64,000 nucleotides of DNA, from contig JAHDQO010000010.1 in NCBI GenBank assembly GCA_018433765.1, forward strand, positions 1 through 64,000, given 5' to 3'. How positions within the stretch are numbered: position 1 is the first letter of the stretch; every line of letters starts with the position of its first letter. A program made the translations under genes and the position numbers. Source of the DNA: Tissierellales bacterium (lineage in GTDB: Bacteria; Bacillota; Clostridia; Tissierellales; Sedimentibacteraceae). This document shows, in pieces, positions 1 through 64,000 of the stretch. A model generated the notes under the pieces. It was given only the letters and a program-made list of their open reading frames with translations, was not told the DNA's origin and did no database searches.

Positions 1-4
1 TAGA

Positions 5-120
5 TCTGGTAGTAATAGCGAAGGGGAAATACCTGTTCCCATCTCGAACACAGAAGTTAAGTCCTTCAGCGCTGATGATACTCGGTGGGTAACTGCCCGG
101 GAAAGTAAGTCACTGCCAGG
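5..120 (+). rRNA. rrf: 5S ribosomal RNA
   Basis: The first 120 bases match the bacterial 5S rRNA pattern: internal conserved CCCATCTCGAACACAGAAGTTAAG, shown here only as its parts CCCATCTCGAAC and AGAAGTTAAG, followed by the GATGATACT and GGGTAACTGCCCGGGAAAGTA segments. The first bases TCTGGT pair with the last bases GCCAGG to close helix I, which sets the ends at about 5 and 120. The 16S and 23S genes would lie before the window, so this is the tail of an rrn operon. No tRNA gene follows it. Confidence 0.93.
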
Positions 121-127
121 TAATTAG

Positions 128-160
128 AAAGTTTCTAGTTATAACTAGAAACTTTTTTTT
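128..160 (+). terminator. Terminator of the rRNA operon
   Basis: A near-perfect inverted repeat AAAGTTTCTAGTT / AACTAGAAACTTT is followed by a run of eight T, eight bases after the 5S end. It is a strong rho-independent terminator for the rRNA transcript. Confidence 0.9.
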
Positions 161-193
161 ATTACGCTTATTTACTTTATTTAAATTTTTAAT

Positions 194-1003
194 TTAGAAT
201 TCTAAATGTTCAACACCAAAATCTCCTATTTCTACATTCCATGTAGTAAATTCACCATGCCAATCAGTTCCACCAGTCTTTATTAAATTATAAGTATTAG
301 CTATATCATTATATTTTCTTGTTGTAGTTTTATCATGAAAAGGATAATATACTTCAATACCTTTCAGTCCAGCAGGAATTAATTTTTTAATAAAAATTAC
401 ATCATTATTACCATTTCGTTTAGGATGGGCTAAAACAGGTATTCCACCTGCATGCAATATTATTTCAATAGCTTCTTCTGGTGAAGGAAAAACTATATTT
501 GGAAAGTGTTGACTTACTAGACTAAAAGTGTCTTTATAAAACTTCGGCCAATCTTTTAGTTTAAAATCATAGCCATCCTTTATCATGGATTTATAGACAT
601 CAGAGCTATAAATAGCAGATTTAAAACCGCTGTGATTAATAACATTATCCCATTTATAATTTAGTATTCCTTTTTCATTTAACATTTTAAGTTTATCATA
701 TGTTATGTAAGTATATGTTGACGTTATGCTATTAAGATATTCTTTTAGTTGATTATTATTGAAATCAATGTTATACCCTAAAATATGTAGAACTTCATCA
801 TTAATAGAAGCAGAAATTTCTACCCCGGGTACAACAATTATACTGTTTTTTTCTGCTTCTTGTATTATAGGTACTACGCCTAGTACAGTATCATGATCAG
901 TTAAAGAGAATGTAGTAATTTTTTTAAATTTTAATATATCTATTAATTCTTGTATGCTATTTGTTCCATCAGAGTAATGACTGTGTATATGTAAATCTAT
1001 CAT
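194..1003 (-). CDS. PHP-domain metal-dependent phosphoesterase
   Basis: PHP-family protein of about 269 residues. Metal-ligand motifs are visible in order: HIHSHYSDG at the N-terminus, LTDHDT, PGVEIS, a central GIPVLAHP and a C-terminal GGTDWHGE. This arrangement is that of the TrpH/YciV group, whose characterised members are 3',5'-nucleoside bisphosphate phosphatases or 5'-3' exoribonucleases; the substrate here cannot be read from sequence. Two in-frame ATGs lie near the start. The AAAGGAG ribosome site abuts the first and is about nine bases from the second, so the second (ending at 1003) is chosen. It is the last gene of the minus-strand opp operon, so it may be co-expressed with peptide uptake. 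Confidence 0.8.
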   Translation of the reverse strand: MIDLHIHSHYSDGTNSIQELIDILKFKKITTFSLTDHDTVLGVVPIIQEAEKNSIIVVPGVEISASINDEVLHILGYNIDFNNNQLKEYLNSITSTYTYITYDKLKMLNEKGILNYKWDNVINHSGFKSAIYSSDVYKSMIKDGYDFKLKDWPKFYKDTFSLVSQHFPNIVFPSPEEAIEIILHAGGIPVLAHPKRNGNNDVIFIKKLIPAGLKGIEVYYPFHDKTTTRKYNDIANTYNLIKTGGTDWHGEFTTWNVEIGDFGVEHLEF

Positions 1004-1034
1004 TAATGACATCTCCTTTTTAAAGTAGTGAATA

Positions 1035-1877
1035 TTACTTAAAACGTCCTTGTAATGTCAAGTATTGATCAAATAATAGTCTACTAGCTTTTGGACCATA
1101 CATATACGATTCGTGGTCACTATAATATAGAGGATCTTTAAAAAGTTTAGTAAAAATTGCTACAACATAATTACCATAAGGAGTATGAATTATTCCGCCA
1201 TCGTTTCTGCATGTATCCATGCTGCCGCTTTTTGATGCTATATAAATAAGTTCTTCATCACCTGTATCTTCTGAATCTAGATAGTATTGAGGTAAATTAC
1301 GTGTTAATATAGTATTATAATGCTGATTTTTTAGGATTTCAAGCATTTGTTCAGAAATTTCTTTACTCCATAATTCCTTTTTACATATTCTCTCAAATAT
1401 TTTTCCATAATCCTTGGGGGTAGTAGTTGCTAAACCTTCATATTTATCAAAATCAATTTTATTATGAAGAACAGTATTTGAAAAGCCTAAATCATTACAT
1501 GTATTATTTATATTATCAATTCCTAAAAGGTCTATTAGTATATTTGTTGCTATATTATCACTAATAATAATCATTAAAGTAGCAAAATTTTTAACTGTCA
1601 ATTCTACACCATAATCCATTGCTCTTAAAATTCCACTACCTACAACATAGTTCTCTTTTGTGTATTGTAACATATCATTCAAGTTGACTCTATTCTCTTT
1701 TACTTGTTTAAATAACTCAGCAAGTATAAAAACTTTACAGCAGCTTCCTGATTCAAATTTTTCATCTGCATTAATATCAATGACATTACCTTTGAAATCA
1801 TTAGCATATAAGCAAACTTTACCGCTAAAACTTACTACTTCTGCTTTTAACCTTGCTTCTAATGATAGTTTATTCAT
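1035..1877 (-). CDS. Cytoplasmic class A beta-lactamase-fold serine hydrolase
   Basis: Penicillin-recognising serine hydrolase of 280 residues. The three family motifs are present: SxxK as S45-C-C-K48, SDN at 106-108 and KSG at 216-218. There is no signal peptide or membrane segment, unlike secreted beta-lactamases and penicillin-binding proteins, so the enzyme should act in the cytosol. A clear class A omega-loop ExxLN is not seen. Immediately upstream on the same strand is a complete oligopeptide transporter, and a second homologue lies at 17.2-18.0 kb beside LD-carboxypeptidase and alanine racemase genes. I infer a peptidase or amidase acting on imported D-amino-acid-containing peptides rather than antibiotic resistance. 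A GGAGG site lies six bases before the ATG. Substrate unknown. Confidence 0.75.
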   Translation of the reverse strand: MNKLSLEARLKAEVVSFSGKVCLYANDFKGNVIDINADEKFESGSCCKVFILAELFKQVKENRVNLNDMLQYTKENYVVGSGILRAMDYGVELTVKNFATLMIIISDNIATNILIDLLGIDNINNTCNDLGFSNTVLHNKIDFDKYEGLATTTPKDYGKIFERICKKELWSKEISEQMLEILKNQHYNTILTRNLPQYYLDSEDTGDEELIYIASKSGSMDTCRNDGGIIHTPYGNYVVAIFTKLFKDPLYYSDHESYMYGPKASRLLFDQYLTLQGRFK

Positions 1878-1954
1878 ATTAGCCTCCTTATTTCAAGCAA
1901 GATATGAAATTTTTTATTCCATCTTTTGCTCGTGTAATCTATTTCTAACAAAAA

Positions 1955-2953
1955 TTAATTTATTTTTTGAGGAAAATGGCAAGCTACAAAATGACCTGAG
2001 CTAATTTCTTTTAATTCGGGTTCTGACTGCTTGCATTTTTTTTGACATATTGGACATCTAGTATGGAATCTGCATCCTTTAGGTATATTCATAGGAGATG
2101 GGGTTTCTCCTTCTAAAACTATTCTCTTTTTCTTTCTCTTATCACCAACAACTGCTAAAACACTTGTTAAAGCTTGAGAATATGGGTGAAGACATGATCC
2201 TGCAATTAAGTCAGCAGAACCCATTTCCATTATTTTACCTAAATACATAATAGCAATTCGGTCTGATATAAGCCAAGCTAAAGCTAAATCATGAGTTATG
2301 AATAAAAATGAAGTATCTTTTTGCTCTTTCATGCTTACAAAAAGTTTTAATATATCTGCTCTAACTGAAGCATCCAGCATTGAAACAGGCTCATCAGCAA
2401 CTATAAAGTCTGGTGATACAATAAAACATGTAGCTATAGAAACTCTTTGCCTTTGACCACCACTTAATTCATGGGGATATCTGTATAAATAATCTTTGCC
2501 AGGCTTTAATCCTGCAAATTCTAGAGCTTTAATAACTTTCTTTATTTTTTCTTCTTGTGAAATTTTAATTTTCATGAGCTGTAGGGGTTCTGCTACAATG
2601 TCAATCACCATAAATTTAGGGTTAAGAGATTGATAAGGATCTTGAAAAATCATTTGGGCTCGTTCTCTAAAAGTGTGCATATATTTTTTATCTTTTCTAT
2701 TAATTTCATCTCCATCAAATAAAATTTTACCATCAGTTTTTTTAGCTAATTGTAAGATAGCTCTACCCGTAGTTGTTTTACCACTGCCAGATTCTCCTAC
2801 TAGAGATAATATTTCACCTTTTTTAATAGATAAATCTATGTTATCAACAGCTTTAACTATCTTTTTTTCTCTTTTAATAACTTCTTCTACAAAGCCTTGT
2901 CTTATTTGAAAATATATTTTTAGATTTTGTATATCTACAATATTATTATACAT
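1955..2953 (-). CDS. oppF: Oligopeptide ABC transporter ATPase OppF
   Basis: Second ATPase of the Opp system, 332 residues. Walker [10 protein letters not shown] near residue 55, Q-loop MIFQDPYQSLNP, signature LSGGQRQRV and Walker B FIVADEPVSMLD are intact. The C-terminus has the oligopeptide-transporter extension with cysteines (CRFHTRCPICQKKC and a final ACHF) seen in OppD/OppF proteins. Its ATG overlaps the oppD stop by eight bases (ATGTATAA), with AAGGAGGGG upstream, so the two are translationally coupled. It energises peptide import together with OppD at the inner face of the membrane. Confidence 0.93.
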   Translation of the reverse strand: MYNNIVDIQNLKIYFQIRQGFVEEVIKREKKIVKAVDNIDLSIKKGEILSLVGESGSGKTTTGRAILQLAKKTDGKILFDGDEINRKDKKYMHTFRERAQMIFQDPYQSLNPKFMVIDIVAEPLQLMKIKISQEEKIKKVIKALEFAGLKPGKDYLYRYPHELSGGQRQRVSIATCFIVSPDFIVADEPVSMLDASVRADILKLFVSMKEQKDTSFLFITHDLALAWLISDRIAIMYLGKIMEMGSADLIAGSCLHPYSQALTSVLAVVGDKRKKKRIVLEGETPSPMNIPKGCRFHTRCPICQKKCKQSEPELKEISSGHFVACHFPQKIN

Positions 2954-3929
2954 TCCGTAACCCCTCCTTTAAATGACAGGCAACCATATGATTCGAGCCA
3001 TCGATTGATACTAAGCTAGGATCTACATTATCACATATTTCTCCTATTTTTTTGTGACACCTATCGGCAAATCTACATCCTTTAGGTGGATTAAGTAAAT
3101 TTGGAGGTGTTCCGGGTATTGACTCTACCATTTGTCTTTCACCGTAAATATTAGGAAAAGCTTTTATTAATTTTTCTGTATATGGATGTTGATAGTTAAA
3201 TACTATATCATCAACGTTTCCTATTTCTGCTATTTTCCCAGCATACATTACTGCTATTTTATCACAAGTTTCTGTAATAATTGAAAGGTCATGAGTAATC
3301 ATTATCATACTCATTTTAAGTTTTTTTCTTAAATCATTTATTAAGTCAATAATTTGAGCTTGAACCATAACATCTAAGGCTGTAGTAGGTTCATCTCCTA
3401 TTATTAAGGCTGGATTGCATGCAAGTGCCATAGCTATTATGGCTCTTTGCCTCATACCACCGCTAAATTCATGTGGATAACTGTCCATCAAGTTAGGATT
3501 AATCTTAACAAGTTCAAATAATTCTGTTACTCTTTTTCTTGCTTCTTCTCTAGAAATACTTTCATGCAACTGAATAGCTTCAATTATTTGATCACTAACT
3601 CTCATAACTGGATTAAGTGCATTCATAGCACCTTGAAAAATCATTGATATATCATTCCATCTGTAGTTGAGTATTTCATCTTCTGTCATAGCAGCAAGAT
3701 TTACATCATCAAAAATAATTTTTCCGCTTTCTATATATCCATTATCTGATAAGAGTCTTATAATTGACAGTGCAGTTGTTGTTTTACCACATCCGGATTC
3801 TCCAACTAAACCTATGGATTCACCTTTTTTTAATTCAAAACTAACATCATCTACTGCTTTTACTATACCTTGTTTGATTTTAAAATATGTTTTTAAATTC
3901 TTAACTTCTAAGATATTTCCATTTTTCAT
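2946..3929 (-). CDS. oppD: Oligopeptide ABC transporter ATPase OppD
   Basis: ATPase subunit of 327 residues with Walker A GESGCGKTT, signature FSGGMRQRA and Walker [13 protein letters not shown]. The C-terminal oligopeptide-transporter domain carries CRFADRCHKKIGEIC and a final ACHL. It follows oppC by two bases and overlaps oppF, in the order oppA-B-C-D-F. FSGGMRQR versus LSGGQRQR separates the D from the F paralogue, as in other Opp systems. RBS AGGAG sits six bases before the ATG. Confidence 0.93.
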   Translation of the reverse strand: MKNGNILEVKNLKTYFKIKQGIVKAVDDVSFELKKGESIGLVGESGCGKTTTALSIIRLLSDNGYIESGKIIFDDVNLAAMTEDEILNYRWNDISMIFQGAMNALNPVMRVSDQIIEAIQLHESISREEARKRVTELFELVKINPNLMDSYPHEFSGGMRQRAIIAMALACNPALIIGDEPTTALDVMVQAQIIDLINDLRKKLKMSMIMITHDLSIITETCDKIAVMYAGKIAEIGNVDDIVFNYQHPYTEKLIKAFPNIYGERQMVESIPGTPPNLLNPPKGCRFADRCHKKIGEICDNVDPSLVSIDGSNHMVACHLKEGLRNV

Positions 3930-3931
3930 AG

Positions 3932-4810
3932 TTATCTCCTCCTTAGCTTTGGATTAAGTATTTCATCAAACGAGTATCCTAGGAATGTAAAACCTAATAC
4001 TAGAAGTATTACACATAATCCAGCAGGTATAAAGAACCACCATGCTCCTAAACTAACAGCTCCTGAAACAAATGCTCCTCTGAGAATTTGCCCCCAACTT
4101 GGTGTAAGTGGATCGCCTAAACCTAGAAAGCTTAAAGTTGTTTCAGTAAGAATTGCATTAGCTGTTACCAAAATAGTATTTGAAAACACTAAGGGAAAAA
4201 CATTTGGTAAAATATGTTTAAACATTATATATCCTTTACCAGCTCCAGATGAGATAGCTCTTTCAACGAATTGACGTTCTTTCACAGATAAAGTTTGAGA
4301 TCTTACAAGTCTTGCAGTTCCTGTCCAGCTTGTAAAACCAAGTACTATAATTATGTTTCTTATATTTGATCCTAAAAGTGCTGCTAATATCATTATCAAT
4401 GGTAATTTTGGGAGTACCATAAATCCATCAGTAAACCGCATAAGAATAATGTCAGTTTTTCCACCAGCAAAGCCGGAAGATATACCGATAAAAGTTCCAA
4501 TACATACTGAGATTAATGTTGCAAAAATACCTATCATTAACGATATTTTAGCTCCGTATATTAATGAACCTAAAATATCTCTGCCCATATCATCTGTACC
4601 TAATGGAAACCCATTAGTAGGGGGTGCCATTAATTCACCTTTACCATATGACTGCTGGTCAAAATCATATACTAAGGGACCTATGAATGCTACAATAACA
4701 AAAAATACTAGTATGCAAAGGCCTAAAACACCCATTTTATTTCCCATAAAAGTATCTATTGATCTCTTAATATTTTGATACTTAACATTTTTTTTAGTAA
4801 TTTCCGCCAT
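3932..4810 (-). CDS. oppC: Oligopeptide ABC transporter permease OppC
   Basis: Membrane permease of about 292 residues. It has an N-terminal membrane segment near residues 20-45, a periplasmic loop containing FPLGTDDMGRDIL, five further membrane segments and the EAA-type cytoplasmic loop ERAISSGAGKGYIMFKHILP. The N-terminal GTDDxGRD motif marks the OppC/DppC family. An upstream in-frame ATG at 4831 overlaps oppB and contains the ribosome site AAGGAG; the ATG ending at 4810 lies nine bases from that site and is preferred. It pairs with OppB to form the channel. Confidence 0.9.
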   Translation of the reverse strand: MAEITKKNVKYQNIKRSIDTFMGNKMGVLGLCILVFFVIVAFIGPLVYDFDQQSYGKGELMAPPTNGFPLGTDDMGRDILGSLIYGAKISLMIGIFATLISVCIGTFIGISSGFAGGKTDIILMRFTDGFMVLPKLPLIMILAALLGSNIRNIIIVLGFTSWTGTARLVRSQTLSVKERQFVERAISSGAGKGYIMFKHILPNVFPLVFSNTILVTANAILTETTLSFLGLGDPLTPSWGQILRGAFVSGAVSLGAWWFFIPAGLCVILLVLGFTFLGYSFDEILNPKLRRR

Positions 4811-4823
4811 CCTATCATTCTCC

Positions 4824-5795
4824 TTATTCATATTTAATTCTTGGGTCTAGATAGCCGTACAATATATCAGCGATAAAGTTTGCTATGATTACACAAAAAC
4901 TTATTATTAGAAAAGCTCCTTGAAGTACAGGATAGTCTCTAGCTTCTAATGAATCGTATACTAATCTACCAACACCGGGCCACGAGAATACTGTTTCTGT
5001 TTGTAATGCTCCACCTATCATAAAACCAATATTTATAGCTATTACTGTTACCATTGGTAACATAGCATTAGGAAGTGCATGCTTTATTACTACATCTTTT
5101 CTTTTATATCCTTTTGCTCTAGCAGTAGTTATATAGTCTTCTGTTAATACATCTAATAAAGAACTTCTCATTATCATTGTATAACCGCCACATATAGCTA
5201 ATCCCATAGAAATAGACGGAAGCAATAAATGGTGCAGTACATCTTTTATATATGCCCAAGTTGTAGCATAATCTCTTCCGGCATCAACCATTCCATTAAC
5301 AGGAAAAACTCCTAATTTAACACTGAAAAAAGATACTAGTACTATTCCCAGCCAAAATGCAGGTATAGCATAAATGAAGAGAGCAAAACCTAAAGCACCA
5401 ACATCTATTTTTCTTCCTCGGTGTGCAGCTGCTAAAGTACCTACTACAATTCCAAATAGAATAGCTACTGTTTGAGCACATATAGCAAGTAGAATAGTTG
5501 CCATAATTCTCTCACCAATAATATTTATAACAGGTTTTCTAAACTTAAAAGACATACCAAAATCACCTGTTACAAGACTTTTAATATACATAGCATATTG
5601 TACTGGTAATGATCTATCAAAACCATACATTTCATTGAGCTTTTCTGCATACTCAGGAGATAAATTAGCTGATTTAGCAACCATTGCTGTTGGATCTCCT
5701 GGCATTACTCTAAATAAAAAGAAATTTATTGTTATTACAATGATTAGAGTAATAAATGAGTGAAAAAGTTTTTTAAGCAAATAATTTATATTCAT
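4824..5795 (-). CDS. oppB: Oligopeptide ABC transporter permease OppB
   Basis: Permease of 323 residues with the OppB/DppB hallmarks: an N-terminal membrane helix, the FRVMPGDP motif, about six membrane segments, the EAA loop around TTARAKGYKRKDVVIKHALP and the C-terminal YGYLDPRIKY end. AGGGAGG lies five bases before the ATG. A stem-loop lies between oppA and this gene, so it may be transcribed at a lower level than the binding protein. Confidence 0.93.
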   Translation of the reverse strand: MNINYLLKKLFHSFITLIIVITINFFLFRVMPGDPTAMVAKSANLSPEYAEKLNEMYGFDRSLPVQYAMYIKSLVTGDFGMSFKFRKPVINIIGERIMATILLAICAQTVAILFGIVVGTLAAAHRGRKIDVGALGFALFIYAIPAFWLGIVLVSFFSVKLGVFPVNGMVDAGRDYATTWAYIKDVLHHLLLPSISMGLAICGGYTMIMRSSLLDVLTEDYITTARAKGYKRKDVVIKHALPNAMLPMVTVIAINIGFMIGGALQTETVFSWPGVGRLVYDSLEARDYPVLQGAFLIISFCVIIANFIADILYGYLDPRIKYE

Positions 5796-5817
5796 AAAAA
5801 CCTCCCTTATGAGTAAT

Positions 5818-5850
5818 AAAGAAAGGGAATAGTGAAATAATCCCTTTCTT
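5818..5850 (-). terminator. Stem-loop between oppA and oppB
   Basis: Inverted repeat AAGAAAGGGA / TCCCTTTCTT with a 12-base loop in the 82-base gap after oppA. On the minus strand it is followed only by TTTATTACTC, so it looks like a partial terminator or an mRNA-stabilising hairpin. Binding-protein genes often have such a hairpin at their 3' end, which raises their yield over the permease genes. Confidence 0.6.
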
Positions 5851-5877
5851 ATTTGAATACTATTATACTGCTCTAAT

Positions 5878-7536
5878 CTATTTAACTTTAAGATTTAACA
5901 ATGTTGAATGATTTAATTGGTCAAGTACTGTACCTATACCTTCTGGAATTCTAGTCCATCCTTCAAATTTATCAGTTCTATATGCTTCAAGTGAATTTTT
6001 ACTATATAGAATTATGTAAGGTGCTTTTTCGTATGCTATTTTCTGCATTTCATGAACTGTTTCAAGTCTCTCAGCTCTGTTAACTTGAGTTGACTGTAGT
6101 TCAAATAATTCATCATAGGTTTCATTACCCCAAAAACAGTCACTTCTTTTACCAATTTGATCGGTAGTTAAAACTGATAATTTAAGTGTTGGGTCTAATT
6201 CACATCCCCAACCCCATAAATACATATCAGTATCAAAGTTTTGTTCATAAATAAGATCTGATTGTGCTCCGCTATCCATAGTAGAAATAACAACTTCTAT
6301 ACCTATATCTTGCAAATTTTTTTGAATTATACCAGAAGCTTTAACATAAGCATCAGTTTTTGAAATAACAGCAAATCTAAAGCTTAATTTATTTCCATCG
6401 GAATCTTCTCTTATTCCGTCACCATCTGTATCAGTATATCCGGCAGCTTCAAGTATTTCTTTAGCTTTTTGAGGATTATATTTATGTTCAGAATCATCAG
6501 GATCCCAATGCCAATCACCAACAGATGCAGGTATTAAAGTTGTACCTGGAGTACCGAAACCATTTAAAGCTATCTTTACTATTTGTTTTTTATCTATAGC
6601 ATAATCACATGCAACTCTTATCTTAGGGTCAAGAATCAATGGATTACCTAAAGATTTTTCATCTTCCCAACAGTTGAAGCCAAGTTCTGTAAAGTTACGT
6701 CCATTAGCTGTTACTACTTCAATGTTTGGATCTTGTTCTAACATATTAACTTGGTTCTTTGCCACATCTATTGTAGCGTCAATTTCGCCAGCTTGTAAAG
6801 CTTGCATTAAAGTATCAGTGTTAGCAAATATTACATAAACTATTTCATCAATGTTAGATGGTCCTTGAAAATAATTTTCATTCTTTTTAAGTCTTATATA
6901 TTCACCTTGTTTCCATTCAACAAGCTTAAATATACCAGTACCAACTGGATTTTCTTCTGCAAAAGTGTTAAGTTCATCTAAAGATTTATCTTTATAAATA
7001 TGTTCAGGCATTATCAAAATTCTATGACCTTCCATATCTGCTTTAGGTATTTCGGTATATAATTTCACAGTATATTCATTTATCTTTTCAACTTTGGTTA
7101 CCCCATTTAGTTGTATACTTTGTGGAAATTCAGCAGATAGTAGTGTGTTATATGTCCAAACTACATCATCAGCAGTAAAATCTTCTCCATCAAACCATTT
7201 AATTTCTTTTCTTAAATTAAAAGTCCATTCTAAACCATCTTCACTTACAGACCAGTTTTCTGCTAGTCTTCCTCTAGGATTTAAATCATTATCATACTCA
7301 ATTAAAGTATCATAAATTTTTTCGGTTACATGACCAGAAGCATAAAGTGTTGCAATAAATGGACTAAGACTGTCAGGCTCATCTTTTATACCTATTTTAA
7401 GTACTGATTTTTCAGCAGGCTGTTCACCATTTTGTTCTGCTGGCTGATTTGTCGGTTGCTCATTTCCACCACACGCAGTTAATGGAACTGCTATAATTAG
7501 CATTAGAGCAAGAAATAAACATAATTTTTTTTTCAT
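5878..7536 (-). CDS. oppA: Oligopeptide-binding lipoprotein (SBP family 5)
   Basis: Extracellular solute-binding lipoprotein of 552 residues. The signal peptide MKKKLCLFLALMLIIAVPLTAC has the lipobox LTAC, giving lipidated Cys22, followed by a Gln/Glu/Pro-rich linker. The mature part has the SBP_bac_5 pattern, including LAENWSVSEDGLEWTFNLR and NLRKEIKWFDGE. An in-frame ATG 15 bases upstream contains the GGAGGG ribosome site itself, so the start ending at 7536 is taken. It captures peptides for OppBCDF. A sigma-54 promoter lies about 270 bases upstream (7803-7818), and an activator gene lies directly before it on the same strand. Peptide specificity cannot be read; the gene set around it suggests murein or D-amino-acid peptides. 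Confidence 0.92.
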   Translation of the reverse strand: MKKKLCLFLALMLIIAVPLTACGGNEQPTNQPAEQNGEQPAEKSVLKIGIKDEPDSLSPFIATLYASGHVTEKIYDTLIEYDNDLNPRGRLAENWSVSEDGLEWTFNLRKEIKWFDGEDFTADDVVWTYNTLLSAEFPQSIQLNGVTKVEKINEYTVKLYTEIPKADMEGHRILIMPEHIYKDKSLDELNTFAEENPVGTGIFKLVEWKQGEYIRLKKNENYFQGPSNIDEIVYVIFANTDTLMQALQAGEIDATIDVAKNQVNMLEQDPNIEVVTANGRNFTELGFNCWEDEKSLGNPLILDPKIRVACDYAIDKKQIVKIALNGFGTPGTTLIPASVGDWHWDPDDSEHKYNPQKAKEILEAAGYTDTDGDGIREDSDGNKLSFRFAVISKTDAYVKASGIIQKNLQDIGIEVVISTMDSGAQSDLIYEQNFDTDMYLWGWGCELDPTLKLSVLTTDQIGKRSDCFWGNETYDELFELQSTQVNRAERLETVHEMQKIAYEKAPYIILYSKNSLEAYRTDKFEGWTRIPEGIGTVLDQLNHSTLLNLKVK

Positions 7537-7662
7537 AATTCTTCCCTCCATAAATTATATTTTATTTATTAGAAAATTATAAAAACTATTAATAACTTAT
7601 ATACTAATTAGGCTTAATAAGTACTAGAATCTTTATAATTGACTAATTTTGATAAAGAATAG

Positions 7663-7692
7663 CTTATGACTAAAATTTTTATTAGTCATAAG
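7663..7692 (-). other. Hairpin in the oppA leader
   Basis: A perfect 11-base inverted repeat CTTATGACTAA / TTAGTCATAAG with an 8-base loop lies inside the roughly 255-base untranslated leader that the sigma-54 promoter would produce. It has no T-run, so it is not a normal terminator. It could be an mRNA stability or protein-binding element. Confidence 0.45.
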
Positions 7693-7802
7693 TTTTAAAT
7701 ATGTATTTTTCATGAAAAAAAATTTTTTAACTGAGATTATGTCATTTCCAAAAGAAGTTAATATAAGTAAAAATGAAAAGTAATATTTTAATATAATATT
7801 TA

Positions 7803-7818
7803 TGCATTATTTATGCCA
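7803..7818 (-). promoter_or_regulatory. Sigma-54 promoter of the opp operon
   Basis: The minus strand reads TGGCATAAATAATGCA, with GG (-24) and GC (-12) at the exact consensus spacing of TGGCAC-N5-TTGC. Transcription would start near 7791. The activator gene (7918-9765) ends just upstream, and a dyad that may be its binding site lies about 60 bases further upstream. Confidence 0.8.
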
Positions 7819-7861
7819 AAAATAATAAATAAATTAATAAAAAAATTGGCGTAAAAACAAT

Positions 7862-7897
7862 AAAAAAAGAAAAAGCTTTCCAGAAACTCGGAAAGCT
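7862..7897 (-). terminator. Terminator of the first sigma-54 activator gene
   Basis: On the minus strand a stem AGCTTTCC / GGAAAGCT with an 8-base loop is followed by TTTTTCTTTTTTT, 20 bases after the stop codon. It is a strong rho-independent terminator. The same stem contains the putative activator dyad. Confidence 0.85.
7878..7895 (-). promoter_or_regulatory. Putative enhancer dyad upstream of oppA
   Basis: CTTTCC-N8-GGAAAG, centred about 75 bases before the -24 element of oppA. The same TTTCC-N8-GGAAA arrangement occurs upstream of the sigma-54 promoters of spmA and of the second transporter. It is therefore proposed as an upstream activating site for the local enhancer-binding proteins. 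It coincides with the terminator stem. Confidence 0.5.
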
Positions 7898-7917
7898 GTC
7901 CTAAAAAAGGGAAGAAA

Positions 7918-9765
7918 TTATACATTAACATTTATTTTATATTTATTTATTTTTTCATAGAAAGTAGATTTTGAAATACCTAATTTACGCATAGTAATTT
8001 TTTTATTTTGATTACATGCATCAAGTGTTTCTATTATTGCATTTTTTTCTGCATCAGCAATAATGTCTTTAAGAAGTAGCTTACATTTCTTTTGATCAAT
8101 ATTCATATGTTCAGAATGTATTATATTTGTTTCACATATTGTAAAAGCTCTTTCAAGTACATTTTCCAATTCTCTTACGTTTCCAGGCCAGTCATATTCT
8201 AAAAGTTTATTTAAAGCTTCACCTGACAGTTGTTTTGATGTTAATCTATGTTCCAAAGCTAAGTTACCTAAAATATTATTTATTAGAACATAGATATCTC
8301 TTTTTCTTTCTCTAAGAGGAGGAATATAAATTGGAAATACGTTTATTCTATAAAAGAGATCTTGTCTAAAGTTACCTTTTCTTATTTCTTCTTCTAAATC
8401 TTTATTTGTTGCAGTAATAATACGTACATTAACTTTAATAGGTTTATTAGAACCTATCTTATAAAAACATTTTTCTTGAAGTACATGTAATAATTTAACC
8501 TGTATTTCATTTGGTAATTCACCAATTTCATCTAAAAATATAGTACCACCATCGGCTAATTCAAAATATCCAATTTTACCTACAGATAATGCACCAGTAA
8601 AAGAGCCTTTCTCATAACCGAAAAGTTCACTTTCAAATAGATTTTGAGGAATAGCTGTACAATTTACATGTACAAAAGGACGTTTAGCATTATAAAATTT
8701 ATGAATTTCCTTTGCTAATAAGGATTTACCTGTTCCACTTTCTCCTGTAATTAGAACTGTAGATTTAATTTTGGAAGCCTTGTATGCTAAGTATTTTACT
8801 TCACTTATCTGTTGACTGTTACCGGCTATTGTTGTAATTTGTTCAGCTTTACTATTTACAGTTTTTTTTCTTATGTTTTCTTCAATTTTGAATATATTAT
8901 TGAGCATATTATTTCTATTACGCAATGTTTTTTCAAGCTCAGAGATATCATGTATTTTTAATAAAACACCATCAATTTTATTTTTTATTAATATTGTATC
9001 AAAACTGCATAATATAGGACGTTTATTTATTTCAAAATTTTGTTTTTTTATTATAGATTCTTTATTGTTGAGGATATTTGATAATTCTTTTGATAATTCA
9101 CCGTATTCAATAATTTCATTAAAATCTTTTCCAGTAACATTTATTTCTTTAGTATTGGGGTCTTTTGCAAAGTATTTTGTTCCATATAGAATATTACGAA
9201 TGTTTTCCTTCCTTAATGTGTAACCTTTATCTTGGTAAAACTTTATCGAACCTGTTTTTCCATCTATTAAAACCATGTGACCAATAGCATAAATATAGCT
9301 CATTTCATAAATTTCTCCATTAACAAAAATGCTCATTTTTTTATTGACTACATCTATACATACTTTAATATTAAAATTTAAATATTCAGTATTGATTTCA
9401 TGCTTAAGTGATATTTCTGATTTTCTCCAATATTTATAAATAGGTTTAATTTCTTTATTTTTGTAAACTCCTATTGCTATAACAATGTCTTCTTTTTTTA
9501 TGTCTTTATTATTTATATTGATTAGCAATAAATCTTTAGGACTGAGTTCTCCATCGTCTTCTCCAAGCATATTATCAGCTAAAATTACAATATCTCCGGA
9601 TTCTATATGTCCTTCAGGATGAGATTGTCCATTGTTTTTTAAAGTAATGCCAAGTATATCTTTTGATTTTTGATTTATTAGTTCTATTTTATTGAATTTA
9701 TTTACATAAATTATTCCTTCTTCAAGTTTATCAAGTATATTATTACATAAATTATCTTTATTCAA
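7918..9765 (-). CDS. Sigma-54-dependent transcriptional activator (first paralogue)
   Basis: Enhancer-binding protein of about 615 residues. A PAS-like N-terminus ([18 protein letters not shown]) is followed by a block [20 protein letters not shown] that is also found in the second paralogue, then a second sensory segment. The AAA+ domain has Walker A GESGTGKS near 343, the sigma-54 contact loop GSFTGA near 389 and Walker [13 protein letters not shown] Fis-type helix-turn-helix ([19 protein letters not shown]) ends the protein. No receiver domain is present, so it probably senses a ligand directly. GTG at 9774 abuts the AGAGG site; TTG at 9765 has normal spacing and is preferred. It lies head-to-tail with the sigma-54-driven opp operon, its likely target. 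Confidence 0.88.
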
Positions 9766-9944
9766 AGTAAACACCTCTTCTCAAAATATATTTAACTTAA
9801 AGCATAACTTTAATCTATTTATCGCTAGAAACTTAGTATAAGGTAAATCTTTAATATATTTTAAATTAAATAAAAAGAAAAGTAAATGACATAAAAATGA
9901 ATATACTGTTACATAATTACATAGCACATAAAACAAATTAATTT

Positions 9945-9979
9945 CTAAAAGTAATATAATTATAAAAACTTACTTTTAG
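9945..9979 (-). terminator. Hairpin downstream of the 196-residue membrane protein gene
   Basis: A perfect 10-base inverted repeat CTAAAAGTAA / TTACTTTTAG with a 15-base loop lies 28 bases after the stop of the minus-strand gene. The T-run is poor, so it is a weak terminator at best. Confidence 0.4.
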
Positions 9980-10006
9980 GTTATATCTTGATATTTATAA
10001 TATTTA

Positions 10007-10597
10007 TCATATACATTGCTTAAAAATTAATATATCTAATACGATTATTTGAAAAGCATTAATTCCTAATCCGACTATCAAAGCTATATATGCTATATTT
10101 ATGAATTTAAAACCTCTTGAATAGCAAGGCAATACAGTATAAGTTTTTGTTATATCAACATTCTTATACTTCATTAATTTTTCAAAAGATTCTATTCCGA
10201 TAGGAGATACTATGCCAAATCTATAGAAAGGGATTTTAAATACAGGTTTTTTATCTTTGTTGTAATATAGTTTAATTCCTGTACCAGTAAATTTTGCAAA
10301 AACTACCTTATTCAAATCAAATGTTTTACTTTTTCTTGTAATTAAATTGTGAAATACTAGTTTATGTTCAGTGAATTCAGCATAAAAGAATTTTTGCCCA
10401 AAGAATAGGAAGATACATAAAGCTATTAATATTATCATTAAGCCTATTGAAGCAGGAAGATTGAAAATTTGAAATTCCTTTAAATTGAATATACTTCCTT
10501 CAATGAAAAGTATTAATCTTGCAAAAAATAAGAGTCCTAAGGTAATTATTAGAATTTGTCGTGTAAGAGATGAGTATAAATATATTATCTTTCTCAT
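10007..10597 (-). CDS. Membrane protein of unknown function
   Basis: Protein of 196 residues that I do not recognise. It has two membrane segments near residues 12-32 and 46-68, then a soluble basic section that looks like the bacterial PH-like/YcxB type of fold (EHKLVFHNLITRKSKTFDLNKV and nearby), and a third membrane stretch near 165-190. CGGAGG lies five bases before the ATG, so it is well translated. It sits alone between the first activator and the spmAB operon, read away from the latter. A second small protein with a similar membrane-plus-PH-like layout is at 13785-14210. Confidence 0.6.
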   Translation of the reverse strand: MRKIIYLYSSLTRQILIITLGLLFFARLILFIEGSIFNLKEFQIFNLPASIGLMIILIALCIFLFFGQKFFYAEFTEHKLVFHNLITRKSKTFDLNKVVFAKFTGTGIKLYYNKDKKPVFKIPFYRFGIVSPIGIESFEKLMKYKNVDITKTYTVLPCYSRGFKFINIAYIALIVGLGINAFQIIVLDILIFKQCI

Positions 10598-10806
10598 AAT
10601 AACCTCCGTTTTGCTGCTATTGTGTATAAGTTATTTATTATAATTAATTTAGTAGAGAAATGATTTTAATAAATTAATTGATTATAGAATAAATAGTATT
10701 ATTCTATTCATTATTTAAATTATTATATCATTAATCAAATGTAAATTCCATACTTAACATTATCAAAATGCTTTTAGGCATTACCCAGTCAAACGATTGG
10801 CGTAAA

Positions 10807-10820
10807 TCCGAAATACCGGA
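10807..10820 (+). promoter_or_regulatory. Putative enhancer dyad upstream of spmA
   Basis: TCCGAAATACCGGA, a TCC-N8-GGA dyad flanked by A-rich sequence, lies 130 bases before the -24 element of spmA. It matches the dyads upstream of oppA and the second binding-protein gene in arm sequence and spacing. Confidence 0.5.
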
Positions 10821-10949
10821 AAATATGTCCTAAAAATAGTATAATACAAATATTTTTATCATTTTTCTCACTTTAATATATAATGAAGTCTAATTTTAAA
10901 TGATTATTCATACTAAATCAATTTCAACTAGTTATAATTTTGGTATTTT

Positions 10950-10965
10950 TGGCATATTACTTGCA
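10950..10965 (+). promoter_or_regulatory. Sigma-54 promoter of spmA-spmB-LD-carboxypeptidase
   Basis: TGGCATATTACTTGCA matches the sigma-54 consensus at every conserved position (TGGCA, then TTGCA) with exact spacing. The start point would be near 10977, about 83 bases before the spmA ATG. Confidence 0.88.
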
Positions 10966-11059
10966 AAATACTTTATATGCGATCTAATTATTTTTATGAT
11001 ATAGTGTCATTTTATAAAATAATTATATTGTAATTATTTATTAAGGAGGACTTAGTACT

Positions 11060-11788
11060 ATGATGAATTATATTTGGGTAGGTTTAGTAGTAATCGCTTT
11101 AGTATGCGGAGTTATTACTGGTACTATCACAGATGTACAGCAAGCCGTATTTGATTGGGCTGGAACTGCTGTAGAAATTGTAATCGGACTTATCGGAATT
11201 ATGGTGTTCTTCATGGGCTTGATGAAAGTTGCTGAAGAAGCTGGACTAACTGAAAAATTAGGCAAAGCCTTAAAACCAGTTATGACAAAATTATTTCCAG
11301 GAGTACCTGCTGAACATCCAGCTATGGCTTCAATGGTAATGAATATGGCTGCTAATATCTTAGGTTTAGGTAATGCAGCTACACCATTTGGGTTAAAGGC
11401 TATGTCAGATTTGCAGACACTTAATAAATCTAAGAATATTGCTACAGATGCTATGGTAATGTTTCTAGCTATTAATACTTCATCTGTAACACTTATACCT
11501 ACAACTGTAATTGCTTTAAGAACTGCAGCAGGTTCAACAGCACCTGCTGAGGTTGTTGGACCAATTATCTTATCTACAATTATTAGTACAACAATAGCAA
11601 TTTTATGTGCATCACTTTTCAGTAAGACAAAACAATGGAAATGGGAAAATGTATTAGCTAGAGAAGAAGCAGCTGGCACACTTGAGTTAAATGAAAACTA
11701 TGTACCTTGGGAGAATATAGAAACTAGTGAAGACCTTGCTAAGGCTATGAAAAACACACAAAAAGCTGAAGCTAAGGGAAAATTATAA
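11060..11788 (+). CDS. spmA: SpmA-like nucleoside-recognition (Gate) membrane protein
   Basis: Integral membrane protein of 242 residues, similar in length and sequence to spore maturation protein A. It contains the Gate-domain core (GLGNAATPFGLKAM, MFLAINTSSVTLIPT) and hydrophobic stretches near 1-20, 40-60, 95-115, 130-155 and 170-190. In sporulating Firmicutes SpmA and SpmB are needed for spore-core dehydration, but the molecular function is unknown. Here the pair is driven by a consensus sigma-54 promoter, not a sporulation promoter, and is followed by an LD-carboxypeptidase gene. This points to transport of an amino acid or small peptide from murein peptide breakdown. AAGGAGG lies nine bases before the ATG ATG pair. 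Confidence 0.85.
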   Translation: MMNYIWVGLVVIALVCGVITGTITDVQQAVFDWAGTAVEIVIGLIGIMVFFMGLMKVAEEAGLTEKLGKALKPVMTKLFPGVPAEHPAMASMVMNMAANILGLGNAATPFGLKAMSDLQTLNKSKNIATDAMVMFLAINTSSVTLIPTTVIALRTAAGSTAPAEVVGPIILSTIISTTIAILCASLFSKTKQWKWENVLAREEAAGTLELNENYVPWENIETSEDLAKAMKNTQKAEAKGKL

Positions 11789-11812
11789 AGGAATAGAAGG
11801 AGGCAAAATTTT

Positions 11813-12352
11813 ATGTTTATTAAAGTTATGAATGCAATATCTACTTATGCTATTCCAGCTGTACTATTGTTTATTCCGCTCTATGCGATTATTAAAAAAG
11901 TTAGGGTATATGAAGTTTTTTGTGAGGGTGCAAAAGAAGGTTTAGGAGTAGCTGCTACAATAGTTCCCTTTTTAGTATGTATGCTTTGTGCAATAGGTAT
12001 GTTTCGTGCTTCAGGTGCAATGGATTGGTTAGTTAAAGTTTTAGAGCCGGTAACTAATTTAATTGGAATGCCGGGAGAAGTTTTGCCAATGGGAATTATG
12101 AGGTCTTTTTCTGGTGGTGGAGCTGAGGGTTTCTTAGTAGATTTACTGCAAACTTACGGTGCTGATAGCCAAATTGGTAGAATTGCTTCAGTAGCAATGG
12201 GTTCAACTGAAACTACATTTTACTGTATTGCAGTTTATTTTGGTTCAATAGGTGTTAGTAATACAAGACATGCTATTGCTGCGGGATTAATGGCTGACTT
12301 AGCATCATTAATTGCTGCTACATTAATAGTTAATATAATGTTTGTCATATAA
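11813..12352 (+). CDS. spmB: SpmB-like nucleoside-recognition (Gate) membrane protein
   Basis: Partner of the preceding gene, 179 residues, with the SpmB signature segments GAKEGLGVAATIVPFLV, MGIMRSFSGGGAEG and MGSTETTFYCIAVYFG and about four membrane segments. AGAAGGAGG lies eight bases before the ATG; the gap to spmA is 24 bases. The two Gate proteins probably form one membrane complex. Comparable SpmA/SpmB-type pairs also occur next to peptidase genes, for instance E. coli yjiH-yjiG beside iadA, which supports a transport role. Confidence 0.85.
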   Translation: MFIKVMNAISTYAIPAVLLFIPLYAIIKKVRVYEVFCEGAKEGLGVAATIVPFLVCMLCAIGMFRASGAMDWLVKVLEPVTNLIGMPGEVLPMGIMRSFSGGGAEGFLVDLLQTYGADSQIGRIASVAMGSTETTFYCIAVYFGSIGVSNTRHAIAAGLMADLASLIAATLIVNIMFVI

Positions 12353-12366
12353 TTAGAGGTGAAGAA

Positions 12367-13287
12367 ATGAAATATCCAAAGAAATTAAAAAAAGGTGATA
12401 CTGTGGGACTTATTTGTATGAGTTCACCAATATCTCGAAAAACAGAAGATAGATGTAGAAAAACAATAGAAAAAATGGGATATGTACCAAAGTTAGCAGG
12501 TAATCTTTCTACAAATTATGGTGGCTATATGGCTGGAACAGGAAAAGAAAGAGCTGAATGGATTAATAAGATGTTTGCTGATCCTAAAATAGATGCTATC
12601 TTTTGTGTAAGAGGTGGAGATGCTGGAAGTAGAGTTATGGAATATGTTGATTTTGATTTGATTAAGAATAATCCCAAAATCTTTGTCGGTTATAGTGATG
12701 TAACAAGTATGCATATTGCAATTAATAAGTATTGTAAATTGGTTACATTTCACGGGCCAATGGTTTCTTCTAATATGATTGATGGTCTAGATTCCGAAAC
12801 AGAAGAGGCTTTCTTTAAAGCAATTAATGCTGATAATGAATTTGATTTTATTAATCCAAAAGGATTTGATATCGAAGTATTAAAAAGCGGTAAAGCAGAA
12901 GGTGAAATTGTTGGAGGTAATTTAGCGTTATTATCAGCTAGTATAGGAACTACATATGAAATTGATACAAAGGGTAAGATTTTTTTCATTGAAGAGGTTG
13001 GAGAAACAATGAATAGAATTGAAAGATTTGCATATCAACTAAGAAATTCTGGTAAATTTGCTGAAGCAAATGGTATAATTTTAGGACAATTTACTAATTG
13101 CAAAAATAAAGAAATGTCAGAGTATGATGAAATAAAGCTTTTTTCAGATGTACTAGAAAATGTTGATGTCCCGGTTATGTATAATATTCAATCAGGACAT
13201 GGTGACCAAATAATTACCATTCCGTTTGGAACTAAGTGTATAATGGATACAGAGACTAAAAATATAAAATTTATTTGTGAAAGATAA
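12367..13287 (+). CDS. LD-carboxypeptidase, peptidase family S66 (first copy)
   Basis: Cytoplasmic serine peptidase of 306 residues of the LdcA/MccF family. Known members remove the C-terminal D-Ala from murein tetrapeptide (L,D bond) or cleave microcin C analogues. The family motifs are visible: nucleophile Ser in VGYSD near 110, Glu in FIEEVGE near 208 and His in QSGHGDQ near 278. No signal peptide. It is 15 bases after spmB with AGAGGTGAAGAA upstream, so it is the third gene of the sigma-54 unit. A second copy at 16.1 kb has the same triad. The role inferred is recovery of D-Ala from imported murein peptides, as for B. subtilis YkfA. Confidence 0.88.
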   Translation: MKYPKKLKKGDTVGLICMSSPISRKTEDRCRKTIEKMGYVPKLAGNLSTNYGGYMAGTGKERAEWINKMFADPKIDAIFCVRGGDAGSRVMEYVDFDLIKNNPKIFVGYSDVTSMHIAINKYCKLVTFHGPMVSSNMIDGLDSETEEAFFKAINADNEFDFINPKGFDIEVLKSGKAEGEIVGGNLALLSASIGTTYEIDTKGKIFFIEEVGETMNRIERFAYQLRNSGKFAEANGIILGQFTNCKNKEMSEYDEIKLFSDVLENVDVPVMYNIQSGHGDQIITIPFGTKCIMDTETKNIKFICER

Positions 13288-13299
13288 GAATAAATCAAT

Positions 13300-13328
13300 T
13301 ATAGCAAGTGGTAAATCCACCTGCTATA
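13300..13328 (+). terminator. Hairpin after the first LD-carboxypeptidase
   Basis: Imperfect 12-base inverted repeat TATAGCAAGTGG / CCACCTGCTATA, 12 bases after the stop. It has no T-run, so it may be a weak terminator or a 3'-end stabiliser. Confidence 0.5.
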
Positions 13329-13383
13329 GTTGAATAGTTATAAATTTAGTATTTTATAGAATTATATTAAAAGGATATAATAA

Positions 13384-13770
13384 ATGGCTATATTTAAAAG
13401 AGAAGATAACAAATACTATAATATGTCCCAGCAATTTATTGATGGGATGTTAATAAATTGTCCTTTTTGCGGTACAAAGGATCCTCATTGGTTAGTAGCA
13501 CATCAGTTGAGATTTCTAACTAATGAATCTTTATTTTCCTGCGAAAAATGCAGTGCAATTATTAGAATTAATGATGCAGATATATCAGGTGAAGCATGTA
13601 ATAAATATACCGCAAGAGGTTTTTTCAAGCTGATGGAAAGAAAGAAGCTTAAAGTTATTTATGTTAAAATAGACGATATTGGTAATGTATGCAAAAAGTA
13701 TGATTTAATAAATACTGAAATAGATATAAAGATATTATATGATATAGTAAATAATAATAAAACAATATAG
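13384..13770 (+). CDS. Small zinc-ribbon protein of unknown function
   Basis: Soluble protein of 128 residues that I do not recognise. Two cysteine pairs CPFCG and CEKC about 25 residues apart form a probable zinc ribbon in the N-terminal half; the rest is a mixed alpha/beta sequence with no further motif. AAAGGAT lies seven bases before the ATG. It is followed 14 bases later by a small membrane protein gene with a strong ribosome site, so the two probably form one transcript inside the peptide-scavenging island. Confidence 0.6.
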   Translation: MAIFKREDNKYYNMSQQFIDGMLINCPFCGTKDPHWLVAHQLRFLTNESLFSCEKCSAIIRINDADISGEACNKYTARGFFKLMERKKLKVIYVKIDDIGNVCKKYDLINTEIDIKILYDIVNNNKTI

Positions 13771-13784
13771 ATAGGAGGAGCATT

Positions 13785-14210
13785 TTGAAATATTCAGCAA
13801 TTAGAGGTAACAATATTCAAATCCATACTATTATAGCTGCTGTAGTAGGTGGTGCAGGTATGATATATATAGGATTGAATAGCGATAATAAGCTAGCTAT
13901 ACTTGTTGGAGTTATTCTGTTCGCAACTCTATTGATTAGAAGACCTGTTGAAGTTACAGAAGAAGGATTAGTACAAATTACAGACTTTAGGTTATTTATG
14001 AATAAAGAAGTATGGAAATTTAATGAAATGAATGAGATACATTGGATGTATGAAGATGAAATAAAAGAAATAAAAATATATTTTGAAAAAATGGGTATAC
14101 CTAAAATGTATCGGTTTAAACTTCAAGATGCTGAAGCTATATTAAAACTTGCTGCTGACAAAAATAAAAATTTAGTTATAAAAGAAGTGAAGAAATCTGA
14201 TTTAGAATAA
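13785..14210 (+). CDS. Small membrane protein of unknown function
   Basis: Protein of 141 residues starting at TTG, with AGGAGG six bases upstream, which decides the start. Two closely spaced hydrophobic segments (about residues 11-27 and 33-48) are followed by a PH-like soluble domain (EVTEEGLVQITDFRLF, then alternating strands). The layout resembles the protein at 10007-10597, but I see no close identity. No function can be assigned. Confidence 0.6.
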   Translation: MKYSAIRGNNIQIHTIIAAVVGGAGMIYIGLNSDNKLAILVGVILFATLLIRRPVEVTEEGLVQITDFRLFMNKEVWKFNEMNEIHWMYEDEIKEIKIYFEKMGIPKMYRFKLQDAEAILKLAADKNKNLVIKEVKKSDLE

Positions 14211-14544
14211 TAAGTTTTCTCACTTTTTTTAATTTTATTCTATAATCATTATTATTTTTCCCTATTCCATTAATTAAAAAAAATAAAGAATACAAATTAC
14301 AAAAAAGTAACAAAATAATTAACAAAAAGAAATAACCGCAATATTGGCATGAAAATAGCATGTATTATATGTCTATAAAAATTAAGTCAATTGTTACAAG
14401 AAGTTTTTGACAATTATAAAAATATTATGATAAAGTTAGAAAATATATTACGATATCATTTAAAATATATAGATAGATAATAATTGACTTTAAAATAAAT
14501 CAAATTAAAAATATCAAAGAAATTTTTACTTAAGGAGAATAATT
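14211..14544. other. AT-rich gap upstream of lysA
   Basis: This 334-base region carries a sigma-54 promoter at 14345-14360, leaving a leader of about 170 bases before lysA. I see no TTTCC-N8-GGAAA dyad here, no lysine riboswitch that I can recognise and no ORF. Confidence 0.5.
14345..14360 (+). promoter_or_regulatory. Sigma-54 promoter of lysA
   Basis: TGGCATGAAAATAGCA has the -24 GG and -12 GC at the exact sigma-54 spacing; one of the usual -12 T bases is A. The predicted start is about 14372. Confidence 0.65.
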
Positions 14545-15837
14545 ATGATTAAAGAAATTAAAGATGGAATATTATATTTTGATGGGTGTAGTACGTTGAA
14601 ATTAGCTGACAAATATGGTACACCTTTGTATGTAGTATCTGAAAATGAAATATCAAGTAGATGTAAGGAGATTAGAGAGTCATTTTTAGATAAATATGAA
14701 AATACTAAAGCAGTATATGCTTCTAAAGCATTTTTACCTCTTGCAATGTGTAAGATAATTGAAAGAGAAGGTTTAGGACTAGATGTAGTATCAGGTGGTG
14801 AATTATACACAGCAATAAAAGCTGAATTTCCTGTAGAAAAAATAGAGTTTAATGGAAACAATAAATCACTAGATGAATTAAAAATGGCAGTGGACTATGG
14901 TATTGGAAGAATTATTGTAGATAACATAAATGAACTTGATTTGCTGGAACAAGTATGCCAAGAACATAATAAAAAGACTAGAATTTTGTTCAGAATAACT
15001 CCTGGAGTAAAAAGTAATACTCATAAATACATTACAACAGGTACTAAAGACTCAAAGTTTGGTATTCCATTAAATGAAGAGATTATTTATCCAGCAGTTG
15101 ACAAAGCTATTAAATCTGAATATTTAGAGTTTGCTGGTTTTCATTTTCATGTAGGTTCACAGCTACATGATAATAAGTCACATCTTGCAGCATTAGAAAC
15201 ATCATTAGCTCTTATGAAATATACTAAACAAAAGTACAACTATTCAATAACAGATATAAACATAGGAGGAGGATATGGAATAAAATATACTCAAAAAGAT
15301 AAACCAAAGTCATTATCATATTTTATGGATCCTGTTATGAATAGAATAGAAGAGTTTTGTAAAGAAAATGATATAAAAAGACCTCAAGTTATAATTGAAC
15401 CGGGTAGATGGATAATAGGTGAAGCAGGTATGACTTTATATACAGTTGGTTCAATAAAGGAAATTCCAAGTATACGAACTTATGTATCTGTAGACGGAGG
15501 TATGACTGATAATATTAGACCTGCATTATATCAAGCTGAATATGATGCAGTAATAGCAAATAAAGCACTTAAACCAAAAACACAAAATGTAACTATTTGT
15601 GGTAAATGCTGCGAAACAGGAGATGTAATAATCAGAGATATAGATATACCTGATGTAGAATCTGGTGATATATTAGCCGTTCTTAGTACAGGAGCTTACG
15701 GTTATTCAATGTCTAATAATTATAATAAAAATGTTATACCCGGAGTAGTTTTAGTAAAAGACGGCAAAGACCAAGTTATTGTAAAACGACAAACATACGA
15801 GGATATGATAAGAAATGAAGTAATACCGGAAATATAA
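14545..15837 (+). CDS. lysA: Diaminopimelate decarboxylase
   Basis: PLP enzyme of fold type III, 430 residues, the usual LysA length. Visible motifs: PLP lysine in AVYASKAF, HFHVGSQL, the glycine loop NIGGGYGIKY, EPGRWIIGEAG, and the second-subunit active-site segment CGKCCETGDVI with GAYGYSMSNNYN. The reaction is meso-diaminopimelate to L-lysine plus CO2. It is usually biosynthetic, but here it has a sigma-54 promoter and lies among murein-peptide hydrolases. I infer a catabolic role: it would turn DAP freed from murein peptides into lysine for fermentation. AAGGAG lies seven bases before the ATG. Confidence 0.9.
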   Translation: MIKEIKDGILYFDGCSTLKLADKYGTPLYVVSENEISSRCKEIRESFLDKYENTKAVYASKAFLPLAMCKIIEREGLGLDVVSGGELYTAIKAEFPVEKIEFNGNNKSLDELKMAVDYGIGRIIVDNINELDLLEQVCQEHNKKTRILFRITPGVKSNTHKYITTGTKDSKFGIPLNEEIIYPAVDKAIKSEYLEFAGFHFHVGSQLHDNKSHLAALETSLALMKYTKQKYNYSITDINIGGGYGIKYTQKDKPKSLSYFMDPVMNRIEEFCKENDIKRPQVIIEPGRWIIGEAGMTLYTVGSIKEIPSIRTYVSVDGGMTDNIRPALYQAEYDAVIANKALKPKTQNVTICGKCCETGDVIIRDIDIPDVESGDILAVLSTGAYGYSMSNNYNKNVIPGVVLVKDGKDQVIVKRQTYEDMIRNEVIPEI

Positions 15838-16080
15838 ATACAATTGATAGTTGATAATTGACAGTTGATAGTTAATGGAAGCTTTACTATTGTAAAGCAA
15901 TAAAATTAGGAAGAACGAGAAACGAGTAACTAGTAATATGGATAGTTTTCATAAATGAAAATTTATACCTTGTTACTCGTTATTAATTACTCATTACTCG
16001 TTTAAGCATTACGATTTACGAAGTATGAGTAAATCATCATTAAACTATCAATTATACACTATCAACTATTAACTATTTAG
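15838..16080. repeat. Intergenic modular repeat 1
   Basis: Starts with tandem TTGATAGTTGATAATTGACA units and TAATGGAAGCTTTACT, then an AACGAGAAACGAGTAAC module and its inverse TTACTCGTTATTAATTACTC, and ends in the inverse of the first module (AACTATCAATTATACACT, CAACTATTAACTA). It could fold into a long hairpin. Non-coding, and related to the other repeats listed between 17 and 44 kb. Confidence 0.75.
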
Positions 16081-16094
16081 AAGGGTGGGTTAGT

Positions 16095-17036
16095 ATGATT
16101 AATAAGCCGAAAGCATTAAGAAAGGGAGATAGAATTGGTGTAGTAGCACCATCATCTCCGGTTAGAAATAGAGAATTAATAGGTAAAATTGAAGAGACAA
16201 TTGAAAAAATGGGATTTAAGCCTGTGATGTATCCAAGCTGTTATGAAATACACGGTTTTTTATCTGGTACAGATAAAGTAAGAGCAGAAGATATAAATAA
16301 TGCATTTGAAGATAAAAATATAGATGGAGTCTTATGTCTACGTGGTGGATATGGTACACCTAGAATACTTCCGTTACTTGACTATAATATTATAAAAGCT
16401 AATCCAAAAGTTTTTTTAGGATACAGTGATATTACAGGATTGCATATGGCATTAAATAAAATATGCAGAATGGTTACTTTTCACGGACCTACAGGTACTT
16501 CAGATTGTTTTTTTGAAGAAGATAAAATTTCATATTCTAAACACATTTTATCTAGAAATGTATTCGAAACTAAGCCTTTAGGTATAGTTAAAAATCCTGA
16601 AAGAGAAGAAATAGTTACAGTTAATGGTGGACAGGCAGAAGGCGAAATTATAGGCGGAAATCTATCTTTATTAGTTTCGACTCTAGGTTCACAATATGAG
16701 GTAGACACTAAAGAAAAAATATTCTTTATAGAAGAAGTTGGAGAATACAATTATAAAATTGATAGAATGCTTAATTCACTTGCATTGGCAGGAAAATTTA
16801 AAGATTGTGCGGGCGTAATACTTGGCACATGGAAAGGATGTACTAAAGAGCATGAAAAATATTCACTTGATTTAACAACAATGTTTAATGAAATTATTAA
16901 ACCATTTGGAAAGCCAGTTATTAATAACTTTAGAGCTGGACATGTTAATCCGCAAATAACTATACCTTTTGGAACAAAAGTTAGATTAGATGCAAATAAA
17001 AAAGAAGTTGAATTTTTAGAATCAGCATGTATTTAG
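16095..17036 (+). CDS. LD-carboxypeptidase, peptidase family S66 (second copy)
   Basis: Cytoplasmic S66 peptidase of 313 residues, paralogous to the enzyme at 12.4 kb. Nucleophile Ser is in LGYSDITG near 111, Glu in FIEEVGE and His in RAGHVNPQ; FGTKV near the C-terminus is also conserved. No signal peptide. AGAAGGGTGGG precedes the ATG. Divergence from copy one outside the motifs suggests different peptide preferences, for example tetrapeptide versus another murein stem. It follows lysA, separated only by an intergenic repeat. Confidence 0.88.
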   Translation: MINKPKALRKGDRIGVVAPSSPVRNRELIGKIEETIEKMGFKPVMYPSCYEIHGFLSGTDKVRAEDINNAFEDKNIDGVLCLRGGYGTPRILPLLDYNIIKANPKVFLGYSDITGLHMALNKICRMVTFHGPTGTSDCFFEEDKISYSKHILSRNVFETKPLGIVKNPEREEIVTVNGGQAEGEIIGGNLSLLVSTLGSQYEVDTKEKIFFIEEVGEYNYKIDRMLNSLALAGKFKDCAGVILGTWKGCTKEHEKYSLDLTTMFNEIIKPFGKPVINNFRAGHVNPQITIPFGTKVRLDANKKEVEFLESACI

Positions 17037-17155
17037 TTGAAAACGAGGAACGAAAAATTAGAAACTAGTAACATTGGAACTTTACTATGTAAAGCAAAAT
17101 AAGATTGTATCTCAGAAGTATAAGATCGCAAATATGACAATCACACAATAATTAC
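17037..17155. repeat. Intergenic modular repeat 2 (short)
   Basis: Short relic of the same family: AACGAGGAACGAAAAATTAG, then TAGTAACATTGGAACTTTAC with the TTTACTATGTAAAGC hairpin. The rest, up to the next gene, has no features. Confidence 0.55.
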
Positions 17156-17175
17156 CAATGAAGGGAGTGTGTAAA

Positions 17176-18030
17176 ATGAAAGAGCTTAAAAATAAAATTG
17201 AAAATATTATAAGTTCTATTAATGGAACAAAAGCTGTATATATAAAAGGTATTGATGATAAGATTGAAATAACAATAAATCCAGAGCAAAGATTTCATTC
17301 GGCAAGTATTATTAAAATATTTTATTTATATGAAGCGCTAAAACAAGTTCAAGAAGGAAAACTAAAGTTAGATCAAACTTTCAAACTTTCTAAAAAAGAA
17401 AAAGTTGGAGGGTCAGGAGTTTTACAGATTTTACACAGCCAAATAGAGTTAACTGTAGAAGATTTATTACACTTAATGATTGACGTTAGTGATAACACAG
17501 CTACAAATATGCTGTTTGACATACTTGGAAAAGAAAATATAAATAATTCTTTACATAAATTAGGAATTGATGATACATATGTTGCGAGAAAGCTTATGGT
17601 AGTAATTCCGGGATTATACAGTTATTCTACGGTAAAAGATACTGGAAAAATGCTTGAAGAATTTATAAACCCTAAAATATTAGATAAAAATTTAGCAGAT
17701 AAAGCCTTAGAAATTTTATCAAAACAGCAGTATAATGATTGTATCTCCAGAGATTTAATTAAATGTGGAAAATGTGACTATCTCATTAAAGATCAAAATA
17801 TTTGTCCAGCGTGTAATACTTTTGTTGGGGATACCGATCCTAAGGAAGTATATTTTCCTCATAAGACAGGAGAAATAAGCGGTGTTATACATGATGCTGG
17901 AATAATGCATGTTAAAGATAAAAAATATATAGTAGTTATTTTTACAAAAAATTTAGATAGCAATAAAGAAGGAAAAGACTGCTTGAAAAATATAGGCGTA
18001 GAAATATATAACTATTTGATAAGTAAATGA
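17176..18030 (+). CDS. Cytoplasmic class A beta-lactamase-fold hydrolase with a zinc-ribbon insert
   Basis: Serine hydrolase of 284 residues, homologous to the protein at 1035-1877. SxxK is S44-I-I-K47, SDN is at 105-107 and KTG at 230-232. There is no signal peptide. Just before the KTG strand it carries C197-x2-C200-x9-C210-x2-C213 (KCGKCDYLIKDQNICPAC), a typical zinc ribbon that the first copy lacks. An in-frame ATG at 17158 precedes the GGGAG ribosome site; the ATG at 17176 has correct spacing and is used. Position between LD-carboxypeptidase and alanine racemase genes suggests release or transfer of D-alanine from peptides in the cytosol. The function is not established. Confidence 0.78.
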   Translation: MKELKNKIENIISSINGTKAVYIKGIDDKIEITINPEQRFHSASIIKIFYLYEALKQVQEGKLKLDQTFKLSKKEKVGGSGVLQILHSQIELTVEDLLHLMIDVSDNTATNMLFDILGKENINNSLHKLGIDDTYVARKLMVVIPGLYSYSTVKDTGKMLEEFINPKILDKNLADKALEILSKQQYNDCISRDLIKCGKCDYLIKDQNICPACNTFVGDTDPKEVYFPHKTGEISGVIHDAGIMHVKDKKYIVVIFTKNLDSNKEGKDCLKNIGVEIYNYLISK

Positions 18031-18420
18031 TAGAACGAGGGATGAGTAACACGAAATAGTTAAAAGTGAAAAGTGAAAAGATAAAAGTTATGGAAGTTTT
18101 ACTAACGTAAAACTGAATGAATTGAGAAATGAGAATGGAGAATTAACGGAAGTTTTACTGACGTAAAACTAAATAAGATAAAAGATAAAAGTGAAAAGTG
18201 TAAAGTTATGGAGGCTTTACTGACGTAAAGCAGAAAAAGTATTAGAACGAGGGATGAGAAAGTAGGAATGAGTATTAAAAAATAAATTTATTTACGAATA
18301 AATATGAGTAAATTAACCATAACTTTTATCTTTTAACTATTAGTTTTTAACTTAAAAAAAGTGCGGAGCACATTCAGTGTTACTCGTTATTCGTTACTAG
18401 TTACTCATTTAACATAAAGG
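18031..18420. repeat. Intergenic modular repeat 3 (longest copy)
   Basis: This 390-base array is built from AGATAAAAGTGAAAAGTGTA modules, three GGAAGTTTTACTGACGTAAAAC-type mini-hairpins (TTTTAC..GTAAAA), GAACGAGGGATGAG modules, a core AAATTTATTTACGAATAAATATGAGTAAATTAACC and closing inverse modules. It also contains GTGCGGAGCAC followed by TTCAGTGTTACTCG. No ORF. Confidence 0.75.
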
Positions 18421-18429
18421 AGATATAAA

Positions 18430-19584
18430 ATGCAAAAGGTTTTAAGAGATACTTTTTTAGAAGTAAACTTGGATAACATAGAATATAACATAAAAAAAAT
18501 TAAAGAGATGATAGGTAAGGATGTTGCTATTGCAGCAGTTTTAAAGGCAAATGCATACGGACAAGGTGCAGTAGATATTGCACCGACTGTAATAGAAAGT
18601 GGTGCTGATATTATAGCTGTAGCTGCTTTGACAGAAGCACTGGAATTAAGGAGAATATATAAAGATTATAACATATTGATAATGGGCTATACTTCTAATT
18701 CAAATCTTGAATATGTTGTAGAAAATAATATTATTCAAACGATTTTTTCTTATGAACAAGCTGAAATATTAAATAAATTAGGGAGTAAATACAATAAAAA
18801 ACCTAAAGTTCATATAAAATATGATACAGGTTTTAATAGGCTAGGATTTAAAGATTGTAGTAAAAGCATAGATGAAATCATTAAAATATCAAAGTTGAAG
18901 AATATAGAAATAGAAGGAATGTTTTCTCATTTTGCCCTAAAAGATCAACAAACTAACAAAGAACAATATGATAAGTTCTTAAAAGTTTTAAATAAATTAG
19001 AAAATGAAGGAATAAATATTAAATACAAGCATATTTGCGACAGCATTGCTGGTGTCGACTATCCTCAATATAGATTAGATATGATTAGACCGGGAGCTAT
19101 TATTTATGGATTAAAATCATATAAGAATAATAATTTCAAATTAAAACAATCCATGACTTTTAAAACAAGAATATCATATATTAAAAAAATTCAGATAGGT
19201 GAAGGAGTAAGCTATGACTATTTATGGGAAGCAAAACGAGACAGTGTTGTAGCTACTTTACCTTTTGGATATGCTGATGGATACCCTAGAAATATGAGAG
19301 ATAAAGGTAAAGTAACTATTAATGGAAAACAAGCTCCAATCATAGGTGTTATCTGCATGGATCAGTGTATGGTTGACATTACAGATATACCAGAGGCGAA
19401 GGTTGGAGACGAAGTTATAATATATTCTGATGGAAATAATAATACCATGAGTGTTCAACAAATATCAGAATTAGCTGAAACAAACAAAAATGAAATAGTA
19501 AGCAGAATAACACGAAGAACCCCAAGAGTCTACATAAAAGACGGAAAAGTTGTAAAGATTAGAGATTACCTTGTAAATAATTGA
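18430..19584 (+). CDS. alr: Alanine racemase (first copy)
   Basis: PLP-dependent racemase of 384 residues, fold type III. The PLP lysine is K39 in AAVLKANAYG; the second catalytic tyrosine is in GEGVSYDY, followed by ATLPFGYADGYPR and the second-subunit signature ICMDQCMVDIT. It interconverts L- and D-alanine. AAGGAGA lies seven bases before the ATG. Its place between a D-peptide hydrolase and a M20 amidohydrolase, and the presence of another alr at 49.1 kb, suggest that this copy converts D-Ala released from murein peptides to L-Ala for catabolism. Confidence 0.92.
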   Translation: MQKVLRDTFLEVNLDNIEYNIKKIKEMIGKDVAIAAVLKANAYGQGAVDIAPTVIESGADIIAVAALTEALELRRIYKDYNILIMGYTSNSNLEYVVENNIIQTIFSYEQAEILNKLGSKYNKKPKVHIKYDTGFNRLGFKDCSKSIDEIIKISKLKNIEIEGMFSHFALKDQQTNKEQYDKFLKVLNKLENEGINIKYKHICDSIAGVDYPQYRLDMIRPGAIIYGLKSYKNNNFKLKQSMTFKTRISYIKKIQIGEGVSYDYLWEAKRDSVVATLPFGYADGYPRNMRDKGKVTINGKQAPIIGVICMDQCMVDITDIPEAKVGDEVIIYSDGNNNTMSVQQISELAETNKNEIVSRITRRTPRVYIKDGKVVKIRDYLVNN

Positions 19585-19735
19585 TAATTGATAGTTGACA
19601 GTTGATAGTTAATGGAAGTTTTACTACGTAAAACATCATTTAATTATCAATTATACACTATCAACTATCAACTATATAAGTGCGTAGCACATTTCAGTGT
19701 TATTCGTGTAATTCAGTGGTTAATTAAGAAATAAG
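19585..19735. repeat. Intergenic modular repeat 4
   Basis: TTGATAATTGATAGTTGACA modules and AATGGAAGTTTTACTACGTA, then the inverse TATCAATTATACACTATCAA and GTGCGTAGCAC followed by TTTCAGTGTTATTCG. The order is the same as in repeats 1 and 3, on a smaller scale. Confidence 0.7.
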
Positions 19736-19749
19736 AAAGAAGTGATATT

Positions 19750-20922
19750 ATGGATATAAAGAAACGTGTTGAGGAAATTTATGAAGAGCTTGTTAGAATT
19801 AGACGAGATCTTCATATGCATCCTGAACTGGGTATGGAAGAGTATGAAACAAGTTCTAAAATATGTGAGTATCTTGATGAGTGGGGTATACCCTATGAAA
19901 AAGGGATTGCAAATACAGGAGTAGTTGGCATAATTAGAGGAAAACAAAATGGAAAAACTGTAGGGCTAAGAGCTGATATAGATGCACTTCCAATAAATGA
20001 AGAAAATAAAATAGAGTATAAATCATTATATAATGGTAAAATGCATGCATGTGGACATGATGCTCATACAACAATACTGCTTGGAACAGCAAAGATACTA
20101 AAAGAAATGGAAGATGAATTAGCGGGAAATATAAAATTGTTTTTTCAACCTGCTGAAGAAACTGTAGGTGGAGCACTGCCTATGATAAAAGAAGGGTGCT
20201 TACAGAATCCTAAAGTTGATTTTGTTTTAGGATTACATGTGATGCCTTATATTGAAACAGGAACAGTAGAACTTAAATATGGAAAATTAAATGCATCTTC
20301 AGATGAAGTTATTATCAATATAACTGGAAAAACAGGACATGGAGCTTATCCAGAAGAAGGAATAGATGCAATAATGATAGCAGGACATGTTATAGTAGCG
20401 CTGCAAACTTTAGTAAGTAGAAATATCTCTCCACTTAATTCTCTAGTATTATCATTAGGAAAAATCCGAGGGGGAGTTAAAGAAAATGTTATAGCTGATA
20501 AAGTTACAATATCGGGGACTCTTAGATCACTAGATATGGATACTAGATTATATGCAAAAGAAAGAATAAAAAGTATAGTAGAAAATGTATCTTTATCTTT
20601 TGGCGGAAAAGGAGAAGCAAAGTTCAATGAAGGGTATGAGCCTTTAATAAATGACAGTGAGATAATTGATGTTGTTAAAGAGACAGTAGAAAAAACACTT
20701 GGAAAAGATAAAATAGTATATAAAGAAGCTCCAAGTTTAGGAGTAGAAGATTTTTCTTATTTCTCAAACAGAGTTAAAGGAGCTTTTTATCACTTAGGAT
20801 GTGGAGACATAAAGAATGGATTAACAGAATCATTACATAATTCAAAATTTAATATAGACGAAAATTGCTTAAAAATAGGTGTTTTGTTACAAGTTGAAAA
20901 CACACTAGCGTTACTAAAATAA
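19750..20922 (+). CDS. M20-family amidohydrolase / aminoacylase-type peptidase
   Basis: Zinc-dependent amidohydrolase of 390 residues, of the AmhX/hippuricase group of M20. Motifs in order: RRDLHMHPELGMEE, GLRADIDALPI, MHACGHDAHTTILLG with metal ligands, FQPAEETVGGA with catalytic Glu, GKTGHGAYPEEG in the lid domain and VEDFSYF near the C-terminus. No signal peptide. Members hydrolyse N-acyl amino acids, N-acetyl-DAP or dipeptides. With LysA and murein peptidases nearby, a small N-acyl or dipeptide product is the likely substrate. AGAAAGAAGTG precedes the ATG. Confidence 0.87.
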   Translation: MDIKKRVEEIYEELVRIRRDLHMHPELGMEEYETSSKICEYLDEWGIPYEKGIANTGVVGIIRGKQNGKTVGLRADIDALPINEENKIEYKSLYNGKMHACGHDAHTTILLGTAKILKEMEDELAGNIKLFFQPAEETVGGALPMIKEGCLQNPKVDFVLGLHVMPYIETGTVELKYGKLNASSDEVIINITGKTGHGAYPEEGIDAIMIAGHVIVALQTLVSRNISPLNSLVLSLGKIRGGVKENVIADKVTISGTLRSLDMDTRLYAKERIKSIVENVSLSFGGKGEAKFNEGYEPLINDSEIIDVVKETVEKTLGKDKIVYKEAPSLGVEDFSYFSNRVKGAFYHLGCGDIKNGLTESLHNSKFNIDENCLKIGVLLQVENTLALLK

Positions 20923-20965
20923 GAGATAAAAGATAAGAGTGTAAAGTTTAAAGTTACTTAACAAT
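20923..20965. repeat. Fragment of the intergenic repeat family
   Basis: GAGATAAAAGATAAGAGTGT followed by AAAGTTTAAAGTTAC repeats one module of the larger elements. It lies directly after the M20 stop codon. Confidence 0.45.
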
Positions 20966-21073
20966 ACTTGTTCATCTTAATGACTGATATGGGTTATCTT
21001 GAAACTAGTTTTCTCATTTTGAACTCATTCTACAATTATCTAAATAAATAATATATTAAGGAGGATTTATTAA

Positions 21074-21868
21074 ATGAAAGTATATGTAAGTGCTGACATT
21101 GAAGGAGTAACAGGAACTAATAACTGGAATGAAACAGAACTTGGACAAGGTGAATACGTACCTTTTGCAAAGCAGATGACTTTAGAAACTAAGGCTGCTT
21201 GTGAAGGCATACTAGAAGTTGGTGGAAAAGAAATAGTAGTAAAAGACGCTCACGATTCAGGAAGAAACATAGACATTAACTTACTGCCTAAAAATGCTAA
21301 GTTAATAAGGGGCTGGACATCTGACCCGTATTCAATGATAGGCGGTATAGATGAAAGTTTTGATGCAGCAGTATTTATAGGCTACCATTCAGGTGCAGGA
21401 CAAGACGGAAGTCCGTTAGCTCATACAATGAATACAAACACTAATTATATAAAAATAAATGGTATGTATGCTACAGAATACTTAATACATGCATATGCAG
21501 CAGCAGAATTAGGAATACCCGTAGTTTTTCTCAGTGGTGACAAAATGCTGTGTGAGAATGTAAAAAAGTTCAATCCTGAAATTGAAGTAACAGCAGTTAA
21601 AGAAGGGATAGGAAATGCTACAAAAAGTATAAATCCTCAATTATCATGTGAATTAATAAAAGATGGAGTAATTAAAGGTTTAAAGAAACTAAATAAATGC
21701 AAAATACAAATACCAGAAAAATTTGAAGTTGAAATCAATTATAAACAGCATTATTTAGCTAGAAAAGCAAGTTACTATCCGGGTGTAACTCAAATAGCTC
21801 CGTATACTATAAAATACACAGCAGAAAGTCCCTTTGAATTGATGACTACAAGAATGTTTATCTTATAA
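21074..21868 (+). CDS. dppA: D-aminopeptidase, peptidase family M55
   Basis: Homologue of B. subtilis DppA, 264 residues, a zinc D-aminopeptidase that prefers D-Ala-D-Ala and D-Ala-Gly-Gly. The metal and catalytic residues are conserved: D8 and E10 in SADIEG, H60 in KDAHDSGRN, H105 in GYHSGAG and E135 in NGMYATEY. No signal peptide, so it acts in the cytosol on imported peptides. AAGGAGG lies eight bases before the ATG. It is followed by a C26 gamma-glutamyl hydrolase gene 28 bases later, probably in one transcript. Confidence 0.92.
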   Translation: MKVYVSADIEGVTGTNNWNETELGQGEYVPFAKQMTLETKAACEGILEVGGKEIVVKDAHDSGRNIDINLLPKNAKLIRGWTSDPYSMIGGIDESFDAAVFIGYHSGAGQDGSPLAHTMNTNTNYIKINGMYATEYLIHAYAAAELGIPVVFLSGDKMLCENVKKFNPEIEVTAVKEGIGNATKSINPQLSCELIKDGVIKGLKKLNKCKIQIPEKFEVEINYKQHYLARKASYYPGVTQIAPYTIKYTAESPFELMTTRMFIL

Positions 21869-21896
21869 TAAGCAATTATGATGGAGGCAAAAGAAT

Positions 21897-22607
21897 ATGA
21901 AACCAAAAATAGGAATAACTTGTGGTGTAAAGCAGAATGGTAGAAATGATTTTGCATATCTAAGTTATAACAATATAAATGTTATCAAAGAAGCAGGAGG
22001 TATACCAATAATTTTACCATTATTAAAGGAAGAATGTGATTCATATCTAGATATCATAGACGGACTATTGTTTAGTGGTGGTAATGATGTAAATCCTATG
22101 TACTTTAATGAAGATCCTGTAAATGGTATAGGAGAAACTAATATTTTAAGGGATGAATTTGAAATCGAAATATTTAAGAAAGCTGTAGTAAAAGACATTC
22201 CAATACTTGGTGTTTGCAGAGGTATGCAGGTTATAAATATTGCTGCTGGAGGAACAATATATCAAGATATAAAAACACAGTTTAAAACAAATATGTGTCA
22301 TAAACAGACTGGGACTCCACAATATAACTATTTTCACAATGTTCAAATAGAAGAGGATAGCAAATTATACAATATATATAAATCTAATAATATATATACA
22401 AATACTTTTCATCATCAAGCTGTAAAAGACTTAGCACCGGGATTTAAATCAACTGCAAAAACAAAAGATGGCTTAATCGAAGCAATTGAGTCTACAAATA
22501 ATAAATATGTACTTGCTGTACAGTGGCATCCAGAAATGATGTACTGTGTTCACAAAGAACATTTTCAAATATTTAAAGATTTTATCAATGAATGCAAAAA
22601 AAATTAA
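21897..22607 (+). CDS. Gamma-glutamyl hydrolase, peptidase family C26
   Basis: Class I glutamine-amidotransferase-fold hydrolase of 236 residues, similar to gamma-glutamyl-GABA hydrolase PuuD. The nucleophile is C107 in LGVCRGMQVIN; the catalytic His is H211 in AVQWHPE. The FSGGNDVNP oxyanion segment is present. The family cuts gamma-glutamyl amide bonds. In a murein-peptide locus the gamma-D-glutamyl-DAP or gamma-D-glutamyl bond is an attractive substrate, though this is inference. ATGGAGG lies nine bases before the ATG. Confidence 0.85.
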   Translation: MKPKIGITCGVKQNGRNDFAYLSYNNINVIKEAGGIPIILPLLKEECDSYLDIIDGLLFSGGNDVNPMYFNEDPVNGIGETNILRDEFEIEIFKKAVVKDIPILGVCRGMQVINIAAGGTIYQDIKTQFKTNMCHKQTGTPQYNYFHNVQIEEDSKLYNIYKSNNIYTNTFHHQAVKDLAPGFKSTAKTKDGLIEAIESTNNKYVLAVQWHPEMMYCVHKEHFQIFKDFINECKKN

Positions 22608-22611
22608 TTTT

Positions 22612-22640
22612 TTGAGATGCTTCAAGCATCTCAATTTTTT
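22612..22640 (+). terminator. Terminator after the C26 hydrolase
   Basis: Stem TTGAGATGCTT / AAGCATCTCAA with a single-base loop, then TTTTTT. Strong rho-independent terminator ending the dppA unit. Confidence 0.88.
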
Positions 22641-22767
22641 AATATATTGTAAGAAATAAATTGCTTTAAATATTTAATAGTTTAAAGAAATAATCAATCT
22701 AAAATAACAAAACTATAAAGTAATTTCACTAGTAATTTTCTGCTTAAAGAAAGGAATGGTTGTTAGT

Positions 22768-24615
22768 ATGGTTAAGAGTGATTTGAACTATTATGATTTT
22801 GCTGACATTATGAACGAAGGTTTAATATATGTAGATAAATCTGGAATTATAAAATTCTATAATGAGAAAGCTAAAGAAATTGTTGGAATAAAAAGAGAAT
22901 GCAGGTACAGACATGAAAGTGGAAAGATTAAAAAAGGTGACATTGTGATTATAGCGGATACTTCATTGTGTGAAGATGATGGTGGATTAATACCAGATGA
23001 TTTCAAGCTTATAGGTATAGATCCTAAAAACATTAGTAAGAGTTCAGCTGTTCTTGCAGTAGGTATTTATTGTGATAATAGTATTGGATATTGTAAAACC
23101 AAGTCTCGCAGGTATGCTACAGATGAAATTAAATTAGAACATATTATTAAGGATATAAAAGTTAATATAAAAATAGATTTTGTTAACAGATATATAAATA
23201 TAGTGGTAAATAGAGATGAATATAAATGTAAATATAATAATAATTTTTGCCATACTGTAATAATAGATGGAATTACTAAAAAAGTTAAATTCTATCAAGA
23301 TAAAGGCTATACTGCATGGAAAGAAGATATTAAATTAATATTAAAAGGTGAAAATTTTAAAGCCAAAAAAATTGGTTTAAATGAAATAGATGTTCAAAAC
23401 AAACATATACTAGAAACGCATAAAAAAACAGAAGTATTACAAGATTTATTAATTTGTGCAGAAGGAATTAATAAATCTCATAAGAGAAAATTTGGTGAAA
23501 TTAATGGTGTTAGTGTATTATATGGAATAAACGGTGTAAACAGATGTGGTGAAAGAATAGGAGCAGTGCTTCTTCTAGAAGACATTTCTAGACTTAAGAA
23601 TATAGAGAATCAGAGGAATATTGCATATAAGAAACTTGAAAAAGCTAATGCTGAATTAGAAGATAAGAACAATTATTCAAAGTTATTTCCTAAATTTATT
23701 GGTTCAAGCAGTGGACTCATGGAAATTAAAAAACTTGCTTTTAAAGCCAGTAAAAGCAACTCTAATGTATTAATATTAGGAGAAAGCGGCACAGGGAAGA
23801 GCATACTTGCTAGAGCGATACATGATGCAAGTAAGAACAAAAAAAAGCCTTTTATTCATGTTAATTGTAATTCAATACCTGAGAATTTATTAGAAAGTGA
23901 ATTATTTGGATATGAAAAAGGAGCATTTACTGGTGCGTGTGTTAACGGTAAAAAAGGATACTTTGAAATGGCGAATGGAGGAACTATATTTTTAGACGAA
24001 ATAGGAGATATTTCAATGAATATGCAGGTTAAACTACTTCAAGTCATACAAAATAAGAAATTTTATAAAATTGGAGGCAATAAAGAAATAGAAGTAGATG
24101 TTCGAATAATTGTTGCTACAAATAGAAATTTAGAAAGAGAAGTCATAAAGAAAAGATTTAGAGAAGATTTATACTATAGAATAAATGTTTTTCCTATAAA
24201 AATAATTCCACTCCGTGAAAGAAAAGAAGATATTTATGAATTAATAGAATATTTAATACCTAAGATTTGTGAACGTGTAGGATGTGAACATAAAAGGATT
24301 TCAGGAGAAAGCCTTAGTAAACTAACAATGTATTCATGGCCGGGTAATATCAGAGAACTTGAAAATGTACTTGAAAGAGCTGTAAACCTATGCGATGAGA
24401 AGATTATTCTTTCTAAGCATATAAAGATTAAAGTTGAAAGAAAAGACATAATTCCTAAAGTCAACTATATAAAGCCATTAAAAGAAACACTTGAAGAAAT
24501 AGAAAAAGAAGCAATTAGAAATGTTATGAAATATACAAAAGGCAATAAAAAAGAAGCAATGAAAATACTGGAAATAAAAAAGACAAGCTTATATCAAAAA
24601 CTAAAAAATTTATAG
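22768..24615 (+). CDS. Sigma-54-dependent transcriptional activator (second paralogue)
   Basis: Enhancer-binding protein of about 615 residues, collinear with the activator at 7.9-9.8 kb. N-terminal PAS-like segment ([18 protein letters not shown]), the shared block [19 protein letters not shown], a linker with a coiled coil ([13 protein letters not shown]), AAA+ domain with GESGTGKS near 340, contact loop GAFTGA and Walker [12 protein letters not shown], and a C-terminal Fis-type helix-turn-helix. No receiver domain. ATG at 22756 abuts the AAAGGA site; the ATG at 22768 is used here, but neither spacing is ideal. The next gene, a peptide-binding protein, has a sigma-54 promoter with two matching dyads, so it is the likely target. 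Confidence 0.87.
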
Positions 24616-24617
24616 GA

Positions 24618-24633
24618 TTCCGTTTTTGCGGAA
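24618..24633 (+). promoter_or_regulatory. Putative enhancer dyad, distal site
   Basis: TTCCGTTTTTGCGGAA, a TTCC-N8-GGAA dyad, lies about 215 bases before the -24 element and directly after the activator stop codon. Confidence 0.55.
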
Positions 24634-24782
24634 AAAAGACAACGTTTACACAAATGTTCTAAATACTATATTAAGAAAATTATTGTTTTTAAAAAATTAA
24701 TAAAACTTATATATGATTAAATAGTTCAAAAAAACGGAAATCATAAAAATATATTGAAATGAGAACAAGTATTATGATTTTG

Positions 24783-24800
24783 TTTCCACTAATACGGAAA
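24783..24800 (+). promoter_or_regulatory. Putative enhancer dyad, proximal site
   Basis: TTTCCACTAATACGGAAA, a TTTCC-N8-GGAAA dyad, lies about 50 bases before the -24 element and abuts the terminator stem. Confidence 0.55.
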
Positions 24801-24827
24801 AACACAGTTTAAAACTGTGTTTTTTTG
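24799..24827 (+). terminator. Terminator of the second activator gene
   Basis: Stem AAACACAGTTT / AAACTGTGTTT, then a T-run of seven or more. Strong terminator lying between the activator and the sigma-54 promoter. Confidence 0.85.
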
Positions 24828-24848
24828 TTATAATTTGTACATTTTTTC

Positions 24849-24864
24849 TGGTATGATTATTGCT
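24849..24864 (+). promoter_or_regulatory. Sigma-54 promoter of the second peptide transporter
   Basis: TGGTATGATTATTGCT has GG and GC at exact -24/-12 spacing and the TTGC box intact. The start is predicted near 24876, 49 bases before the ATG. Confidence 0.82.
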
Positions 24865-24924
24865 TTAATAAAAATGACTATGAAATAGTAAATTATTTAA
24901 AAATTAATGAGGAGGTCATTATTT

Positions 24925-26823
24925 ATGAAAAAAATATTAGCATTATTGTTAGTATTGGTATTAATGTTGACAGCATGTTCAGGAGGTACACAACCTGTAG
25001 ATAAACCTAATTCAGCAGGAAATGCAGACAAGCAAGAGGATGGATTAATTTATAATGATAAACAAGAGTACAGTTCTGTTTATTCAAATGAAGTGACTAC
25101 TTTAAATTATTTAACAACAGCAACTACTATTGAATATGCGTTGGCGGCAAACTTTATAGATACGTTAGTAGAATACGACAGATATGGTGTTTTAAAACCT
25201 TGTTTAGCTACTGAATGGTCAGTATCGGATGATGGATTAGTTTGGACTTTCAAGTTAAGAGAAGGTGTCAAATGGGTAAACCATGACGGTGAAGAATATG
25301 CTGAAATGACTGCTCAAGATTTTGTAGATGCTATGAAATATATATTGAATAAAGATAATGCTTCCGCTACAGCTAACGTAGCTTATAAAGTATTGAAAAA
25401 TGGCGAAGCTTACTACAATGAAGAAATTACTGATTTTAATAAAGTAGGAATTAAAGCTGCTGATAAATATACTTTAGAATATACTTTAGAAAAACCTACA
25501 CCTTATTTCGAATCAATGCTTACATATGTTTGCTTCTTCCCTGTTAATGGAGCATACTTGGAAGAAGTAGGAGACAGATTTGGAACAAGTCAAGATACCT
25601 TACTTTATAATGGAGCGTATTTATTAGAAACATTTGAACCTCAAAATAAAAGAGTTTTAGCTAAGAATGAAAATTATTGGGATAAAGATAATGTACATAT
25701 TGAAAAAATAAATTACAAATATAATAAGGAATCAACCGCTATATCAACAGAGTTGTATCAGCGTGGAGAAACTTCTTCTGTAGATATTCCTAATACATCA
25801 ATAGATGTTTGGATGAATGATCCAGAATTAAAGGCACAGATAAGACCTGTCAGGCCTACATTTTTTACTTATTTTTATTGCTTTAACTTTGATCCTCATT
25901 TAGACGAAGAGTATGAACCTGAAAATTGGAAAACTGTAGTTAATAATACTAATTTCCGTAAATCTCTTTTCCATGCATTAAACAGAACAAGTGCAATGAT
26001 GACAGTAGAACCTTATGATCCTCAAAAGAAAATGCTTAACACTATTACACCTAAAGGATTTGTAGCTATGGACGGAAAAGATTTTACTGAAATGAGTGAT
26101 TTAGATGAGCTTACTAATAGTGAATATTTTAACCAAAAAACTGCTTTACAATACAAAGCTAAAGCATTAGAAGAATTAGAAGGAAAAGCTACTTTCCCAG
26201 TAAAAGTTTTAATGCCTTACAATACAAGTTATACAGATTGGACGCAAAGAGCACAGGTTATAGAGCAAAGCATGGAAAAAGTGTTAGGTCAAGATTATAT
26301 AGATATTATATTGCTTCCACATCCGCCAACTGGATTTTTAAATGATACAAGACGTGCCGGTAACTATGCATTAATGGAATGCAACTGGGGACCTGATTAT
26401 GCAGACCCTGAAACATATACAGATCCTTTTAAAGAAGGTGGTAGTTATAATTTCCCTGAATTTTGTGAAGAAGTAGATGAAAATGGACAAAATTTATATA
26501 AAGTATATGAAGCTATGGTAGAAGATGCAAAAAGTGAAGTAATAGATATTCATAAGCGGTATGAAATATTTGCTAAGGCTGAAGCATATTTGATTGATAA
26601 AGGATTTGTTTTACCATACGGAGTAGCAGTATTAGGTGGTGGATATAAGGCATCTTTAATTAATCCATTTGAAGAACCCTATTCTCCTTTTGGTGTTTCG
26701 TCAGATAGATGGAAAGGTCAGCATATTTTAGCTAAACCTTTGAATACAGAACAATATTATGAACTGCAGGAACAGTGGGAAATTGAAAGACAGAAAGCTT
26801 TACAAGAAGCAGAACAGAAATAA
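24925..26823 (+). CDS. Peptide-binding lipoprotein (SBP family 5), second system
   Basis: Extracellular solute-binding lipoprotein of 632 residues, longer than most OppA proteins. Signal peptide with lipobox LTAC puts lipidated Cys at residue 18. SBP_bac_5 features include LATEWSVSDDGLVWTFKLR, EGVKWVNHDGE and the PTPYFESML segment. It has a charged C-terminal tail (QEQWEIERQKALQEAEQK). The ATG at 24907 precedes GGAGG, so the ATG at 24925 is used. It delivers peptides to the permeases and ATPases that follow. The low resemblance to the first OppA beyond family motifs suggests a different peptide class. Confidence 0.92.
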   Translation: MKKILALLLVLVLMLTACSGGTQPVDKPNSAGNADKQEDGLIYNDKQEYSSVYSNEVTTLNYLTTATTIEYALAANFIDTLVEYDRYGVLKPCLATEWSVSDDGLVWTFKLREGVKWVNHDGEEYAEMTAQDFVDAMKYILNKDNASATANVAYKVLKNGEAYYNEEITDFNKVGIKAADKYTLEYTLEKPTPYFESMLTYVCFFPVNGAYLEEVGDRFGTSQDTLLYNGAYLLETFEPQNKRVLAKNENYWDKDNVHIEKINYKYNKESTAISTELYQRGETSSVDIPNTSIDVWMNDPELKAQIRPVRPTFFTYFYCFNFDPHLDEEYEPENWKTVVNNTNFRKSLFHALNRTSAMMTVEPYDPQKKMLNTITPKGFVAMDGKDFTEMSDLDELTNSEYFNQKTALQYKAKALEELEGKATFPVKVLMPYNTSYTDWTQRAQVIEQSMEKVLGQDYIDIILLPHPPTGFLNDTRRAGNYALMECNWGPDYADPETYTDPFKEGGSYNFPEFCEEVDENGQNLYKVYEAMVEDAKSEVIDIHKRYEIFAKAEAYLIDKGFVLPYGVAVLGGGYKASLINPFEEPYSPFGVSSDRWKGQHILAKPLNTEQYYELQEQWEIERQKALQEAEQK

Positions 26824-26850
26824 TAATATTAAGTTCAAAAAGTTGATTTT

Positions 26851-26875
26851 GCAAGGATTATATTATAATCCTTGC
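26851..26875 (+). terminator. Stem-loop between binding-protein and permease genes
   Basis: Perfect inverted repeat GCAAGGATTATA / TATAATCCTTGC with a one-base loop, without a T-run. It occupies the same place as the oppA-oppB hairpin of the first system and probably protects the binding-protein message. Confidence 0.6.
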
Positions 26876-26934
26876 ATTACTTAGACATAAACTAATAAGA
26901 TTTTGTTAAAAAACTTTAGGAGGCATATGGAGCT

Positions 26935-27879
26935 ATGTTAAAGTATTCTTTAAAAAGATTACTTCAATCAATGATAACCCTTTTTGTGATTGTTACATTA
27001 GTATTTTTACTTATGCGTCTAATGCCTGAAGAAGGATATTATGGAGATAGGGGCGACAAATTAGACGAAGCACAAAAAGAAGCAATTTTAACAGATATGG
27101 GATTAAGAGATCCTTTATATATACAATTGAAAAACTTTTATTCTGATTTATTACATGGTGATTTTGGAACATCTATTATCTACAGACCTAAAGTACCTGT
27201 TATTGATATATTAAAAGATAAATTGCCGTATTCATTATATTTAGGTTTATCTGCACTAGCTATTGCATTAGTATTTGGTCTGTCATTAGGTGTATTAATG
27301 ACGAGGTTTAAAGGAAAAATAGGAGATAAATTAGGGACAGGATATATAGTAATAATAAATGCAGTTCCAGCAGCTGTATATTATTTACTGTTGCAGCTAT
27401 ACGTCACAGATATATTGAAACTACCTATCTTATTTGATTCGGATAATCCTGCAAGCTGGATACTTCCAGCAGTATCAATGTCGCTAGTAAGTATGGCTAG
27501 TTATGCTATGTGGCTTAGACGTTATATGGTTGACGAATTGAACAAAGATTACATACGTTTGGCAAGAGCTAAAGGATTAAAAAATAAAGTTATAATGGTC
27601 AAGCATGTTATGCGTAATGCATTTGTACCTATGGCACAATTACTGCCAATGTCAGTTTTATATACAATTTCAGGGTCTATATATATAGAGTCGCTATATT
27701 CCATACCGGGCATGGGAGGATTACTAGTTGATGCTATACAAAGACAAGATAATCCATTAGTACAAACTTTAGTTTTAGTATTTTCATCAATAGGTATATT
27801 AGGTTTGTTCTTAGGAGATGTATTAATGGCTATATTTGATCCTAGAATAAAATTATCAAAACAAGGTGGTGGCAGATAA
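26935..27879 (+). CDS. Peptide ABC transporter permease (OppB type), second system
   Basis: Permease of 314 residues with an N-terminal helix, LLMRLMPEEG in the family's MPGDP position, about six membrane segments, the EAA loop YIRLARAKGLKNKVIMVKHV and a FDPRIKL end. AGGAGG lies ten bases before the ATG. Its stop overlaps the next start by one base (TAATGA). Confidence 0.92.
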   Translation: MLKYSLKRLLQSMITLFVIVTLVFLLMRLMPEEGYYGDRGDKLDEAQKEAILTDMGLRDPLYIQLKNFYSDLLHGDFGTSIIYRPKVPVIDILKDKLPYSLYLGLSALAIALVFGLSLGVLMTRFKGKIGDKLGTGYIVIINAVPAAVYYLLLQLYVTDILKLPILFDSDNPASWILPAVSMSLVSMASYAMWLRRYMVDELNKDYIRLARAKGLKNKVIMVKHVMRNAFVPMAQLLPMSVLYTISGSIYIESLYSIPGMGGLLVDAIQRQDNPLVQTLVLVFSSIGILGLFLGDVLMAIFDPRIKLSKQGGGR

Positions 27880-28844
27880 TGAATAAAGCATTGAAAAAAG
27901 CTGCAGATAGTATAGATCCGGCATTGTTCGAATTTGCGGAATATGATGAGAAGGCGGCAGAGAACTCAGGTTTTTCTAATTATTCTTATTGGAGATCTAC
28001 ATGGCAGTCTTTTATAAAAAATAAAGTAGCAGTATTTTTATTAATTGTATTAGTGCTATTGCTTGCATTTACAGTAATTCAGCCTTATTTACCTAATCAA
28101 AAATTACCAACTAAAATATATAATGATGAAGAAACAGGATTACAGTTAAGAAATGTTTTACCTAATAATGAATTTTGGCTTGGAACGAATTCTATAGGTC
28201 AAGATCTATGGGCTCGTATTTGGAGCGGAACAAGAACTTCACTGTTTATAGGTCTTGTTGTAGGAGCTAGTGAAGCATTGATTGGTATAGCTATAGGTGC
28301 CTTGTGGGGATATGCACGGAAATTAGACCGTATAATTACCGAAGTTTACAATGTACTTGATAATATACCAAATACAATCATATTAGTCTTATTAACGTAT
28401 ATTTTAAGACCAAGCTTATCTACTCTTATATTTGCTATGTGCATTACTAGTTGGAGATATATGGCTAAATTTGTTCGTAACTTAATAATTATCATAAGAG
28501 ATAGAGAGTATAATTTAGCATCAAGATGTCTTGGAACACCTACTCGAAGAATTATAGTTAAAAATCTACTGCCTTATTTAGTATCGGTTATTATGCTGAG
28601 AATAGCTTTAGCTATACCATCTGCTATAGGGTCAGAAGTATTTTTAACATACATAGGATTAGGACTTCCTGTTGAAACACCTTCTTTAGGTAATCTAATA
28701 AATGAAGGAAGACTTCTTATGATGGTACCATCACTTAGATATCAATTGTTTTTCCCTGCAATAGTACTTTCAGTTATTACTATATCCTTTTATGTATTAG
28801 GAAATGTATTTGCAGACGCATCTGATCCAAGGAATCATGTTTAG
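27879..28844 (+). CDS. Peptide ABC transporter permease (OppC type), second system
   Basis: Permease of 321 residues. It has a long soluble N-terminus of about 50 residues, a first membrane helix near 57-77, the OppC motif WLGTNSIGQDLWARIW, and an EAA loop around ASRCLGTPTRRIIVKNLLP. It is translationally coupled to the preceding permease and followed eight bases later by the ATPase gene. It forms the channel with the OppB-type subunit. Confidence 0.92.
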   Translation: MNKALKKAADSIDPALFEFAEYDEKAAENSGFSNYSYWRSTWQSFIKNKVAVFLLIVLVLLLAFTVIQPYLPNQKLPTKIYNDEETGLQLRNVLPNNEFWLGTNSIGQDLWARIWSGTRTSLFIGLVVGASEALIGIAIGALWGYARKLDRIITEVYNVLDNIPNTIILVLLTYILRPSLSTLIFAMCITSWRYMAKFVRNLIIIIRDREYNLASRCLGTPTRRIIVKNLLPYLVSVIMLRIALAIPSAIGSEVFLTYIGLGLPVETPSLGNLINEGRLLMMVPSLRYQLFFPAIVLSVITISFYVLGNVFADASDPRNHV

Positions 28845-28852
28845 GAGGTGTA

Positions 28853-29920
28853 ATGATGGGAGCGGTAAAAGAAAAAGTTAATGTTAAAAGTGATGTTGTA
28901 TTATCAGCAGAAGAAATAGTAATTAAGTTTAATCTAAGAGGAAAAAATCTAACTGCTATAAGAGGATGTTCATTAGAACTTCACAAAGGAGAAAGTCTAG
29001 CCATAGTAGGTGAATCTGGTTCAGGTAAATCGGTATTTACAAAATCTTTTATGGGTTTGTTGGATTCTAATGGATGGATTGATTCGGGCAGTATTATATA
29101 TAAAGGCAATGATATAGCTTCCTATAAAACCGAAAAAGATTGGTTAAAAATAAGAGGAAAAGAAATTGCTATGGTATTTCAAGACCCTATGACATCATTA
29201 AATCCTTTAAAGACCATCGGTAAGCAGGTACAAGAAGCTGTAGAACTTCATCAAGGTTTTAAGGGAGATGAGGCAAAGAAACTTGTATTGGAAATATTGA
29301 ATGACGTAGGAATATCAGAACCTGAAAAAAGATATAAGCAGTATCCACATGAATTTTCAGGAGGAATGAGACAGAGAGTTGTTATAGCTATAGCAGTAGC
29401 ATGCAGACCAAATATACTTATTTGTGATGAGCCAACAACTGCTCTTGATGTGACTATACAAGCACAAATATTACAATTATTAAAAAATATGCAGAAAAAG
29501 TATGATTTAACTATTATATATATAACTCATGATTTGGGAGTTGTAGCAAATGTTGCTGATAGAATAGCTGTAATGTATGCAGGAGATATAATAGAAATTG
29601 GAACATCAGAAGAGGTGTTCTATAATCCTCAGCATCCTTATACATGGGCTTTGCTTTCTTCTCTTCCACAGCTTGGAGTTAAAGGTGAAGATTTATATTC
29701 AATAAGCGGAACTCCCCCAAATTTATTCAAAGAAATAAAAGGAGATGCTTTTGCACCTAGAAATCCAAGAGCGTTAAAAATAGACTTTGAAATAAGACCT
29801 CCGTATTTTGAATTAAGCCCTACACACAAAGCAAGGACATGGTTATTAGATCCTAGATCTCCAAAGGTAGAGCCGCCAGAAGCTATAAAGAAAATACGAC
29901 AAGTATGGGGAGGTAAATAG
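28853..29920 (+). CDS. Peptide ABC transporter ATPase (OppD type), second system
   Basis: ATPase of 355 residues with Walker [11 protein letters not shown]-loop [12 protein letters not shown], signature FSGGMRQRV and Walker [13 protein letters not shown]. The C-terminal extension differs from OppD of the first system: the CRFADRC cysteine motif is replaced by [15 protein letters not shown], so no cysteine cluster is present. Such cysteine-free forms pair with OppF proteins of the next type. The start is one of two consecutive ATGs, with AGGAGG upstream. Confidence 0.92.
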
Positions 29921-29921
29921 T

Positions 29922-30860
29922 ATGAATGCACAGCAAAAAGAAGTTATACTGCAAGTAAAGAATTTAAGGGTAGAATTTGGAGGTAAAAAGAATAAATTTG
30001 TTGCAGTAAATGATGTAAGTTTTAATATTTACAAGGGCGAAACTTTTGGGCTTGTTGGAGAATCAGGTTCTGGAAAAACTACAATAGGAAGAGCTATCAT
30101 TCGTATTAATGAAGCTGCTGGAGGAGAGATAATATTCAAAGATAGGAAAATAAGCGGAAAGATAGATAAACAATTAGATAGAGAAGTAACAAAAAAAATA
30201 CAGATGATTTTTCAAGACCCAATGGCATCTTTGAACGAAAGAGCAAAAGTTGATTATATAATTTCAGAAGGCTTGTATAATTTTAAAAAATATAAATCAG
30301 AAGAAGATAGAAAGAAAAAAGTAGAAAAAGCTTTACTAGATGTAGGACTTTTACCCGAATTTGCAAGTCGGTTTCCTCACGAATTTTCAGGAGGACAGAG
30401 GCAAAGAATTGGTATAGCTAGGGTACTTGTTATGGAACCGGAATTAATTATAGCAGATGAACCTATATCGGCTCTTGATGTTTCAATTCGTGCTCAAGTA
30501 TTAAATATTATGTCAGCACTAAAAAAAGAAAAAGGGCTGACCTATTTATTCATAGCTCATGATTTATCTGTAATGCGTTTTATAACAGATAGAATAGCTG
30601 TAATACATAAAGGCAAAATAGTTGAACTTGCAGAAACAGAGAAATTATTTAAAAATCCTATACATCCTTATACGAGAGCTTTATTATCAGCTATACCACT
30701 GCCGGATCCTATAGCAGAGAAGAAAAAAGTTATTCAAATTTATGACCCTAATTGTCATGATTATAAAAATAATCCACCATCATGGAGCGAAATAGAACCT
30801 GAACATTTTATACTTGCAAATAAAAAAGAATTTGAAGAATATAAAAAACTATTAAAATAA
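29922..30860 (+). CDS. Peptide ABC transporter ATPase (OppF type), second system
   Basis: ATPase of 312 residues with Walker [10 protein letters not shown], signature FSGGQRQRI and Walker [13 protein letters not shown]. The C-terminus has [20 protein letters not shown] in place of the cysteine-rich oligopeptide-transporter domain of the first OppF. It lies one base after the OppD-type gene. Last transporter gene; three hydrolase genes follow with short gaps. Confidence 0.92.
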
Positions 30861-30906
30861 AAAGCTTAAATATAAAGGTTATAAGTGAAAGGAATTGGGT
30901 AGTAAT

Positions 30907-31896
30907 ATGGTTATAATAAAAAAAGAAGATTTATTAAAGGGTAGATATGAAAATTTAATATTTAATGACAATAAAATAATGTTAAAAGAAAAAGAAATTA
31001 GAGGAATTTATGAGTCAGAAGTGTTAAACACTATAGAATTTAAAGAGTTAATTGCTTCATGGAATGGACATACTACACAAAATTCTTCTATAGAAATACA
31101 AGTGAAGATTAGAAAAGGGGATGTTTGGTCAAGATGGTTTACATATGGAAAATGGTCAGATAGGGGATATAATAAAGGCAGTGTAAATGGTCAAAGAGAT
31201 GATATAGCTCAAATGGCTATAGATGTGATAAAAGTCAAATCATTAGATAAGTGCAGTGCTTTAAAATATAAGATAATATTGGAAAGAACTAATAATAATT
31301 TTGAAAGTCCTGATATAAGATTAGTTTCATTTACATTTAATCCATATAATAAAACAAGTAAGCAAGAATTTGATGGTTTTGATATTGAAATTGATATAGA
31401 TGTACCTATGAGGTCTCAGAAAACAGTACCTGAAATAGGAGGGATTATATGCAGTCCAACATCTTTATCTATGGTAATGGAATATTTAGGAGTCAATGAG
31501 GAAATTGTAGAAGTAGCAGCTGGTGTTAAAGATAATGGATCTGAAAAATATGGAAACTGGTCATATAATACAGCTTATGCAGGTGAAAGAGGATTTGAGT
31601 CTTATGTAAAAAAATGCGAATCTATAAAAGATGTTAAGGAGATATTATTGAAAGGAATTCCTGTAGCAGCTTCTATAAGAACAAGTTCTCAAGAAGATTT
31701 GGAAGGTTCTTTTTGTGCACATGAATCAGGTCATTTATTGGTAATAAGAGGTTTTATTCAAAAGGATGGAGAAGATTATGTAATAGTTAATGACCCAGCA
31801 GCTCCTACAAATGAAATGGTAAGACGAGAATATAAATTAAGTCAGTTTGTTAAAGCGTGGAGTAAAATAATTTATGTTGTTAGAAAAACTAAATAA
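30907..31896 (+). CDS. Cytoplasmic C39-like cysteine peptidase
   Basis: Protein of about 329 residues. The N-terminal 150 residues look like a beta-sandwich of unknown role (WSRWFTYGKWSDRGYNKGS segment). The C-terminal half is a papain-like C39 domain with Cys in GGIICSPTSLSMVMEYLG, His in HESGHLLVIRG and Asp in VIVNDPAAP. There is no signal peptide. Homologues with this layout are usually annotated only as C39-family peptidases, with no defined substrate. Start choice is uncertain: TTG at 30895 is two bases from AAAGG, ATG at 30907 fourteen bases. Co-directional with the transporter genes, so it probably processes imported peptides. Confidence 0.78.
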   Translation: MVIIKKEDLLKGRYENLIFNDNKIMLKEKEIRGIYESEVLNTIEFKELIASWNGHTTQNSSIEIQVKIRKGDVWSRWFTYGKWSDRGYNKGSVNGQRDDIAQMAIDVIKVKSLDKCSALKYKIILERTNNNFESPDIRLVSFTFNPYNKTSKQEFDGFDIEIDIDVPMRSQKTVPEIGGIICSPTSLSMVMEYLGVNEEIVEVAAGVKDNGSEKYGNWSYNTAYAGERGFESYVKKCESIKDVKEILLKGIPVAASIRTSSQEDLEGSFCAHESGHLLVIRGFIQKDGEDYVIVNDPAAPTNEMVRREYKLSQFVKAWSKIIYVVRKTK

Positions 31897-31944
31897 GAGA
31901 AATTTAAAGATGTCATATAATTTATTTGTAAAGAAGTGGATATT

Positions 31945-32817
31945 ATGAATGATTTTGCAGTAGCAAATAAAAATATTGTTCCAGTAAGAAGGGACCCTGA
32001 CGAAAAAAGTGAATATATTGATGAATTATTACTAGGAATGGTTGTAGAAATACTCTGGGAAGATAAAAATGATTTTTTATTTATAAATACTAAATATAAC
32101 TATAAAGGTTATGTAAATAAAAAAGATTTAATAGTTGATGAAACAAGTGTAAACAATTGGATAGATAAAAGTAATATTATTGTTATAGGTAGTTATATAG
32201 ATATTACACAAGGGACAGCATACAACACACCTGTAATATTGTCTGCCGTCAGAGGATCTCATTTGATTAGCTGTAATGAAGAAATATCAAAAAGGACTAA
32301 AGTCATGCTTCCCGATGGAAGAGTAGGCTGGATAAGAAGTAATAATATAAAAAAGAAAGAAAAATTGGATTTTGAAAAAGATGAAGATATTATAAGAGAT
32401 AATATCGTAAAAACAGCACTTTCATATTTGGGAACACAGTTCAGGTGGGGTGGTAAAAGTTCTCTAGGTGTTGATAGTTCAGGATTTACATGTATGGTGT
32501 ATTTATTAAATAATATAATTATATGGAGAGATTCGGACTTTAAAGAAGGATATTTTAAAGAAATCAGTATTGATGAATTGAAAAAAGGTGATTTGATTTA
32601 TTTTCCAGAACACACAGCAATTTATATTGGAAATAATAAATTTATTCATTCGTCTGGAGTTGATTCAGGAGTAATTATCAGCAGTTTAAATCCAGAAGAT
32701 AATGACTACAAAGAAACTTTAGCAGCTACAATATTAAAAGGAGCTAGTTGCTTTAGATCTAATACTATAGAATTTTATTTACAAAATAATAATAATGATT
32801 TTGGAATGAAAAATTAG
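31945..32817 (+). CDS. SH3b-NlpC/P60 endopeptidase-like protein with Cys-to-Ser change
   Basis: Protein of about 290 residues with two N-terminal SH3b-like domains and a C-terminal NlpC/P60 (C40) domain, the layout of B. subtilis YkfC, which cuts gamma-D-glutamyl-DAP bonds in imported murein peptides. The catalytic Cys of the family's DCSG motif is Ser here (D177-S178-S179-G180); a Cys occurs at 183. The His residues H223 (PEHTAIYIG) and H235 (KFIHSSG) remain. The DNA at 32476 reads AGT, one base from TGT. It may be inactive, a binding protein, or use another nucleophile. No signal peptide. GTG at 31936 is an alternative start. Confidence 0.8.
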   Translation: MNDFAVANKNIVPVRRDPDEKSEYIDELLLGMVVEILWEDKNDFLFINTKYNYKGYVNKKDLIVDETSVNNWIDKSNIIVIGSYIDITQGTAYNTPVILSAVRGSHLISCNEEISKRTKVMLPDGRVGWIRSNNIKKKEKLDFEKDEDIIRDNIVKTALSYLGTQFRWGGKSSLGVDSSGFTCMVYLLNNIIIWRDSDFKEGYFKEISIDELKKGDLIYFPEHTAIYIGNNKFIHSSGVDSGVIISSLNPEDNDYKETLAATILKGASCFRSNTIEFYLQNNNNDFGMKN

Positions 32818-32929
32818 AGATTTTGGATAACTGTTAATATAAAGTAAGATTTTTTACTCAAAGTGTTAATAACTTACACGTTACTTACTTTAAGAATTGA
32901 CTAAATAAAATGTTAACAAAGGAGATATC

Positions 32930-33937
32930 ATGAGTTTATTATTAGAAGCAGAAAAAATACATAAAAAAAGTGTAGTAATAGACAGTCATCTTGATCTTGG
33001 AGGAATAATATATAATCATAGATCAGAAGGTGAAAAACGAGTAATGGAAACACTTTTCCTTGATGATTTTAATAAAGCGTCATTTAATTTTATAATTGCT
33101 GCAATTTTTATTGAAAATGAATACTTGCCTGAATTGGCTTTAAAGATGGCATTAAATCAAGTAAATGCTATCTATGAAGATATAAAGGAAAGCAGCGAAG
33201 ATTTTATGTTAGTTACAACTGCTAAAGATATGGATGAAGCTATAAGAAAGAATAAGATAGGTATAATCATGTCTTTAGAAGGTGTAGAGCCAATTTATAA
33301 TAATCTTGGATTATTAAATATTTTTTATAAATTAGGTGTAAGAGGCTTAGGATTAACTTGGAGCAGGAGAAATTATGCTGCTGATGGAAGCTATTTTAGA
33401 AGTCCTGAAGAAGGAATTAGAGGCGGGTTGACTCCTTTTGGAATACAGCTTGTAAGAAAAGCTGAAGAAATTGGTATGTTTATAGATGTAAGTCATTTAA
33501 ATGATGAAGGTTTTTCTGACGTAATAAAATATACTAAGAATCCATTTATAGCATCACATTCAAATTCCAGAACGTTGAATGATATAAGAAGGAATATTAC
33601 TGATAAGCAAATAGAAACAATTGGAACAAGAAAGGGAGTTATTGGAGTTAATGCGTATAAAAAAATTGTATCAAGCGAAGAAAAATATCAAGATATTAAC
33701 AGACTATGCGATCATATAGAATATTTAATTAAAACAGCAGGTGAAGATAGTGTAGGATTTGGTTTTGATTTGTGTTCCAAGTATTATGATAATGGAAAAG
33801 TTTTAGATGTCTTAAATAATCATTATGAAAGTTTACTTATAACAGAAGAACTGCTGAAAAGAGGATACAAAGAGGACAAGATTATGAAGATTATTGGAGG
33901 CAATTACTATATTTATTTGAAGAATATACTTGGATAA
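32930..33937 (+). CDS. Dipeptidase, peptidase family M19
   Basis: Renal-dipeptidase family enzyme of 335 residues. Binuclear metal ligands are visible: H20-x-D22 in IDSHLDLGG, Glu near 116 in MSLEGVEP, His near 189 in IDVSHLN and His near 210 in IASHSNSR, and Asp in VGFGFDLCSK. Family members hydrolyse dipeptides and readily accept a D-residue at the C-terminal position. Here it could split L-Ala-D-Glu, making a YkfB-type epimerase unnecessary; no such epimerase gene is seen in the window. AAGGAG lies six bases before the ATG. It ends the second transporter unit. Confidence 0.9.
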   Translation: MSLLLEAEKIHKKSVVIDSHLDLGGIIYNHRSEGEKRVMETLFLDDFNKASFNFIIAAIFIENEYLPELALKMALNQVNAIYEDIKESSEDFMLVTTAKDMDEAIRKNKIGIIMSLEGVEPIYNNLGLLNIFYKLGVRGLGLTWSRRNYAADGSYFRSPEEGIRGGLTPFGIQLVRKAEEIGMFIDVSHLNDEGFSDVIKYTKNPFIASHSNSRTLNDIRRNITDKQIETIGTRKGVIGVNAYKKIVSSEEKYQDINRLCDHIEYLIKTAGEDSVGFGFDLCSKYYDNGKVLDVLNNHYESLLITEELLKRGYKEDKIMKIIGGNYYIYLKNILG

Positions 33938-33955
33938 TAATTTTTTAGACTATAT

Positions 33956-34000
33956 AGAAATGCTGTATATCTTGCTGTACAGCATTTCTTAATTTTTATA
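33956..34000 (+). terminator. Terminator after the M19 dipeptidase
   Basis: Stem AGAAATGCTGTA / TACAGCATTTCT with an 8-base loop, followed by TAATTTTTAT. Moderate to strong rho-independent terminator closing the peptide-scavenging island. Confidence 0.82.
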
Positions 34001-34105
34001 TATAAAAAAATTTATAAATAATACAAGCTTGGATTTATTTTTTATTAATAATATGATAATATTAATTATATAAAAAAATATATTATAGATTATGAAGTGA
34101 TGATT

Positions 34106-34663
34106 ATGTATACTTTAGAAGAATTAAAAAGATATTGTCTGAAATGTAAGAAATGCAGGCTGCATGAAACTAGAACAAATGTTGTCTTTGGTGCAGGAAA
34201 TGAACAAGCTAACATAATGTTTGTTGGAGAAGGCCCTGGATATAATGAAGACATGCAGGGTGTACCATTTGTTGGAAGAGCAGGGCAGCTGTTTAATAGA
34301 ATGATTAAAGCTATAGACTTAACTAGAGATGATATTTATATTGCAAATATAGTTAAGTGCAGGCCTCCAAATAATAGAAATCCATTAGAGGATGAAAGCC
34401 AAATTTGTATAGAATATTTAAGATGGCAGGTAAAAATCATAAAACCTAAAATAATAGTTTGTCTAGGTGCAGTAGCATCAAAAAAATTGATTAGACCTGA
34501 TTTGACTATCAGTAGAGAAAGAGGAAATTGGGTAGAAAAAGGTGATATTTTTTTTATGCCTACATATCACCCGTCTTATCTTTTAAGAAATGTAAAAGCA
34601 AAAAAGGACGCATGGGAAGATTTTAAAAAAATAAGAGACAAGCTAGATGAGATAAAGAGATAA
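34106..34663 (+). CDS. Uracil-DNA glycosylase, family 4 (Fe-S)
   Basis: DNA repair enzyme of about 185 residues that removes uracil from DNA. The N-terminal CLKCKKCRLHETR provides two of the four 4Fe-4S cysteines; KCRPPNNRNP and the Cys in IIVCLG region supply others. GEGPGYNEDMQG is the family 4 version of motif 1, and HPSYLLR is motif 2. Three starts are possible (GTG 34097, ATG 34100, ATG 34106); the last is best spaced from GAAGTG. The next gene encodes a glycosylase of another family. Confidence 0.88.
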   Translation: MYTLEELKRYCLKCKKCRLHETRTNVVFGAGNEQANIMFVGEGPGYNEDMQGVPFVGRAGQLFNRMIKAIDLTRDDIYIANIVKCRPPNNRNPLEDESQICIEYLRWQVKIIKPKIIVCLGAVASKKLIRPDLTISRERGNWVEKGDIFFMPTYHPSYLLRNVKAKKDAWEDFKKIRDKLDEIKR

Positions 34664-34835
34664 AAAAAGATAAAAGATAAGAGTTAATTGAATTGAGAAA
34701 TGAGAAATGAGAATGGAGAATTAATGGAAGTTTTACTAAAGTAAAACAATTATTAATAAATAAATTTACGAATTATTATGAGTAAATTAACCATAACTAT
34801 TAACTTTTAACTATTAATTTTTATCTTAATAAGTG
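34664..34835. repeat. Intergenic modular repeat 5
   Basis: AGATAAAAGATAAGAGTTAA and GAGAAATGAGAATGGAGAAT modules, AATGGAAGTTTTACTAAAGT, then the core AATAAATAAATTTACGAATT with ATGAGTAAATTAACC and the closing inverse AACTATTAACTTTTAACT. The core is the reverse complement of the core of the repeat at 41.3 kb. Confidence 0.75.
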
Positions 34836-34843
34836 GAGGGTTT

Positions 34844-35566
34844 ATGAAAATATTACCGGAAAGAATACATGAGTCATGGGACAAATTTTTAGATGATGAG
34901 ACATTAGATGAATTGAAAGAAATACAAGATAAAATAGGGCAAAATATAAATCCTGAACATCAAAACGTAATGAGATTCTTACAGAATGATTTATATGCTA
35001 TAAAAGTTGTTATACTTGGACAAGATCCATATCCTGAAAAGGGACGTGCTACTGGAAGATCTTTTGAAGTGGGAGATTTAAAATCTTGGAATGATAAATT
35101 TAGACAAGTATCGTTAAAAAATATTGTTAGACTTATACATAAAAACTACAATAATATAGAAGATTATAATGATATAAAGAAATTTTCCGAGATACAAAAA
35201 GAAATTATAAGTAAAAAATTTAATATATTATCGCCAAAAGAAATATTTGAATGTTGGGAAAAACAAGGTGTATTAATGCTCAATACATATTTAAGTGTTG
35301 AATCAGGAAAATCAGGTAGTCATATTAAAATATGGGATAAGTTCAGCCGTAAATTATTAGAATTCATATCAACTGAAAACAAATGTATTAAGTGGTTTTT
35401 ATGGGGAAAACAAGCTGAATCAGCATCACAACATATAGTATGTGGTAAAAAATATATAAGCAGACATCCTATGATGTGTTCGTCAAAATATGAAGATGAT
35501 TTCTTAAGAAATAATTGTTTCAAAGAAACTATGAATGAAATTAATTGGTTGGGAAAAAAATTATAA
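34844..35566 (+). CDS. ung: Uracil-DNA glycosylase, family 1 (divergent)
   Basis: UDG-superfamily protein of 240 residues. Motif 1 is VVILGQDPYPEKGRATGRSF, which keeps the catalytic Asp and the Tyr that excludes thymine but has Pro where family 1 usually has His. GVLMLNTYLSVE corresponds to the LLLNxxLTV segment, and motif 2 is HPMMCS instead of HPSPLS. These changes mark it as a divergent UNG, and activity is likely but not certain. GGAGGG lies six bases before the ATG. It is separated from the family 4 glycosylase gene only by an intergenic repeat. Confidence 0.8.
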   Translation: MKILPERIHESWDKFLDDETLDELKEIQDKIGQNINPEHQNVMRFLQNDLYAIKVVILGQDPYPEKGRATGRSFEVGDLKSWNDKFRQVSLKNIVRLIHKNYNNIEDYNDIKKFSEIQKEIISKKFNILSPKEIFECWEKQGVLMLNTYLSVESGKSGSHIKIWDKFSRKLLEFISTENKCIKWFLWGKQAESASQHIVCGKKYISRHPMMCSSKYEDDFLRNNCFKETMNEINWLGKKL

Positions 35567-35684
35567 AAAAATTTTAAAATTTCTCTACAGTTGATAATAC
35601 TGAGTTTGATAAAATTATTAAATTATGTAACTATAAGAATTAATCATCAAAGTATAGTAATACAAAGGAGTCAATAGTTTTCTG

Positions 35685-35700
35685 ACAATATGTAGTATGT
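35685..35700 (+). promoter_or_regulatory. NrdR box 1
   Basis: ACAATATGTAGTATGT matches the NrdR-box consensus ACWATATNTWGTNN-like. An identical 16-mer starts 42 bases downstream. Confidence 0.85.
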
Positions 35701-35702
35701 GT

Positions 35703-35731
35703 TTGACTATTTTTCATACTAATGCTACAAT
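35703..35731 (+). promoter_or_regulatory. Sigma-A promoter of nrdJ
   Basis: TTGACT, 17-base spacer, TACAAT. The -10 overlaps the second NrdR box, so repressor binding would block RNA polymerase. Confidence 0.75.
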
Positions 35732-35742
35732 ATGTAGTATGT
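35727..35742 (+). promoter_or_regulatory. NrdR box 2
   Basis: Second exact copy of ACAATATGTAGTATGT, overlapping the -10 element. The 42-base period equals four helical turns, which puts the two boxes on the same DNA face for cooperative NrdR binding. Confidence 0.85.
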
Positions 35743-35787
35743 CAGCGAACTTTTTTATTTATATAACTTTTGAAAGGAGAGGGAGTA

Positions 35788-38142
35788 ATGGCTGAGATAC
35801 TGAAGAGAACAGGCATAGTTGTAGAATTTCAGGGGGAGAAAATAACAAATGCAATAATAAAAGCTATGAATGAAACTAAACAAGGTGCAGATGAAGATCT
35901 TGCACATCAAATCACTGAGCAAATAAGAAAGCAAATTAGTAAAAGGAAAACACCTACTCAAGTCGAAGAAATCCAAGACATGGTAGAAGACAAACTTATG
36001 GAAAGCGTAAGAAAAGATGTAGCAAAAAGATATATACTGTATAGATATGAACGTGATAAATCAAGAGATGCAAGAAAAAGACGTGATGGAAGACTATTAA
36101 GTGAAGAATTTATTAGTAAATATAAACATAGAAAAACTCCACTAAAGCAATTAGGCAGTTTTGTATATTATAGAACATATTCTAGATGGCTTCCAGAAGA
36201 AAGAAGAAGAGAATACTGGTGGGAAACTGTAAGAAGAGCTGTTGAATATAACTGCAGTTTAGTACCAACTACAAAAGAGGAAGCAGAGCAATTATATGAT
36301 AATATATTTAATCTAAGACAATTTCTTTCAGGAAGAACATTTTGGGTAGGAGGAACATCTGTTGCATCTAACTATCCGATGGCTAATTTCAATTGTGCGT
36401 TTGAAGTTATTGATAATTTCCATGCATTTAGAGATTTATTTTACTTGCTAATGATTGGTTCAGGAGTAGGTATAAGAATACTTAAAGATGATGTAGCAAA
36501 ACTTCCTAAAGTGAGGACTAATTTTGAAATAATACATGAAGATTATTCACCTATTATTAATTCTAAAAGAGAGGATAATACTGGTATAGAGTTTTATCAC
36601 AATAATACAGTTAAAATAGCAGTTGGAGACAGCAAGGAAGGTTGGGTTCAATCTCTTAATTTCTTTTTCAATATTATTTATAGCAGTGAATATAGAAACA
36701 TAAAAACAATAGTAATAAATTATGATAATGTAAGACCAAAAGGAGAACTACTTAAAACATTTGGAGGTACTGCAAGTGGACATAATAGTTTAAAAAATAT
36801 GTTTACTAAAATTGATAAAGTGATAAAAAAACGTGGTACTATTAAAGATAGAGAAAGATTTAAATTAAAGCCTATAGATTGTCTTGATATAGCAAATATA
36901 ATTGGTGAAAATGTTGTTGTAGGAGGAGTACGAAGAACAGCTGAGATAGTACTCATAGATAATGATGATCAAGAATGTATAGAAGCTAAAAATAATTTAT
37001 ATAAACAAATAGATGGACAGTGGATAGTAGACAAAGATATTATACATAGACAAATGAGTAATAATTCAATTTATTATAAAGAAAGACCTACTAGAGATCA
37101 ACTACATTGGCAGATAGAACAAATGAGATACTCAGGTGAACCAGGTTGGGTTAATGAAACAGCTGGTAAAAAAAGAAGAGAAAACATGAATGGAGTAAAT
37201 CCATGTGGAGAAATATTGCTTGACTCTAATGGATTGTGTAATCTTACTACTATTAATGTATATTCATTTGTTAAAGAAGATGGTTCTTTAGATTTGGATG
37301 GATTATTAAATGCACAAAGATTATCAGTAAGAGCTGCATATCGTATGACCTGTGTAGAACTTGAAATTCCAGATTGGGATGCAGTTCAGCAGAGAGATAA
37401 ACTAACTGGTTGTTCATTAACTGGATGGCAGGATATGGTTAATGCAGCCAATATGAGCAAAAAAGAACAAGCAATGCTATTAAGAAAGCTTAGAAAAGTT
37501 GCAAATGAAGAGGCTTCTAGATATTCTAATGAAATTGGTGAAGGTAAGCCATTACTTGTTACTACAGTTAAACCAGAAGGTACACTTTCTCAACTACCTG
37601 TAGTTTCAAGCGGTGTACATTATTCACATTCACCATATTATGTTAGAAGAGTTAGAATAAATGCTCATGATCCGTTAGTTAAAGTATGTGAAGAATTACA
37701 TTACCCTATATATCCAGAGGTTGGTCAAGATTGGGATACATGTACTACAAAAGTTATTGAATTCCCAGTTAAAGCTCCAGTAGGAAAAACAAAATATGAA
37801 ATTAGTGCATTAGAACAACTTGAAAATTATAAGTTATTTATGGAAAATTATGTAGACCACAACTGTTCTATAACTGTTCATGTTAGGCAAGATGAATGGG
37901 AAACAGTTGAACAGTGGGTTTGGGACAACTGGGATGATATAGTAGCACTATCATTTCTGTCATTGGATGATAATTTTTATGATTTACTTCCATATGAATC
38001 AATAACAGAAGATGAGTATAATAGAAGGGTTAAGCAGATGAAGCCATTTATTCCTTCATTATTAAGTAAATATGAAACACACGAAACAGAGTTTGATATA
38101 GGGACAGAAGGCTGTGAAAATGGCATATGTCCTATACGATAG
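35788..38142 (+). CDS. nrdJ: Adenosylcobalamin-dependent ribonucleoside reductase (class II)
   Basis: Class II ribonucleotide reductase of 784 residues. It makes deoxyribonucleotides with a B12 radical and needs no oxygen. An N-terminal ATP-cone (KRTGIVVEFQGEKITNAI) is followed by the catalytic barrel with NFNCAFEVI, the active-site loop GVNPCGEIL and the downstream TVKPEGTLSQLPVVSSG. A C-terminal redox pair is seen in CENGICPIR. The ATG at 35788 follows GGAGAGGG; an upstream in-frame TTG lies before that site. No cobalamin riboswitch is visible; control is by the paired NrdR boxes. Confidence 0.93.
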   Translation: MAEILKRTGIVVEFQGEKITNAIIKAMNETKQGADEDLAHQITEQIRKQISKRKTPTQVEEIQDMVEDKLMESVRKDVAKRYILYRYERDKSRDARKRRDGRLLSEEFISKYKHRKTPLKQLGSFVYYRTYSRWLPEERRREYWWETVRRAVEYNCSLVPTTKEEAEQLYDNIFNLRQFLSGRTFWVGGTSVASNYPMANFNCAFEVIDNFHAFRDLFYLLMIGSGVGIRILKDDVAKLPKVRTNFEIIHEDYSPIINSKREDNTGIEFYHNNTVKIAVGDSKEGWVQSLNFFFNIIYSSEYRNIKTIVINYDNVRPKGELLKTFGGTASGHNSLKNMFTKIDKVIKKRGTIKDRERFKLKPIDCLDIANIIGENVVVGGVRRTAEIVLIDNDDQECIEAKNNLYKQIDGQWIVDKDIIHRQMSNNSIYYKERPTRDQLHWQIEQMRYSGEPGWVNETAGKKRRENMNGVNPCGEILLDSNGLCNLTTINVYSFVKEDGSLDLDGLLNAQRLSVRAAYRMTCVELEIPDWDAVQQRDKLTGCSLTGWQDMVNAANMSKKEQAMLLRKLRKVANEEASRYSNEIGEGKPLLVTTVKPEGTLSQLPVVSSGVHYSHSPYYVRRVRINAHDPLVKVCEELHYPIYPEVGQDWDTCTTKVIEFPVKAPVGKTKYEISALEQLENYKLFMENYVDHNCSITVHVRQDEWETVEQWVWDNWDDIVALSFLSLDDNFYDLLPYESITEDEYNRRVKQMKPFIPSLLSKYETHETEFDIGTEGCENGICPIR

Positions 38143-38179
38143 AGGCGTTTAAAACAGCTTTGTTTATTATATATATGTA

Positions 38180-38216
38180 AAAGAAAGATTTAATAATTAA
38201 TCTTTCTTTTTTTTTA
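38180..38216 (+). terminator. Terminator after nrdJ
   Basis: Stem AAGAAAGATT / AATCTTTCTT followed by a long T-run. Strong rho-independent terminator. Confidence 0.88.
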
Positions 38217-38378
38217 TCTTAAGTAAATGATTTTACTCTGAATGTGTTTAAATTAGTTAGAAAATGGTATATATATTATATTAGGTGATTAAATATCAAG
38301 CAAAACTTTATATTGTTAACTATAAAACTTAGTTAAGATTTCATAACCATATTATGTATTAGTATAGGAGGGACATAA

Positions 38379-39455
38379 ATGAGATTTGTACCTACCTATT
38401 GTTTAAGAGAAGGTATGATTGTTGGAAAAAGCATTTATAATCAAAATGGTAGTGTTATAATCGCTAGAAATACAAAAATAGAGAAATCATATATAGATAG
38501 AATACAAAAATTTGGGTTTGTGGGAATATATATTATAGATAGTTGTTCGCATGATATTGAAATAAAAAATGTTATTGATGAAAATTTACGAATGAAGGCT
38601 GTTCAAAGTGTTAAAAAAACTTTTGTCGTATCTGAAGGTAAAAAAGAAATACCTAAAGAGTGTGTAAAAGAATCAAAATTATTGATTGAAAATATAGTTG
38701 ATGATATATTGAAAAATAAAAATATAATGGTAAATATTATTGATTTGAAATCGTTTGATGATTATACTTATTTCCATTGTACAAACGTAGCTACCTTATC
38801 TATTGTTATGGGAGCTACTCTTGGTTTGAGCAAAAGCAAATTGTCTGAATTAGGGTTTGGAGCATTGTTACATGATATAGGAAAAGTTTTTATTAAAAAA
38901 GAAATAATTAATAAAGAAGGCAAACTGACGAATGAAGAATATAAGATAATACAAAATCATTCGAGGCTTGGTTATAATTATTTAAAAAGAAATAAAGATA
39001 TATCTACAAATGCAAAATATGGTGTATTGCAGCATCACGAAAAATATAACGGCACAGGTTATCCAAATAAGATAGTAGGTAACAAAATTTCTTTATATGG
39101 AAGGATAATATCAATTGCAGATGTATATGATGCATTAACATCTGATAGACCATATAGAAAGGCTCTTCTTCCATCTGAAGCTATTGAATATATTATGGCA
39201 AATGGAGGCAGTATGTTTGATACTGAATTAATTAAAGTATTTGTAACTAAAATAGCTCCTTACCCTGTAGGTATGAGTGTTAAGCTTAGCAATGGTATGG
39301 TAGGAATTGTATATAAAAATTATGAAGATGCTATCATAAGACCTAAAATAAGAATTATTAAGAATAAATTAAATAAAAATATTGAACCATTTATGGTTGA
39401 CTTACGCAATGATAAAGAATACATAAGTGCAACTATTGTTGAAATTGTTGGATAA
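38379..39455 (+). CDS. HD-GYP domain phosphodiesterase
   Basis: Protein of 358 residues. The N-terminal 100 residues resemble the small domain often preceding HD-GYP. The HD-GYP domain has HDIGK near 166, a second His in QNHSRLGY, QHHEKYNGTGYPNK as the GYP signature and IADVYDALTSDRPYRKAL. Members hydrolyse cyclic di-GMP. The signature has Asn-Gly-Thr-Gly-Tyr-Pro where DGxGYP is usual, a tolerated variant. GGAGGG lies seven bases before the ATG. It is a single-gene unit converging with the hydrogenase operon. Confidence 0.87.
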   Translation: MRFVPTYCLREGMIVGKSIYNQNGSVIIARNTKIEKSYIDRIQKFGFVGIYIIDSCSHDIEIKNVIDENLRMKAVQSVKKTFVVSEGKKEIPKECVKESKLLIENIVDDILKNKNIMVNIIDLKSFDDYTYFHCTNVATLSIVMGATLGLSKSKLSELGFGALLHDIGKVFIKKEIINKEGKLTNEEYKIIQNHSRLGYNYLKRNKDISTNAKYGVLQHHEKYNGTGYPNKIVGNKISLYGRIISIADVYDALTSDRPYRKALLPSEAIEYIMANGGSMFDTELIKVFVTKIAPYPVGMSVKLSNGMVGIVYKNYEDAIIRPKIRIIKNKLNKNIEPFMVDLRNDKEYISATIVEIVG

Positions 39456-39462
39456 TTATTAA

Positions 39463-41211
39463 TTAAATTTTTTCTTTAGCAGTATAATAAGTATGAAGTA
39501 AATCATGTGATTTATGACCTAGTGGTTTACCAAGGTATTCTTCATATAATTTTATTATATAAGGATTTTCATGTGATTTACGTATAGCTTTATTTTTATC
39601 CTCATTGTAAATAGCTTGCTGGCGTTTTTTTATAATCTCTATATTACCATGGTGATAAGGCTGACCTCCACCTCCAATACAGCCTCCAGGACATGCCATT
39701 ATTTCAATGGCATGATATTTTGATTTACCATCTCTAATATCTTCAAGCAGTTTTCTTGCATTACCTAAACCATGTGCTATTCCAATGTTTAAGTCAATAT
39801 CATTTATTTTAACAGTTCCTTCTCGAATTCCTTCCATACCTCTTAATTGAGTAAATTCAACATGTTCGAGTTCTTTACCCGTCATCCATTCATAAGCTGT
39901 ACGTATTGCTGCCTCAATTACACCTCCAGTAGTACCAAAAATAACTGAAGCACCTGTACTTTCACCTAAAGGATTATCAAATTCACTATCTGGTAAAGTA
40001 TTAAAATTTATACCTGCTTCTTTTAGCATTGAACCAAGTTCGCGTGTTGTTATTACTATATCTACGTTATTTGCATCATCTTTTGTAAGCTCAGGTCTTT
40101 TGGCTTCAGCCTTTTTAGCAAGACAAGGCATTACAGAAACTACTACAATTTTATCAGGGTCAATATTGTTTTTTTCAGCATAATATGTTTTTGCAATTGT
40201 ACCAAACATAATATGAGGCGATTTACAAGTTGAAGGTACATCTAAAAGTTCTGGGAACTGATGTTCAATAAATTTAACCCATGCAGGACAGCAGCTAGTT
40301 AGCATTGGAAGTCTACCATTGTTTTCAAGGCGATTTATTAATTCACTTGCTTCTTCCATAATAGTTAAATCAGCACTAAAATCTGTATCAAATACTTTAT
40401 CAAATCCCATCATTCTTAAAGCTGTAACCAGTTTTCCAGTTACAATAGTTCCCGCTTCCATACCAAAAAGTTCTCCTATAGCAACTCTTATTGCAGGAGC
40501 TGTTTGAACTATAACATATTTATCAGGATCATTAATAGCATCCCATACTTGGTCTGTATTATTTACTTCTGTTAATGCTGCTGTAGGACAAACAGCTACA
40601 CACTGTCCGCAGTATGTACATGATGATTCAGCCATAGATATGTTAAAAGCAGGACCGACAAAAGAACTAAATCCTCTAGAAATAGCAGACAATATTCCAC
40701 AAGTTTGTACTTCGTTGCACATAGTTTCGCACCTTCTGCACATTATACATTTGTTAGGATTTTTTACTATAGCAAAACTTGAAGTATCTATAGGGAGATC
40801 TATTTTCTCACCTTCCCATTTAATCTCACGTATTCCCAACTCTGCAGCTAAAGCTTGAAGTTCACAATCCATATTTTTAGGACAAGTAAAACACTCATTA
40901 GGATGATTTGAAAGAAGAAGTTCTACTGCTATTCTTCTTGCTCTTATTGCTCGTATAGAATTAGTTCTAATATCCATGCCATCATAAACCTTTGTGACGC
41001 AAGCAGGTACAAGAGTATTTCGTCCTTTTGCTTCTACTATGCATACTCTGCATGATGCTGTTTTGTTAACCATTTTTAGATCATGTAAATCTAAATGACA
41101 GAGTGTTGGTATTTTTACTCCAGCTCTATTTGAAGCTTCTAATATAGTTATACCTTCCGGTACAGTAAGATTTTTGCCGTTAATAGTAATATTTATATTT
41201 TTAAGTGCCAT
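39463..41211 (-). CDS. hndD: [FeFe]-hydrogenase catalytic subunit HndD/HydA
   Basis: Catalytic subunit of about 582 residues of the NAD(P)-linked, probably electron-bifurcating hydrogenase. Domains in order: N-terminal 2Fe-2S ferredoxin fold (CRVCIVEAKG), the His-Cys3 cluster HPNECFTCPKNMDC, two 4Fe-4S clusters (CIMCRRCETMC and CTYCGQCVAVC), then the H-cluster with L1 TSCCPAWVKF, L2 MPCLAKKAEAKR and L3 ACPGGCIGGGGQP. A C-terminal small subunit region follows. The start uses ATG at 41211; an in-frame GTG at 41232 precedes the AAAGG site. The operon order E-like, ferredoxin, F-like, catalytic matches HndA-B-C-D. Confidence 0.93.
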   Translation of the reverse strand: MALKNINITINGKNLTVPEGITILEASNRAGVKIPTLCHLDLHDLKMVNKTASCRVCIVEAKGRNTLVPACVTKVYDGMDIRTNSIRAIRARRIAVELLLSNHPNECFTCPKNMDCELQALAAELGIREIKWEGEKIDLPIDTSSFAIVKNPNKCIMCRRCETMCNEVQTCGILSAISRGFSSFVGPAFNISMAESSCTYCGQCVAVCPTAALTEVNNTDQVWDAINDPDKYVIVQTAPAIRVAIGELFGMEAGTIVTGKLVTALRMMGFDKVFDTDFSADLTIMEEASELINRLENNGRLPMLTSCCPAWVKFIEHQFPELLDVPSTCKSPHIMFGTIAKTYYAEKNNIDPDKIVVVSVMPCLAKKAEAKRPELTKDDANNVDIVITTRELGSMLKEAGINFNTLPDSEFDNPLGESTGASVIFGTTGGVIEAAIRTAYEWMTGKELEHVEFTQLRGMEGIREGTVKINDIDLNIGIAHGLGNARKLLEDIRDGKSKYHAIEIMACPGGCIGGGGQPYHHGNIEIIKKRQQAIYNEDKNKAIRKSHENPYIIKLYEEYLGKPLGHKSHDLLHTYYTAKEKI

Positions 41212-41232
41212 ATTAAAATCTATTCCTTTCAC

Positions 41233-41378
41233 TTATATAGTTGATAGTTGATAGTGTATAGTTGATAGTTAATGGTTAATTTACTCATAATAATTCGTAA
41301 ATTTATTTATTAATAATTGTTTTATGAAAGTAAAACTTCCATTAACTATTAACTATCAATTATCAACTATCAACTATT
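41233..41378. repeat. Intergenic modular repeat 6 inside the hnd operon
   Basis: Ends are inverted copies: AGTTGATAGTTGATAGTG and GATAGTTAATGG against CCATTAACTATTAACTAT and CAATTATCAACTATCAAC. The centre is ATTTACTCATAATAATTCGT with AAATTTATTTATTAATAATT, shared with repeats 5 and 8. It separates hndC and hndD and could fold into a long stem. Confidence 0.8.
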
Positions 41379-41384
41379 TTTATG

Positions 41385-43181
41385 CTATTTTGGTTTTATT
41401 ACTGCGTTGAATCGGCATGCTTCAAAACATGCACCGCATTTAATACATCTGTTTTGATCTATAACATGAGTTTCTTTTAGTTTTCCTGATATGCATTCAA
41501 CAGGACATACTTTTGCACATGCCGTACATCCTACACATTTTTCAGGGTCTATTTTGTATTTTGCAAGTCCCTTACATCTTCCTGTTGGACACACTTTATT
41601 TACAACATGCTGTAAATACTCATCTTTAAAGAATTTCATAGTACTTAGTACAGGATTTGGTGCAGTTTGACCTAATCCGCAAAGAGAGCCGTCTTTTATC
41701 ATATATGACAGTTGTTCTAAGTTTTTAAGATCTTCTTTAGTTCCTTTTCCATCTGTAATTTTAGTTAAAATTTCAAACATTCTCTTAGTTCCTATTCTAC
41801 ATGGAGTACATCTGCCGCATGATTCATCCTGAGTAAATTCAAGATAAAATTTTGCAACATCTACCATACAAGTAGTATCATCCATTACTATCATACCTCC
41901 TGAACCCATCATCGAACCAATAGAACTTAGGCTGTCGTAGTCTATAGGAGTATCAAGATTTTCTTCAGTTATTACTCCTCCTGAAGGTCCTCCTGTTTGT
42001 ACCGCTTTGAATTTTCTATTTCCTTGAATTCCTCCACCTATATCATAAATTATCTCTCTAAATGTAGTTCCCATAGGGACTTCAACAAGACCTACATTGT
42101 TAATTTTACCAGCTAAGGCAAAAACTTTTGTTCCTTTACTTTTTTCTGTTCCAATAGATGAAAACCATTCGTAACCGTTAAGTATAATTGCTGGAATATT
42201 TGCAAAAGTTTCAACATTATTTACGCATGTAGGTTTACCCCACAGTCCTTCTTGAGCAGGATATGGAGGCTTATAATTTGGTTCTCCTCTTTTACCTTCA
42301 GCTGAATTAATAAGAGCAGTTTCCTCTCCACAAACAAAAGCACCTGCACCAAGTTTTATTTCTATATCAAAATTAAAATCAGTTCCAAGAATGTTGTTAC
42401 CTAACAAACCTAATTCTCTTGCCTGTTTAATTGCAATATCTAATCTTTCAATAGCTAAGGGATATTCTGCTCGAATATATATTAGTCCCTTATCAGCTCC
42501 AATAGTATATCCTCCAATAGCCATAGCTTCCAATACGTTGTGTGGATCGCCTTCTAATATGCTTCTATCCATAAAAGCACCGGGATCGCCTTCATCAGCA
42601 TTACAGATAATATATTTTTTATCACTATGATTATTTTTAGTTATTTCCCACTTTATACCTGTAGGAAAACCTCCTCCACCTCGTCCTCTTAAGCCTGATT
42701 TTTTAATAATATCTACAATTTCATCTCTATTCATTTTCGTAATAACTCTACCTAAAGCTTCATAACCACCTACAGCTATGTATTCATAAATGTCTTCTGG
42801 ATTAATGAGACCGCAGTTTCTTAAAGCTATTCTAAACTGTTTTTTATAAAAAGGCATATTTTGATGTTTTTCTATTATTCTTTTGCTATTAGGTTCTTTA
42901 TAAAGAAGTCTTTTTACAATTCTACCTTTTATAATATGTTCATTTACTATTTCTTCAGCATCTTTTTTATTTACTTTAACGTAAAAAACATTATCTGGCT
43001 CAATTTTTACTATTGGACCTTGTTCACAAAATCCAAAGCAGCCAGTTTTTATAATTTTAACTTCTTTATCATATCCTGCAGAAGTAATGAGTTTTTTAAA
43101 TTTATTATAAACATCTAAGCTTGCTGATGAAACACATCCAGTACCACCGCATACTAATATATTTGTTCTGTAAACAGTCAT
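41385..43181 (-). CDS. hndC: Hydrogenase NuoF-like subunit HndC/HydB
   Basis: NADH-binding, FMN-containing subunit of 598 residues. The N-terminus is a thioredoxin-like 2Fe-2S domain (CGGTGC, KTGCFGFCEQGP). The NuoF core has GLRGRGGGGFPTG and KYIICNADEGDPGAF for FMN/NADH, the 4Fe-4S motif ESCGRCTPCRIGT and a C-terminal pair of 4Fe-4S clusters (CVGCTACAKVCP, CIKCGACFEAC). It passes electrons between NAD(P)H, flavin and the catalytic subunit. GGGAG precedes the ATG. Confidence 0.93.
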   Translation of the reverse strand: MTVYRTNILVCGGTGCVSSASLDVYNKFKKLITSAGYDKEVKIIKTGCFGFCEQGPIVKIEPDNVFYVKVNKKDAEEIVNEHIIKGRIVKRLLYKEPNSKRIIEKHQNMPFYKKQFRIALRNCGLINPEDIYEYIAVGGYEALGRVITKMNRDEIVDIIKKSGLRGRGGGGFPTGIKWEITKNNHSDKKYIICNADEGDPGAFMDRSILEGDPHNVLEAMAIGGYTIGADKGLIYIRAEYPLAIERLDIAIKQARELGLLGNNILGTDFNFDIEIKLGAGAFVCGEETALINSAEGKRGEPNYKPPYPAQEGLWGKPTCVNNVETFANIPAIILNGYEWFSSIGTEKSKGTKVFALAGKINNVGLVEVPMGTTFREIIYDIGGGIQGNRKFKAVQTGGPSGGVITEENLDTPIDYDSLSSIGSMMGSGGMIVMDDTTCMVDVAKFYLEFTQDESCGRCTPCRIGTKRMFEILTKITDGKGTKEDLKNLEQLSYMIKDGSLCGLGQTAPNPVLSTMKFFKDEYLQHVVNKVCPTGRCKGLAKYKIDPEKCVGCTACAKVCPVECISGKLKETHVIDQNRCIKCGACFEACRFNAVIKPK

Positions 43182-43197
43182 AAATAACTCCCTTTTC

Positions 43198-43258
43198 TAA
43201 GATAAAAGTGTAAAGCTTCCATAACTATTAACTATTAACTTTTCACTTTTATCTTTTA
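43198..43258. repeat. Intergenic modular repeat 7 (short)
   Basis: AAGATAAAAGTGTAAAGCTT CCATAAC then the inverse module TTAACTTTTCACTTTTATCT. A reduced copy that keeps only outer modules, between hndB and hndC. Confidence 0.6.
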
Positions 43259-43260
43259 TC

Positions 43261-43659
43261 TTATAATTGTTTTGCTCTTTCAAAATCTATATCTAAGGTG
43301 TATTTTTTAATTGCTTTACCTTTAATGATGTGTGAATTAAATATTTCAATAGCTCTATCTTTATCGACTTTTCCATATATAACAGGTTTTTGTCCGGGTA
43401 TATTTACTTGAATAATGGGTTCAGAGTGGCAGTATCCTATACAGCCTACAGGTACTATTTTTACATTTTTTATATTCTTTTTAGAAACTTCTTCTGCTAA
43501 TGTGTTAAGTATTTCTCTAGCTCCTGATGCTATACCACATGTAGCCATGCCTATTAAAATTTCAATATTATCTCCTTCATTACCTTGATTTCTCAAATCT
43601 ATTTTTTTTATAGAATTCTCACGTATTTTTCTTAATTCATCCAAAGACTTAATGCCCAT
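43261..43659 (-). CDS. hndB: 2Fe-2S thioredoxin-like subunit HndB
   Basis: Protein of 132 residues with the thioredoxin-like ferredoxin fold: MATCGIASGAREIL and VGCIGYCHSEPIIQ provide four cysteines for one 2Fe-2S cluster. It corresponds to HndB, the accessory electron-transfer subunit in HndABCD hydrogenases. An in-frame GTG at 43674 includes the GGAGGAGG ribosome site, so ATG at 43659 is used. Confidence 0.9.
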   Translation of the reverse strand: MGIKSLDELRKIRENSIKKIDLRNQGNEGDNIEILIGMATCGIASGAREILNTLAEEVSKKNIKNVKIVPVGCIGYCHSEPIIQVNIPGQKPVIYGKVDKDRAIEIFNSHIIKGKAIKKYTLDIDFERAKQL

Positions 43660-43673
43660 AATAACCTCCTCCA

Positions 43674-43862
43674 CTTATATAGTTGATAGTGTATAATTGA
43701 TAATTAAATGATGATTTACTCATAATAATTCGTAAATCTATTTATTAATAATTGTTTTTCTGCTTTACATAAGTAAAGCTTCCATAACTTTACACTTCTC
43801 ACTTTTAACTTTTATCTATTTTGTTTTACGTAGCAAAACTTCCATTAACTATCAACTGTCAA
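43674..43862. repeat. Intergenic modular repeat 8
   Basis: TATAGTTGATAGTGTATAAT, the core ATTTACTCATAATAATTCGT with AATCTATTTATTAATAATTG, two CTTTAC..GTAAAG mini-hairpins and the closing TTAACTATCAACTGTCAATT. It lies between hndA and hndB, so all three gaps of the operon hold this repeat family. Confidence 0.78.
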
Positions 43863-43865
43863 TTA

Positions 43866-44390
43866 TCAACTATCAATTGTTTTTTGTCTGTATGTATTTA
43901 ATATTTCAGGCAGGTCTTCTTCAGTAACTCTTCCGTATACCTTATCATCTACCATTATTACCGGGGCGAGTCCACATGCTCCAATACATCTAACATCCTT
44001 GATAGTAAATAATCCATCATCAGTTGTTTGATTTGACCCTATACCAAGTTCTTCTTTTAATTTTTCATGAATTCTATCAGAACCTCTAACAAAACATGCA
44101 GTTCCCATACATACGCTAATAGTATGCTTACCTGAAGGTTGTGTTGAAAAATAAGAATAAAAACTTACAACTCCAAAAACTTCTGAACCCGGTATATTTA
44201 ATTTTCTTGCTATAAAAAGTTGAACTTCCATAGGTAAATATCCAAATATCTGCTGTGCTTTATGAAGTATTCTTATTAGAGCACCTTTTGTAGTATCAAG
44301 ATTATCTATATATTTTTCTAACTCTACAAATTTTTCATTAGGAAGTTCACCTGCCGCTTTTGGAACACTTATTTCTACAGGCCTAGTCAT
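43866..44390 (-). CDS. hndA: Hydrogenase NuoE-like subunit HndA/HydC
   Basis: First gene of the operon, 174 residues, NuoE-like. The 2Fe-2S cysteines are in SVCMGTACFVRG and DVRCIGACGLAPV, spaced as in complex I NuoE. The N-terminal helical part (GALIRILHKAQQIFGYLP) matches the family. It transfers electrons from the flavin subunit to the other clusters. AGAGGATG lies upstream of the ATG. Confidence 0.92.
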   Translation of the reverse strand: MTRPVEISVPKAAGELPNEKFVELEKYIDNLDTTKGALIRILHKAQQIFGYLPMEVQLFIARKLNIPGSEVFGVVSFYSYFSTQPSGKHTISVCMGTACFVRGSDRIHEKLKEELGIGSNQTTDDGLFTIKDVRCIGACGLAPVIMVDDKVYGRVTEEDLPEILNTYRQKTIDS

Positions 44391-44571
44391 ATAAGTTACA
44401 TCCTCTCAAAAAAATTATTACAAATAATTAAACTTAATTTTATTATTAGTTAAATTTTGAGATATTATTAAGATTATTTAATAGCATATATTGTAAATAT
44501 AAAATAAAATATATTAATATTTAATTTTTAAAAGAAAAAAATGCTTACTCTGATAAATTTTCGTTGAAATG
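44391..44571. other. Divergent gap between hndA and the ileS leader
   Basis: About 180 AT-rich bases that must contain the hnd promoter on the minus strand. I see no clear consensus promoter for hnd and no other feature. Confidence 0.4.
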
Positions 44572-44600
44572 TTGACAAAAATGCAATTTTAATGTATCAT
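44572..44600 (+). promoter_or_regulatory. Sigma-A promoter of ileS
   Basis: TTGACA, 17-base spacer, TATCAT. The predicted start is at about 44607, at the base of T-box stem I. Confidence 0.8.
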
Positions 44601-44850
44601 ATTTCAGAAATAGAATAATAAATAGCTATGATTGGAAGAGTAATAATAATGATCATTTTAGAGACATAATCATTTTGGTGAAAGATTATGATGAAAATTG
44701 TTGTGAAAATCATCCATGAGCTTAATTTCTGAAATAACAGTAAGAAATTACGTTAGAAGCGTTAATTAATTAGAGAGGCAGACTTATTGTAGTTTGCAAA
44801 CCGGGTGGTACCGCGGAAAATTCGTCCCTGAAATTTTTAGGGATTTTTTT
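44600..44850 (+). promoter_or_regulatory. T-box riboswitch (isoleucine)
   Basis: Stem I is closed by ATTTCAGAAAT (44601) and ATTTCTGAAAT (44725). AATCATCC in the 3' side of stem I offers AUC (Ile) at 44709-44711, followed by the usual purine. The T-box GGGTGGTACCGCGG lies at 44803-44816; its TGGT can pair with the ACCA end of tRNA-Ile. The terminator stem TCCCT / AGGGA with TTTTTTT ends at 44850. Uncharged tRNA-Ile would permit readthrough into ileS. Confidence 0.93.
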
Positions 44851-44918
44851 ATTATATAAAAAAATATTTTAATATAAAGTTTAACTTGAGAATTTGTTAT
44901 ACAAAAAGGAGGAATATT

Positions 44919-47900
44919 GTGAAGCTGTTTAAAGACATTTCAAAACAACAATACAATAAGAATGAACAAGAGATAAGCAATTATTGGAATGAAATTGACT
45001 TACTGCACGAGAGCGTAGAAACAAGAAAAGATAAAAAACCATTTATATTTTTTGAAGGACCGCCAACTGCCAATGGAAGACCGGGTATACACCATGTTAT
45101 AGCTAGAACTCTTAAGGATTCAGTGTGCCGTTATAAAACTATGGAAGGTTATCAAGTAAAAAGGAAAGCTGGATGGGACACACATGGACTTCCTGTAGAA
45201 ATTGAAGTAGAAAAGCAGTTAGGATTAAAAGATAAACAAGATATTGAAAATTACGGCATTTCTAAATTCAATCAAAAATGTAGAGAATCTGTATTTACTT
45301 ATGAAAATCTTTGGAGACAAATGACTCAGCGTATGGCTTATCTTATAGATTTAGATAATCCGTATATTACTCTTAATAATGATTACGTTGAATCAGTATG
45401 GTGGATATTAGATAAATTTAATAAAGAAGGGTATATCTATGAAGGTCACAAGATACTTCCATACTGTTCAAGATGTGGTACAGGGTTGGCATCACATGAA
45501 GTTGCTCAGGGATATGAAGAAATAAAAACAACAACAGTTTATGTTAAATTCAAGAGAAAAGATGTAGACGAATATTTCTTAGCTTGGACAACAACACCAT
45601 GGACATTAGCTGCTAACGTCTGTCTAACTGTACATCCAGAGGTTGATTATGTAAAAATAAAAACTGAAGGGCAAATATATTATTTAGCTAAAAATTTGTT
45701 AGATAAAGTTATAAAAGAAGAATATGAAATAATTGAAGAAATGAAAGGTAAAGACTTAGAGTATGTTGAATATGAACAGCTTATGCCTTTTGTTAAAGCT
45801 GATAAAAAAGCATTCTTTATAACATGTAATGATTATGTAACTACAGAAGATGGTACAGGAATTGTACATTCAGCACCTGCATTTGGAGAAGATGACTACA
45901 ACACAGGAGTTAAATATAATCTTCCAGTTATTCAGCCAGTAGATGAAACAGGAAAATATACAGATACACCTTGGAAGGGTATGTTTGTTATGGATGCTGA
46001 TCCAGAAATAATTAAATGGCTTAAAGAAGAAGGTAAGCTATTAAGAAAAGCAACAATGGCACATAACTATCCTCACTGTTGGAGATGTAAAACGCCACTG
46101 CTCTACTATGCTAAACCTAGCTGGTATATACAAATGACAAAATTAAAAGATAAATTAATAGATAACAATAACTCTGTAGAATGGTATCCACCATTTGTAG
46201 GAGAAAAGAGATTTGGAAACTGGTTAGAAAACTTAAATGATTGGGCTATTTCAAGAAGCAGATATTGGGGAACTCCACTTCCATTATGGAGATGTGAATG
46301 CGGTAAAGTTGAAAGTATTGGTTCAAGAAAAGAACTAGTAGAAAGAGCTATAGAAGATATAGATGAAACAATAGAACTTCACAGACCATATGTTGACGAT
46401 GTTCACATAGTATGTCCTGATTGTGGTAAGCCAATGACTAGAGTGAAAGATGTTATAGACTGCTGGTTTGATAGTGGGGCTATGCCATTTGCTCAACAGC
46501 ACTATCCATTTGAAAATAGTGAAAACTTTGATGAATTATTCCCTGCTGATTTTATCTGTGAAGGAATAGATCAAACTAGAGGTTGGTTTTATTCATTACT
46601 AGCAATATCTACTTTTGTAAAAGGGGTTTCACCTTACAAAAGAGTACTTGTTAATGATTTAATACTTGATAAATTTGGCAAGAAAATGTCAAAATCAAAG
46701 GGAAATACAGTTGATCCGTTTGAATTGTTTGATAAATACGGTGCAGATGCTTTAAGATGGTATTTATTATATGTATCACCTGCATGGACACCAACTAGAT
46801 TTGATGAAGACGGATTAAAAGAAGTATTAAGTAAATTCTTTGGAACTATTAAAAATGTATATACATTCTTTGCACTATATGCAAATACAGACAATGTAAA
46901 TCCAAAAGAATTTTTAGTAGAATATAAAGATAGACCAGAATTAGACAGATGGATGATATCTAAATTTAATAATCTTGTTAAAACAGTTAGACAAAATATG
47001 GATGCATATGATTTAACAAAAGTAGTTAGAAATATTCAAGAATTTGTTAATGAAGATTTATCTAATTGGTATATAAGACGTTCAAGAAGAAGATTTTGGG
47101 TAACAGATTTAACAGAAGATAAGAAAGCAGTATACAATACAACATATGAAATATTAGTTGGCATAGCTAAACTTACAGCACCTTTTGCACCTTATCTTTC
47201 AGAAGAAATATATAGAAATTTAACTGGTGAAAAATCAGTTCATTTAAGCTACTATCCAGAAGCAAATGAAGAGCTTATAGACGAAAGAGTAGAAAAAAGA
47301 ATGGATCTTGTAAGAGACCTTGTGAAATTAGGAAGAGCTTCAAGAGAATCAGCTAGAATAAAAGTTAGACAGCCGGTTCAAAAGATTCATATAGATGGAA
47401 AGTTTGAAGAATTAATATCAGACCTTGTTCCTCTTATTAAAGAAGAACTTAATGTTAAAGAAGTAGTGTTTGAAAAAGATCTTAAAGAATTTATGGATTT
47501 TTCATTAAAACCAAACTTTAGAACAGCTGGACCTAAACTAGGTAAAAATGTTAAGGCTTTTGCAGGAGCACTTGCTAAAGCTGATGCATTAGAAATTATC
47601 AGTGCTGTGCAGTCAGGTGGAACATATGACATAGATGTTAATGGTGAGACTGTAAAAGTTGATGAGGAAATGCTTGATATAAGAATATCTTCAAAAGAAG
47701 GATATAATGTATCAATGGAAAACAACTTATTCACTATACTTAATACAAACTTAACTAGTGAACTGTTAAATGAAGGTTATGCAAGAGAATTCATTTCAAA
47801 AGTACAGCAAATGAGAAAAAATAACGGATACGAAATGATGGATAATATAAAAATATTCTATGATGGTAGTGAAGAAATAGAGAAAGCAGTAAATGAATAT

Positions 47901-48014
47901 AATGAATACATTATGAAAGAAACACTTGCAGTCAGTATAGAAAAAGTTAAAGATGACAGCTTTGAAAAACAAAATTTAAATGGATATGATACAGGAATAA
48001 AACTTGAAAAGTAA
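44919..48014 (+). CDS. ileS: Isoleucyl-tRNA synthetase, type 2 with GIHH motif
   Basis: Class I synthetase of 1031 residues, the length of the eukaryote-like IleRS2 group. The first signature is G56-I-H-H59 in NGRPGIHHVIAR, where most class I enzymes have HIGH; the second is KMSKS near 589. The editing domain (WTTTPWTLAAN) and anticodon-binding region are present. IleRS2 enzymes resist mupirocin, and the swapped GxHH form is known to give very strong resistance. GTG at 44919 lies six bases after AAGGAGG; the longer reading frame begins upstream of this site. T-box leader and own terminator make it a single-gene unit. Confidence 0.93.
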   Translation: MKLFKDISKQQYNKNEQEISNYWNEIDLLHESVETRKDKKPFIFFEGPPTANGRPGIHHVIARTLKDSVCRYKTMEGYQVKRKAGWDTHGLPVEIEVEKQLGLKDKQDIENYGISKFNQKCRESVFTYENLWRQMTQRMAYLIDLDNPYITLNNDYVESVWWILDKFNKEGYIYEGHKILPYCSRCGTGLASHEVAQGYEEIKTTTVYVKFKRKDVDEYFLAWTTTPWTLAANVCLTVHPEVDYVKIKTEGQIYYLAKNLLDKVIKEEYEIIEEMKGKDLEYVEYEQLMPFVKADKKAFFITCNDYVTTEDGTGIVHSAPAFGEDDYNTGVKYNLPVIQPVDETGKYTDTPWKGMFVMDADPEIIKWLKEEGKLLRKATMAHNYPHCWRCKTPLLYYAKPSWYIQMTKLKDKLIDNNNSVEWYPPFVGEKRFGNWLENLNDWAISRSRYWGTPLPLWRCECGKVESIGSRKELVERAIEDIDETIELHRPYVDDVHIVCPDCGKPMTRVKDVIDCWFDSGAMPFAQQHYPFENSENFDELFPADFICEGIDQTRGWFYSLLAISTFVKGVSPYKRVLVNDLILDKFGKKMSKSKGNTVDPFELFDKYGADALRWYLLYVSPAWTPTRFDEDGLKEVLSKFFGTIKNVYTFFALYANTDNVNPKEFLVEYKDRPELDRWMISKFNNLVKTVRQNMDAYDLTKVVRNIQEFVNEDLSNWYIRRSRRRFWVTDLTEDKKAVYNTTYEILVGIAKLTAPFAPYLSEEIYRNLTGEKSVHLSYYPEANEELIDERVEKRMDLVRDLVKLGRASRESARIKVRQPVQKIHIDGKFEELISDLVPLIKEELNVKEVVFEKDLKEFMDFSLKPNFRTAGPKLGKNVKAFAGALAKADALEIISAVQSGGTYDIDVNGETVKVDEEMLDIRISSKEGYNVSMENNLFTILNTNLTSELLNEGYAREFISKVQQMRKNNGYEMMDNIKIFYDGSEEIEKAVNEYNEYIMKETLAVSIEKVKDDSFEKQNLNGYDTGIKLEK

Positions 48015-48049
48015 AATAAGTAGAAAATATAATTAAATATATGCTTAAG

Positions 48050-48100
48050 AAACCGGCGATTTTAGTGATTCTATGCTGAAATTACCGGTTTTGTTTTATT
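48050..48100 (+). terminator. Terminator of ileS
   Basis: Stem AAACCGG..GATTTTAG with CTGAAATTACCGGTTT, then TGTTTTATTTTT. A diverged copy is at 48977-49025. Confidence 0.85.
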
Positions 48101-48185
48101 TTTATAATTAAGAATGTTGTAAGTAAATAGTGATAATTTAATGTTTGATTAGTTTCAAAATATTATAAAAAAATCAAAATAATGG

Positions 48186-48213
48186 TTGAAAATAACAGAA
48201 TATGTGCTATAAT
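48186..48213 (+). promoter_or_regulatory. Sigma-A promoter of the 186-residue membrane protein gene
   Basis: TTGAAA, 16-base spacer, TATAAT, 70 bases before the ATG at 48283. Confidence 0.6.
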
Positions 48214-48282
48214 ACTTGTATTGCATAGATATTTAAAGAAATAAAGATTTTTTGAATAAAAAGATATAGGAGCATAATTATC

Positions 48283-48843
48283 ATGAAATTTGTTTTACTT
48301 GCAATGAGCATAATTTTAATATGTCATGGTATTTGTCTTTTTTTTAAAAGTATTTTAATTAGTCGTTTTTTTCCTTCAATACAAATAATAGTATTTTATT
48401 TTGTATGTTGTTATTCTGGTATGATACATGAAACTCCTGAAATAAGATATAGATTTTATTTTCTTAATTTAATAATTATAATAATTACTTTTATTAGCTC
48501 ATATAAAAAGTATAATATTTATAACGTTGATAAAGAAGAATTGAAAGATTTTTTACATGATATTTTAAATAAATACAATCTTGAGTACACTAATAAAAAT
48601 AAATATCATTTTTTTGATTTTAATCATAATACCCTTATATTTAAGGATAGTATATCAATTGAAATAAATATGAGAAATGTTAAAAACAAAGATAAATATT
48701 ATGAGATTTTGTCAGGAATTAAAACGAAATTAAAAGATAAGAATAAATTAAGTAAAGCTTCGTATCATTCTTTAAGTGGAGCATTATACATATTTATGGG
48801 ATTTATAATATTTTTAACTTTTCTGAATATTGATGTGTTATAA
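48283..48843 (+). CDS. Membrane protein of unknown function
   Basis: Protein of 186 residues that I do not recognise. Hydrophobic segments near residues 3-22, 28-48, 55-72 and 165-183 flank a basic, lysine-rich soluble part. It stands between ileS and a duplicated ileS 3' end, which suggests that it was inserted or moved here by the event that made the duplication. Ribosome site ATAGGAG nine bases before the ATG. Confidence 0.6.
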   Translation: MKFVLLAMSIILICHGICLFFKSILISRFFPSIQIIVFYFVCCYSGMIHETPEIRYRFYFLNLIIIIITFISSYKKYNIYNVDKEELKDFLHDILNKYNLEYTNKNKYHFFDFNHNTLIFKDSISIEINMRNVKNKDKYYEILSGIKTKLKDKNKLSKASYHSLSGALYIFMGFIIFLTFLNIDVL

Positions 48844-48865
48844 TTGTATATTAATCTATCCAGAA

Positions 48866-48931
48866 ATAAATTAGAAAAAGCAAAACTTAAATGGACATGA
48901 TACAGGAATAAAACTTGAAAAAGTAAAATAA
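48866..48931 (+). pseudogene. Remnant of the ileS 3' end
   Basis: TTAGAAAAAGCAAAACTTAA with ATGGACATGATACAGGAAT and AAAACTTGAAAAAGTAAAAT closely repeats the last 20 codons of ileS at 47955-48014. A one-base insertion (GAAAAAG for GAAAAG) breaks the frame. No start codon or upstream part remains. Confidence 0.85.
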
Positions 48932-48976
48932 ATTAAAGGATAATTAAATGTTTATTATAAACTGGTGATTTATATA

Positions 48977-49025
48977 AGCCGGTGATTTTAGCAATACTAT
49001 GTTGAAATTACCGGTTTTATTTTTT
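48977..49025 (+). terminator. Duplicated ileS-type terminator
   Basis: AAGCCGGTGATTTTAGC and GTTGAAATTACCGGTTTTAT repeat the ileS terminator with a few changes, and the fold is kept. It may now terminate the 48283 gene. Confidence 0.75.
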
Positions 49026-49137
49026 ATGGTCAATAATGTTGGACATGTCATAAATTTGATAATATAATGAGTAGTATAAAATCATTGTTGTTTTATGCAT
49101 GATTATATTAATAATATTTTGCTATAAGAGGTGCGAT

Positions 49138-50316
49138 ATGAAAAATGATTCTGTATTAAAAGTAAGACCTGCTTGGGTAGAAGTAGATCTTGACAAATCT
49201 TTAAACAATTTAAATGAAGTGAAACGAGTTGTAGGAAGCAATGTAAAAGTATGTCCAGTAATAAAAGCAAATGCATATGGACTAGGTTCAGTTAAAATTG
49301 CAGAAGAATATGAAAAACTAGGCGTTGATATGTTTGCAGTTGCAGTACTTTCTGAAGGTATAGAATTAAGAAAAAAAATTAAATCAACTCCAATTCTTGT
49401 TTTAGGCTATACTCCAGATTATTTGTTTGAAGAAGCAGTAGAACAAGATTTAACATTAACAATATACAATTATAATCACGCAGTAGAATTATCTAAATCA
49501 GCAGTAAAATTAAATAAGACAGCAAAAATTCATATAAAAGTTGAAACAGGTATGAATAGATTAGGTTTTTTACCTACAGAAGTTAATGCTGATAGAATTG
49601 CAGACATTTCAAAGTTAAAAAATATAATAATAGAGGGTATGTATACTCATTTCGCAAAAGCAGATGAAAAAGATAAAACAACGGCTTGTAAACAAGCACA
49701 AAGATTTGAAGAATTTGATAATAAACTTAAACAAAAAAATATAAAAATACCTATAAAACATGCAGCAAATAGTGCGACAATAATAGATTTGCCTCAATTC
49801 TACTATGATATGGTAAGACCCGGAATTATGCTTACTGGCTCATACCCTTCAAAAGAAGTGGACAAAGAAAACGTAAATCTTAAAATGCCGGCAGCATTAA
49901 AAGCTAAAATAGCAAATATTAAAACAATAGAAAAAGGCAGTGGTGTAAGCTATGGACATATATTTATTGCACAAGGTAAAACTGTGGTAGCTACATTACC
50001 TTTAGGATATGCAGATGGATTTAATAGAAGGCTATCACAAAAAATATATGTAATGTATAAAGGACAAGAATGCCCATTAATTGGAAGAATTTGTATGGAT
50101 CAATGCATGATAGACATAACAAATGTTGAAAATCCTAAAATTGATGATGAAGTATTGATATATGGAGATAGAGACACAGGAGCATGTACACAAGATGAAA
50201 TTGCAGACATTTTAGGAACTATAAGTTATGAAGTTTTAACAAGCCTAAGCAGAAGACTTCCAAGAGTATATATAAAAAATAATGATATAGTAGAAGTTGT
50301 TGACTTTTTAAAATAA
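49138..50316 (+). CDS. alr: Alanine racemase (second copy)
   Basis: PLP racemase of 392 residues. The PLP lysine is K43 in PVIKANAYGLG; the catalytic Tyr is in GSGVSYGHIF, followed by ATLPLGYADGFNR and ICMDQCMIDIT. It differs widely from the copy at 18.4 kb outside the motifs. The start ATG follows AGAGGTG; an upstream in-frame start at 49099 would add 13 hydrophobic residues with no ribosome site. Single-gene unit with its own terminator, so it may be the housekeeping cell-wall enzyme, or it may racemise D-Ala formed by OrtAB. Confidence 0.92.
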   Translation: MKNDSVLKVRPAWVEVDLDKSLNNLNEVKRVVGSNVKVCPVIKANAYGLGSVKIAEEYEKLGVDMFAVAVLSEGIELRKKIKSTPILVLGYTPDYLFEEAVEQDLTLTIYNYNHAVELSKSAVKLNKTAKIHIKVETGMNRLGFLPTEVNADRIADISKLKNIIIEGMYTHFAKADEKDKTTACKQAQRFEEFDNKLKQKNIKIPIKHAANSATIIDLPQFYYDMVRPGIMLTGSYPSKEVDKENVNLKMPAALKAKIANIKTIEKGSGVSYGHIFIAQGKTVVATLPLGYADGFNRRLSQKIYVMYKGQECPLIGRICMDQCMIDITNVENPKIDDEVLIYGDRDTGACTQDEIADILGTISYEVLTSLSRRLPRVYIKNNDIVEVVDFLK

Positions 50317-50340
50317 ATATAAAATAACAAAAAATAAAAG

Positions 50341-50376
50341 AAAATCGTCAGTAAAATTAGCTGGCGATTTTTTATA
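50341..50376 (+). terminator. Terminator of the second alr
   Basis: Stem AAAATCGTCAG / CTGGCGATTTT then TTT. Strong terminator. The stem sequence resembles the one at 61989. Confidence 0.85.
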
Positions 50377-50499
50377 TATTTAAGAAGTCTAGTTTAATCT
50401 ACTTGCCAATTACCTTATTTATTGACAATATTTTTATAAATTGTTACAATTAAACATAAAAAATTCTAAAGAAAGAAATTTAAAGTACAGGATATAATA

Positions 50500-51678
50500 T
50501 CAATTCAGAGCTTTTAAATTTTCAATTAACTTAATAGGATTTAATATAACTTGGTTATTATGTTCACCACCATTAATAGGCTCGCCGGTTAAAATTGCTT
50601 GTTCCCAAAATTCATCTGGTGTTATGTCTTCGTCAACTTGACATGCTAGCGCATATAATCCACTTACATAGGGAATAGCCATACTCCATGCACCTTTAGT
50701 ATACATAACATAATCTTCACTACCTGTTGCACTAGCAGCATATCTTGCATCCATAGGAGTTAATAATATACCGCTTTTATCTTCATATTCTGGAATTAAA
50801 TAACCTTTTAAACTGTATGAACTAAATATATCTGGATCTGATAATAGTTCTCTTTGGACGCTATCGAAACAATAGTTATATGTTTCGTATATTCGTGCAG
50901 TTATTACAAATAAACCTTCTTTTTTTGCTAGTTCAATAGCTTCATTAATTTTTTTACCATTTTCAGTATTTTTATCCCATCCTGAAGAAACAGAAACAAC
51001 TTTTATTTTCTCTTTATCTGGAAGCTGCTTATTTATTTCTATAATTCTTTTAATAGCATTGCTTAAATGTAAATATGCTTTTTCATAATCAATATTGCCA
51101 TCTTGATAAGCAAAATAATATATATTAGCTTCAGGAATAATACCTACATTCTTACCGGCCAAAATAGAAGTTATAGGTGTACCATGATAATGTGCAGGTC
51201 CACTCATTTCATACATTTCTTCGTAATGAACTATTCTATCTTTAAATTCACTGTGGTCTATAAGAAGTCTAGTATCTATAACTGCAATATTAATACCTTT
51301 ACCTGTTAAGCCTTCTTCATGAAGTTTTCTAATATTTAATCCGGGATTTTTTCCATATTCTATGATTTGTGCCATATTGACATTATCTAAGAAATTATTA
51401 GACCATTTTGTATTACTATCAAATACTGAATTTATAATATCGTTGTATTCAACAGTAAGATTAGATAAATCATATCCTCTAAATTCATATCTACTAGATG
51501 TTTCTTGTACTTCTTTAATGCTGTTAATTTTTTCTTGGTTATAAACTAATGGTTCAGGTAGATTACTGCAAATAATTACTTTTTGGTCTTGATTTTTATT
51601 AACGGGTTCTTGAATTTGCGTACAGCCAAAGCTTAAATTAATACATAAGATTAATGAAATAAATATAAATTTTTTCAT
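50500..51678 (-). CDS. Subtilisin-family (S8) lipoprotein peptidase
   Basis: Secreted protease of 392 residues. The signal peptide ends in the lipobox-like LSFGC, so the enzyme is probably anchored outside the membrane. Catalytic triad: Asp in NIAVIDTRLLIDHS, His in HYHGTPITSILAG and Ser in GAWSMAIPYVSGLYALA; the usual GTSMAxP is replaced by AWSMAIP and DTG by DTR. The TTG two codons before is part of the ribosome-site spacer; ATG at 51678 follows GGAGG by six bases. It may supply peptides to the transporters, but no operon link is seen. Divergent from the next gene. Confidence 0.85.
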   Translation of the reverse strand: MKKFIFISLILCINLSFGCTQIQEPVNKNQDQKVIICSNLPEPLVYNQEKINSIKEVQETSSRYEFRGYDLSNLTVEYNDIINSVFDSNTKWSNNFLDNVNMAQIIEYGKNPGLNIRKLHEEGLTGKGINIAVIDTRLLIDHSEFKDRIVHYEEMYEMSGPAHYHGTPITSILAGKNVGIIPEANIYYFAYQDGNIDYEKAYLHLSNAIKRIIEINKQLPDKEKIKVVSVSSGWDKNTENGKKINEAIELAKKEGLFVITARIYETYNYCFDSVQRELLSDPDIFSSYSLKGYLIPEYEDKSGILLTPMDARYAASATGSEDYVMYTKGAWSMAIPYVSGLYALACQVDEDITPDEFWEQAILTGEPINGGEHNNQVILNPIKLIENLKALN

Positions 51679-51791
51679 ATGCAACCTCCATTATTTTTTA
51701 AAACTTTAAAATGAATAATTTTTGACATTATACAATTTTTGCTATTTTATGTCAAATAAATCAATAAATAATAAATTGAAATTGTTATAAA

Positions 51792-51820
51792 TTAACAATT
51801 AATAAAAAATATGTTATAAT
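51792..51820 (+). promoter_or_regulatory. Sigma-A promoter of the secreted protein gene
   Basis: TTAACA, 17-base spacer, TATAAT, about 100 bases before the ATG at 51919. Confidence 0.6.
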
Positions 51821-51918
51821 TAGTTTAAAGTTAAAAACAAAGGGGTGGTTAAGGTGATTTATTTATATTATTAAACTAAACATACTACAATAAAAATTAA
51901 ATAGGAGGAAAAAGTAAT

Positions 51919-53013
51919 ATGAAGAAAAGAGTTAAAATTTTTTTAGTACTGATACTAATATGCTGTTTATTATTAGGTACAAGTGCAATATATGCTGAAA
52001 CATATATGAATAGGTTAAGTGATGTACAAGATGTTATAGCTAATCAGTCTATCATTAATGATACTGAAAAACTGATTAATCATAATTTTGTACCGCAAAG
52101 AAAGTTAGTGAAAGATGATAAAAAAACTATATCTAGTATTATGTCAGTTGCAAAAGAGGTACAAGCAGCTGATACTGTTGCCGTTAATCCAAGAGTTAAT
52201 ATTTCTGGCACTTTGACTACTGAAAGTGCAATTAATATATATTTCTTTAATGCAAGTGAAGATAAATTTATGGTAGCTGAACTGGCATCTAATAATGCTG
52301 ATTATGCAGTACAACTTTATGTTGTTGACTATGATGCTGGTACTATGACACCTACAAATATAGCAAATACAGCTAATAATTTAATTGCACTAAATGGATT
52401 ACCAGCAGGTGATTATGCTTTAGTAATAGGCTCAAATAATTTGGTAGGAGATAATTATACATTGAAACTTAATGCAGCTAATCCTGCAGGTGACTACACT
52501 TCTATACTAAAAATAACTCCATCATTATTACAATTCGTTATTCAATATACAAATGGTGATGTATATGCAAATGGTACATATGTTTTCAATCCATCTGGAT
52601 CTACTGAACATCTAGATTGGAATAGAGACTATATGTTTACATATAGTGGTAATTACATTCATAGAGAACATGATATTAGTAGCGTAGTAGTTAAAAGTAT
52701 TTCAGGGCCAGTGTCTTATTCTTCCTCTTATGCATCATCAAATAATGCTATGCTGATTTATTTAGATGTGGAAACTTTATTTATGTATTTTTACTCAGAA
52801 TTTACTTCTGTACCATCACATCATTATTATACATTTATTGATACTTTAGGTAAGAAAACTCCAAGAAGATTAGAAGCAGATGACTACAATTATGGTGACC
52901 ATATTTTAGTTTATGATTTAGATACTGGTAAGTCTATAGACTTTTTTAGTGTTCTAAATTATTACTATGCTAGTGGAGCAGAACCGATACCTACAATTAC
53001 CTTTTTAAATTAA
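51919..53013 (+). CDS. Secreted protein of unknown function
   Basis: Protein of 364 residues with a clear signal peptide (MKKRVKIFLVLILICCLLLG, cleavage near AIYA-ET). The middle part resembles a bacterial pre-peptidase C-terminal beta-sandwich (SAINIYFFNASEDKFMVAEL and GLPAGDYALVIGSNN). The C-terminal 170 residues, rich in Tyr and Ser, have no motif I recognise. AGGAGGAAAAAG precedes the ATG. It may be a surface or biofilm protein. It is divergent from the subtilase lipoprotein gene and could be its partner or substrate, but this is only suggested by position. Confidence 0.6.
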   Translation: MKKRVKIFLVLILICCLLLGTSAIYAETYMNRLSDVQDVIANQSIINDTEKLINHNFVPQRKLVKDDKKTISSIMSVAKEVQAADTVAVNPRVNISGTLTTESAINIYFFNASEDKFMVAELASNNADYAVQLYVVDYDAGTMTPTNIANTANNLIALNGLPAGDYALVIGSNNLVGDNYTLKLNAANPAGDYTSILKITPSLLQFVIQYTNGDVYANGTYVFNPSGSTEHLDWNRDYMFTYSGNYIHREHDISSVVVKSISGPVSYSSSYASSNNAMLIYLDVETLFMYFYSEFTSVPSHHYYTFIDTLGKKTPRRLEADDYNYGDHILVYDLDTGKSIDFFSVLNYYYASGAEPIPTITFLN

Positions 53014-53140
53014 ATAATCATAGTATACCTTTAAATAATTATTGTTAACTGGTGTTATTTGGGAAAATTAAAAATATTTTCTCATTAACATCTGAGAAAT
53101 AGGGGACGGTACTTTTTTGCTTAAAAAAATAATTAAAAAC

Positions 53141-53172
53141 TTGACCTTCCAGTACAGGGGAAGCCTTATAAT
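53141..53172 (+). promoter_or_regulatory. MerR-type promoter-operator
   Basis: TTGACC, 20-base spacer, TATAAT. The spacer holds the dyad CTTCC-N8-GGAAG. Long spacers with a central dyad are the mark of promoters activated by MerR-family proteins, and a merR gene is second in this operon. Confidence 0.8.
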
Positions 53173-53207
53173 TAAAATCAAAAGAATAAATTAGGAGTGA
53201 TTTAATA

Positions 53208-53948
53208 ATGATTAGTTATAAGGCTTGGAACACTGTTTTTGAGACATTGGTCTTTAGTAAGGTGAGTCCTGATGAAAAAAATACGTTTGAAACATCAAAA
53301 TTGTTAGCACAGAAGATAATTGAAATTACTGCACCACGAAAAGATGAAGTAGTTATTGATATGGGAGCAGGTTGGGGAAATCTTTCTTTAGAAATTGCTC
53401 CACTGGTAAAACAAGTAATAGCAATTGAACCTTCTCTTAAAAATATCAAAGTTGCTAAAGAAAGAGCTAGTGAAAGTAAATATGATAATATTAGGTTAAT
53501 AAATGGTAAATTTGAAAATCCTAGATATTATCAGAAAGTAGATATTGTATTATCTTCACTTGTTCTTCATCAATTATCTTTGAAAAATAAAAAAACAGCT
53601 ATTAAAGAAACAAAAAAACTATTAAGAAGAAATGGGTCTCTTATTATATGTGATACACTAATGTTTTTTAACCCTCTGACAGAACCAAAAAAATTTAATG
53701 ATATCTACAGATATTTACTGCCTAGGACCTTGCCGACTAATGTTTATGAAAAGTATGTAAAGCCTCATTTTAGTAGTAATAAAGATTATATATATACATG
53801 GGAAGATATGAAAAAGTATACCTCCAAAGAATATTGGTTTTATTCCTTTAGTGAGTTGAAAGATATATTAGAGAGTGCTGATTTTATGATTGAAGATAAA
53901 ATAGATATTTCACCATTCTTTGGTATAATAAAAGCAAGGAATAATTGA
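53208..53948 (+). CDS. Class I SAM-dependent methyltransferase
   Basis: Methyltransferase of 246 residues. SAM-binding motif I is VIDMGAGWGNLSLEIA near 48-62; motif II/III follows as AIEPS and VLSSLVLHQLS. Substrate unknown. It is co-transcribed with a MerR-family regulator 30 bases downstream and driven by a MerR-type promoter. This suggests an inducible role, perhaps in modification of a toxic small molecule. TAGGAGTG precedes the ATG. Confidence 0.8.
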   Translation: MISYKAWNTVFETLVFSKVSPDEKNTFETSKLLAQKIIEITAPRKDEVVIDMGAGWGNLSLEIAPLVKQVIAIEPSLKNIKVAKERASESKYDNIRLINGKFENPRYYQKVDIVLSSLVLHQLSLKNKKTAIKETKKLLRRNGSLIICDTLMFFNPLTEPKKFNDIYRYLLPRTLPTNVYEKYVKPHFSSNKDYIYTWEDMKKYTSKEYWFYSFSELKDILESADFMIEDKIDISPFFGIIKARNN

Positions 53949-53978
53949 TTAAAAGATTTTATTTAAGGAGCAGAGAGT

Positions 53979-54785
53979 GTGTATAAGATAGGAGAATTCT
54001 CTAAAATAACAGGTTTATCATCAAAAACGCTTCGTTATTATGACCATGAAGCAATTCTTTCACCGTCTTTTCGTAATAAAGAAAATGGATATCGATACTA
54101 CAACCAAAACGATTTTAATAAGGCGCAAATTATTGTGATATTAAGAAGTTTTGATTTTTCAATATCAGAAATTAAAGACGTTTTAGCAAACTATGAATCT
54201 CAAAGTGATTTAAATGATTATCTGATAGAAAAGACTAAATTAATAGAAGTGGATATTATTAAAAGTAGACAGTTAATACAACAAATGCAAATGTATATTA
54301 CATCAAATGTAATAGAAAGACAAAGTACAGAAAATAAAGATTATATAGTAGTTTTGGATACTATAGAACCCATTTTAGTAGCATCTATGAGTTTTAAGGG
54401 TAAATATAGTGAGATTGGAAATTATTTTAAAAAAGTTTATGAAGTGGTAAAGGATAAAGCTGTTAGTGTACCATTGGTTTGTTACCATGATTTAGAATAT
54501 AAGGAAGTTGCAAATATAGAAATAAGCGTTCCAGTTTCGCTACCTGTTACAGGAAGTGGTGTTATAAGTAAAAGACTTAAAGAATATAAAGCCTTATGTA
54601 CTACTCATGTTGGAGAGTATGAACATTTAAGGTTAGCTTATAAAGCTATTTTTGATTATGCAGAAAAAAACAAATTAAAGTGCAGTGAACCAATTATTGA
54701 GTTTTATATGAAAGGACCTGGGACAAAGTTAAAAGGAAATCCTAAAAAGTATATCACTAAAATTTTTATCCCTATAATAGAGTAA
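53979..54785 (+). CDS. MerR-family regulator with GyrI-like effector domain
   Basis: Transcription regulator of 268 residues. N-terminal MerR helix-turn-helix (YKIGEFSKITGLSSKTLRYY), a coiled coil near 85-115 (dimerisation), and a C-terminal GyrI/BmrR-type effector-binding domain (SVPVSLPVTGSGVISKRL). GTG start eight bases after AAGGAG. It probably binds the dyad at 53141-53172 and controls its own operon in response to a hydrophobic or cationic ligand, as BmrR and TipA do. Confidence 0.87.
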   Translation: MYKIGEFSKITGLSSKTLRYYDHEAILSPSFRNKENGYRYYNQNDFNKAQIIVILRSFDFSISEIKDVLANYESQSDLNDYLIEKTKLIEVDIIKSRQLIQQMQMYITSNVIERQSTENKDYIVVLDTIEPILVASMSFKGKYSEIGNYFKKVYEVVKDKAVSVPLVCYHDLEYKEVANIEISVPVSLPVTGSGVISKRLKEYKALCTTHVGEYEHLRLAYKAIFDYAEKNKLKCSEPIIEFYMKGPGTKLKGNPKKYITKIFIPIIE

Positions 54786-54813
54786 TATTTAATTGAATAT
54801 ACAGTTCAATGAT

Positions 54814-54847
54814 TAATGCCAAATGTATAACTTTGGCATTATTTTTG
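54814..54847 (+). terminator. Terminator of merR overlapping the ortA promoter
   Basis: Perfect 10-base inverted repeat TAATGCCAAA / TTTGGCATTA with an 8-base loop, then TTTTTGC. It stops the upstream transcript. The downstream arm contains the -24 box of the ortA promoter. Confidence 0.75.
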
Positions 54848-54849
54848 CT
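54834..54849 (+). promoter_or_regulatory. Sigma-54 promoter of ortAB
   Basis: TGGCATTATTTTTGCT matches the -24/-12 consensus with exact spacing and an intact TTGC. The start is predicted near 54861. Confidence 0.85.
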
Positions 54850-54916
54850 ATAAATATAATTTAAAATATCAATCTTAATATATAATAACTATTAAGATTC
54901 TAAAAGGAGGAGACAA

Positions 54917-55216
54917 ATGAATAAAGCAGCGAAAGGAACTTGGGTTGAAATTGAAAATGAAGTTTTATCAGCAAGCGAAAGGGCTCCACAAGTACCAGAG
55001 GACACAAAAACTACTCCGCTTATGATGTGGACAAGAGGATTTATGATTGAAGAATCAGCTTCAATAGGTGACTTTGTTTCTGTTACTACTCTTTCTGGCA
55101 GGATAGTAAAAGGTAAATTAGTAGAAATAAGTCCACGATTTGAACACGATTTTGGAAAGCCGGTTCAGGAATTGTTAAGAACAGGCGTAAATTTAAAAGA
55201 AGAAATAACAAAATAG
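54917..55216 (+). CDS. ortA: 2-amino-4-oxopentanoate thiolase, small subunit OrtA
   Basis: Protein of 99 residues matching OrtA (KGTWVEIENEVLSASERAPQ and GRIVKGKLVEISPRFEHDF). With OrtB it cleaves 2-amino-4-oxopentanoate plus CoA to D-alanine and acetyl-CoA in the oxidative branch of ornithine fermentation. AAAGGAGG lies seven bases before the ATG. It is 13 bases from ortB. The other pathway genes (racemase, aminomutase, diaminopentanoate dehydrogenase) are not in the window. Confidence 0.93.
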   Translation: MNKAAKGTWVEIENEVLSASERAPQVPEDTKTTPLMMWTRGFMIEESASIGDFVSVTTLSGRIVKGKLVEISPRFEHDFGKPVQELLRTGVNLKEEITK

Positions 55217-55229
55217 TAGGAGGTATAAC

Positions 55230-56639
55230 ATGAGGGATTTATCATATAAGGCAGTAATGGGTAGAAAAAACGATATAATGAAAGCAGCAGTAGGTATAGA
55301 TTATAATGATTTTGAATACGGTAATATTGCTTTTGATTATGATGGTATGATGGAAAAAGTAGCATATTCTATGGAAGAAATGCAGAAAATTCAACGTGCA
55401 ACTAAAGTAGGCAATACACCATTATTTGAAGTCAAAAATATTAACAAACTTATAAAAAAATGCTCTGAAAAGGGGAAAGGAGCAAGAGTTTTTATAAAAG
55501 ATGAAGCTGCAAATGCTTCTGGTTCATTTAAAGCTAGAAGAGCTGCTATATCTGTGTATCATGCACAAAAGCTAGGTTATAAAGGAGTTATTGCTGCAAC
55601 AAGTGGAAACTATGGAGCAGCAGTTGCATCACAAGCAGCACAAAGAGGATTAAAATGTATAATAGTCCAAGAAGTATATGATTCTAAAAAGAAAGGTCAG
55701 CCTGAAATTATAGAAAAAGCACGTAAATGTGAATCTTTTGGCGCAGAGGTTATTCAGCTTACAGTTGGTCCTGAACTTTTTTATACTTTCTTAAAAATAT
55801 TAGAAGAAACAGGATATTTCAATGCTTCTTTATATACTCCTTTTGGAATAGCTGGTGTTGAGACACTAGGTTATGAAATTGCTAATCAGATGATGGATAT
55901 GGAAGGAAAATATCCGGATGCTGTAGTTGCTACTCATGCTGGTGGAGGTAATTTAACTGGAACTGCAAGAGGATTAATAAAAGCAGGAGTTACTAACTGT
56001 AATGTAGTAGGTGCTTCAGTAGACTTAAAAGGTTTACACATGGCGTCAGACAAAGATTTTAATAGAAAATCTTTCACAACAGGGCATACTGGATTTGGTA
56101 TTCCTTTTGCTTCTTGGCCAGATCGTGCAGATGTACCACGGAATGCTGCCAGAGTATTAAGATATATGGATAGATATGTTACAGTTACTCAAGGAGAAGT
56201 TTTCTATGTAACAGAGTTGCTAGCTCAGCTTGAAGGTATTGAAAGAGGACCTGCTGGAAATGTATCTTTAGCTGCTGCAATTTCTTTAGCAAAAGAAATG
56301 GATGAGAATCAAATAGTAGTAGTACAAGAAACTGAATATACTGGCGCTGGAAAGCATCCAATACCACAGCTTACATTTGCTCGTGAAAATGGTATTGAAA
56401 TTTCTATAGGTGATCCCAAAGGGAATATACCTGGTAAAACAATAGTTATACCAGAATCAATAGACCAAATATCTGCAATAGATGTAGACTTATTGAAATT
56501 AAAAACCTCATATATAAAAAATGCAGTTAAGAATAATACTGCAGTTGAACTCAATTCAGATGATATTGATTATATTGCTAAAGATGTAAATTTACCTAAA
56601 AATAAAGTTGTTGGGATTATTGACCAGTTAAATCAATAA
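55230..56639 (+). CDS. ortB: 2-amino-4-oxopentanoate thiolase, PLP subunit OrtB
   Basis: PLP fold type II protein of 469 residues, related to threonine synthase. The PLP lysine is K101 in NASGSFKARRA; the phosphate loop is THAGGGNLTGTA. It is the catalytic subunit of the thiolase that yields D-alanine plus acetyl-CoA. TAGGAGG precedes the ATG. Co-transcribed with ortA from a sigma-54 promoter and followed by a terminator. D-Ala formed here would need an alanine racemase, and two such genes are in the window. Confidence 0.93.
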   Translation: MRDLSYKAVMGRKNDIMKAAVGIDYNDFEYGNIAFDYDGMMEKVAYSMEEMQKIQRATKVGNTPLFEVKNINKLIKKCSEKGKGARVFIKDEAANASGSFKARRAAISVYHAQKLGYKGVIAATSGNYGAAVASQAAQRGLKCIIVQEVYDSKKKGQPEIIEKARKCESFGAEVIQLTVGPELFYTFLKILEETGYFNASLYTPFGIAGVETLGYEIANQMMDMEGKYPDAVVATHAGGGNLTGTARGLIKAGVTNCNVVGASVDLKGLHMASDKDFNRKSFTTGHTGFGIPFASWPDRADVPRNAARVLRYMDRYVTVTQGEVFYVTELLAQLEGIERGPAGNVSLAAAISLAKEMDENQIVVVQETEYTGAGKHPIPQLTFARENGIEISIGDPKGNIPGKTIVIPESIDQISAIDVDLLKLKTSYIKNAVKNNTAVELNSDDIDYIAKDVNLPKNKVVGIIDQLNQ

Positions 56640-56655
56640 AAAATTGTCTAATTTA

Positions 56656-56704
56656 GCCAGGAAATTGTTTTCCACGTGGAAATATATTTCCTGGCATTTT
56701 TTTT
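56656..56704 (+). terminator. Terminator of ortB with an internal palindrome
   Basis: Stem GCCAGGAAAT / ATTTCCTGGC, followed by ATTTTTTTTT. The loop contains the perfect palindrome TTTCCACGTGGAAA (56669-56682), which may also be a protein-binding site for the downstream sigma-54 promoter. Confidence 0.85.
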
Positions 56705-56810
56705 CGTAGCAAAATAAAATCTTTTAATATATACTGGTTAAGTTCTCTTGTTAGTATATAAAAACGAGTTTTGTAAAGGACGGGATTGAGTGGGTATGCT
56801 CATACTTAAT

Positions 56811-56826
56811 TGGCATAGATTTTGCG
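56811..56826 (+). promoter_or_regulatory. Sigma-54 promoter of the NhaC-family antiporter
   Basis: TGGCATAGATTTTGCG matches the -24/-12 consensus with exact spacing. The start is predicted near 56838, about 38 bases before the ATG. GTATGCTCATAC, a small dyad, lies just upstream at about 56794. Confidence 0.85.
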
Positions 56827-56875
56827 ATAAAATTAAGTAGGTAAGTAATAATATAATTATTAAGGGAGGAAAACA

Positions 56876-58318
56876 ATGAATAACGAAAGTAGAAAGTTGG
56901 AATTTTATGGAGGAGAATGGATGTCATTTATTCCATTCATAGTATTTATTGTACTAATTGTATTAACAACTTTTGTAGGTGGATCTATTTCAAACGGAGC
57001 TTTATGGATACCAGCATTTATGGCTCTTGTTGTAGCATTCTTTTTTGCAAAAGATAAGAAAATTTACAGTGAAGTAATTATTAACGGTATGGCAAGTAAA
57101 GAAGCAATTATTCCTGTTGTTTGCTGGATATTTGCAGGTGTATTCTCAAGAATACTTAGAGAATCAGGTCTTGCAGGTGGTATTGCAGGATCAGCTGCAT
57201 CAATAGGAATAGGTGGAACGGCATTTATAATAATATCATTTTTCGCATCTGCTATATTTGCAACAGCTTCAGGTACTGGATTCGGAACTATTGCAGCAGG
57301 TATGGGAGTACTTTATCCAGCAGGAGTAGCCTTAGGTGCACATCCAGCATTGTTAGCAGGAGCAATAGTATCTGGTGGAGCGTTTGGAGACAACTTAGCA
57401 CCTGTTTCTGATACTACGATTTGTTCTGCTACTTCACAGGATGTTGATGTTCCAGGTGTTGTAAAATCAAGACTTAAATATGCACTAGTTGCAGCCGTAG
57501 TTACTGTAATTGGTATTATAATTGTAGGGATGACTTATAAAGGAAAAAGTGTAGGAATAGAAGCAATAGAATATAGTAAAATAGCACTTATAATGTTGGT
57601 TCCAGTTGCTATAACTATATGGATAGCAGTTAAAACTGGGAATATAATTATTGCGACTACTGTAGGAATTGTATTGGCTGGTGCTACAGCAGTTTTTGCT
57701 GGATTGATAGACTTTATACAGATAGATCCTGGACAAGAAGTTACAAAACAAGCTTTGTTTAGAGTTGTTGGTTCAGGATTAGATAGAACTGTGGATGGTG
57801 TAATATATACTGGTATAAACAGTATGATTCAAGTGGTAATTTTAGCTTTACTATTATTTGGTTCAATAGCAATAATGAGAGCTGGTCATGGAGATGTTAA
57901 GCTTCTTGAAGTACTTGGCAAAATAGCAAAAGGACCTAAAGGTGCTGAATTTTCAATTGCAGGTATGACTATGGCACTTTCAGCCATTATGGGATTAAAT
58001 GCTCCAGCGATACTAGCAGTAGGAGCTTCATTTGCAAAACCTTTGTCTAGAAAATTTGGAATTAGTCCTTATAGAACAGCAAACTTACTAGATGCGACTT
58101 CATGTACATTAGTATATTCTTTACCATGGACTCCGGCTATAATATATACTATTGGATTTACAAGAGATAGTATTCATCCTCTTAGCGCTTTAGAAATTAC
58201 ACCGTTTGTATTTTATGCTTACGCATTATTGGCTATTATGCTAATAAGTATATTCCTTGGAATAGGAAGAAATGATAATATGGATAAAATAAAAGAAAAA
58301 GCTAATAAAGTGGCTTAA
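56876..58318 (+). CDS. NhaC-family sodium/proton antiporter-like transporter
   Basis: Integral membrane protein of 480 residues with about 11-12 membrane segments. Family features include FATASGTGFGTIAAGMG, AIVSGGAFGDNLAPVSDTTI and the C-terminal half repeat GLNAPAILAVG. NhaC-family proteins exchange Na+ or H+, and some members, such as MleN, move organic anions. Here a dedicated sigma-54 promoter and the adjacent ortAB and two-component genes suggest transport of an amino acid or fermentation product rather than simple pH control. AGGGAGG precedes the ATG. A second in-frame ATG (residue 16) is possible. Confidence 0.87.
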   Translation: MNNESRKLEFYGGEWMSFIPFIVFIVLIVLTTFVGGSISNGALWIPAFMALVVAFFFAKDKKIYSEVIINGMASKEAIIPVVCWIFAGVFSRILRESGLAGGIAGSAASIGIGGTAFIIISFFASAIFATASGTGFGTIAAGMGVLYPAGVALGAHPALLAGAIVSGGAFGDNLAPVSDTTICSATSQDVDVPGVVKSRLKYALVAAVVTVIGIIIVGMTYKGKSVGIEAIEYSKIALIMLVPVAITIWIAVKTGNIIIATTVGIVLAGATAVFAGLIDFIQIDPGQEVTKQALFRVVGSGLDRTVDGVIYTGINSMIQVVILALLLFGSIAIMRAGHGDVKLLEVLGKIAKGPKGAEFSIAGMTMALSAIMGLNAPAILAVGASFAKPLSRKFGISPYRTANLLDATSCTLVYSLPWTPAIIYTIGFTRDSIHPLSALEITPFVFYAYALLAIMLISIFLGIGRNDNMDKIKEKANKVA

Positions 58319-58330
58319 TATAAGTTATAA

Positions 58331-58380
58331 AATAATCCGTTATGGTAACTATAACATCATAACGGATTATTTATTTTAAA
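58331..58380 (+). terminator. Terminator of the antiporter gene
   Basis: Perfect 14-base stem AATAATCCGTTATG / CATAACGGATTATT, then TATTTTAAAG. Moderate T-run, very stable stem; may work in both directions. Confidence 0.8.
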
Positions 58381-58462
58381 GCAATTTAGTTTTCCATTAA
58401 GTTGTAATAACTTTTTTATTCTGCTATTATTATTATGTCTAGTTGTATTTGTGAGGTAAGGT

Positions 58463-60475
58463 ATGAGAATAAATAAAAGAAGGTATATAATATTTGGAAT
58501 AATATTTATATTATTAATTATAGTATTATTCATGTACGTTAATGATGAAAATATTATTTCAAGCTCTAATAAAGAAAAAGATGTATTGTCAGTTGAAGAA
58601 CGAAGGTGGTTAAAAGAACAAGGTGCTTTAATATATGGAGCAGATAAAAATGCGCCACCATTAAGATTTGTTGATAAAGCAGATAATCAGTATAAAGGTG
58701 TAGTTGTAGATTATATCAATCTTTTATCTATAGAGTTAGGAGTGAATATTGAATTACATCCACTGCTTTGGGAGGATGCACTTACTAGTCTTTTAGAAGG
58801 AAAGACTGATATATGCGATATGTTTAGAAGTGAAGAAAGAGAGAAACATTTTCTTTTTTCAAAGCCAATATATACTTTGAGGGCAGTTTTAGTTGAAAGA
58901 AGAGATGGGGTGAAAATTGATGATATAAATAATATATCGCTTGCCACGCAAAAAGGTGATTACGTTAATGAATACTTACTAAATACCTATCCTTCTATTA
59001 AATTAACTTATGTAAATGATATAGAAGAAGCGATTGAATTATTAGTAGATGGAAAAGTAGATGCAGTAGCTGGTGATGAGCCAGTTGTTTTATATCAAAT
59101 AAAAAGTAAAAATTATGAGTCTTTATTACGAATAATAGAAGATCCCCTATATGAGAATGAAGTTGTTTTTTCTGTACCAAAATCTAAGCCTAGACTTGTT
59201 ACTATACTTAACAAAGGAATTGCGGCCATAGAAAAAACTGATCAACTGGAAAGCATACAGCAGAAATGGTTTGGCATTTCAACACCTATTGTTCAAGTAA
59301 AAGATTATACTGATATCATAATACTTGTTTTTATTATTGGTGGAATATTAGTACTAATATTGATAAGTATGAGTATATGGAACTATTCACTAAAACAACA
59401 GGTAGAAAAGCGAACCAAAGAAGTTATTAACAGCAAAAACGAATTGCTAATAATTTTCAATGGTATGACAGAATATTTAACTTTGATAGATTTAAATTTA
59501 AAAGTTGTTAATATAAATAAATCATTTTTAGATTTTTTAAACTATACAAAAGAAGAGGTTATACATAAGCACTGTAGAGAAATTTATAAAGGATTTAATG
59601 AGAATAGTGTATTAAATATGATTAAATTAACTATACAACAAGAAAGAAATTTTGAAAAAGAAATCATAAGTAACAATCAATATTATATGATACGAACATA
59701 TCCATTAAATGATACTTCAGAAAAATTAAATAATGTTTTAGTTATAATTCAAAATAATACAAAAGAAAAAATATCAGAGAGACAGATTCTTCAAGCAAAT
59801 AAAATGGCTGCAATAGGACAGTTAGCTGCAGGCATGGGTCATGAAATAAGAAATCCACTTGGTATAATAAGAAATCACAGTTTTATTATGAGAGAAATAC
59901 TAAAAGAAAAAAAGGCAATAAAGTCGTTGGATTATATAGACTCTTCCGTTGTAAGAGCTAATAGAATAATTGAAAACTTACTTGAATTTTCTAGACTGAC
60001 AGATGATACAAAAGGTTGGATTAATTTAAATGAGTTCTTTTTAAAAATACTAGAACTTGAAAATAAAACACTAATGAATCGTAATATTGAGTGCCAATTG
60101 GATTGCGATGAAAATCTTAGATTCTATACAAATAAAGAATCATTGAAGCATATAATTATTAATTTAATTTCAAACTCAATTGATGCAATAGATAAAGATG
60201 GAAAAATAAAAATAAGTGTCAATACAAAAGACTACGGTATAATACTAAAGATTGAGGATACAGGTATTGGAATACCTGAAAATGAAATGGAAAAGATTTT
60301 TAATCCTTTTTATTCTACTAAGATACCCGGAAAAGGTACTGGACTTGGCTTATATATAGTGTACAATGAAGTTAAAAAGTTAAATGGTGAAATATCTGTT
60401 AGTAGTAAGCCAAATGTAAAAACATTGTTTGAAATATACTTACCATTTGATATGGAGGATGATGCAAATGAATAA
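58463..60475 (+). CDS. Sensor histidine kinase with periplasmic solute-binding domain
   Basis: Membrane histidine kinase of 670 residues. N-terminal membrane helix (8-26), an extracellular SBP_bac_3 amino-acid-binding-type domain (about 50-270, with GADKNAPPLRFVD and GKVDAVAGDEPVV), a second membrane helix (about 287-307), PAS domain (about 325-430), HisKA with H460 in AGMGHEIRNP and HATPase_c (NLISNSIDAI, EDTGIGIPE, GTGLGLYIV). An extracellular ligand, probably an amino acid or similar solute, would control phosphorylation of the NtrC-type regulator encoded next. Start GAGGTAAGGT ATG. Confidence 0.9.
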   Translation: MRINKRRYIIFGIIFILLIIVLFMYVNDENIISSSNKEKDVLSVEERRWLKEQGALIYGADKNAPPLRFVDKADNQYKGVVVDYINLLSIELGVNIELHPLLWEDALTSLLEGKTDICDMFRSEEREKHFLFSKPIYTLRAVLVERRDGVKIDDINNISLATQKGDYVNEYLLNTYPSIKLTYVNDIEEAIELLVDGKVDAVAGDEPVVLYQIKSKNYESLLRIIEDPLYENEVVFSVPKSKPRLVTILNKGIAAIEKTDQLESIQQKWFGISTPIVQVKDYTDIIILVFIIGGILVLILISMSIWNYSLKQQVEKRTKEVINSKNELLIIFNGMTEYLTLIDLNLKVVNINKSFLDFLNYTKEEVIHKHCREIYKGFNENSVLNMIKLTIQQERNFEKEIISNNQYYMIRTYPLNDTSEKLNNVLVIIQNNTKEKISERQILQANKMAAIGQLAAGMGHEIRNPLGIIRNHSFIMREILKEKKAIKSLDYIDSSVVRANRIIENLLEFSRLTDDTKGWINLNEFFLKILELENKTLMNRNIECQLDCDENLRFYTNKESLKHIIINLISNSIDAIDKDGKIKISVNTKDYGIILKIEDTGIGIPENEMEKIFNPFYSTKIPGKGTGLGLYIVYNEVKKLNGEISVSSKPNVKTLFEIYLPFDMEDDANE

Positions 60476-61832
60476 ATCGACAAAGATACTGATAGTTGAT
60501 GATGAAATAGAGTATAGAGAAACGTATAGAATGTTATTAGAAGCTAAAGGATTTTTAGTAGGTGAAGCAGGAAATACTACTGAAGCACTAGAAATGTTAG
60601 AGCGTGAATATTATCCTATAGTTTTATCGGATATAATAATGCCAGGTAAAGATGGAATCTATTTATTAAAAGAAATAAAAAAAGCATACAAAGATTCTAT
60701 AGAAGTTATTATTGTAACCGGTTATGGTAGTGTTGAAAGTGCAGTTAATGCAATGAAAATTGGTGCTTTAGGGTATTTTATAAAGAGTAGAAATCCTGAA
60801 GAATTATTAAAAGAAATAGATAAAGCAAAAAGATTAATAAAACTACAAGCTAAGAATAACATGGCTAAAAATGATATAAATGCAAAGCTTTATCTATATC
60901 AAACAAAAAGTTCAAAAATGAGAAAAGTTTTAGATTATGTAGATGCTGTTTCAAAAACTAATAGCAATATACTACTTACTGGAGAGTCAGGAGTAGGCAA
61001 GGAAATAATGGCTAATTTAATTCATGATAAAAGTGATAGATCAGGCATGATTTTTGTACCAATAAATTGTCAAGCTATATCTGATAATTTGTTAGAATCA
61101 GAATTGTTTGGTCACGAAAAAGGGTCATTTACAGGTGCAACATCTAAACGTATAGGTAGGTTTGAGGAAGCTGGAGGAGGTACTATTTTCTTAGATGAAA
61201 TAGGTGAAATGTCTCATGGAACACAAATAAAGCTACTGCGTGTTTTAGATAATAAGAAAATAGAAAGAGTAGGTTCTAGTAAACAAATAGATGTAGATTT
61301 TAGGCTTATTTCAGCTACTAATAGAGATTTGAAAGTAGAAATTGAAAAAGGTAATTTTAGAGAAGACCTTTTTTACAGAATAAATACTATAACTATTGAA
61401 ATACCACCTTTAAGAGAAAGAAAAGAAGATATTGAAGGAATGGAAAAATTTTTTATTACACATTTTAGCAATGAAATGAAAAAAGATGTAAAGAGAGTAG
61501 ATAGTGAAACAGAAAGATTTTTATTAAATTATAATTATCCTGGTAATGTTAGAGAATTAAAAAATATTATAGAAAGAATGGTAGTACTCTCAAAAGATGG
61601 AGTATTAAGACTAAATAAATTTGATGGTAATTTTAACGAAATAGAAGATGATAATATTAATATAAATAAAAAAATTATTCCCTATAAAGAAGCTAAAACA
61701 CAGTTTGAAATTAAGTATATAAGTAATGTTCTCAAATTATGTGATAATAACATTACTAAAGCTGCAAAACTTATGAAGATAAGTAGAAGACAGTTGTTTA
61801 ACAAATTGGTTGAATATAAATTAAAAGACTAA
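60468..61832 (+). CDS. NtrC-type sigma-54 response regulator
   Basis: Response regulator of 454 residues. Receiver domain with acidic pair D11-D12 and phosphoacceptor D55 (LSDIIMPGKDG); AAA+ domain with GESGVGKE near 171, contact loop GSFTGA and Walker [13 protein letters not shown]-terminal Fis-type helix-turn-helix (NITKAAKLMKISRRQLFNKL). Its ATG overlaps the kinase stop by eight bases, with GGAGG ten bases upstream, so the pair is translationally coupled. The nearby sigma-54 promoters of ortAB and the antiporter are the likely targets. Confidence 0.92.
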   Translation: MNKSTKILIVDDEIEYRETYRMLLEAKGFLVGEAGNTTEALEMLEREYYPIVLSDIIMPGKDGIYLLKEIKKAYKDSIEVIIVTGYGSVESAVNAMKIGALGYFIKSRNPEELLKEIDKAKRLIKLQAKNNMAKNDINAKLYLYQTKSSKMRKVLDYVDAVSKTNSNILLTGESGVGKEIMANLIHDKSDRSGMIFVPINCQAISDNLLESELFGHEKGSFTGATSKRIGRFEEAGGGTIFLDEIGEMSHGTQIKLLRVLDNKKIERVGSSKQIDVDFRLISATNRDLKVEIEKGNFREDLFYRINTITIEIPPLRERKEDIEGMEKFFITHFSNEMKKDVKRVDSETERFLLNYNYPGNVRELKNIIERMVVLSKDGVLRLNKFDGNFNEIEDDNININKKIIPYKEAKTQFEIKYISNVLKLCDNNITKAAKLMKISRRQLFNKLVEYKLKD

Positions 61833-61988
61833 TATGCATAGTAAAATTAACCTACAGTACTTTTTTGTTCATTTTATAAATATTAGTAAGAAAATAAAAA
61901 AAATAAAAAAAGTTCCGCAACACAATTTGATCTAAGTTTTGTAGAGATATACGTTAAAATGGTATAATATAAATAATATGTATATAAA

Positions 61989-62018
61989 AAAATCGTCAGT
62001 ATCTAGTCTGACGATTTT
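61989..62018 (-). terminator. Terminator of the small cysteine-rich protein gene
   Basis: Stem AATCGTCAG / CTGACGATT; on the minus strand it is followed by TTTTTTTATA. On the plus strand the T-run is short, so it may also stop the response-regulator transcript weakly. Confidence 0.75.
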
Positions 62019-62020
62019 AA

Positions 62021-62170
62021 TTAATGTTCTTGTTTTAAATCTCTTTCGTATAATTCACATTCTTTTAACATACATTTATTATCTATATTATGAATACAAG
62101 TAACACTTCCGCATGTCTTAAAGCTTAATTTTGCAATGTTGTTTTTCATATCTTTCATTTCTTTTTTCAA
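62021..62170 (-). CDS. Small cysteine-rich protein (49 residues)
   Basis: TTG-initiated frame with TAGGAGG nine bases upstream, and a terminator directly after the stop. The peptide contains TCGSVTCIHNIDNKCMLKEC: four cysteines in a C-x4-C-x7-C-x4-C array that could bind zinc or an Fe-S cluster. It resembles the short DUF1540-like clostridial proteins in spacing, but not enough for a firm call. Good translation and termination signals make it a likely real gene. Function unknown. Confidence 0.7.
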   Translation of the reverse strand: MKKEMKDMKNNIAKLSFKTCGSVTCIHNIDNKCMLKECELYERDLKQEH

Positions 62171-62557
62171 TATAAGTACCTCCTATATAATTCTTATGAT
62201 AATATTATAACATTGTTCATGCAAGATGTCAAATATAAATTGCAAAATAATTTAAAAATTTTTAAAATTATATTATTAATCATTTAAAAATGAAACAGAG
62301 TAATAAAACTATGCATAATAGAAATATAATTTAATAGTGCAAATACTAAAATATATTCAAGCTAAACAAACAAATTCGCAAGAATTAATTTAAAATGATG
62401 CAAAAAATGTCTTAATGAAGTACAACTTATAGCGTGATACTATATTTAAACTTGTTCTGTTAACCTACAAGTTGGGAGAATAAAATATAAAATAGTAGTA
62501 ATTGTGATATAATAATAAAATAGTTTAACATATGTTTATTGAAAGGAATGTATACTA
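62171..62557. other. AT-rich gap before the calcium ATPase
   Basis: 387 bases with no ORF or RNA gene that I can recognise. TATAAT at 62508-62513 may be the -10 of the ATPase promoter, without a good -35. Confidence 0.4.
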
Positions 62558-64000
62558 ATGCATGAAAAGGACAAAAAAGAAATTATTCAAATACTTAAGA
62601 CTAACGAAGAAAAAGGATTATCTAATAAGCAAGTTAACGAAAGATTATTAGATTATGGTGAAAACAGGCTAAAAGAAGGTAAACAAGATAGTTTTTTAAA
62701 ATTATTTTTAAATCAGTTTAAAAGCGTACTTATAGCAATTTTGATAGCTGCTGCTGTTATATCAATAAGCATAGGAGAAAGTACAGAAGGCTTAGTCATT
62801 CTTGTAATTATATTATTGAACTCAGTAATTGGTGCTAAGCAGGAAAAAAGTGCAGGAGATGCAGTAAAAGCTCTCAGAAACATGTCATCACCAAATGCAA
62901 AAGTTCTAAGAGATGGAAATATAATAGAAGTTGAATCATCAAATTTGGTTCCCGGAGATATAGTTTTATTAGAAGCAGGTAGTTTTGTACCAGCTGATTT
63001 AAGATTGATTGAGACTGTTAATCTTAAAATTGAAGAATCAGCATTAACAGGAGAATCTGTACCAGTTGAAAAAAATTCAAAAAACATATTGGAACAAGAT
63101 GTTCCTCTGTCAGAGAGAGTTAATTTAGCATATATGGGTACAGTAGTTACATATGGAAGAGGAAAAGGTGTAGTAACTGCTACAGGTATGAATACTGAGT
63201 TTGGTAAAATAGCAAAGATGTTAGAACATGAAGAAGAACAGACACCTCTACAAAAGAAACTTGAAAAACTAGGTAAGATGCTGGGTATAGCTTGTATAGC
63301 AGTATGTTTAGCGGTCTTTGTATTAGGTTATATACAAGAAATAAAACTGATGGAAATTTTCATGATTTCAATAAGTTTAGCTGTAGCTGCTGTTCCAGAA
63401 GGATTACCTGCTATAGTAACGGTTATACTTGCTATTGGAATGCAGAGAATGGTTAAGAAAAATGTTTTAACTAAGAATCTTAGTTCAGTTGAAACTCTGG
63501 GCAGTACGACTATCATATGTTCTGATAAAACAGGTACACTAACACAGAACAAAATGAATGTAAAAAAAGTATTTGATGGGAAAGATGAATTAAATGTAAC
63601 CGGAAATGGATATAGTATTGATGGTAGAATAGGTGATAATTATGCCCCTAAGAAAATTAATATGCTTTTATCAGCAGCAGTACTTTGTAATGATTCAGAA
63701 CTAAAGATTGATGATGAAGGAATAATTGGAGACCCAACAGAAGGAGCACTGCTTGTATTAGGTGCAAAAGGTGGACTAAATCGTAAAGAAATGAAAGAAA
63801 AGTATCCAAGACTAGAAGAATATCCTTTTGATTCAGAAAGAAAAATGATGTCAACATTACATAATATAGATGGAAAATACATAATGCTTACTAAAGGAGC
63901 ACCCGATTCAATTATAGCTAATTGTACAAAAATAATAATTGATGGGCAAGAAAAAAATATAGAAGATTACAAAAATAGTATAAAGGAAATTAATGATAAA
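62558..64000 (+). CDS. P-type Ca2+-transporting ATPase (3' end beyond the window)
   Basis: Open frame of 481 codons running off the window. N-terminal cation-ATPase domain (ILKTNEEKGLSNKQVNERL), four membrane segments, actuator motif LTGESVPVEK, the PEGLPA segment of transmembrane helix 4 and phosphorylation site DKTGTLTQ near residue 322, then the nucleotide-binding domain with KGAPD. PEGLP and the overall type IIA pattern point to calcium export. GAAAGGA lies about nine bases before the ATG. The gene is partial only because the window ends. Confidence 0.92.
   Translation, partial: MHEKDKKEIIQILKTNEEKGLSNKQVNERLLDYGENRLKEGKQDSFLKLFLNQFKSVLIAILIAAAVISISIGESTEGLVILVIILLNSVIGAKQEKSAGDAVKALRNMSSPNAKVLRDGNIIEVESSNLVPGDIVLLEAGSFVPADLRLIETVNLKIEESALTGESVPVEKNSKNILEQDVPLSERVNLAYMGTVVTYGRGKGVVTATGMNTEFGKIAKMLEHEEEQTPLQKKLEKLGKMLGIACIAVCLAVFVLGYIQEIKLMEIFMISISLAVAAVPEGLPAIVTVILAIGMQRMVKKNVLTKNLSSVETLGSTTIICSDKTGTLTQNKMNVKKVFDGKDELNVTGNGYSIDGRIGDNYAPKKINMLLSAAVLCNDSELKIDDEGIIGDPTEGALLVLGAKGGLNRKEMKEKYPRLEEYPFDSERKMMSTLHNIDGKYIMLTKGAPDSIIANCTKIIIDGQEKNIEDYKNSIKEINDK

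Follow-up and report, generated by a model that had tools for sequence, protein, structure and literature searches.

Enzymes with penicillin-binding and class A folds are familiar mainly as exported proteins. This raises the question of what such a fold does in a protein of a Tissierellales bacterium that has no signal peptide, carries four cysteines close to its active site, and is encoded between genes for an LD-carboxypeptidase and an alanine racemase. Here, we present a computational analysis of this protein, its relatives, and its surroundings in a window of 64,000 nucleotides, i.e. the whole stretch of DNA analysed. An earlier inspection (the sequence-only reading) had suggested that the protein and a paralogue in the window form a new group of intracellular D-peptide hydrolases.

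Fold, active site, and insert of the target protein

The target gene is located at 17176..18030 on the forward strand and, based on the ORF, Pfam, homologues, and an AlphaFold2 model, encodes a PF13354 serine enzyme of 284 amino acids with a Cys4 insert and without a signal peptide. The Pfam profile search gave 199.9 bits for PF13354 (Beta-lactamase2) against a cut-off of 22. The ORF spans 17158-18030 (+) from its first ATG; because the three nearest homologues (L008, L009, and L010) align from the second in-frame ATG, at 17176, we take the latter as the start, as in the sequence-only reading. The SxxK motif S44-I-I-K47 with the nucleophile (17305..17316, +), the SDN motif at residues 105-107 (17488..17496, +), and, by sequence alignment, the KTG motif at residues 230-232 (17863..17871, +) are all present. 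Alignments place the Cys4 insert, C197-x2-C200-x9-C210-x2-C213 (17764..17814, +), before the KTG strand, with C213 16 residues ahead of the K230 side of the motif. Together with the Pfam score, these alignments confirm that an otherwise intact SxxK-SDN-KTG enzyme carries this cysteine pattern, as the sequence-only reading had stated.

The AlphaFold2 model (28 sequences) has a pLDDT of 94.2 and a pTM of 0.92; the omega-loop block 141-150 is its weakest part with a pLDDT of 76. The nearest solved folds are tied, with Z scores of 36.2 for 4hes, 35.9 for 4ewf, and 35.5 for PBP-A (2j7v). The class A-like proteins 4ewf (Sphaerobacter) and 4hes (Veillonella) are among the closest solved structures in both sequence and fold and, unlike the target, lack a Cys4 insert in the aligned region. 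PBP-A (Tll2115), a DD-peptidase of Thermosynechococcus, shares with the target the fold, the three motifs, and a leucine at the position of the class A residue Glu166. In contrast to PBP-A, the target has the Cys4 insert, with 33 residues between the two aligned pieces as opposed to 7, lacks a signal peptide, and has a glycine at the Glu96 position.

Leu140 (17593..17595, +; residue 146 in the alignment) faces Leu158 of PBP-A in the alignment to 2j7v. Leu158 is the residue changed to glutamate in 2j9o, and the two PBP-A sequences can be seen to differ there as L versus E. Because Leu140 aligns with PBP-A Leu158, the deacylating Glu166 of class A enzymes seems to be missing, as in PBP-A, with the equivalence taken from sequence alignment. 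The target thus has Leu140 where class A enzymes have Glu166 in the omega loop, and its score with the NCBIfam model bla_class_A is 86.9 bits, under the cut-off of 200. It shows the features of a PBP-A-like protein, i.e. SxxK, SDN, KTG, a class A-like fold (predicted), and no omega-loop glutamate. A portion of PMC11189452 describes PBP-A, which lacks the omega-loop glutamate, as a DD-carboxypeptidase that is also an endopeptidase, and predicts that its Glu96 rejects non-amidated D-iGlu. Counted by hand in the same sequence alignment, the Glu96 position is Gly79 in the target; Gly79, like Leu140, is unvarying in the 18 proteins with canonical cysteine spacing described below, which suggests that the target may accept plain D-iGlu peptides.

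The insert replaces the loop directly ahead of the KTG strand; in class A enzymes, this loop borders the substrate cleft. Nine non-ribbon relatives (family f135: L100-L106, L109, and L111) also have an insert here, which is shorter and contains no cysteines; therefore, this loop varies in length. The Pfam zinc-ribbon scores are below threshold, the best being DZR with 19.3 bits against 27.3 in L010, and Zn_ribbon_3 gives 11.4 against a cut-off of 27 for the target. Structure prediction of the insert was proposed as a check in the sequence-only reading: the pLDDT is 70.3 for the insert alone and 90-94 for the blocks containing it in the full model, and a Foldseek search with the insert alone found no match at E 0.001. 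The best weaker matches were rubrerythrin, Spt4, LapB, and ferredoxin-dependent disulfide reductase, all with E values of at least 0.53. With short zinc ribbons of the Cys4 type and with rubredoxin knuckles (DZR, Zn_ribbon_3, and the rubrerythrin tail), the target shares two CxxC knuckles and a weak profile and fold similarity; it differs from them in scoring below all cut-offs and in having its knuckles set within a serine peptidase fold. In the clade described below, 20 of the 21 members keep at least four cysteines, and in two of these the second knuckle is CxC. That the insert is a zinc ribbon is plausible, and the metal in the Cys4 site is likely zinc, with iron as the alternative.

Spread of the insert and cellular location

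The four cysteines are kept in L008, L009, and L010, which are 53, 45, and 46% identical to the target and are the three closest sequences in genome_contigs, as found by one pattern-based scan that detects close relatives only. In this first set, the pattern occurs in 4 of 76 PF13354-like ORFs, i.e. the target and its three nearest relatives, and is absent from the other 72. At the sequence level, the Cys4 pattern is not a chance occurrence, being kept across relatives at 45-53% identity. A fifth cysteine, C189, also appeared conserved in the first four sequences; it varies across the wider set, and we discarded it as a candidate.

We defined the clade as the target together with the matches at 1e-45 around two genomes carrying the insert. 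Such matches were found in 14 of 297 genomes in the order of the L008 genome (that genome counted) and in 5 of 59 in the class of the L010 genome (the L009 and L010 genomes counted), giving a total of 21 proteins with the insert from 20 genomes. Eighteen of the 21 have the canonical C-x2-C-x9-C-x2-C, L213 and L214 have C-x2-C-x8-C-x-C, and L215 has three cysteines; the 17 members added by the later searches comprise 14, two, and one of these types, respectively. Residues that are unvarying in the 18 canonical rows are S44, K47, S105-D106-N107, A137-R138-K139-L140, H229, K230-T231-G232, H239, and D240, together with the four cysteines; because these rows were chosen by cysteine pattern, the invariance of their cysteines is by construction, and the fairer count is that 20 of the 21 members have at least four cysteines within the 40 residues before KTG.

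In a tree with the insert removed from four residues before to eight residues after the cysteines (some flanking insert residues may remain), the 21 clade proteins form one branch against 14 others with support 100/99. Since they do so with the insert cut, the tree fits a single origin of the ribbon branch. One genome has a further gene, L219, which lacks the ribbon and is not included in this tree. L213 (2317-3147), L214 (6052-6876), and L215 (6052-6864) have altered ribbons, with the CxC second knuckle or three cysteines, and SKSG in place of HKTG; all retain the order S66-peptidase-Alr, and L214 and L215 represent two such clusters within one genome. A test of these three as altered descendants versus a side branch gave a p-AU of 0.314, i.e. 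the placements were not separated.

The spread of the ribbon is that in a sample, because the genomes of the class and phylum scans and of the scan in the order of the L008 genome were drawn evenly from larger groups. In the window's phylum, which is Bacillota to judge from the named relatives L008-L010, 41 of 398 genomes match at E 1e-30 or better; besides the window's own genome, the ribbon was found in none of the 19 read, and the other 21 matched genomes, which were not among the loci read, may hold ribbon members. The loci read from the 27 genomes of the family to which the window belongs showed no further ribbon, and in the class scan, in which 171 of 391 genomes matched, the counts rest on the listed loci. 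Regarding a viral origin, 96 stretches in viral_contigs matched a search pattern and none was a relative. Among plasmids, 54 records matched, all below 60% identity among the matches listed (20 of the 54). In the open-licence literature, the titles and abstract openings of the matches listed described neither a Cys4 insert in a class A/PBP fold nor an operon of the kind discussed below.

Ser44 is located 43 residues from the start of the target, and no 16-residue segment within the first 40 residues has a hydropathy above 0.8, in agreement with the sequence-only reading that the protein lacks a signal peptide. Over the same stretch, the maxima of the 21 clade members range from -0.01 to 1.01. 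Among the non-ribbon loci of the window's phylum, 50 of 55 score below 1.4 (the exceptions are L078, L088, L091, L093, and L101) in a test that used a different hydropathy window and is weak because for short N-termini the first 16 residues alone were scored. The loci L011-L037, mostly from Eremiobacterota, have scores of at least 1.72 and 68 or more residues ahead of the serine in 26 of 27 cases; L013 is without a value, and the high values of L026, L027, and L037 may be artefacts, as the N-termini in this test were begun at the farthest start codon. The test covers 95 rows, of which five were not printed, with no value for L075, L013, L097, and L108. Because most scored relatives from the same phylum also lack a signal, the missing signal peptide, judged from these N-termini, is a trait of the wider group and did not arrive with the ribbon. 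The sequence-only reading held that homologues with ordinary signal peptides would speak against it; these exist among the distant relatives and in none of the 21 clade members. Based on the missing signal peptide, the target appears to be cytosolic. PMC11112869 takes pfam13354 as the identifier of class A, and the terms "signal peptide" and "cytoplasm" do not occur in it.

Gene neighbourhood

The target lies in a series of forward-strand genes that begins with an SpmA/SpmB-like pair of Gate-domain membrane proteins (11060..12352; PF07670 in both), possibly a permease; the pair also occurs in L008, L202, and L203. It is followed by an S66 LD-carboxypeptidase (12367..13287; profile matches), the second such enzyme near the target, two small ORFs, the diaminopimelate decarboxylase LysA (14545..15837; TIGR01048, 466.2 bits; the sole copy found in the genome), and, as the next gene upstream of the target, an LdcA/YkfA-like S66 LD-carboxypeptidase (16095..17036; Pfam S66 136.3 and S66C 117.6 bits). 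A small protein with CxxC pairs, encoded at 13384-13770 between the first S66 gene in this order and LysA, has no Pfam match at E 0.001. Downstream follow an alanine racemase (Alr; 18430..19584; Pfam), an M20 amidohydrolase/peptidase (19750..20922; profile matches), a DppA-like D-aminopeptidase (21074..21868; NF058634, 145.5 bits, below the cut-off of 430), a PuuD-like C26 hydrolase (21897..22607; PF07722, 222.6 bits), a sigma-54-dependent regulator (22756..24615; PF00158, 232.4 bits), an oligopeptide-type ABC transporter with its binding protein (24907..30860; ORFs, named from their sequences), a C39-like gene, a YkfC-like SH3-NlpC/P60 peptidase (31936..32817; PF00877, 71.3 bits, and SH3 domains), and an M19 dipeptidase. 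The C26 hydrolase adjoins the DppA-like gene, has relatives beside LysA in L139 and beside Alr in L152, and is a candidate for cleaving gamma-D-glutamyl bonds in murein peptides. S66, NlpC/P60, and peptide transporter genes occur together within 33 kb of the window, with NlpC/P60 14 kb downstream of the target, after a second transporter. No L-Ala-D/L-Glu epimerase was recognised by eye among the window ORFs; this gene is present in L008, in L202, and beside a paralogue on contig C30 of the same genome.

Within up to about 6 kb on each side of the gene, an S66 LD-carboxypeptidase is found in 16 of 21 clade loci versus 0 of 44 control regions. The corresponding counts are 12/21 versus 1/44 for M20, 11/21 versus 0/44 for LysA, 10/21 versus 0/44 for both Alr and the sigma-54 regulator, 4/21 versus 0/44 for SpmA/B, 3/21 versus 0/44 for DppA, 2/21 versus 0/44 for the epimerase, and 2/21 versus 1/44 for M19; transporter parts were not clearly commoner near clade genes (8/21 versus 8/44). 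The controls, which were picked by position rather than randomly and include several short contig ends, come from the clade's own genomes (18) and from genomes of non-ribbon relatives (26); the 18 own-genome controls hold none of the scored neighbour genes save OppD/OppF. Because the clade loci share ancestry, Fisher values overstate independence and serve as guides only. Five clade loci (L009, L010, L216, L217, and L218) are without any scored neighbour; L009 begins at a contig end.

Gene orders vary across the clade and include S66-M20-gene, S66-gene-Alr-LysA-M20, and LysA-S66-gene-Alr-M20; in L008, LysA, the epimerase, SpmA, SpmB, S66, and M20 precede the ribbon gene. S66 is present in 16 loci, and in 10 of them no more than 58 bases separate it from the clade gene. 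The differing gene orders and this proximity argue for a functional link between the target branch and S66 and the other neighbours. In the window, S66 and Alr are 125 and 403 bases from the target gene and, with gaps of this size, co-transcription of the three is possible. The four genomes tested each have a single LysA; therefore, it may be biosynthetic.

The sequence-only reading paired the target with the PF13354 paralogue at 1035..1877 on the reverse strand (193.2 bits), beside a Dpp-type transporter. As that reading noted, this protein lacks the cysteine pattern; based on Pfam and the tree, it is a distant relative (31% identical) on a separate branch and not a close partner. In the tree placing the paralogues, a motif filter skipped L046, L079, L048, L091, L049, L050, and L095, and L099 (a copy of the target), L036, L038, L083, L085, and L088 were removed; a second tree, on the alignment with the 18 canonical rows, further dropped the six long-branch rows L090, L037, L028, L114, L084, and L089. 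The insert was removed in these two trees with the same margins as in the tree of the 21 clade proteins. The nearer paralogue on C30 (303728-304369) also lacks the cysteine pattern. In the region L131:5355-9269 (genome G000, C30), this nearest paralogue lies between a nitrilase-like gene and genes for the epimerase and an M20 enzyme; a transporter and a regulator of the RpiR type are close by (these names and that of the nitrilase were read from sequence). All three PF13354 proteins of the genome scoring above 190 bits adjoin peptide or murein-peptide genes. In 20 loci of non-ribbon relatives, hand-picked from the best family and class matches, a murein or D-peptide gene is present in 10 versus 2 of 26 controls, and the epimerase in five versus none of 26.

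A relaxed sigma-54 -24/-12 pattern has eight matches in the window versus 3.3 expected, a number reached by 1 of 100 shuffles; according to a hand-made gene table, six of the eight lie between genes and are oriented towards the gene that follows. They include an exact match 95 bases before spmA (10950..10965, +) and one with a single mismatch 185 bases before lysA (14345..14360, +). Two further sites, at 54834-54849 and 56811-56826, precede a gene at 55230 that resembles PLP lyases and a transporter gene at 56876, respectively, both named from sequence. An imperfect palindrome, TGGAAGTTTTACTGACGTAAAACT, lies at 18091-18114 and 18147-18170 in the spacer after the target gene and again at 34725-34748, with a degenerate copy seen by eye near 17080. 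Its 22-base core has 71 copies in the genome at up to two mismatches versus none for the reversed control; thus, it looks like a dispersed intergenic repeat.

A proposed role in murein peptide use

With moderate confidence, we propose that the target is a cytosolic PBP-fold D-peptidase, most likely a DD-carboxypeptidase for imported murein stem peptides, with the Cys4 insert as a structural knuckle. Among the new evidence, the gene context carries the most weight for the murein-peptide role, and the DD-carboxypeptidase assignment draws on PBP-A, a DD-carboxypeptidase among the nearest folds. In this proposal, the target would remove the terminal D-Ala5 from imported L-Ala-gamma-D-Glu-mDAP-D-Ala-D-Ala via a serine acyl-enzyme; the S66 enzyme would next take D-Ala4, NlpC/P60 (or C26) would open the gamma-D-Glu bond, alanine racemase would convert the freed D-Ala to L-Ala, and LysA would convert mDAP to lysine, by which the peptide would feed amino-acid metabolism. 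As a structural metal knuckle, the insert would reshape the loop ahead of the KTG strand. We infer the substrate, the order of the steps, the metal, the role of the insert and, from the missing signal peptide, the location. The precedent is the YkfABC murein-peptide pathway of Bacillus subtilis, which according to a section of PMC2954226 starts at LdcA. As far as that system is described there, Dpp-YkfABC shares the S66 LD-carboxypeptidase, NlpC/P60, DppA-like, and Dpp/Opp genes with the window and the epimerase with relatives; it has no penicillin-binding-fold member, and the window adds one together with Alr, LysA, and sigma-54 regulators. A DD-carboxypeptidase upstream of LdcA would let pentapeptides enter the pathway.

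Comparable reactions could be carried out by DppA-like or S66 enzymes, and the target itself could have a different D-peptide activity in the same pathway, i.e. act as a D-Ala-D-Ala dipeptidase, a D-aminopeptidase, or a D-amide hydrolase, which we regard as possible but clearly less probable. The gene context is identical for this activity, and the excerpt of PMC2651629 reports that the S12 enzyme Pab87 from Pyrococcus abyssi, which has the penicillin-recognising fold and whose gene adjoins dipeptide transporter genes, cleaves D-peptides at both the N- and the C-terminus. Pab87, a CubicO protein, thus shares the fold with the target; it differs in being of the S12 family, octameric, and archaeal, and a zinc ribbon is not mentioned in that excerpt. 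In L157 and L159, moreover, a non-ribbon relative occurs with the epimerase and NlpC/P60 and with no S66 in the stretch examined, so that the role of this relative may not be linked to the step ahead of LdcA. On the other hand, PBP-A, among the nearest solved structures, is a DD-carboxypeptidase, and S66 and Alr as neighbours fit the release of D-Ala. A cytosolic beta-lactamase or a penicillin sink for resistance would account for the class A-like fold and motifs; the lack of a Glu166 equivalent in the alignment, the low bla_class_A score, the missing signal peptide, and the murein-peptide context make this very improbable, and based on the missing Glu166 and the context we have set it aside. 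A role in defence was also discarded, as the window's two PF13354 proteins have no PADLOC match at E 0.01.

The insert could instead be regulatory, with a Cys4 centre of zinc or iron that responds to metal or redox state and thereby switches the enzyme. Its position 16 residues before the KTG motif and the identity of the best insert-alone fold matches are in line with such a centre, and L215, with three cysteines and the S66-peptidase-Alr order kept, indicates that an intact site is not needed everywhere. However, those matches are all insignificant, and structural zinc knuckles are commoner than regulatory ones; we consider this reading quite unlikely. Slightly less doubtful, and still speculative, is the idea of a cytosolic branch of the fold built around a metal, in which the knuckle sits in the substrate cleft and either gates, by zinc supply or redox state, a DD-carboxypeptidase devoted to breaking down imported murein pentapeptides, or docks it to S66 and Alr.

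Returning to the proposed DD-carboxypeptidase, its D-peptide hydrolase activity is predicted from gene context and fold, and the target is likely an intracellular D-peptide enzyme. The sequence-only suggestion of a group of intracellular D-peptide hydrolases thus stands with regard to the missing signal and the D-amino-acid-peptide neighbours; it does not stand as a distinction of the ribbon group, as most scored relatives from the same phylum lack a signal as well. Altogether, our findings describe a supported branch of proteins, found in 20 of the genomes read, that have no signal peptide, carry a conserved putative metal-site insert, and are usually encoded with LdcA, alanine racemase, and diaminopimelate decarboxylase. 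We advise against annotating the PF13354 genes of this branch as resistance genes. If the proposal is correct, these proteins would supply a DD-carboxypeptidase step to a cytosolic murein-peptide pathway and would represent a natural experiment in the tolerance of this fold for an insert near the active site.
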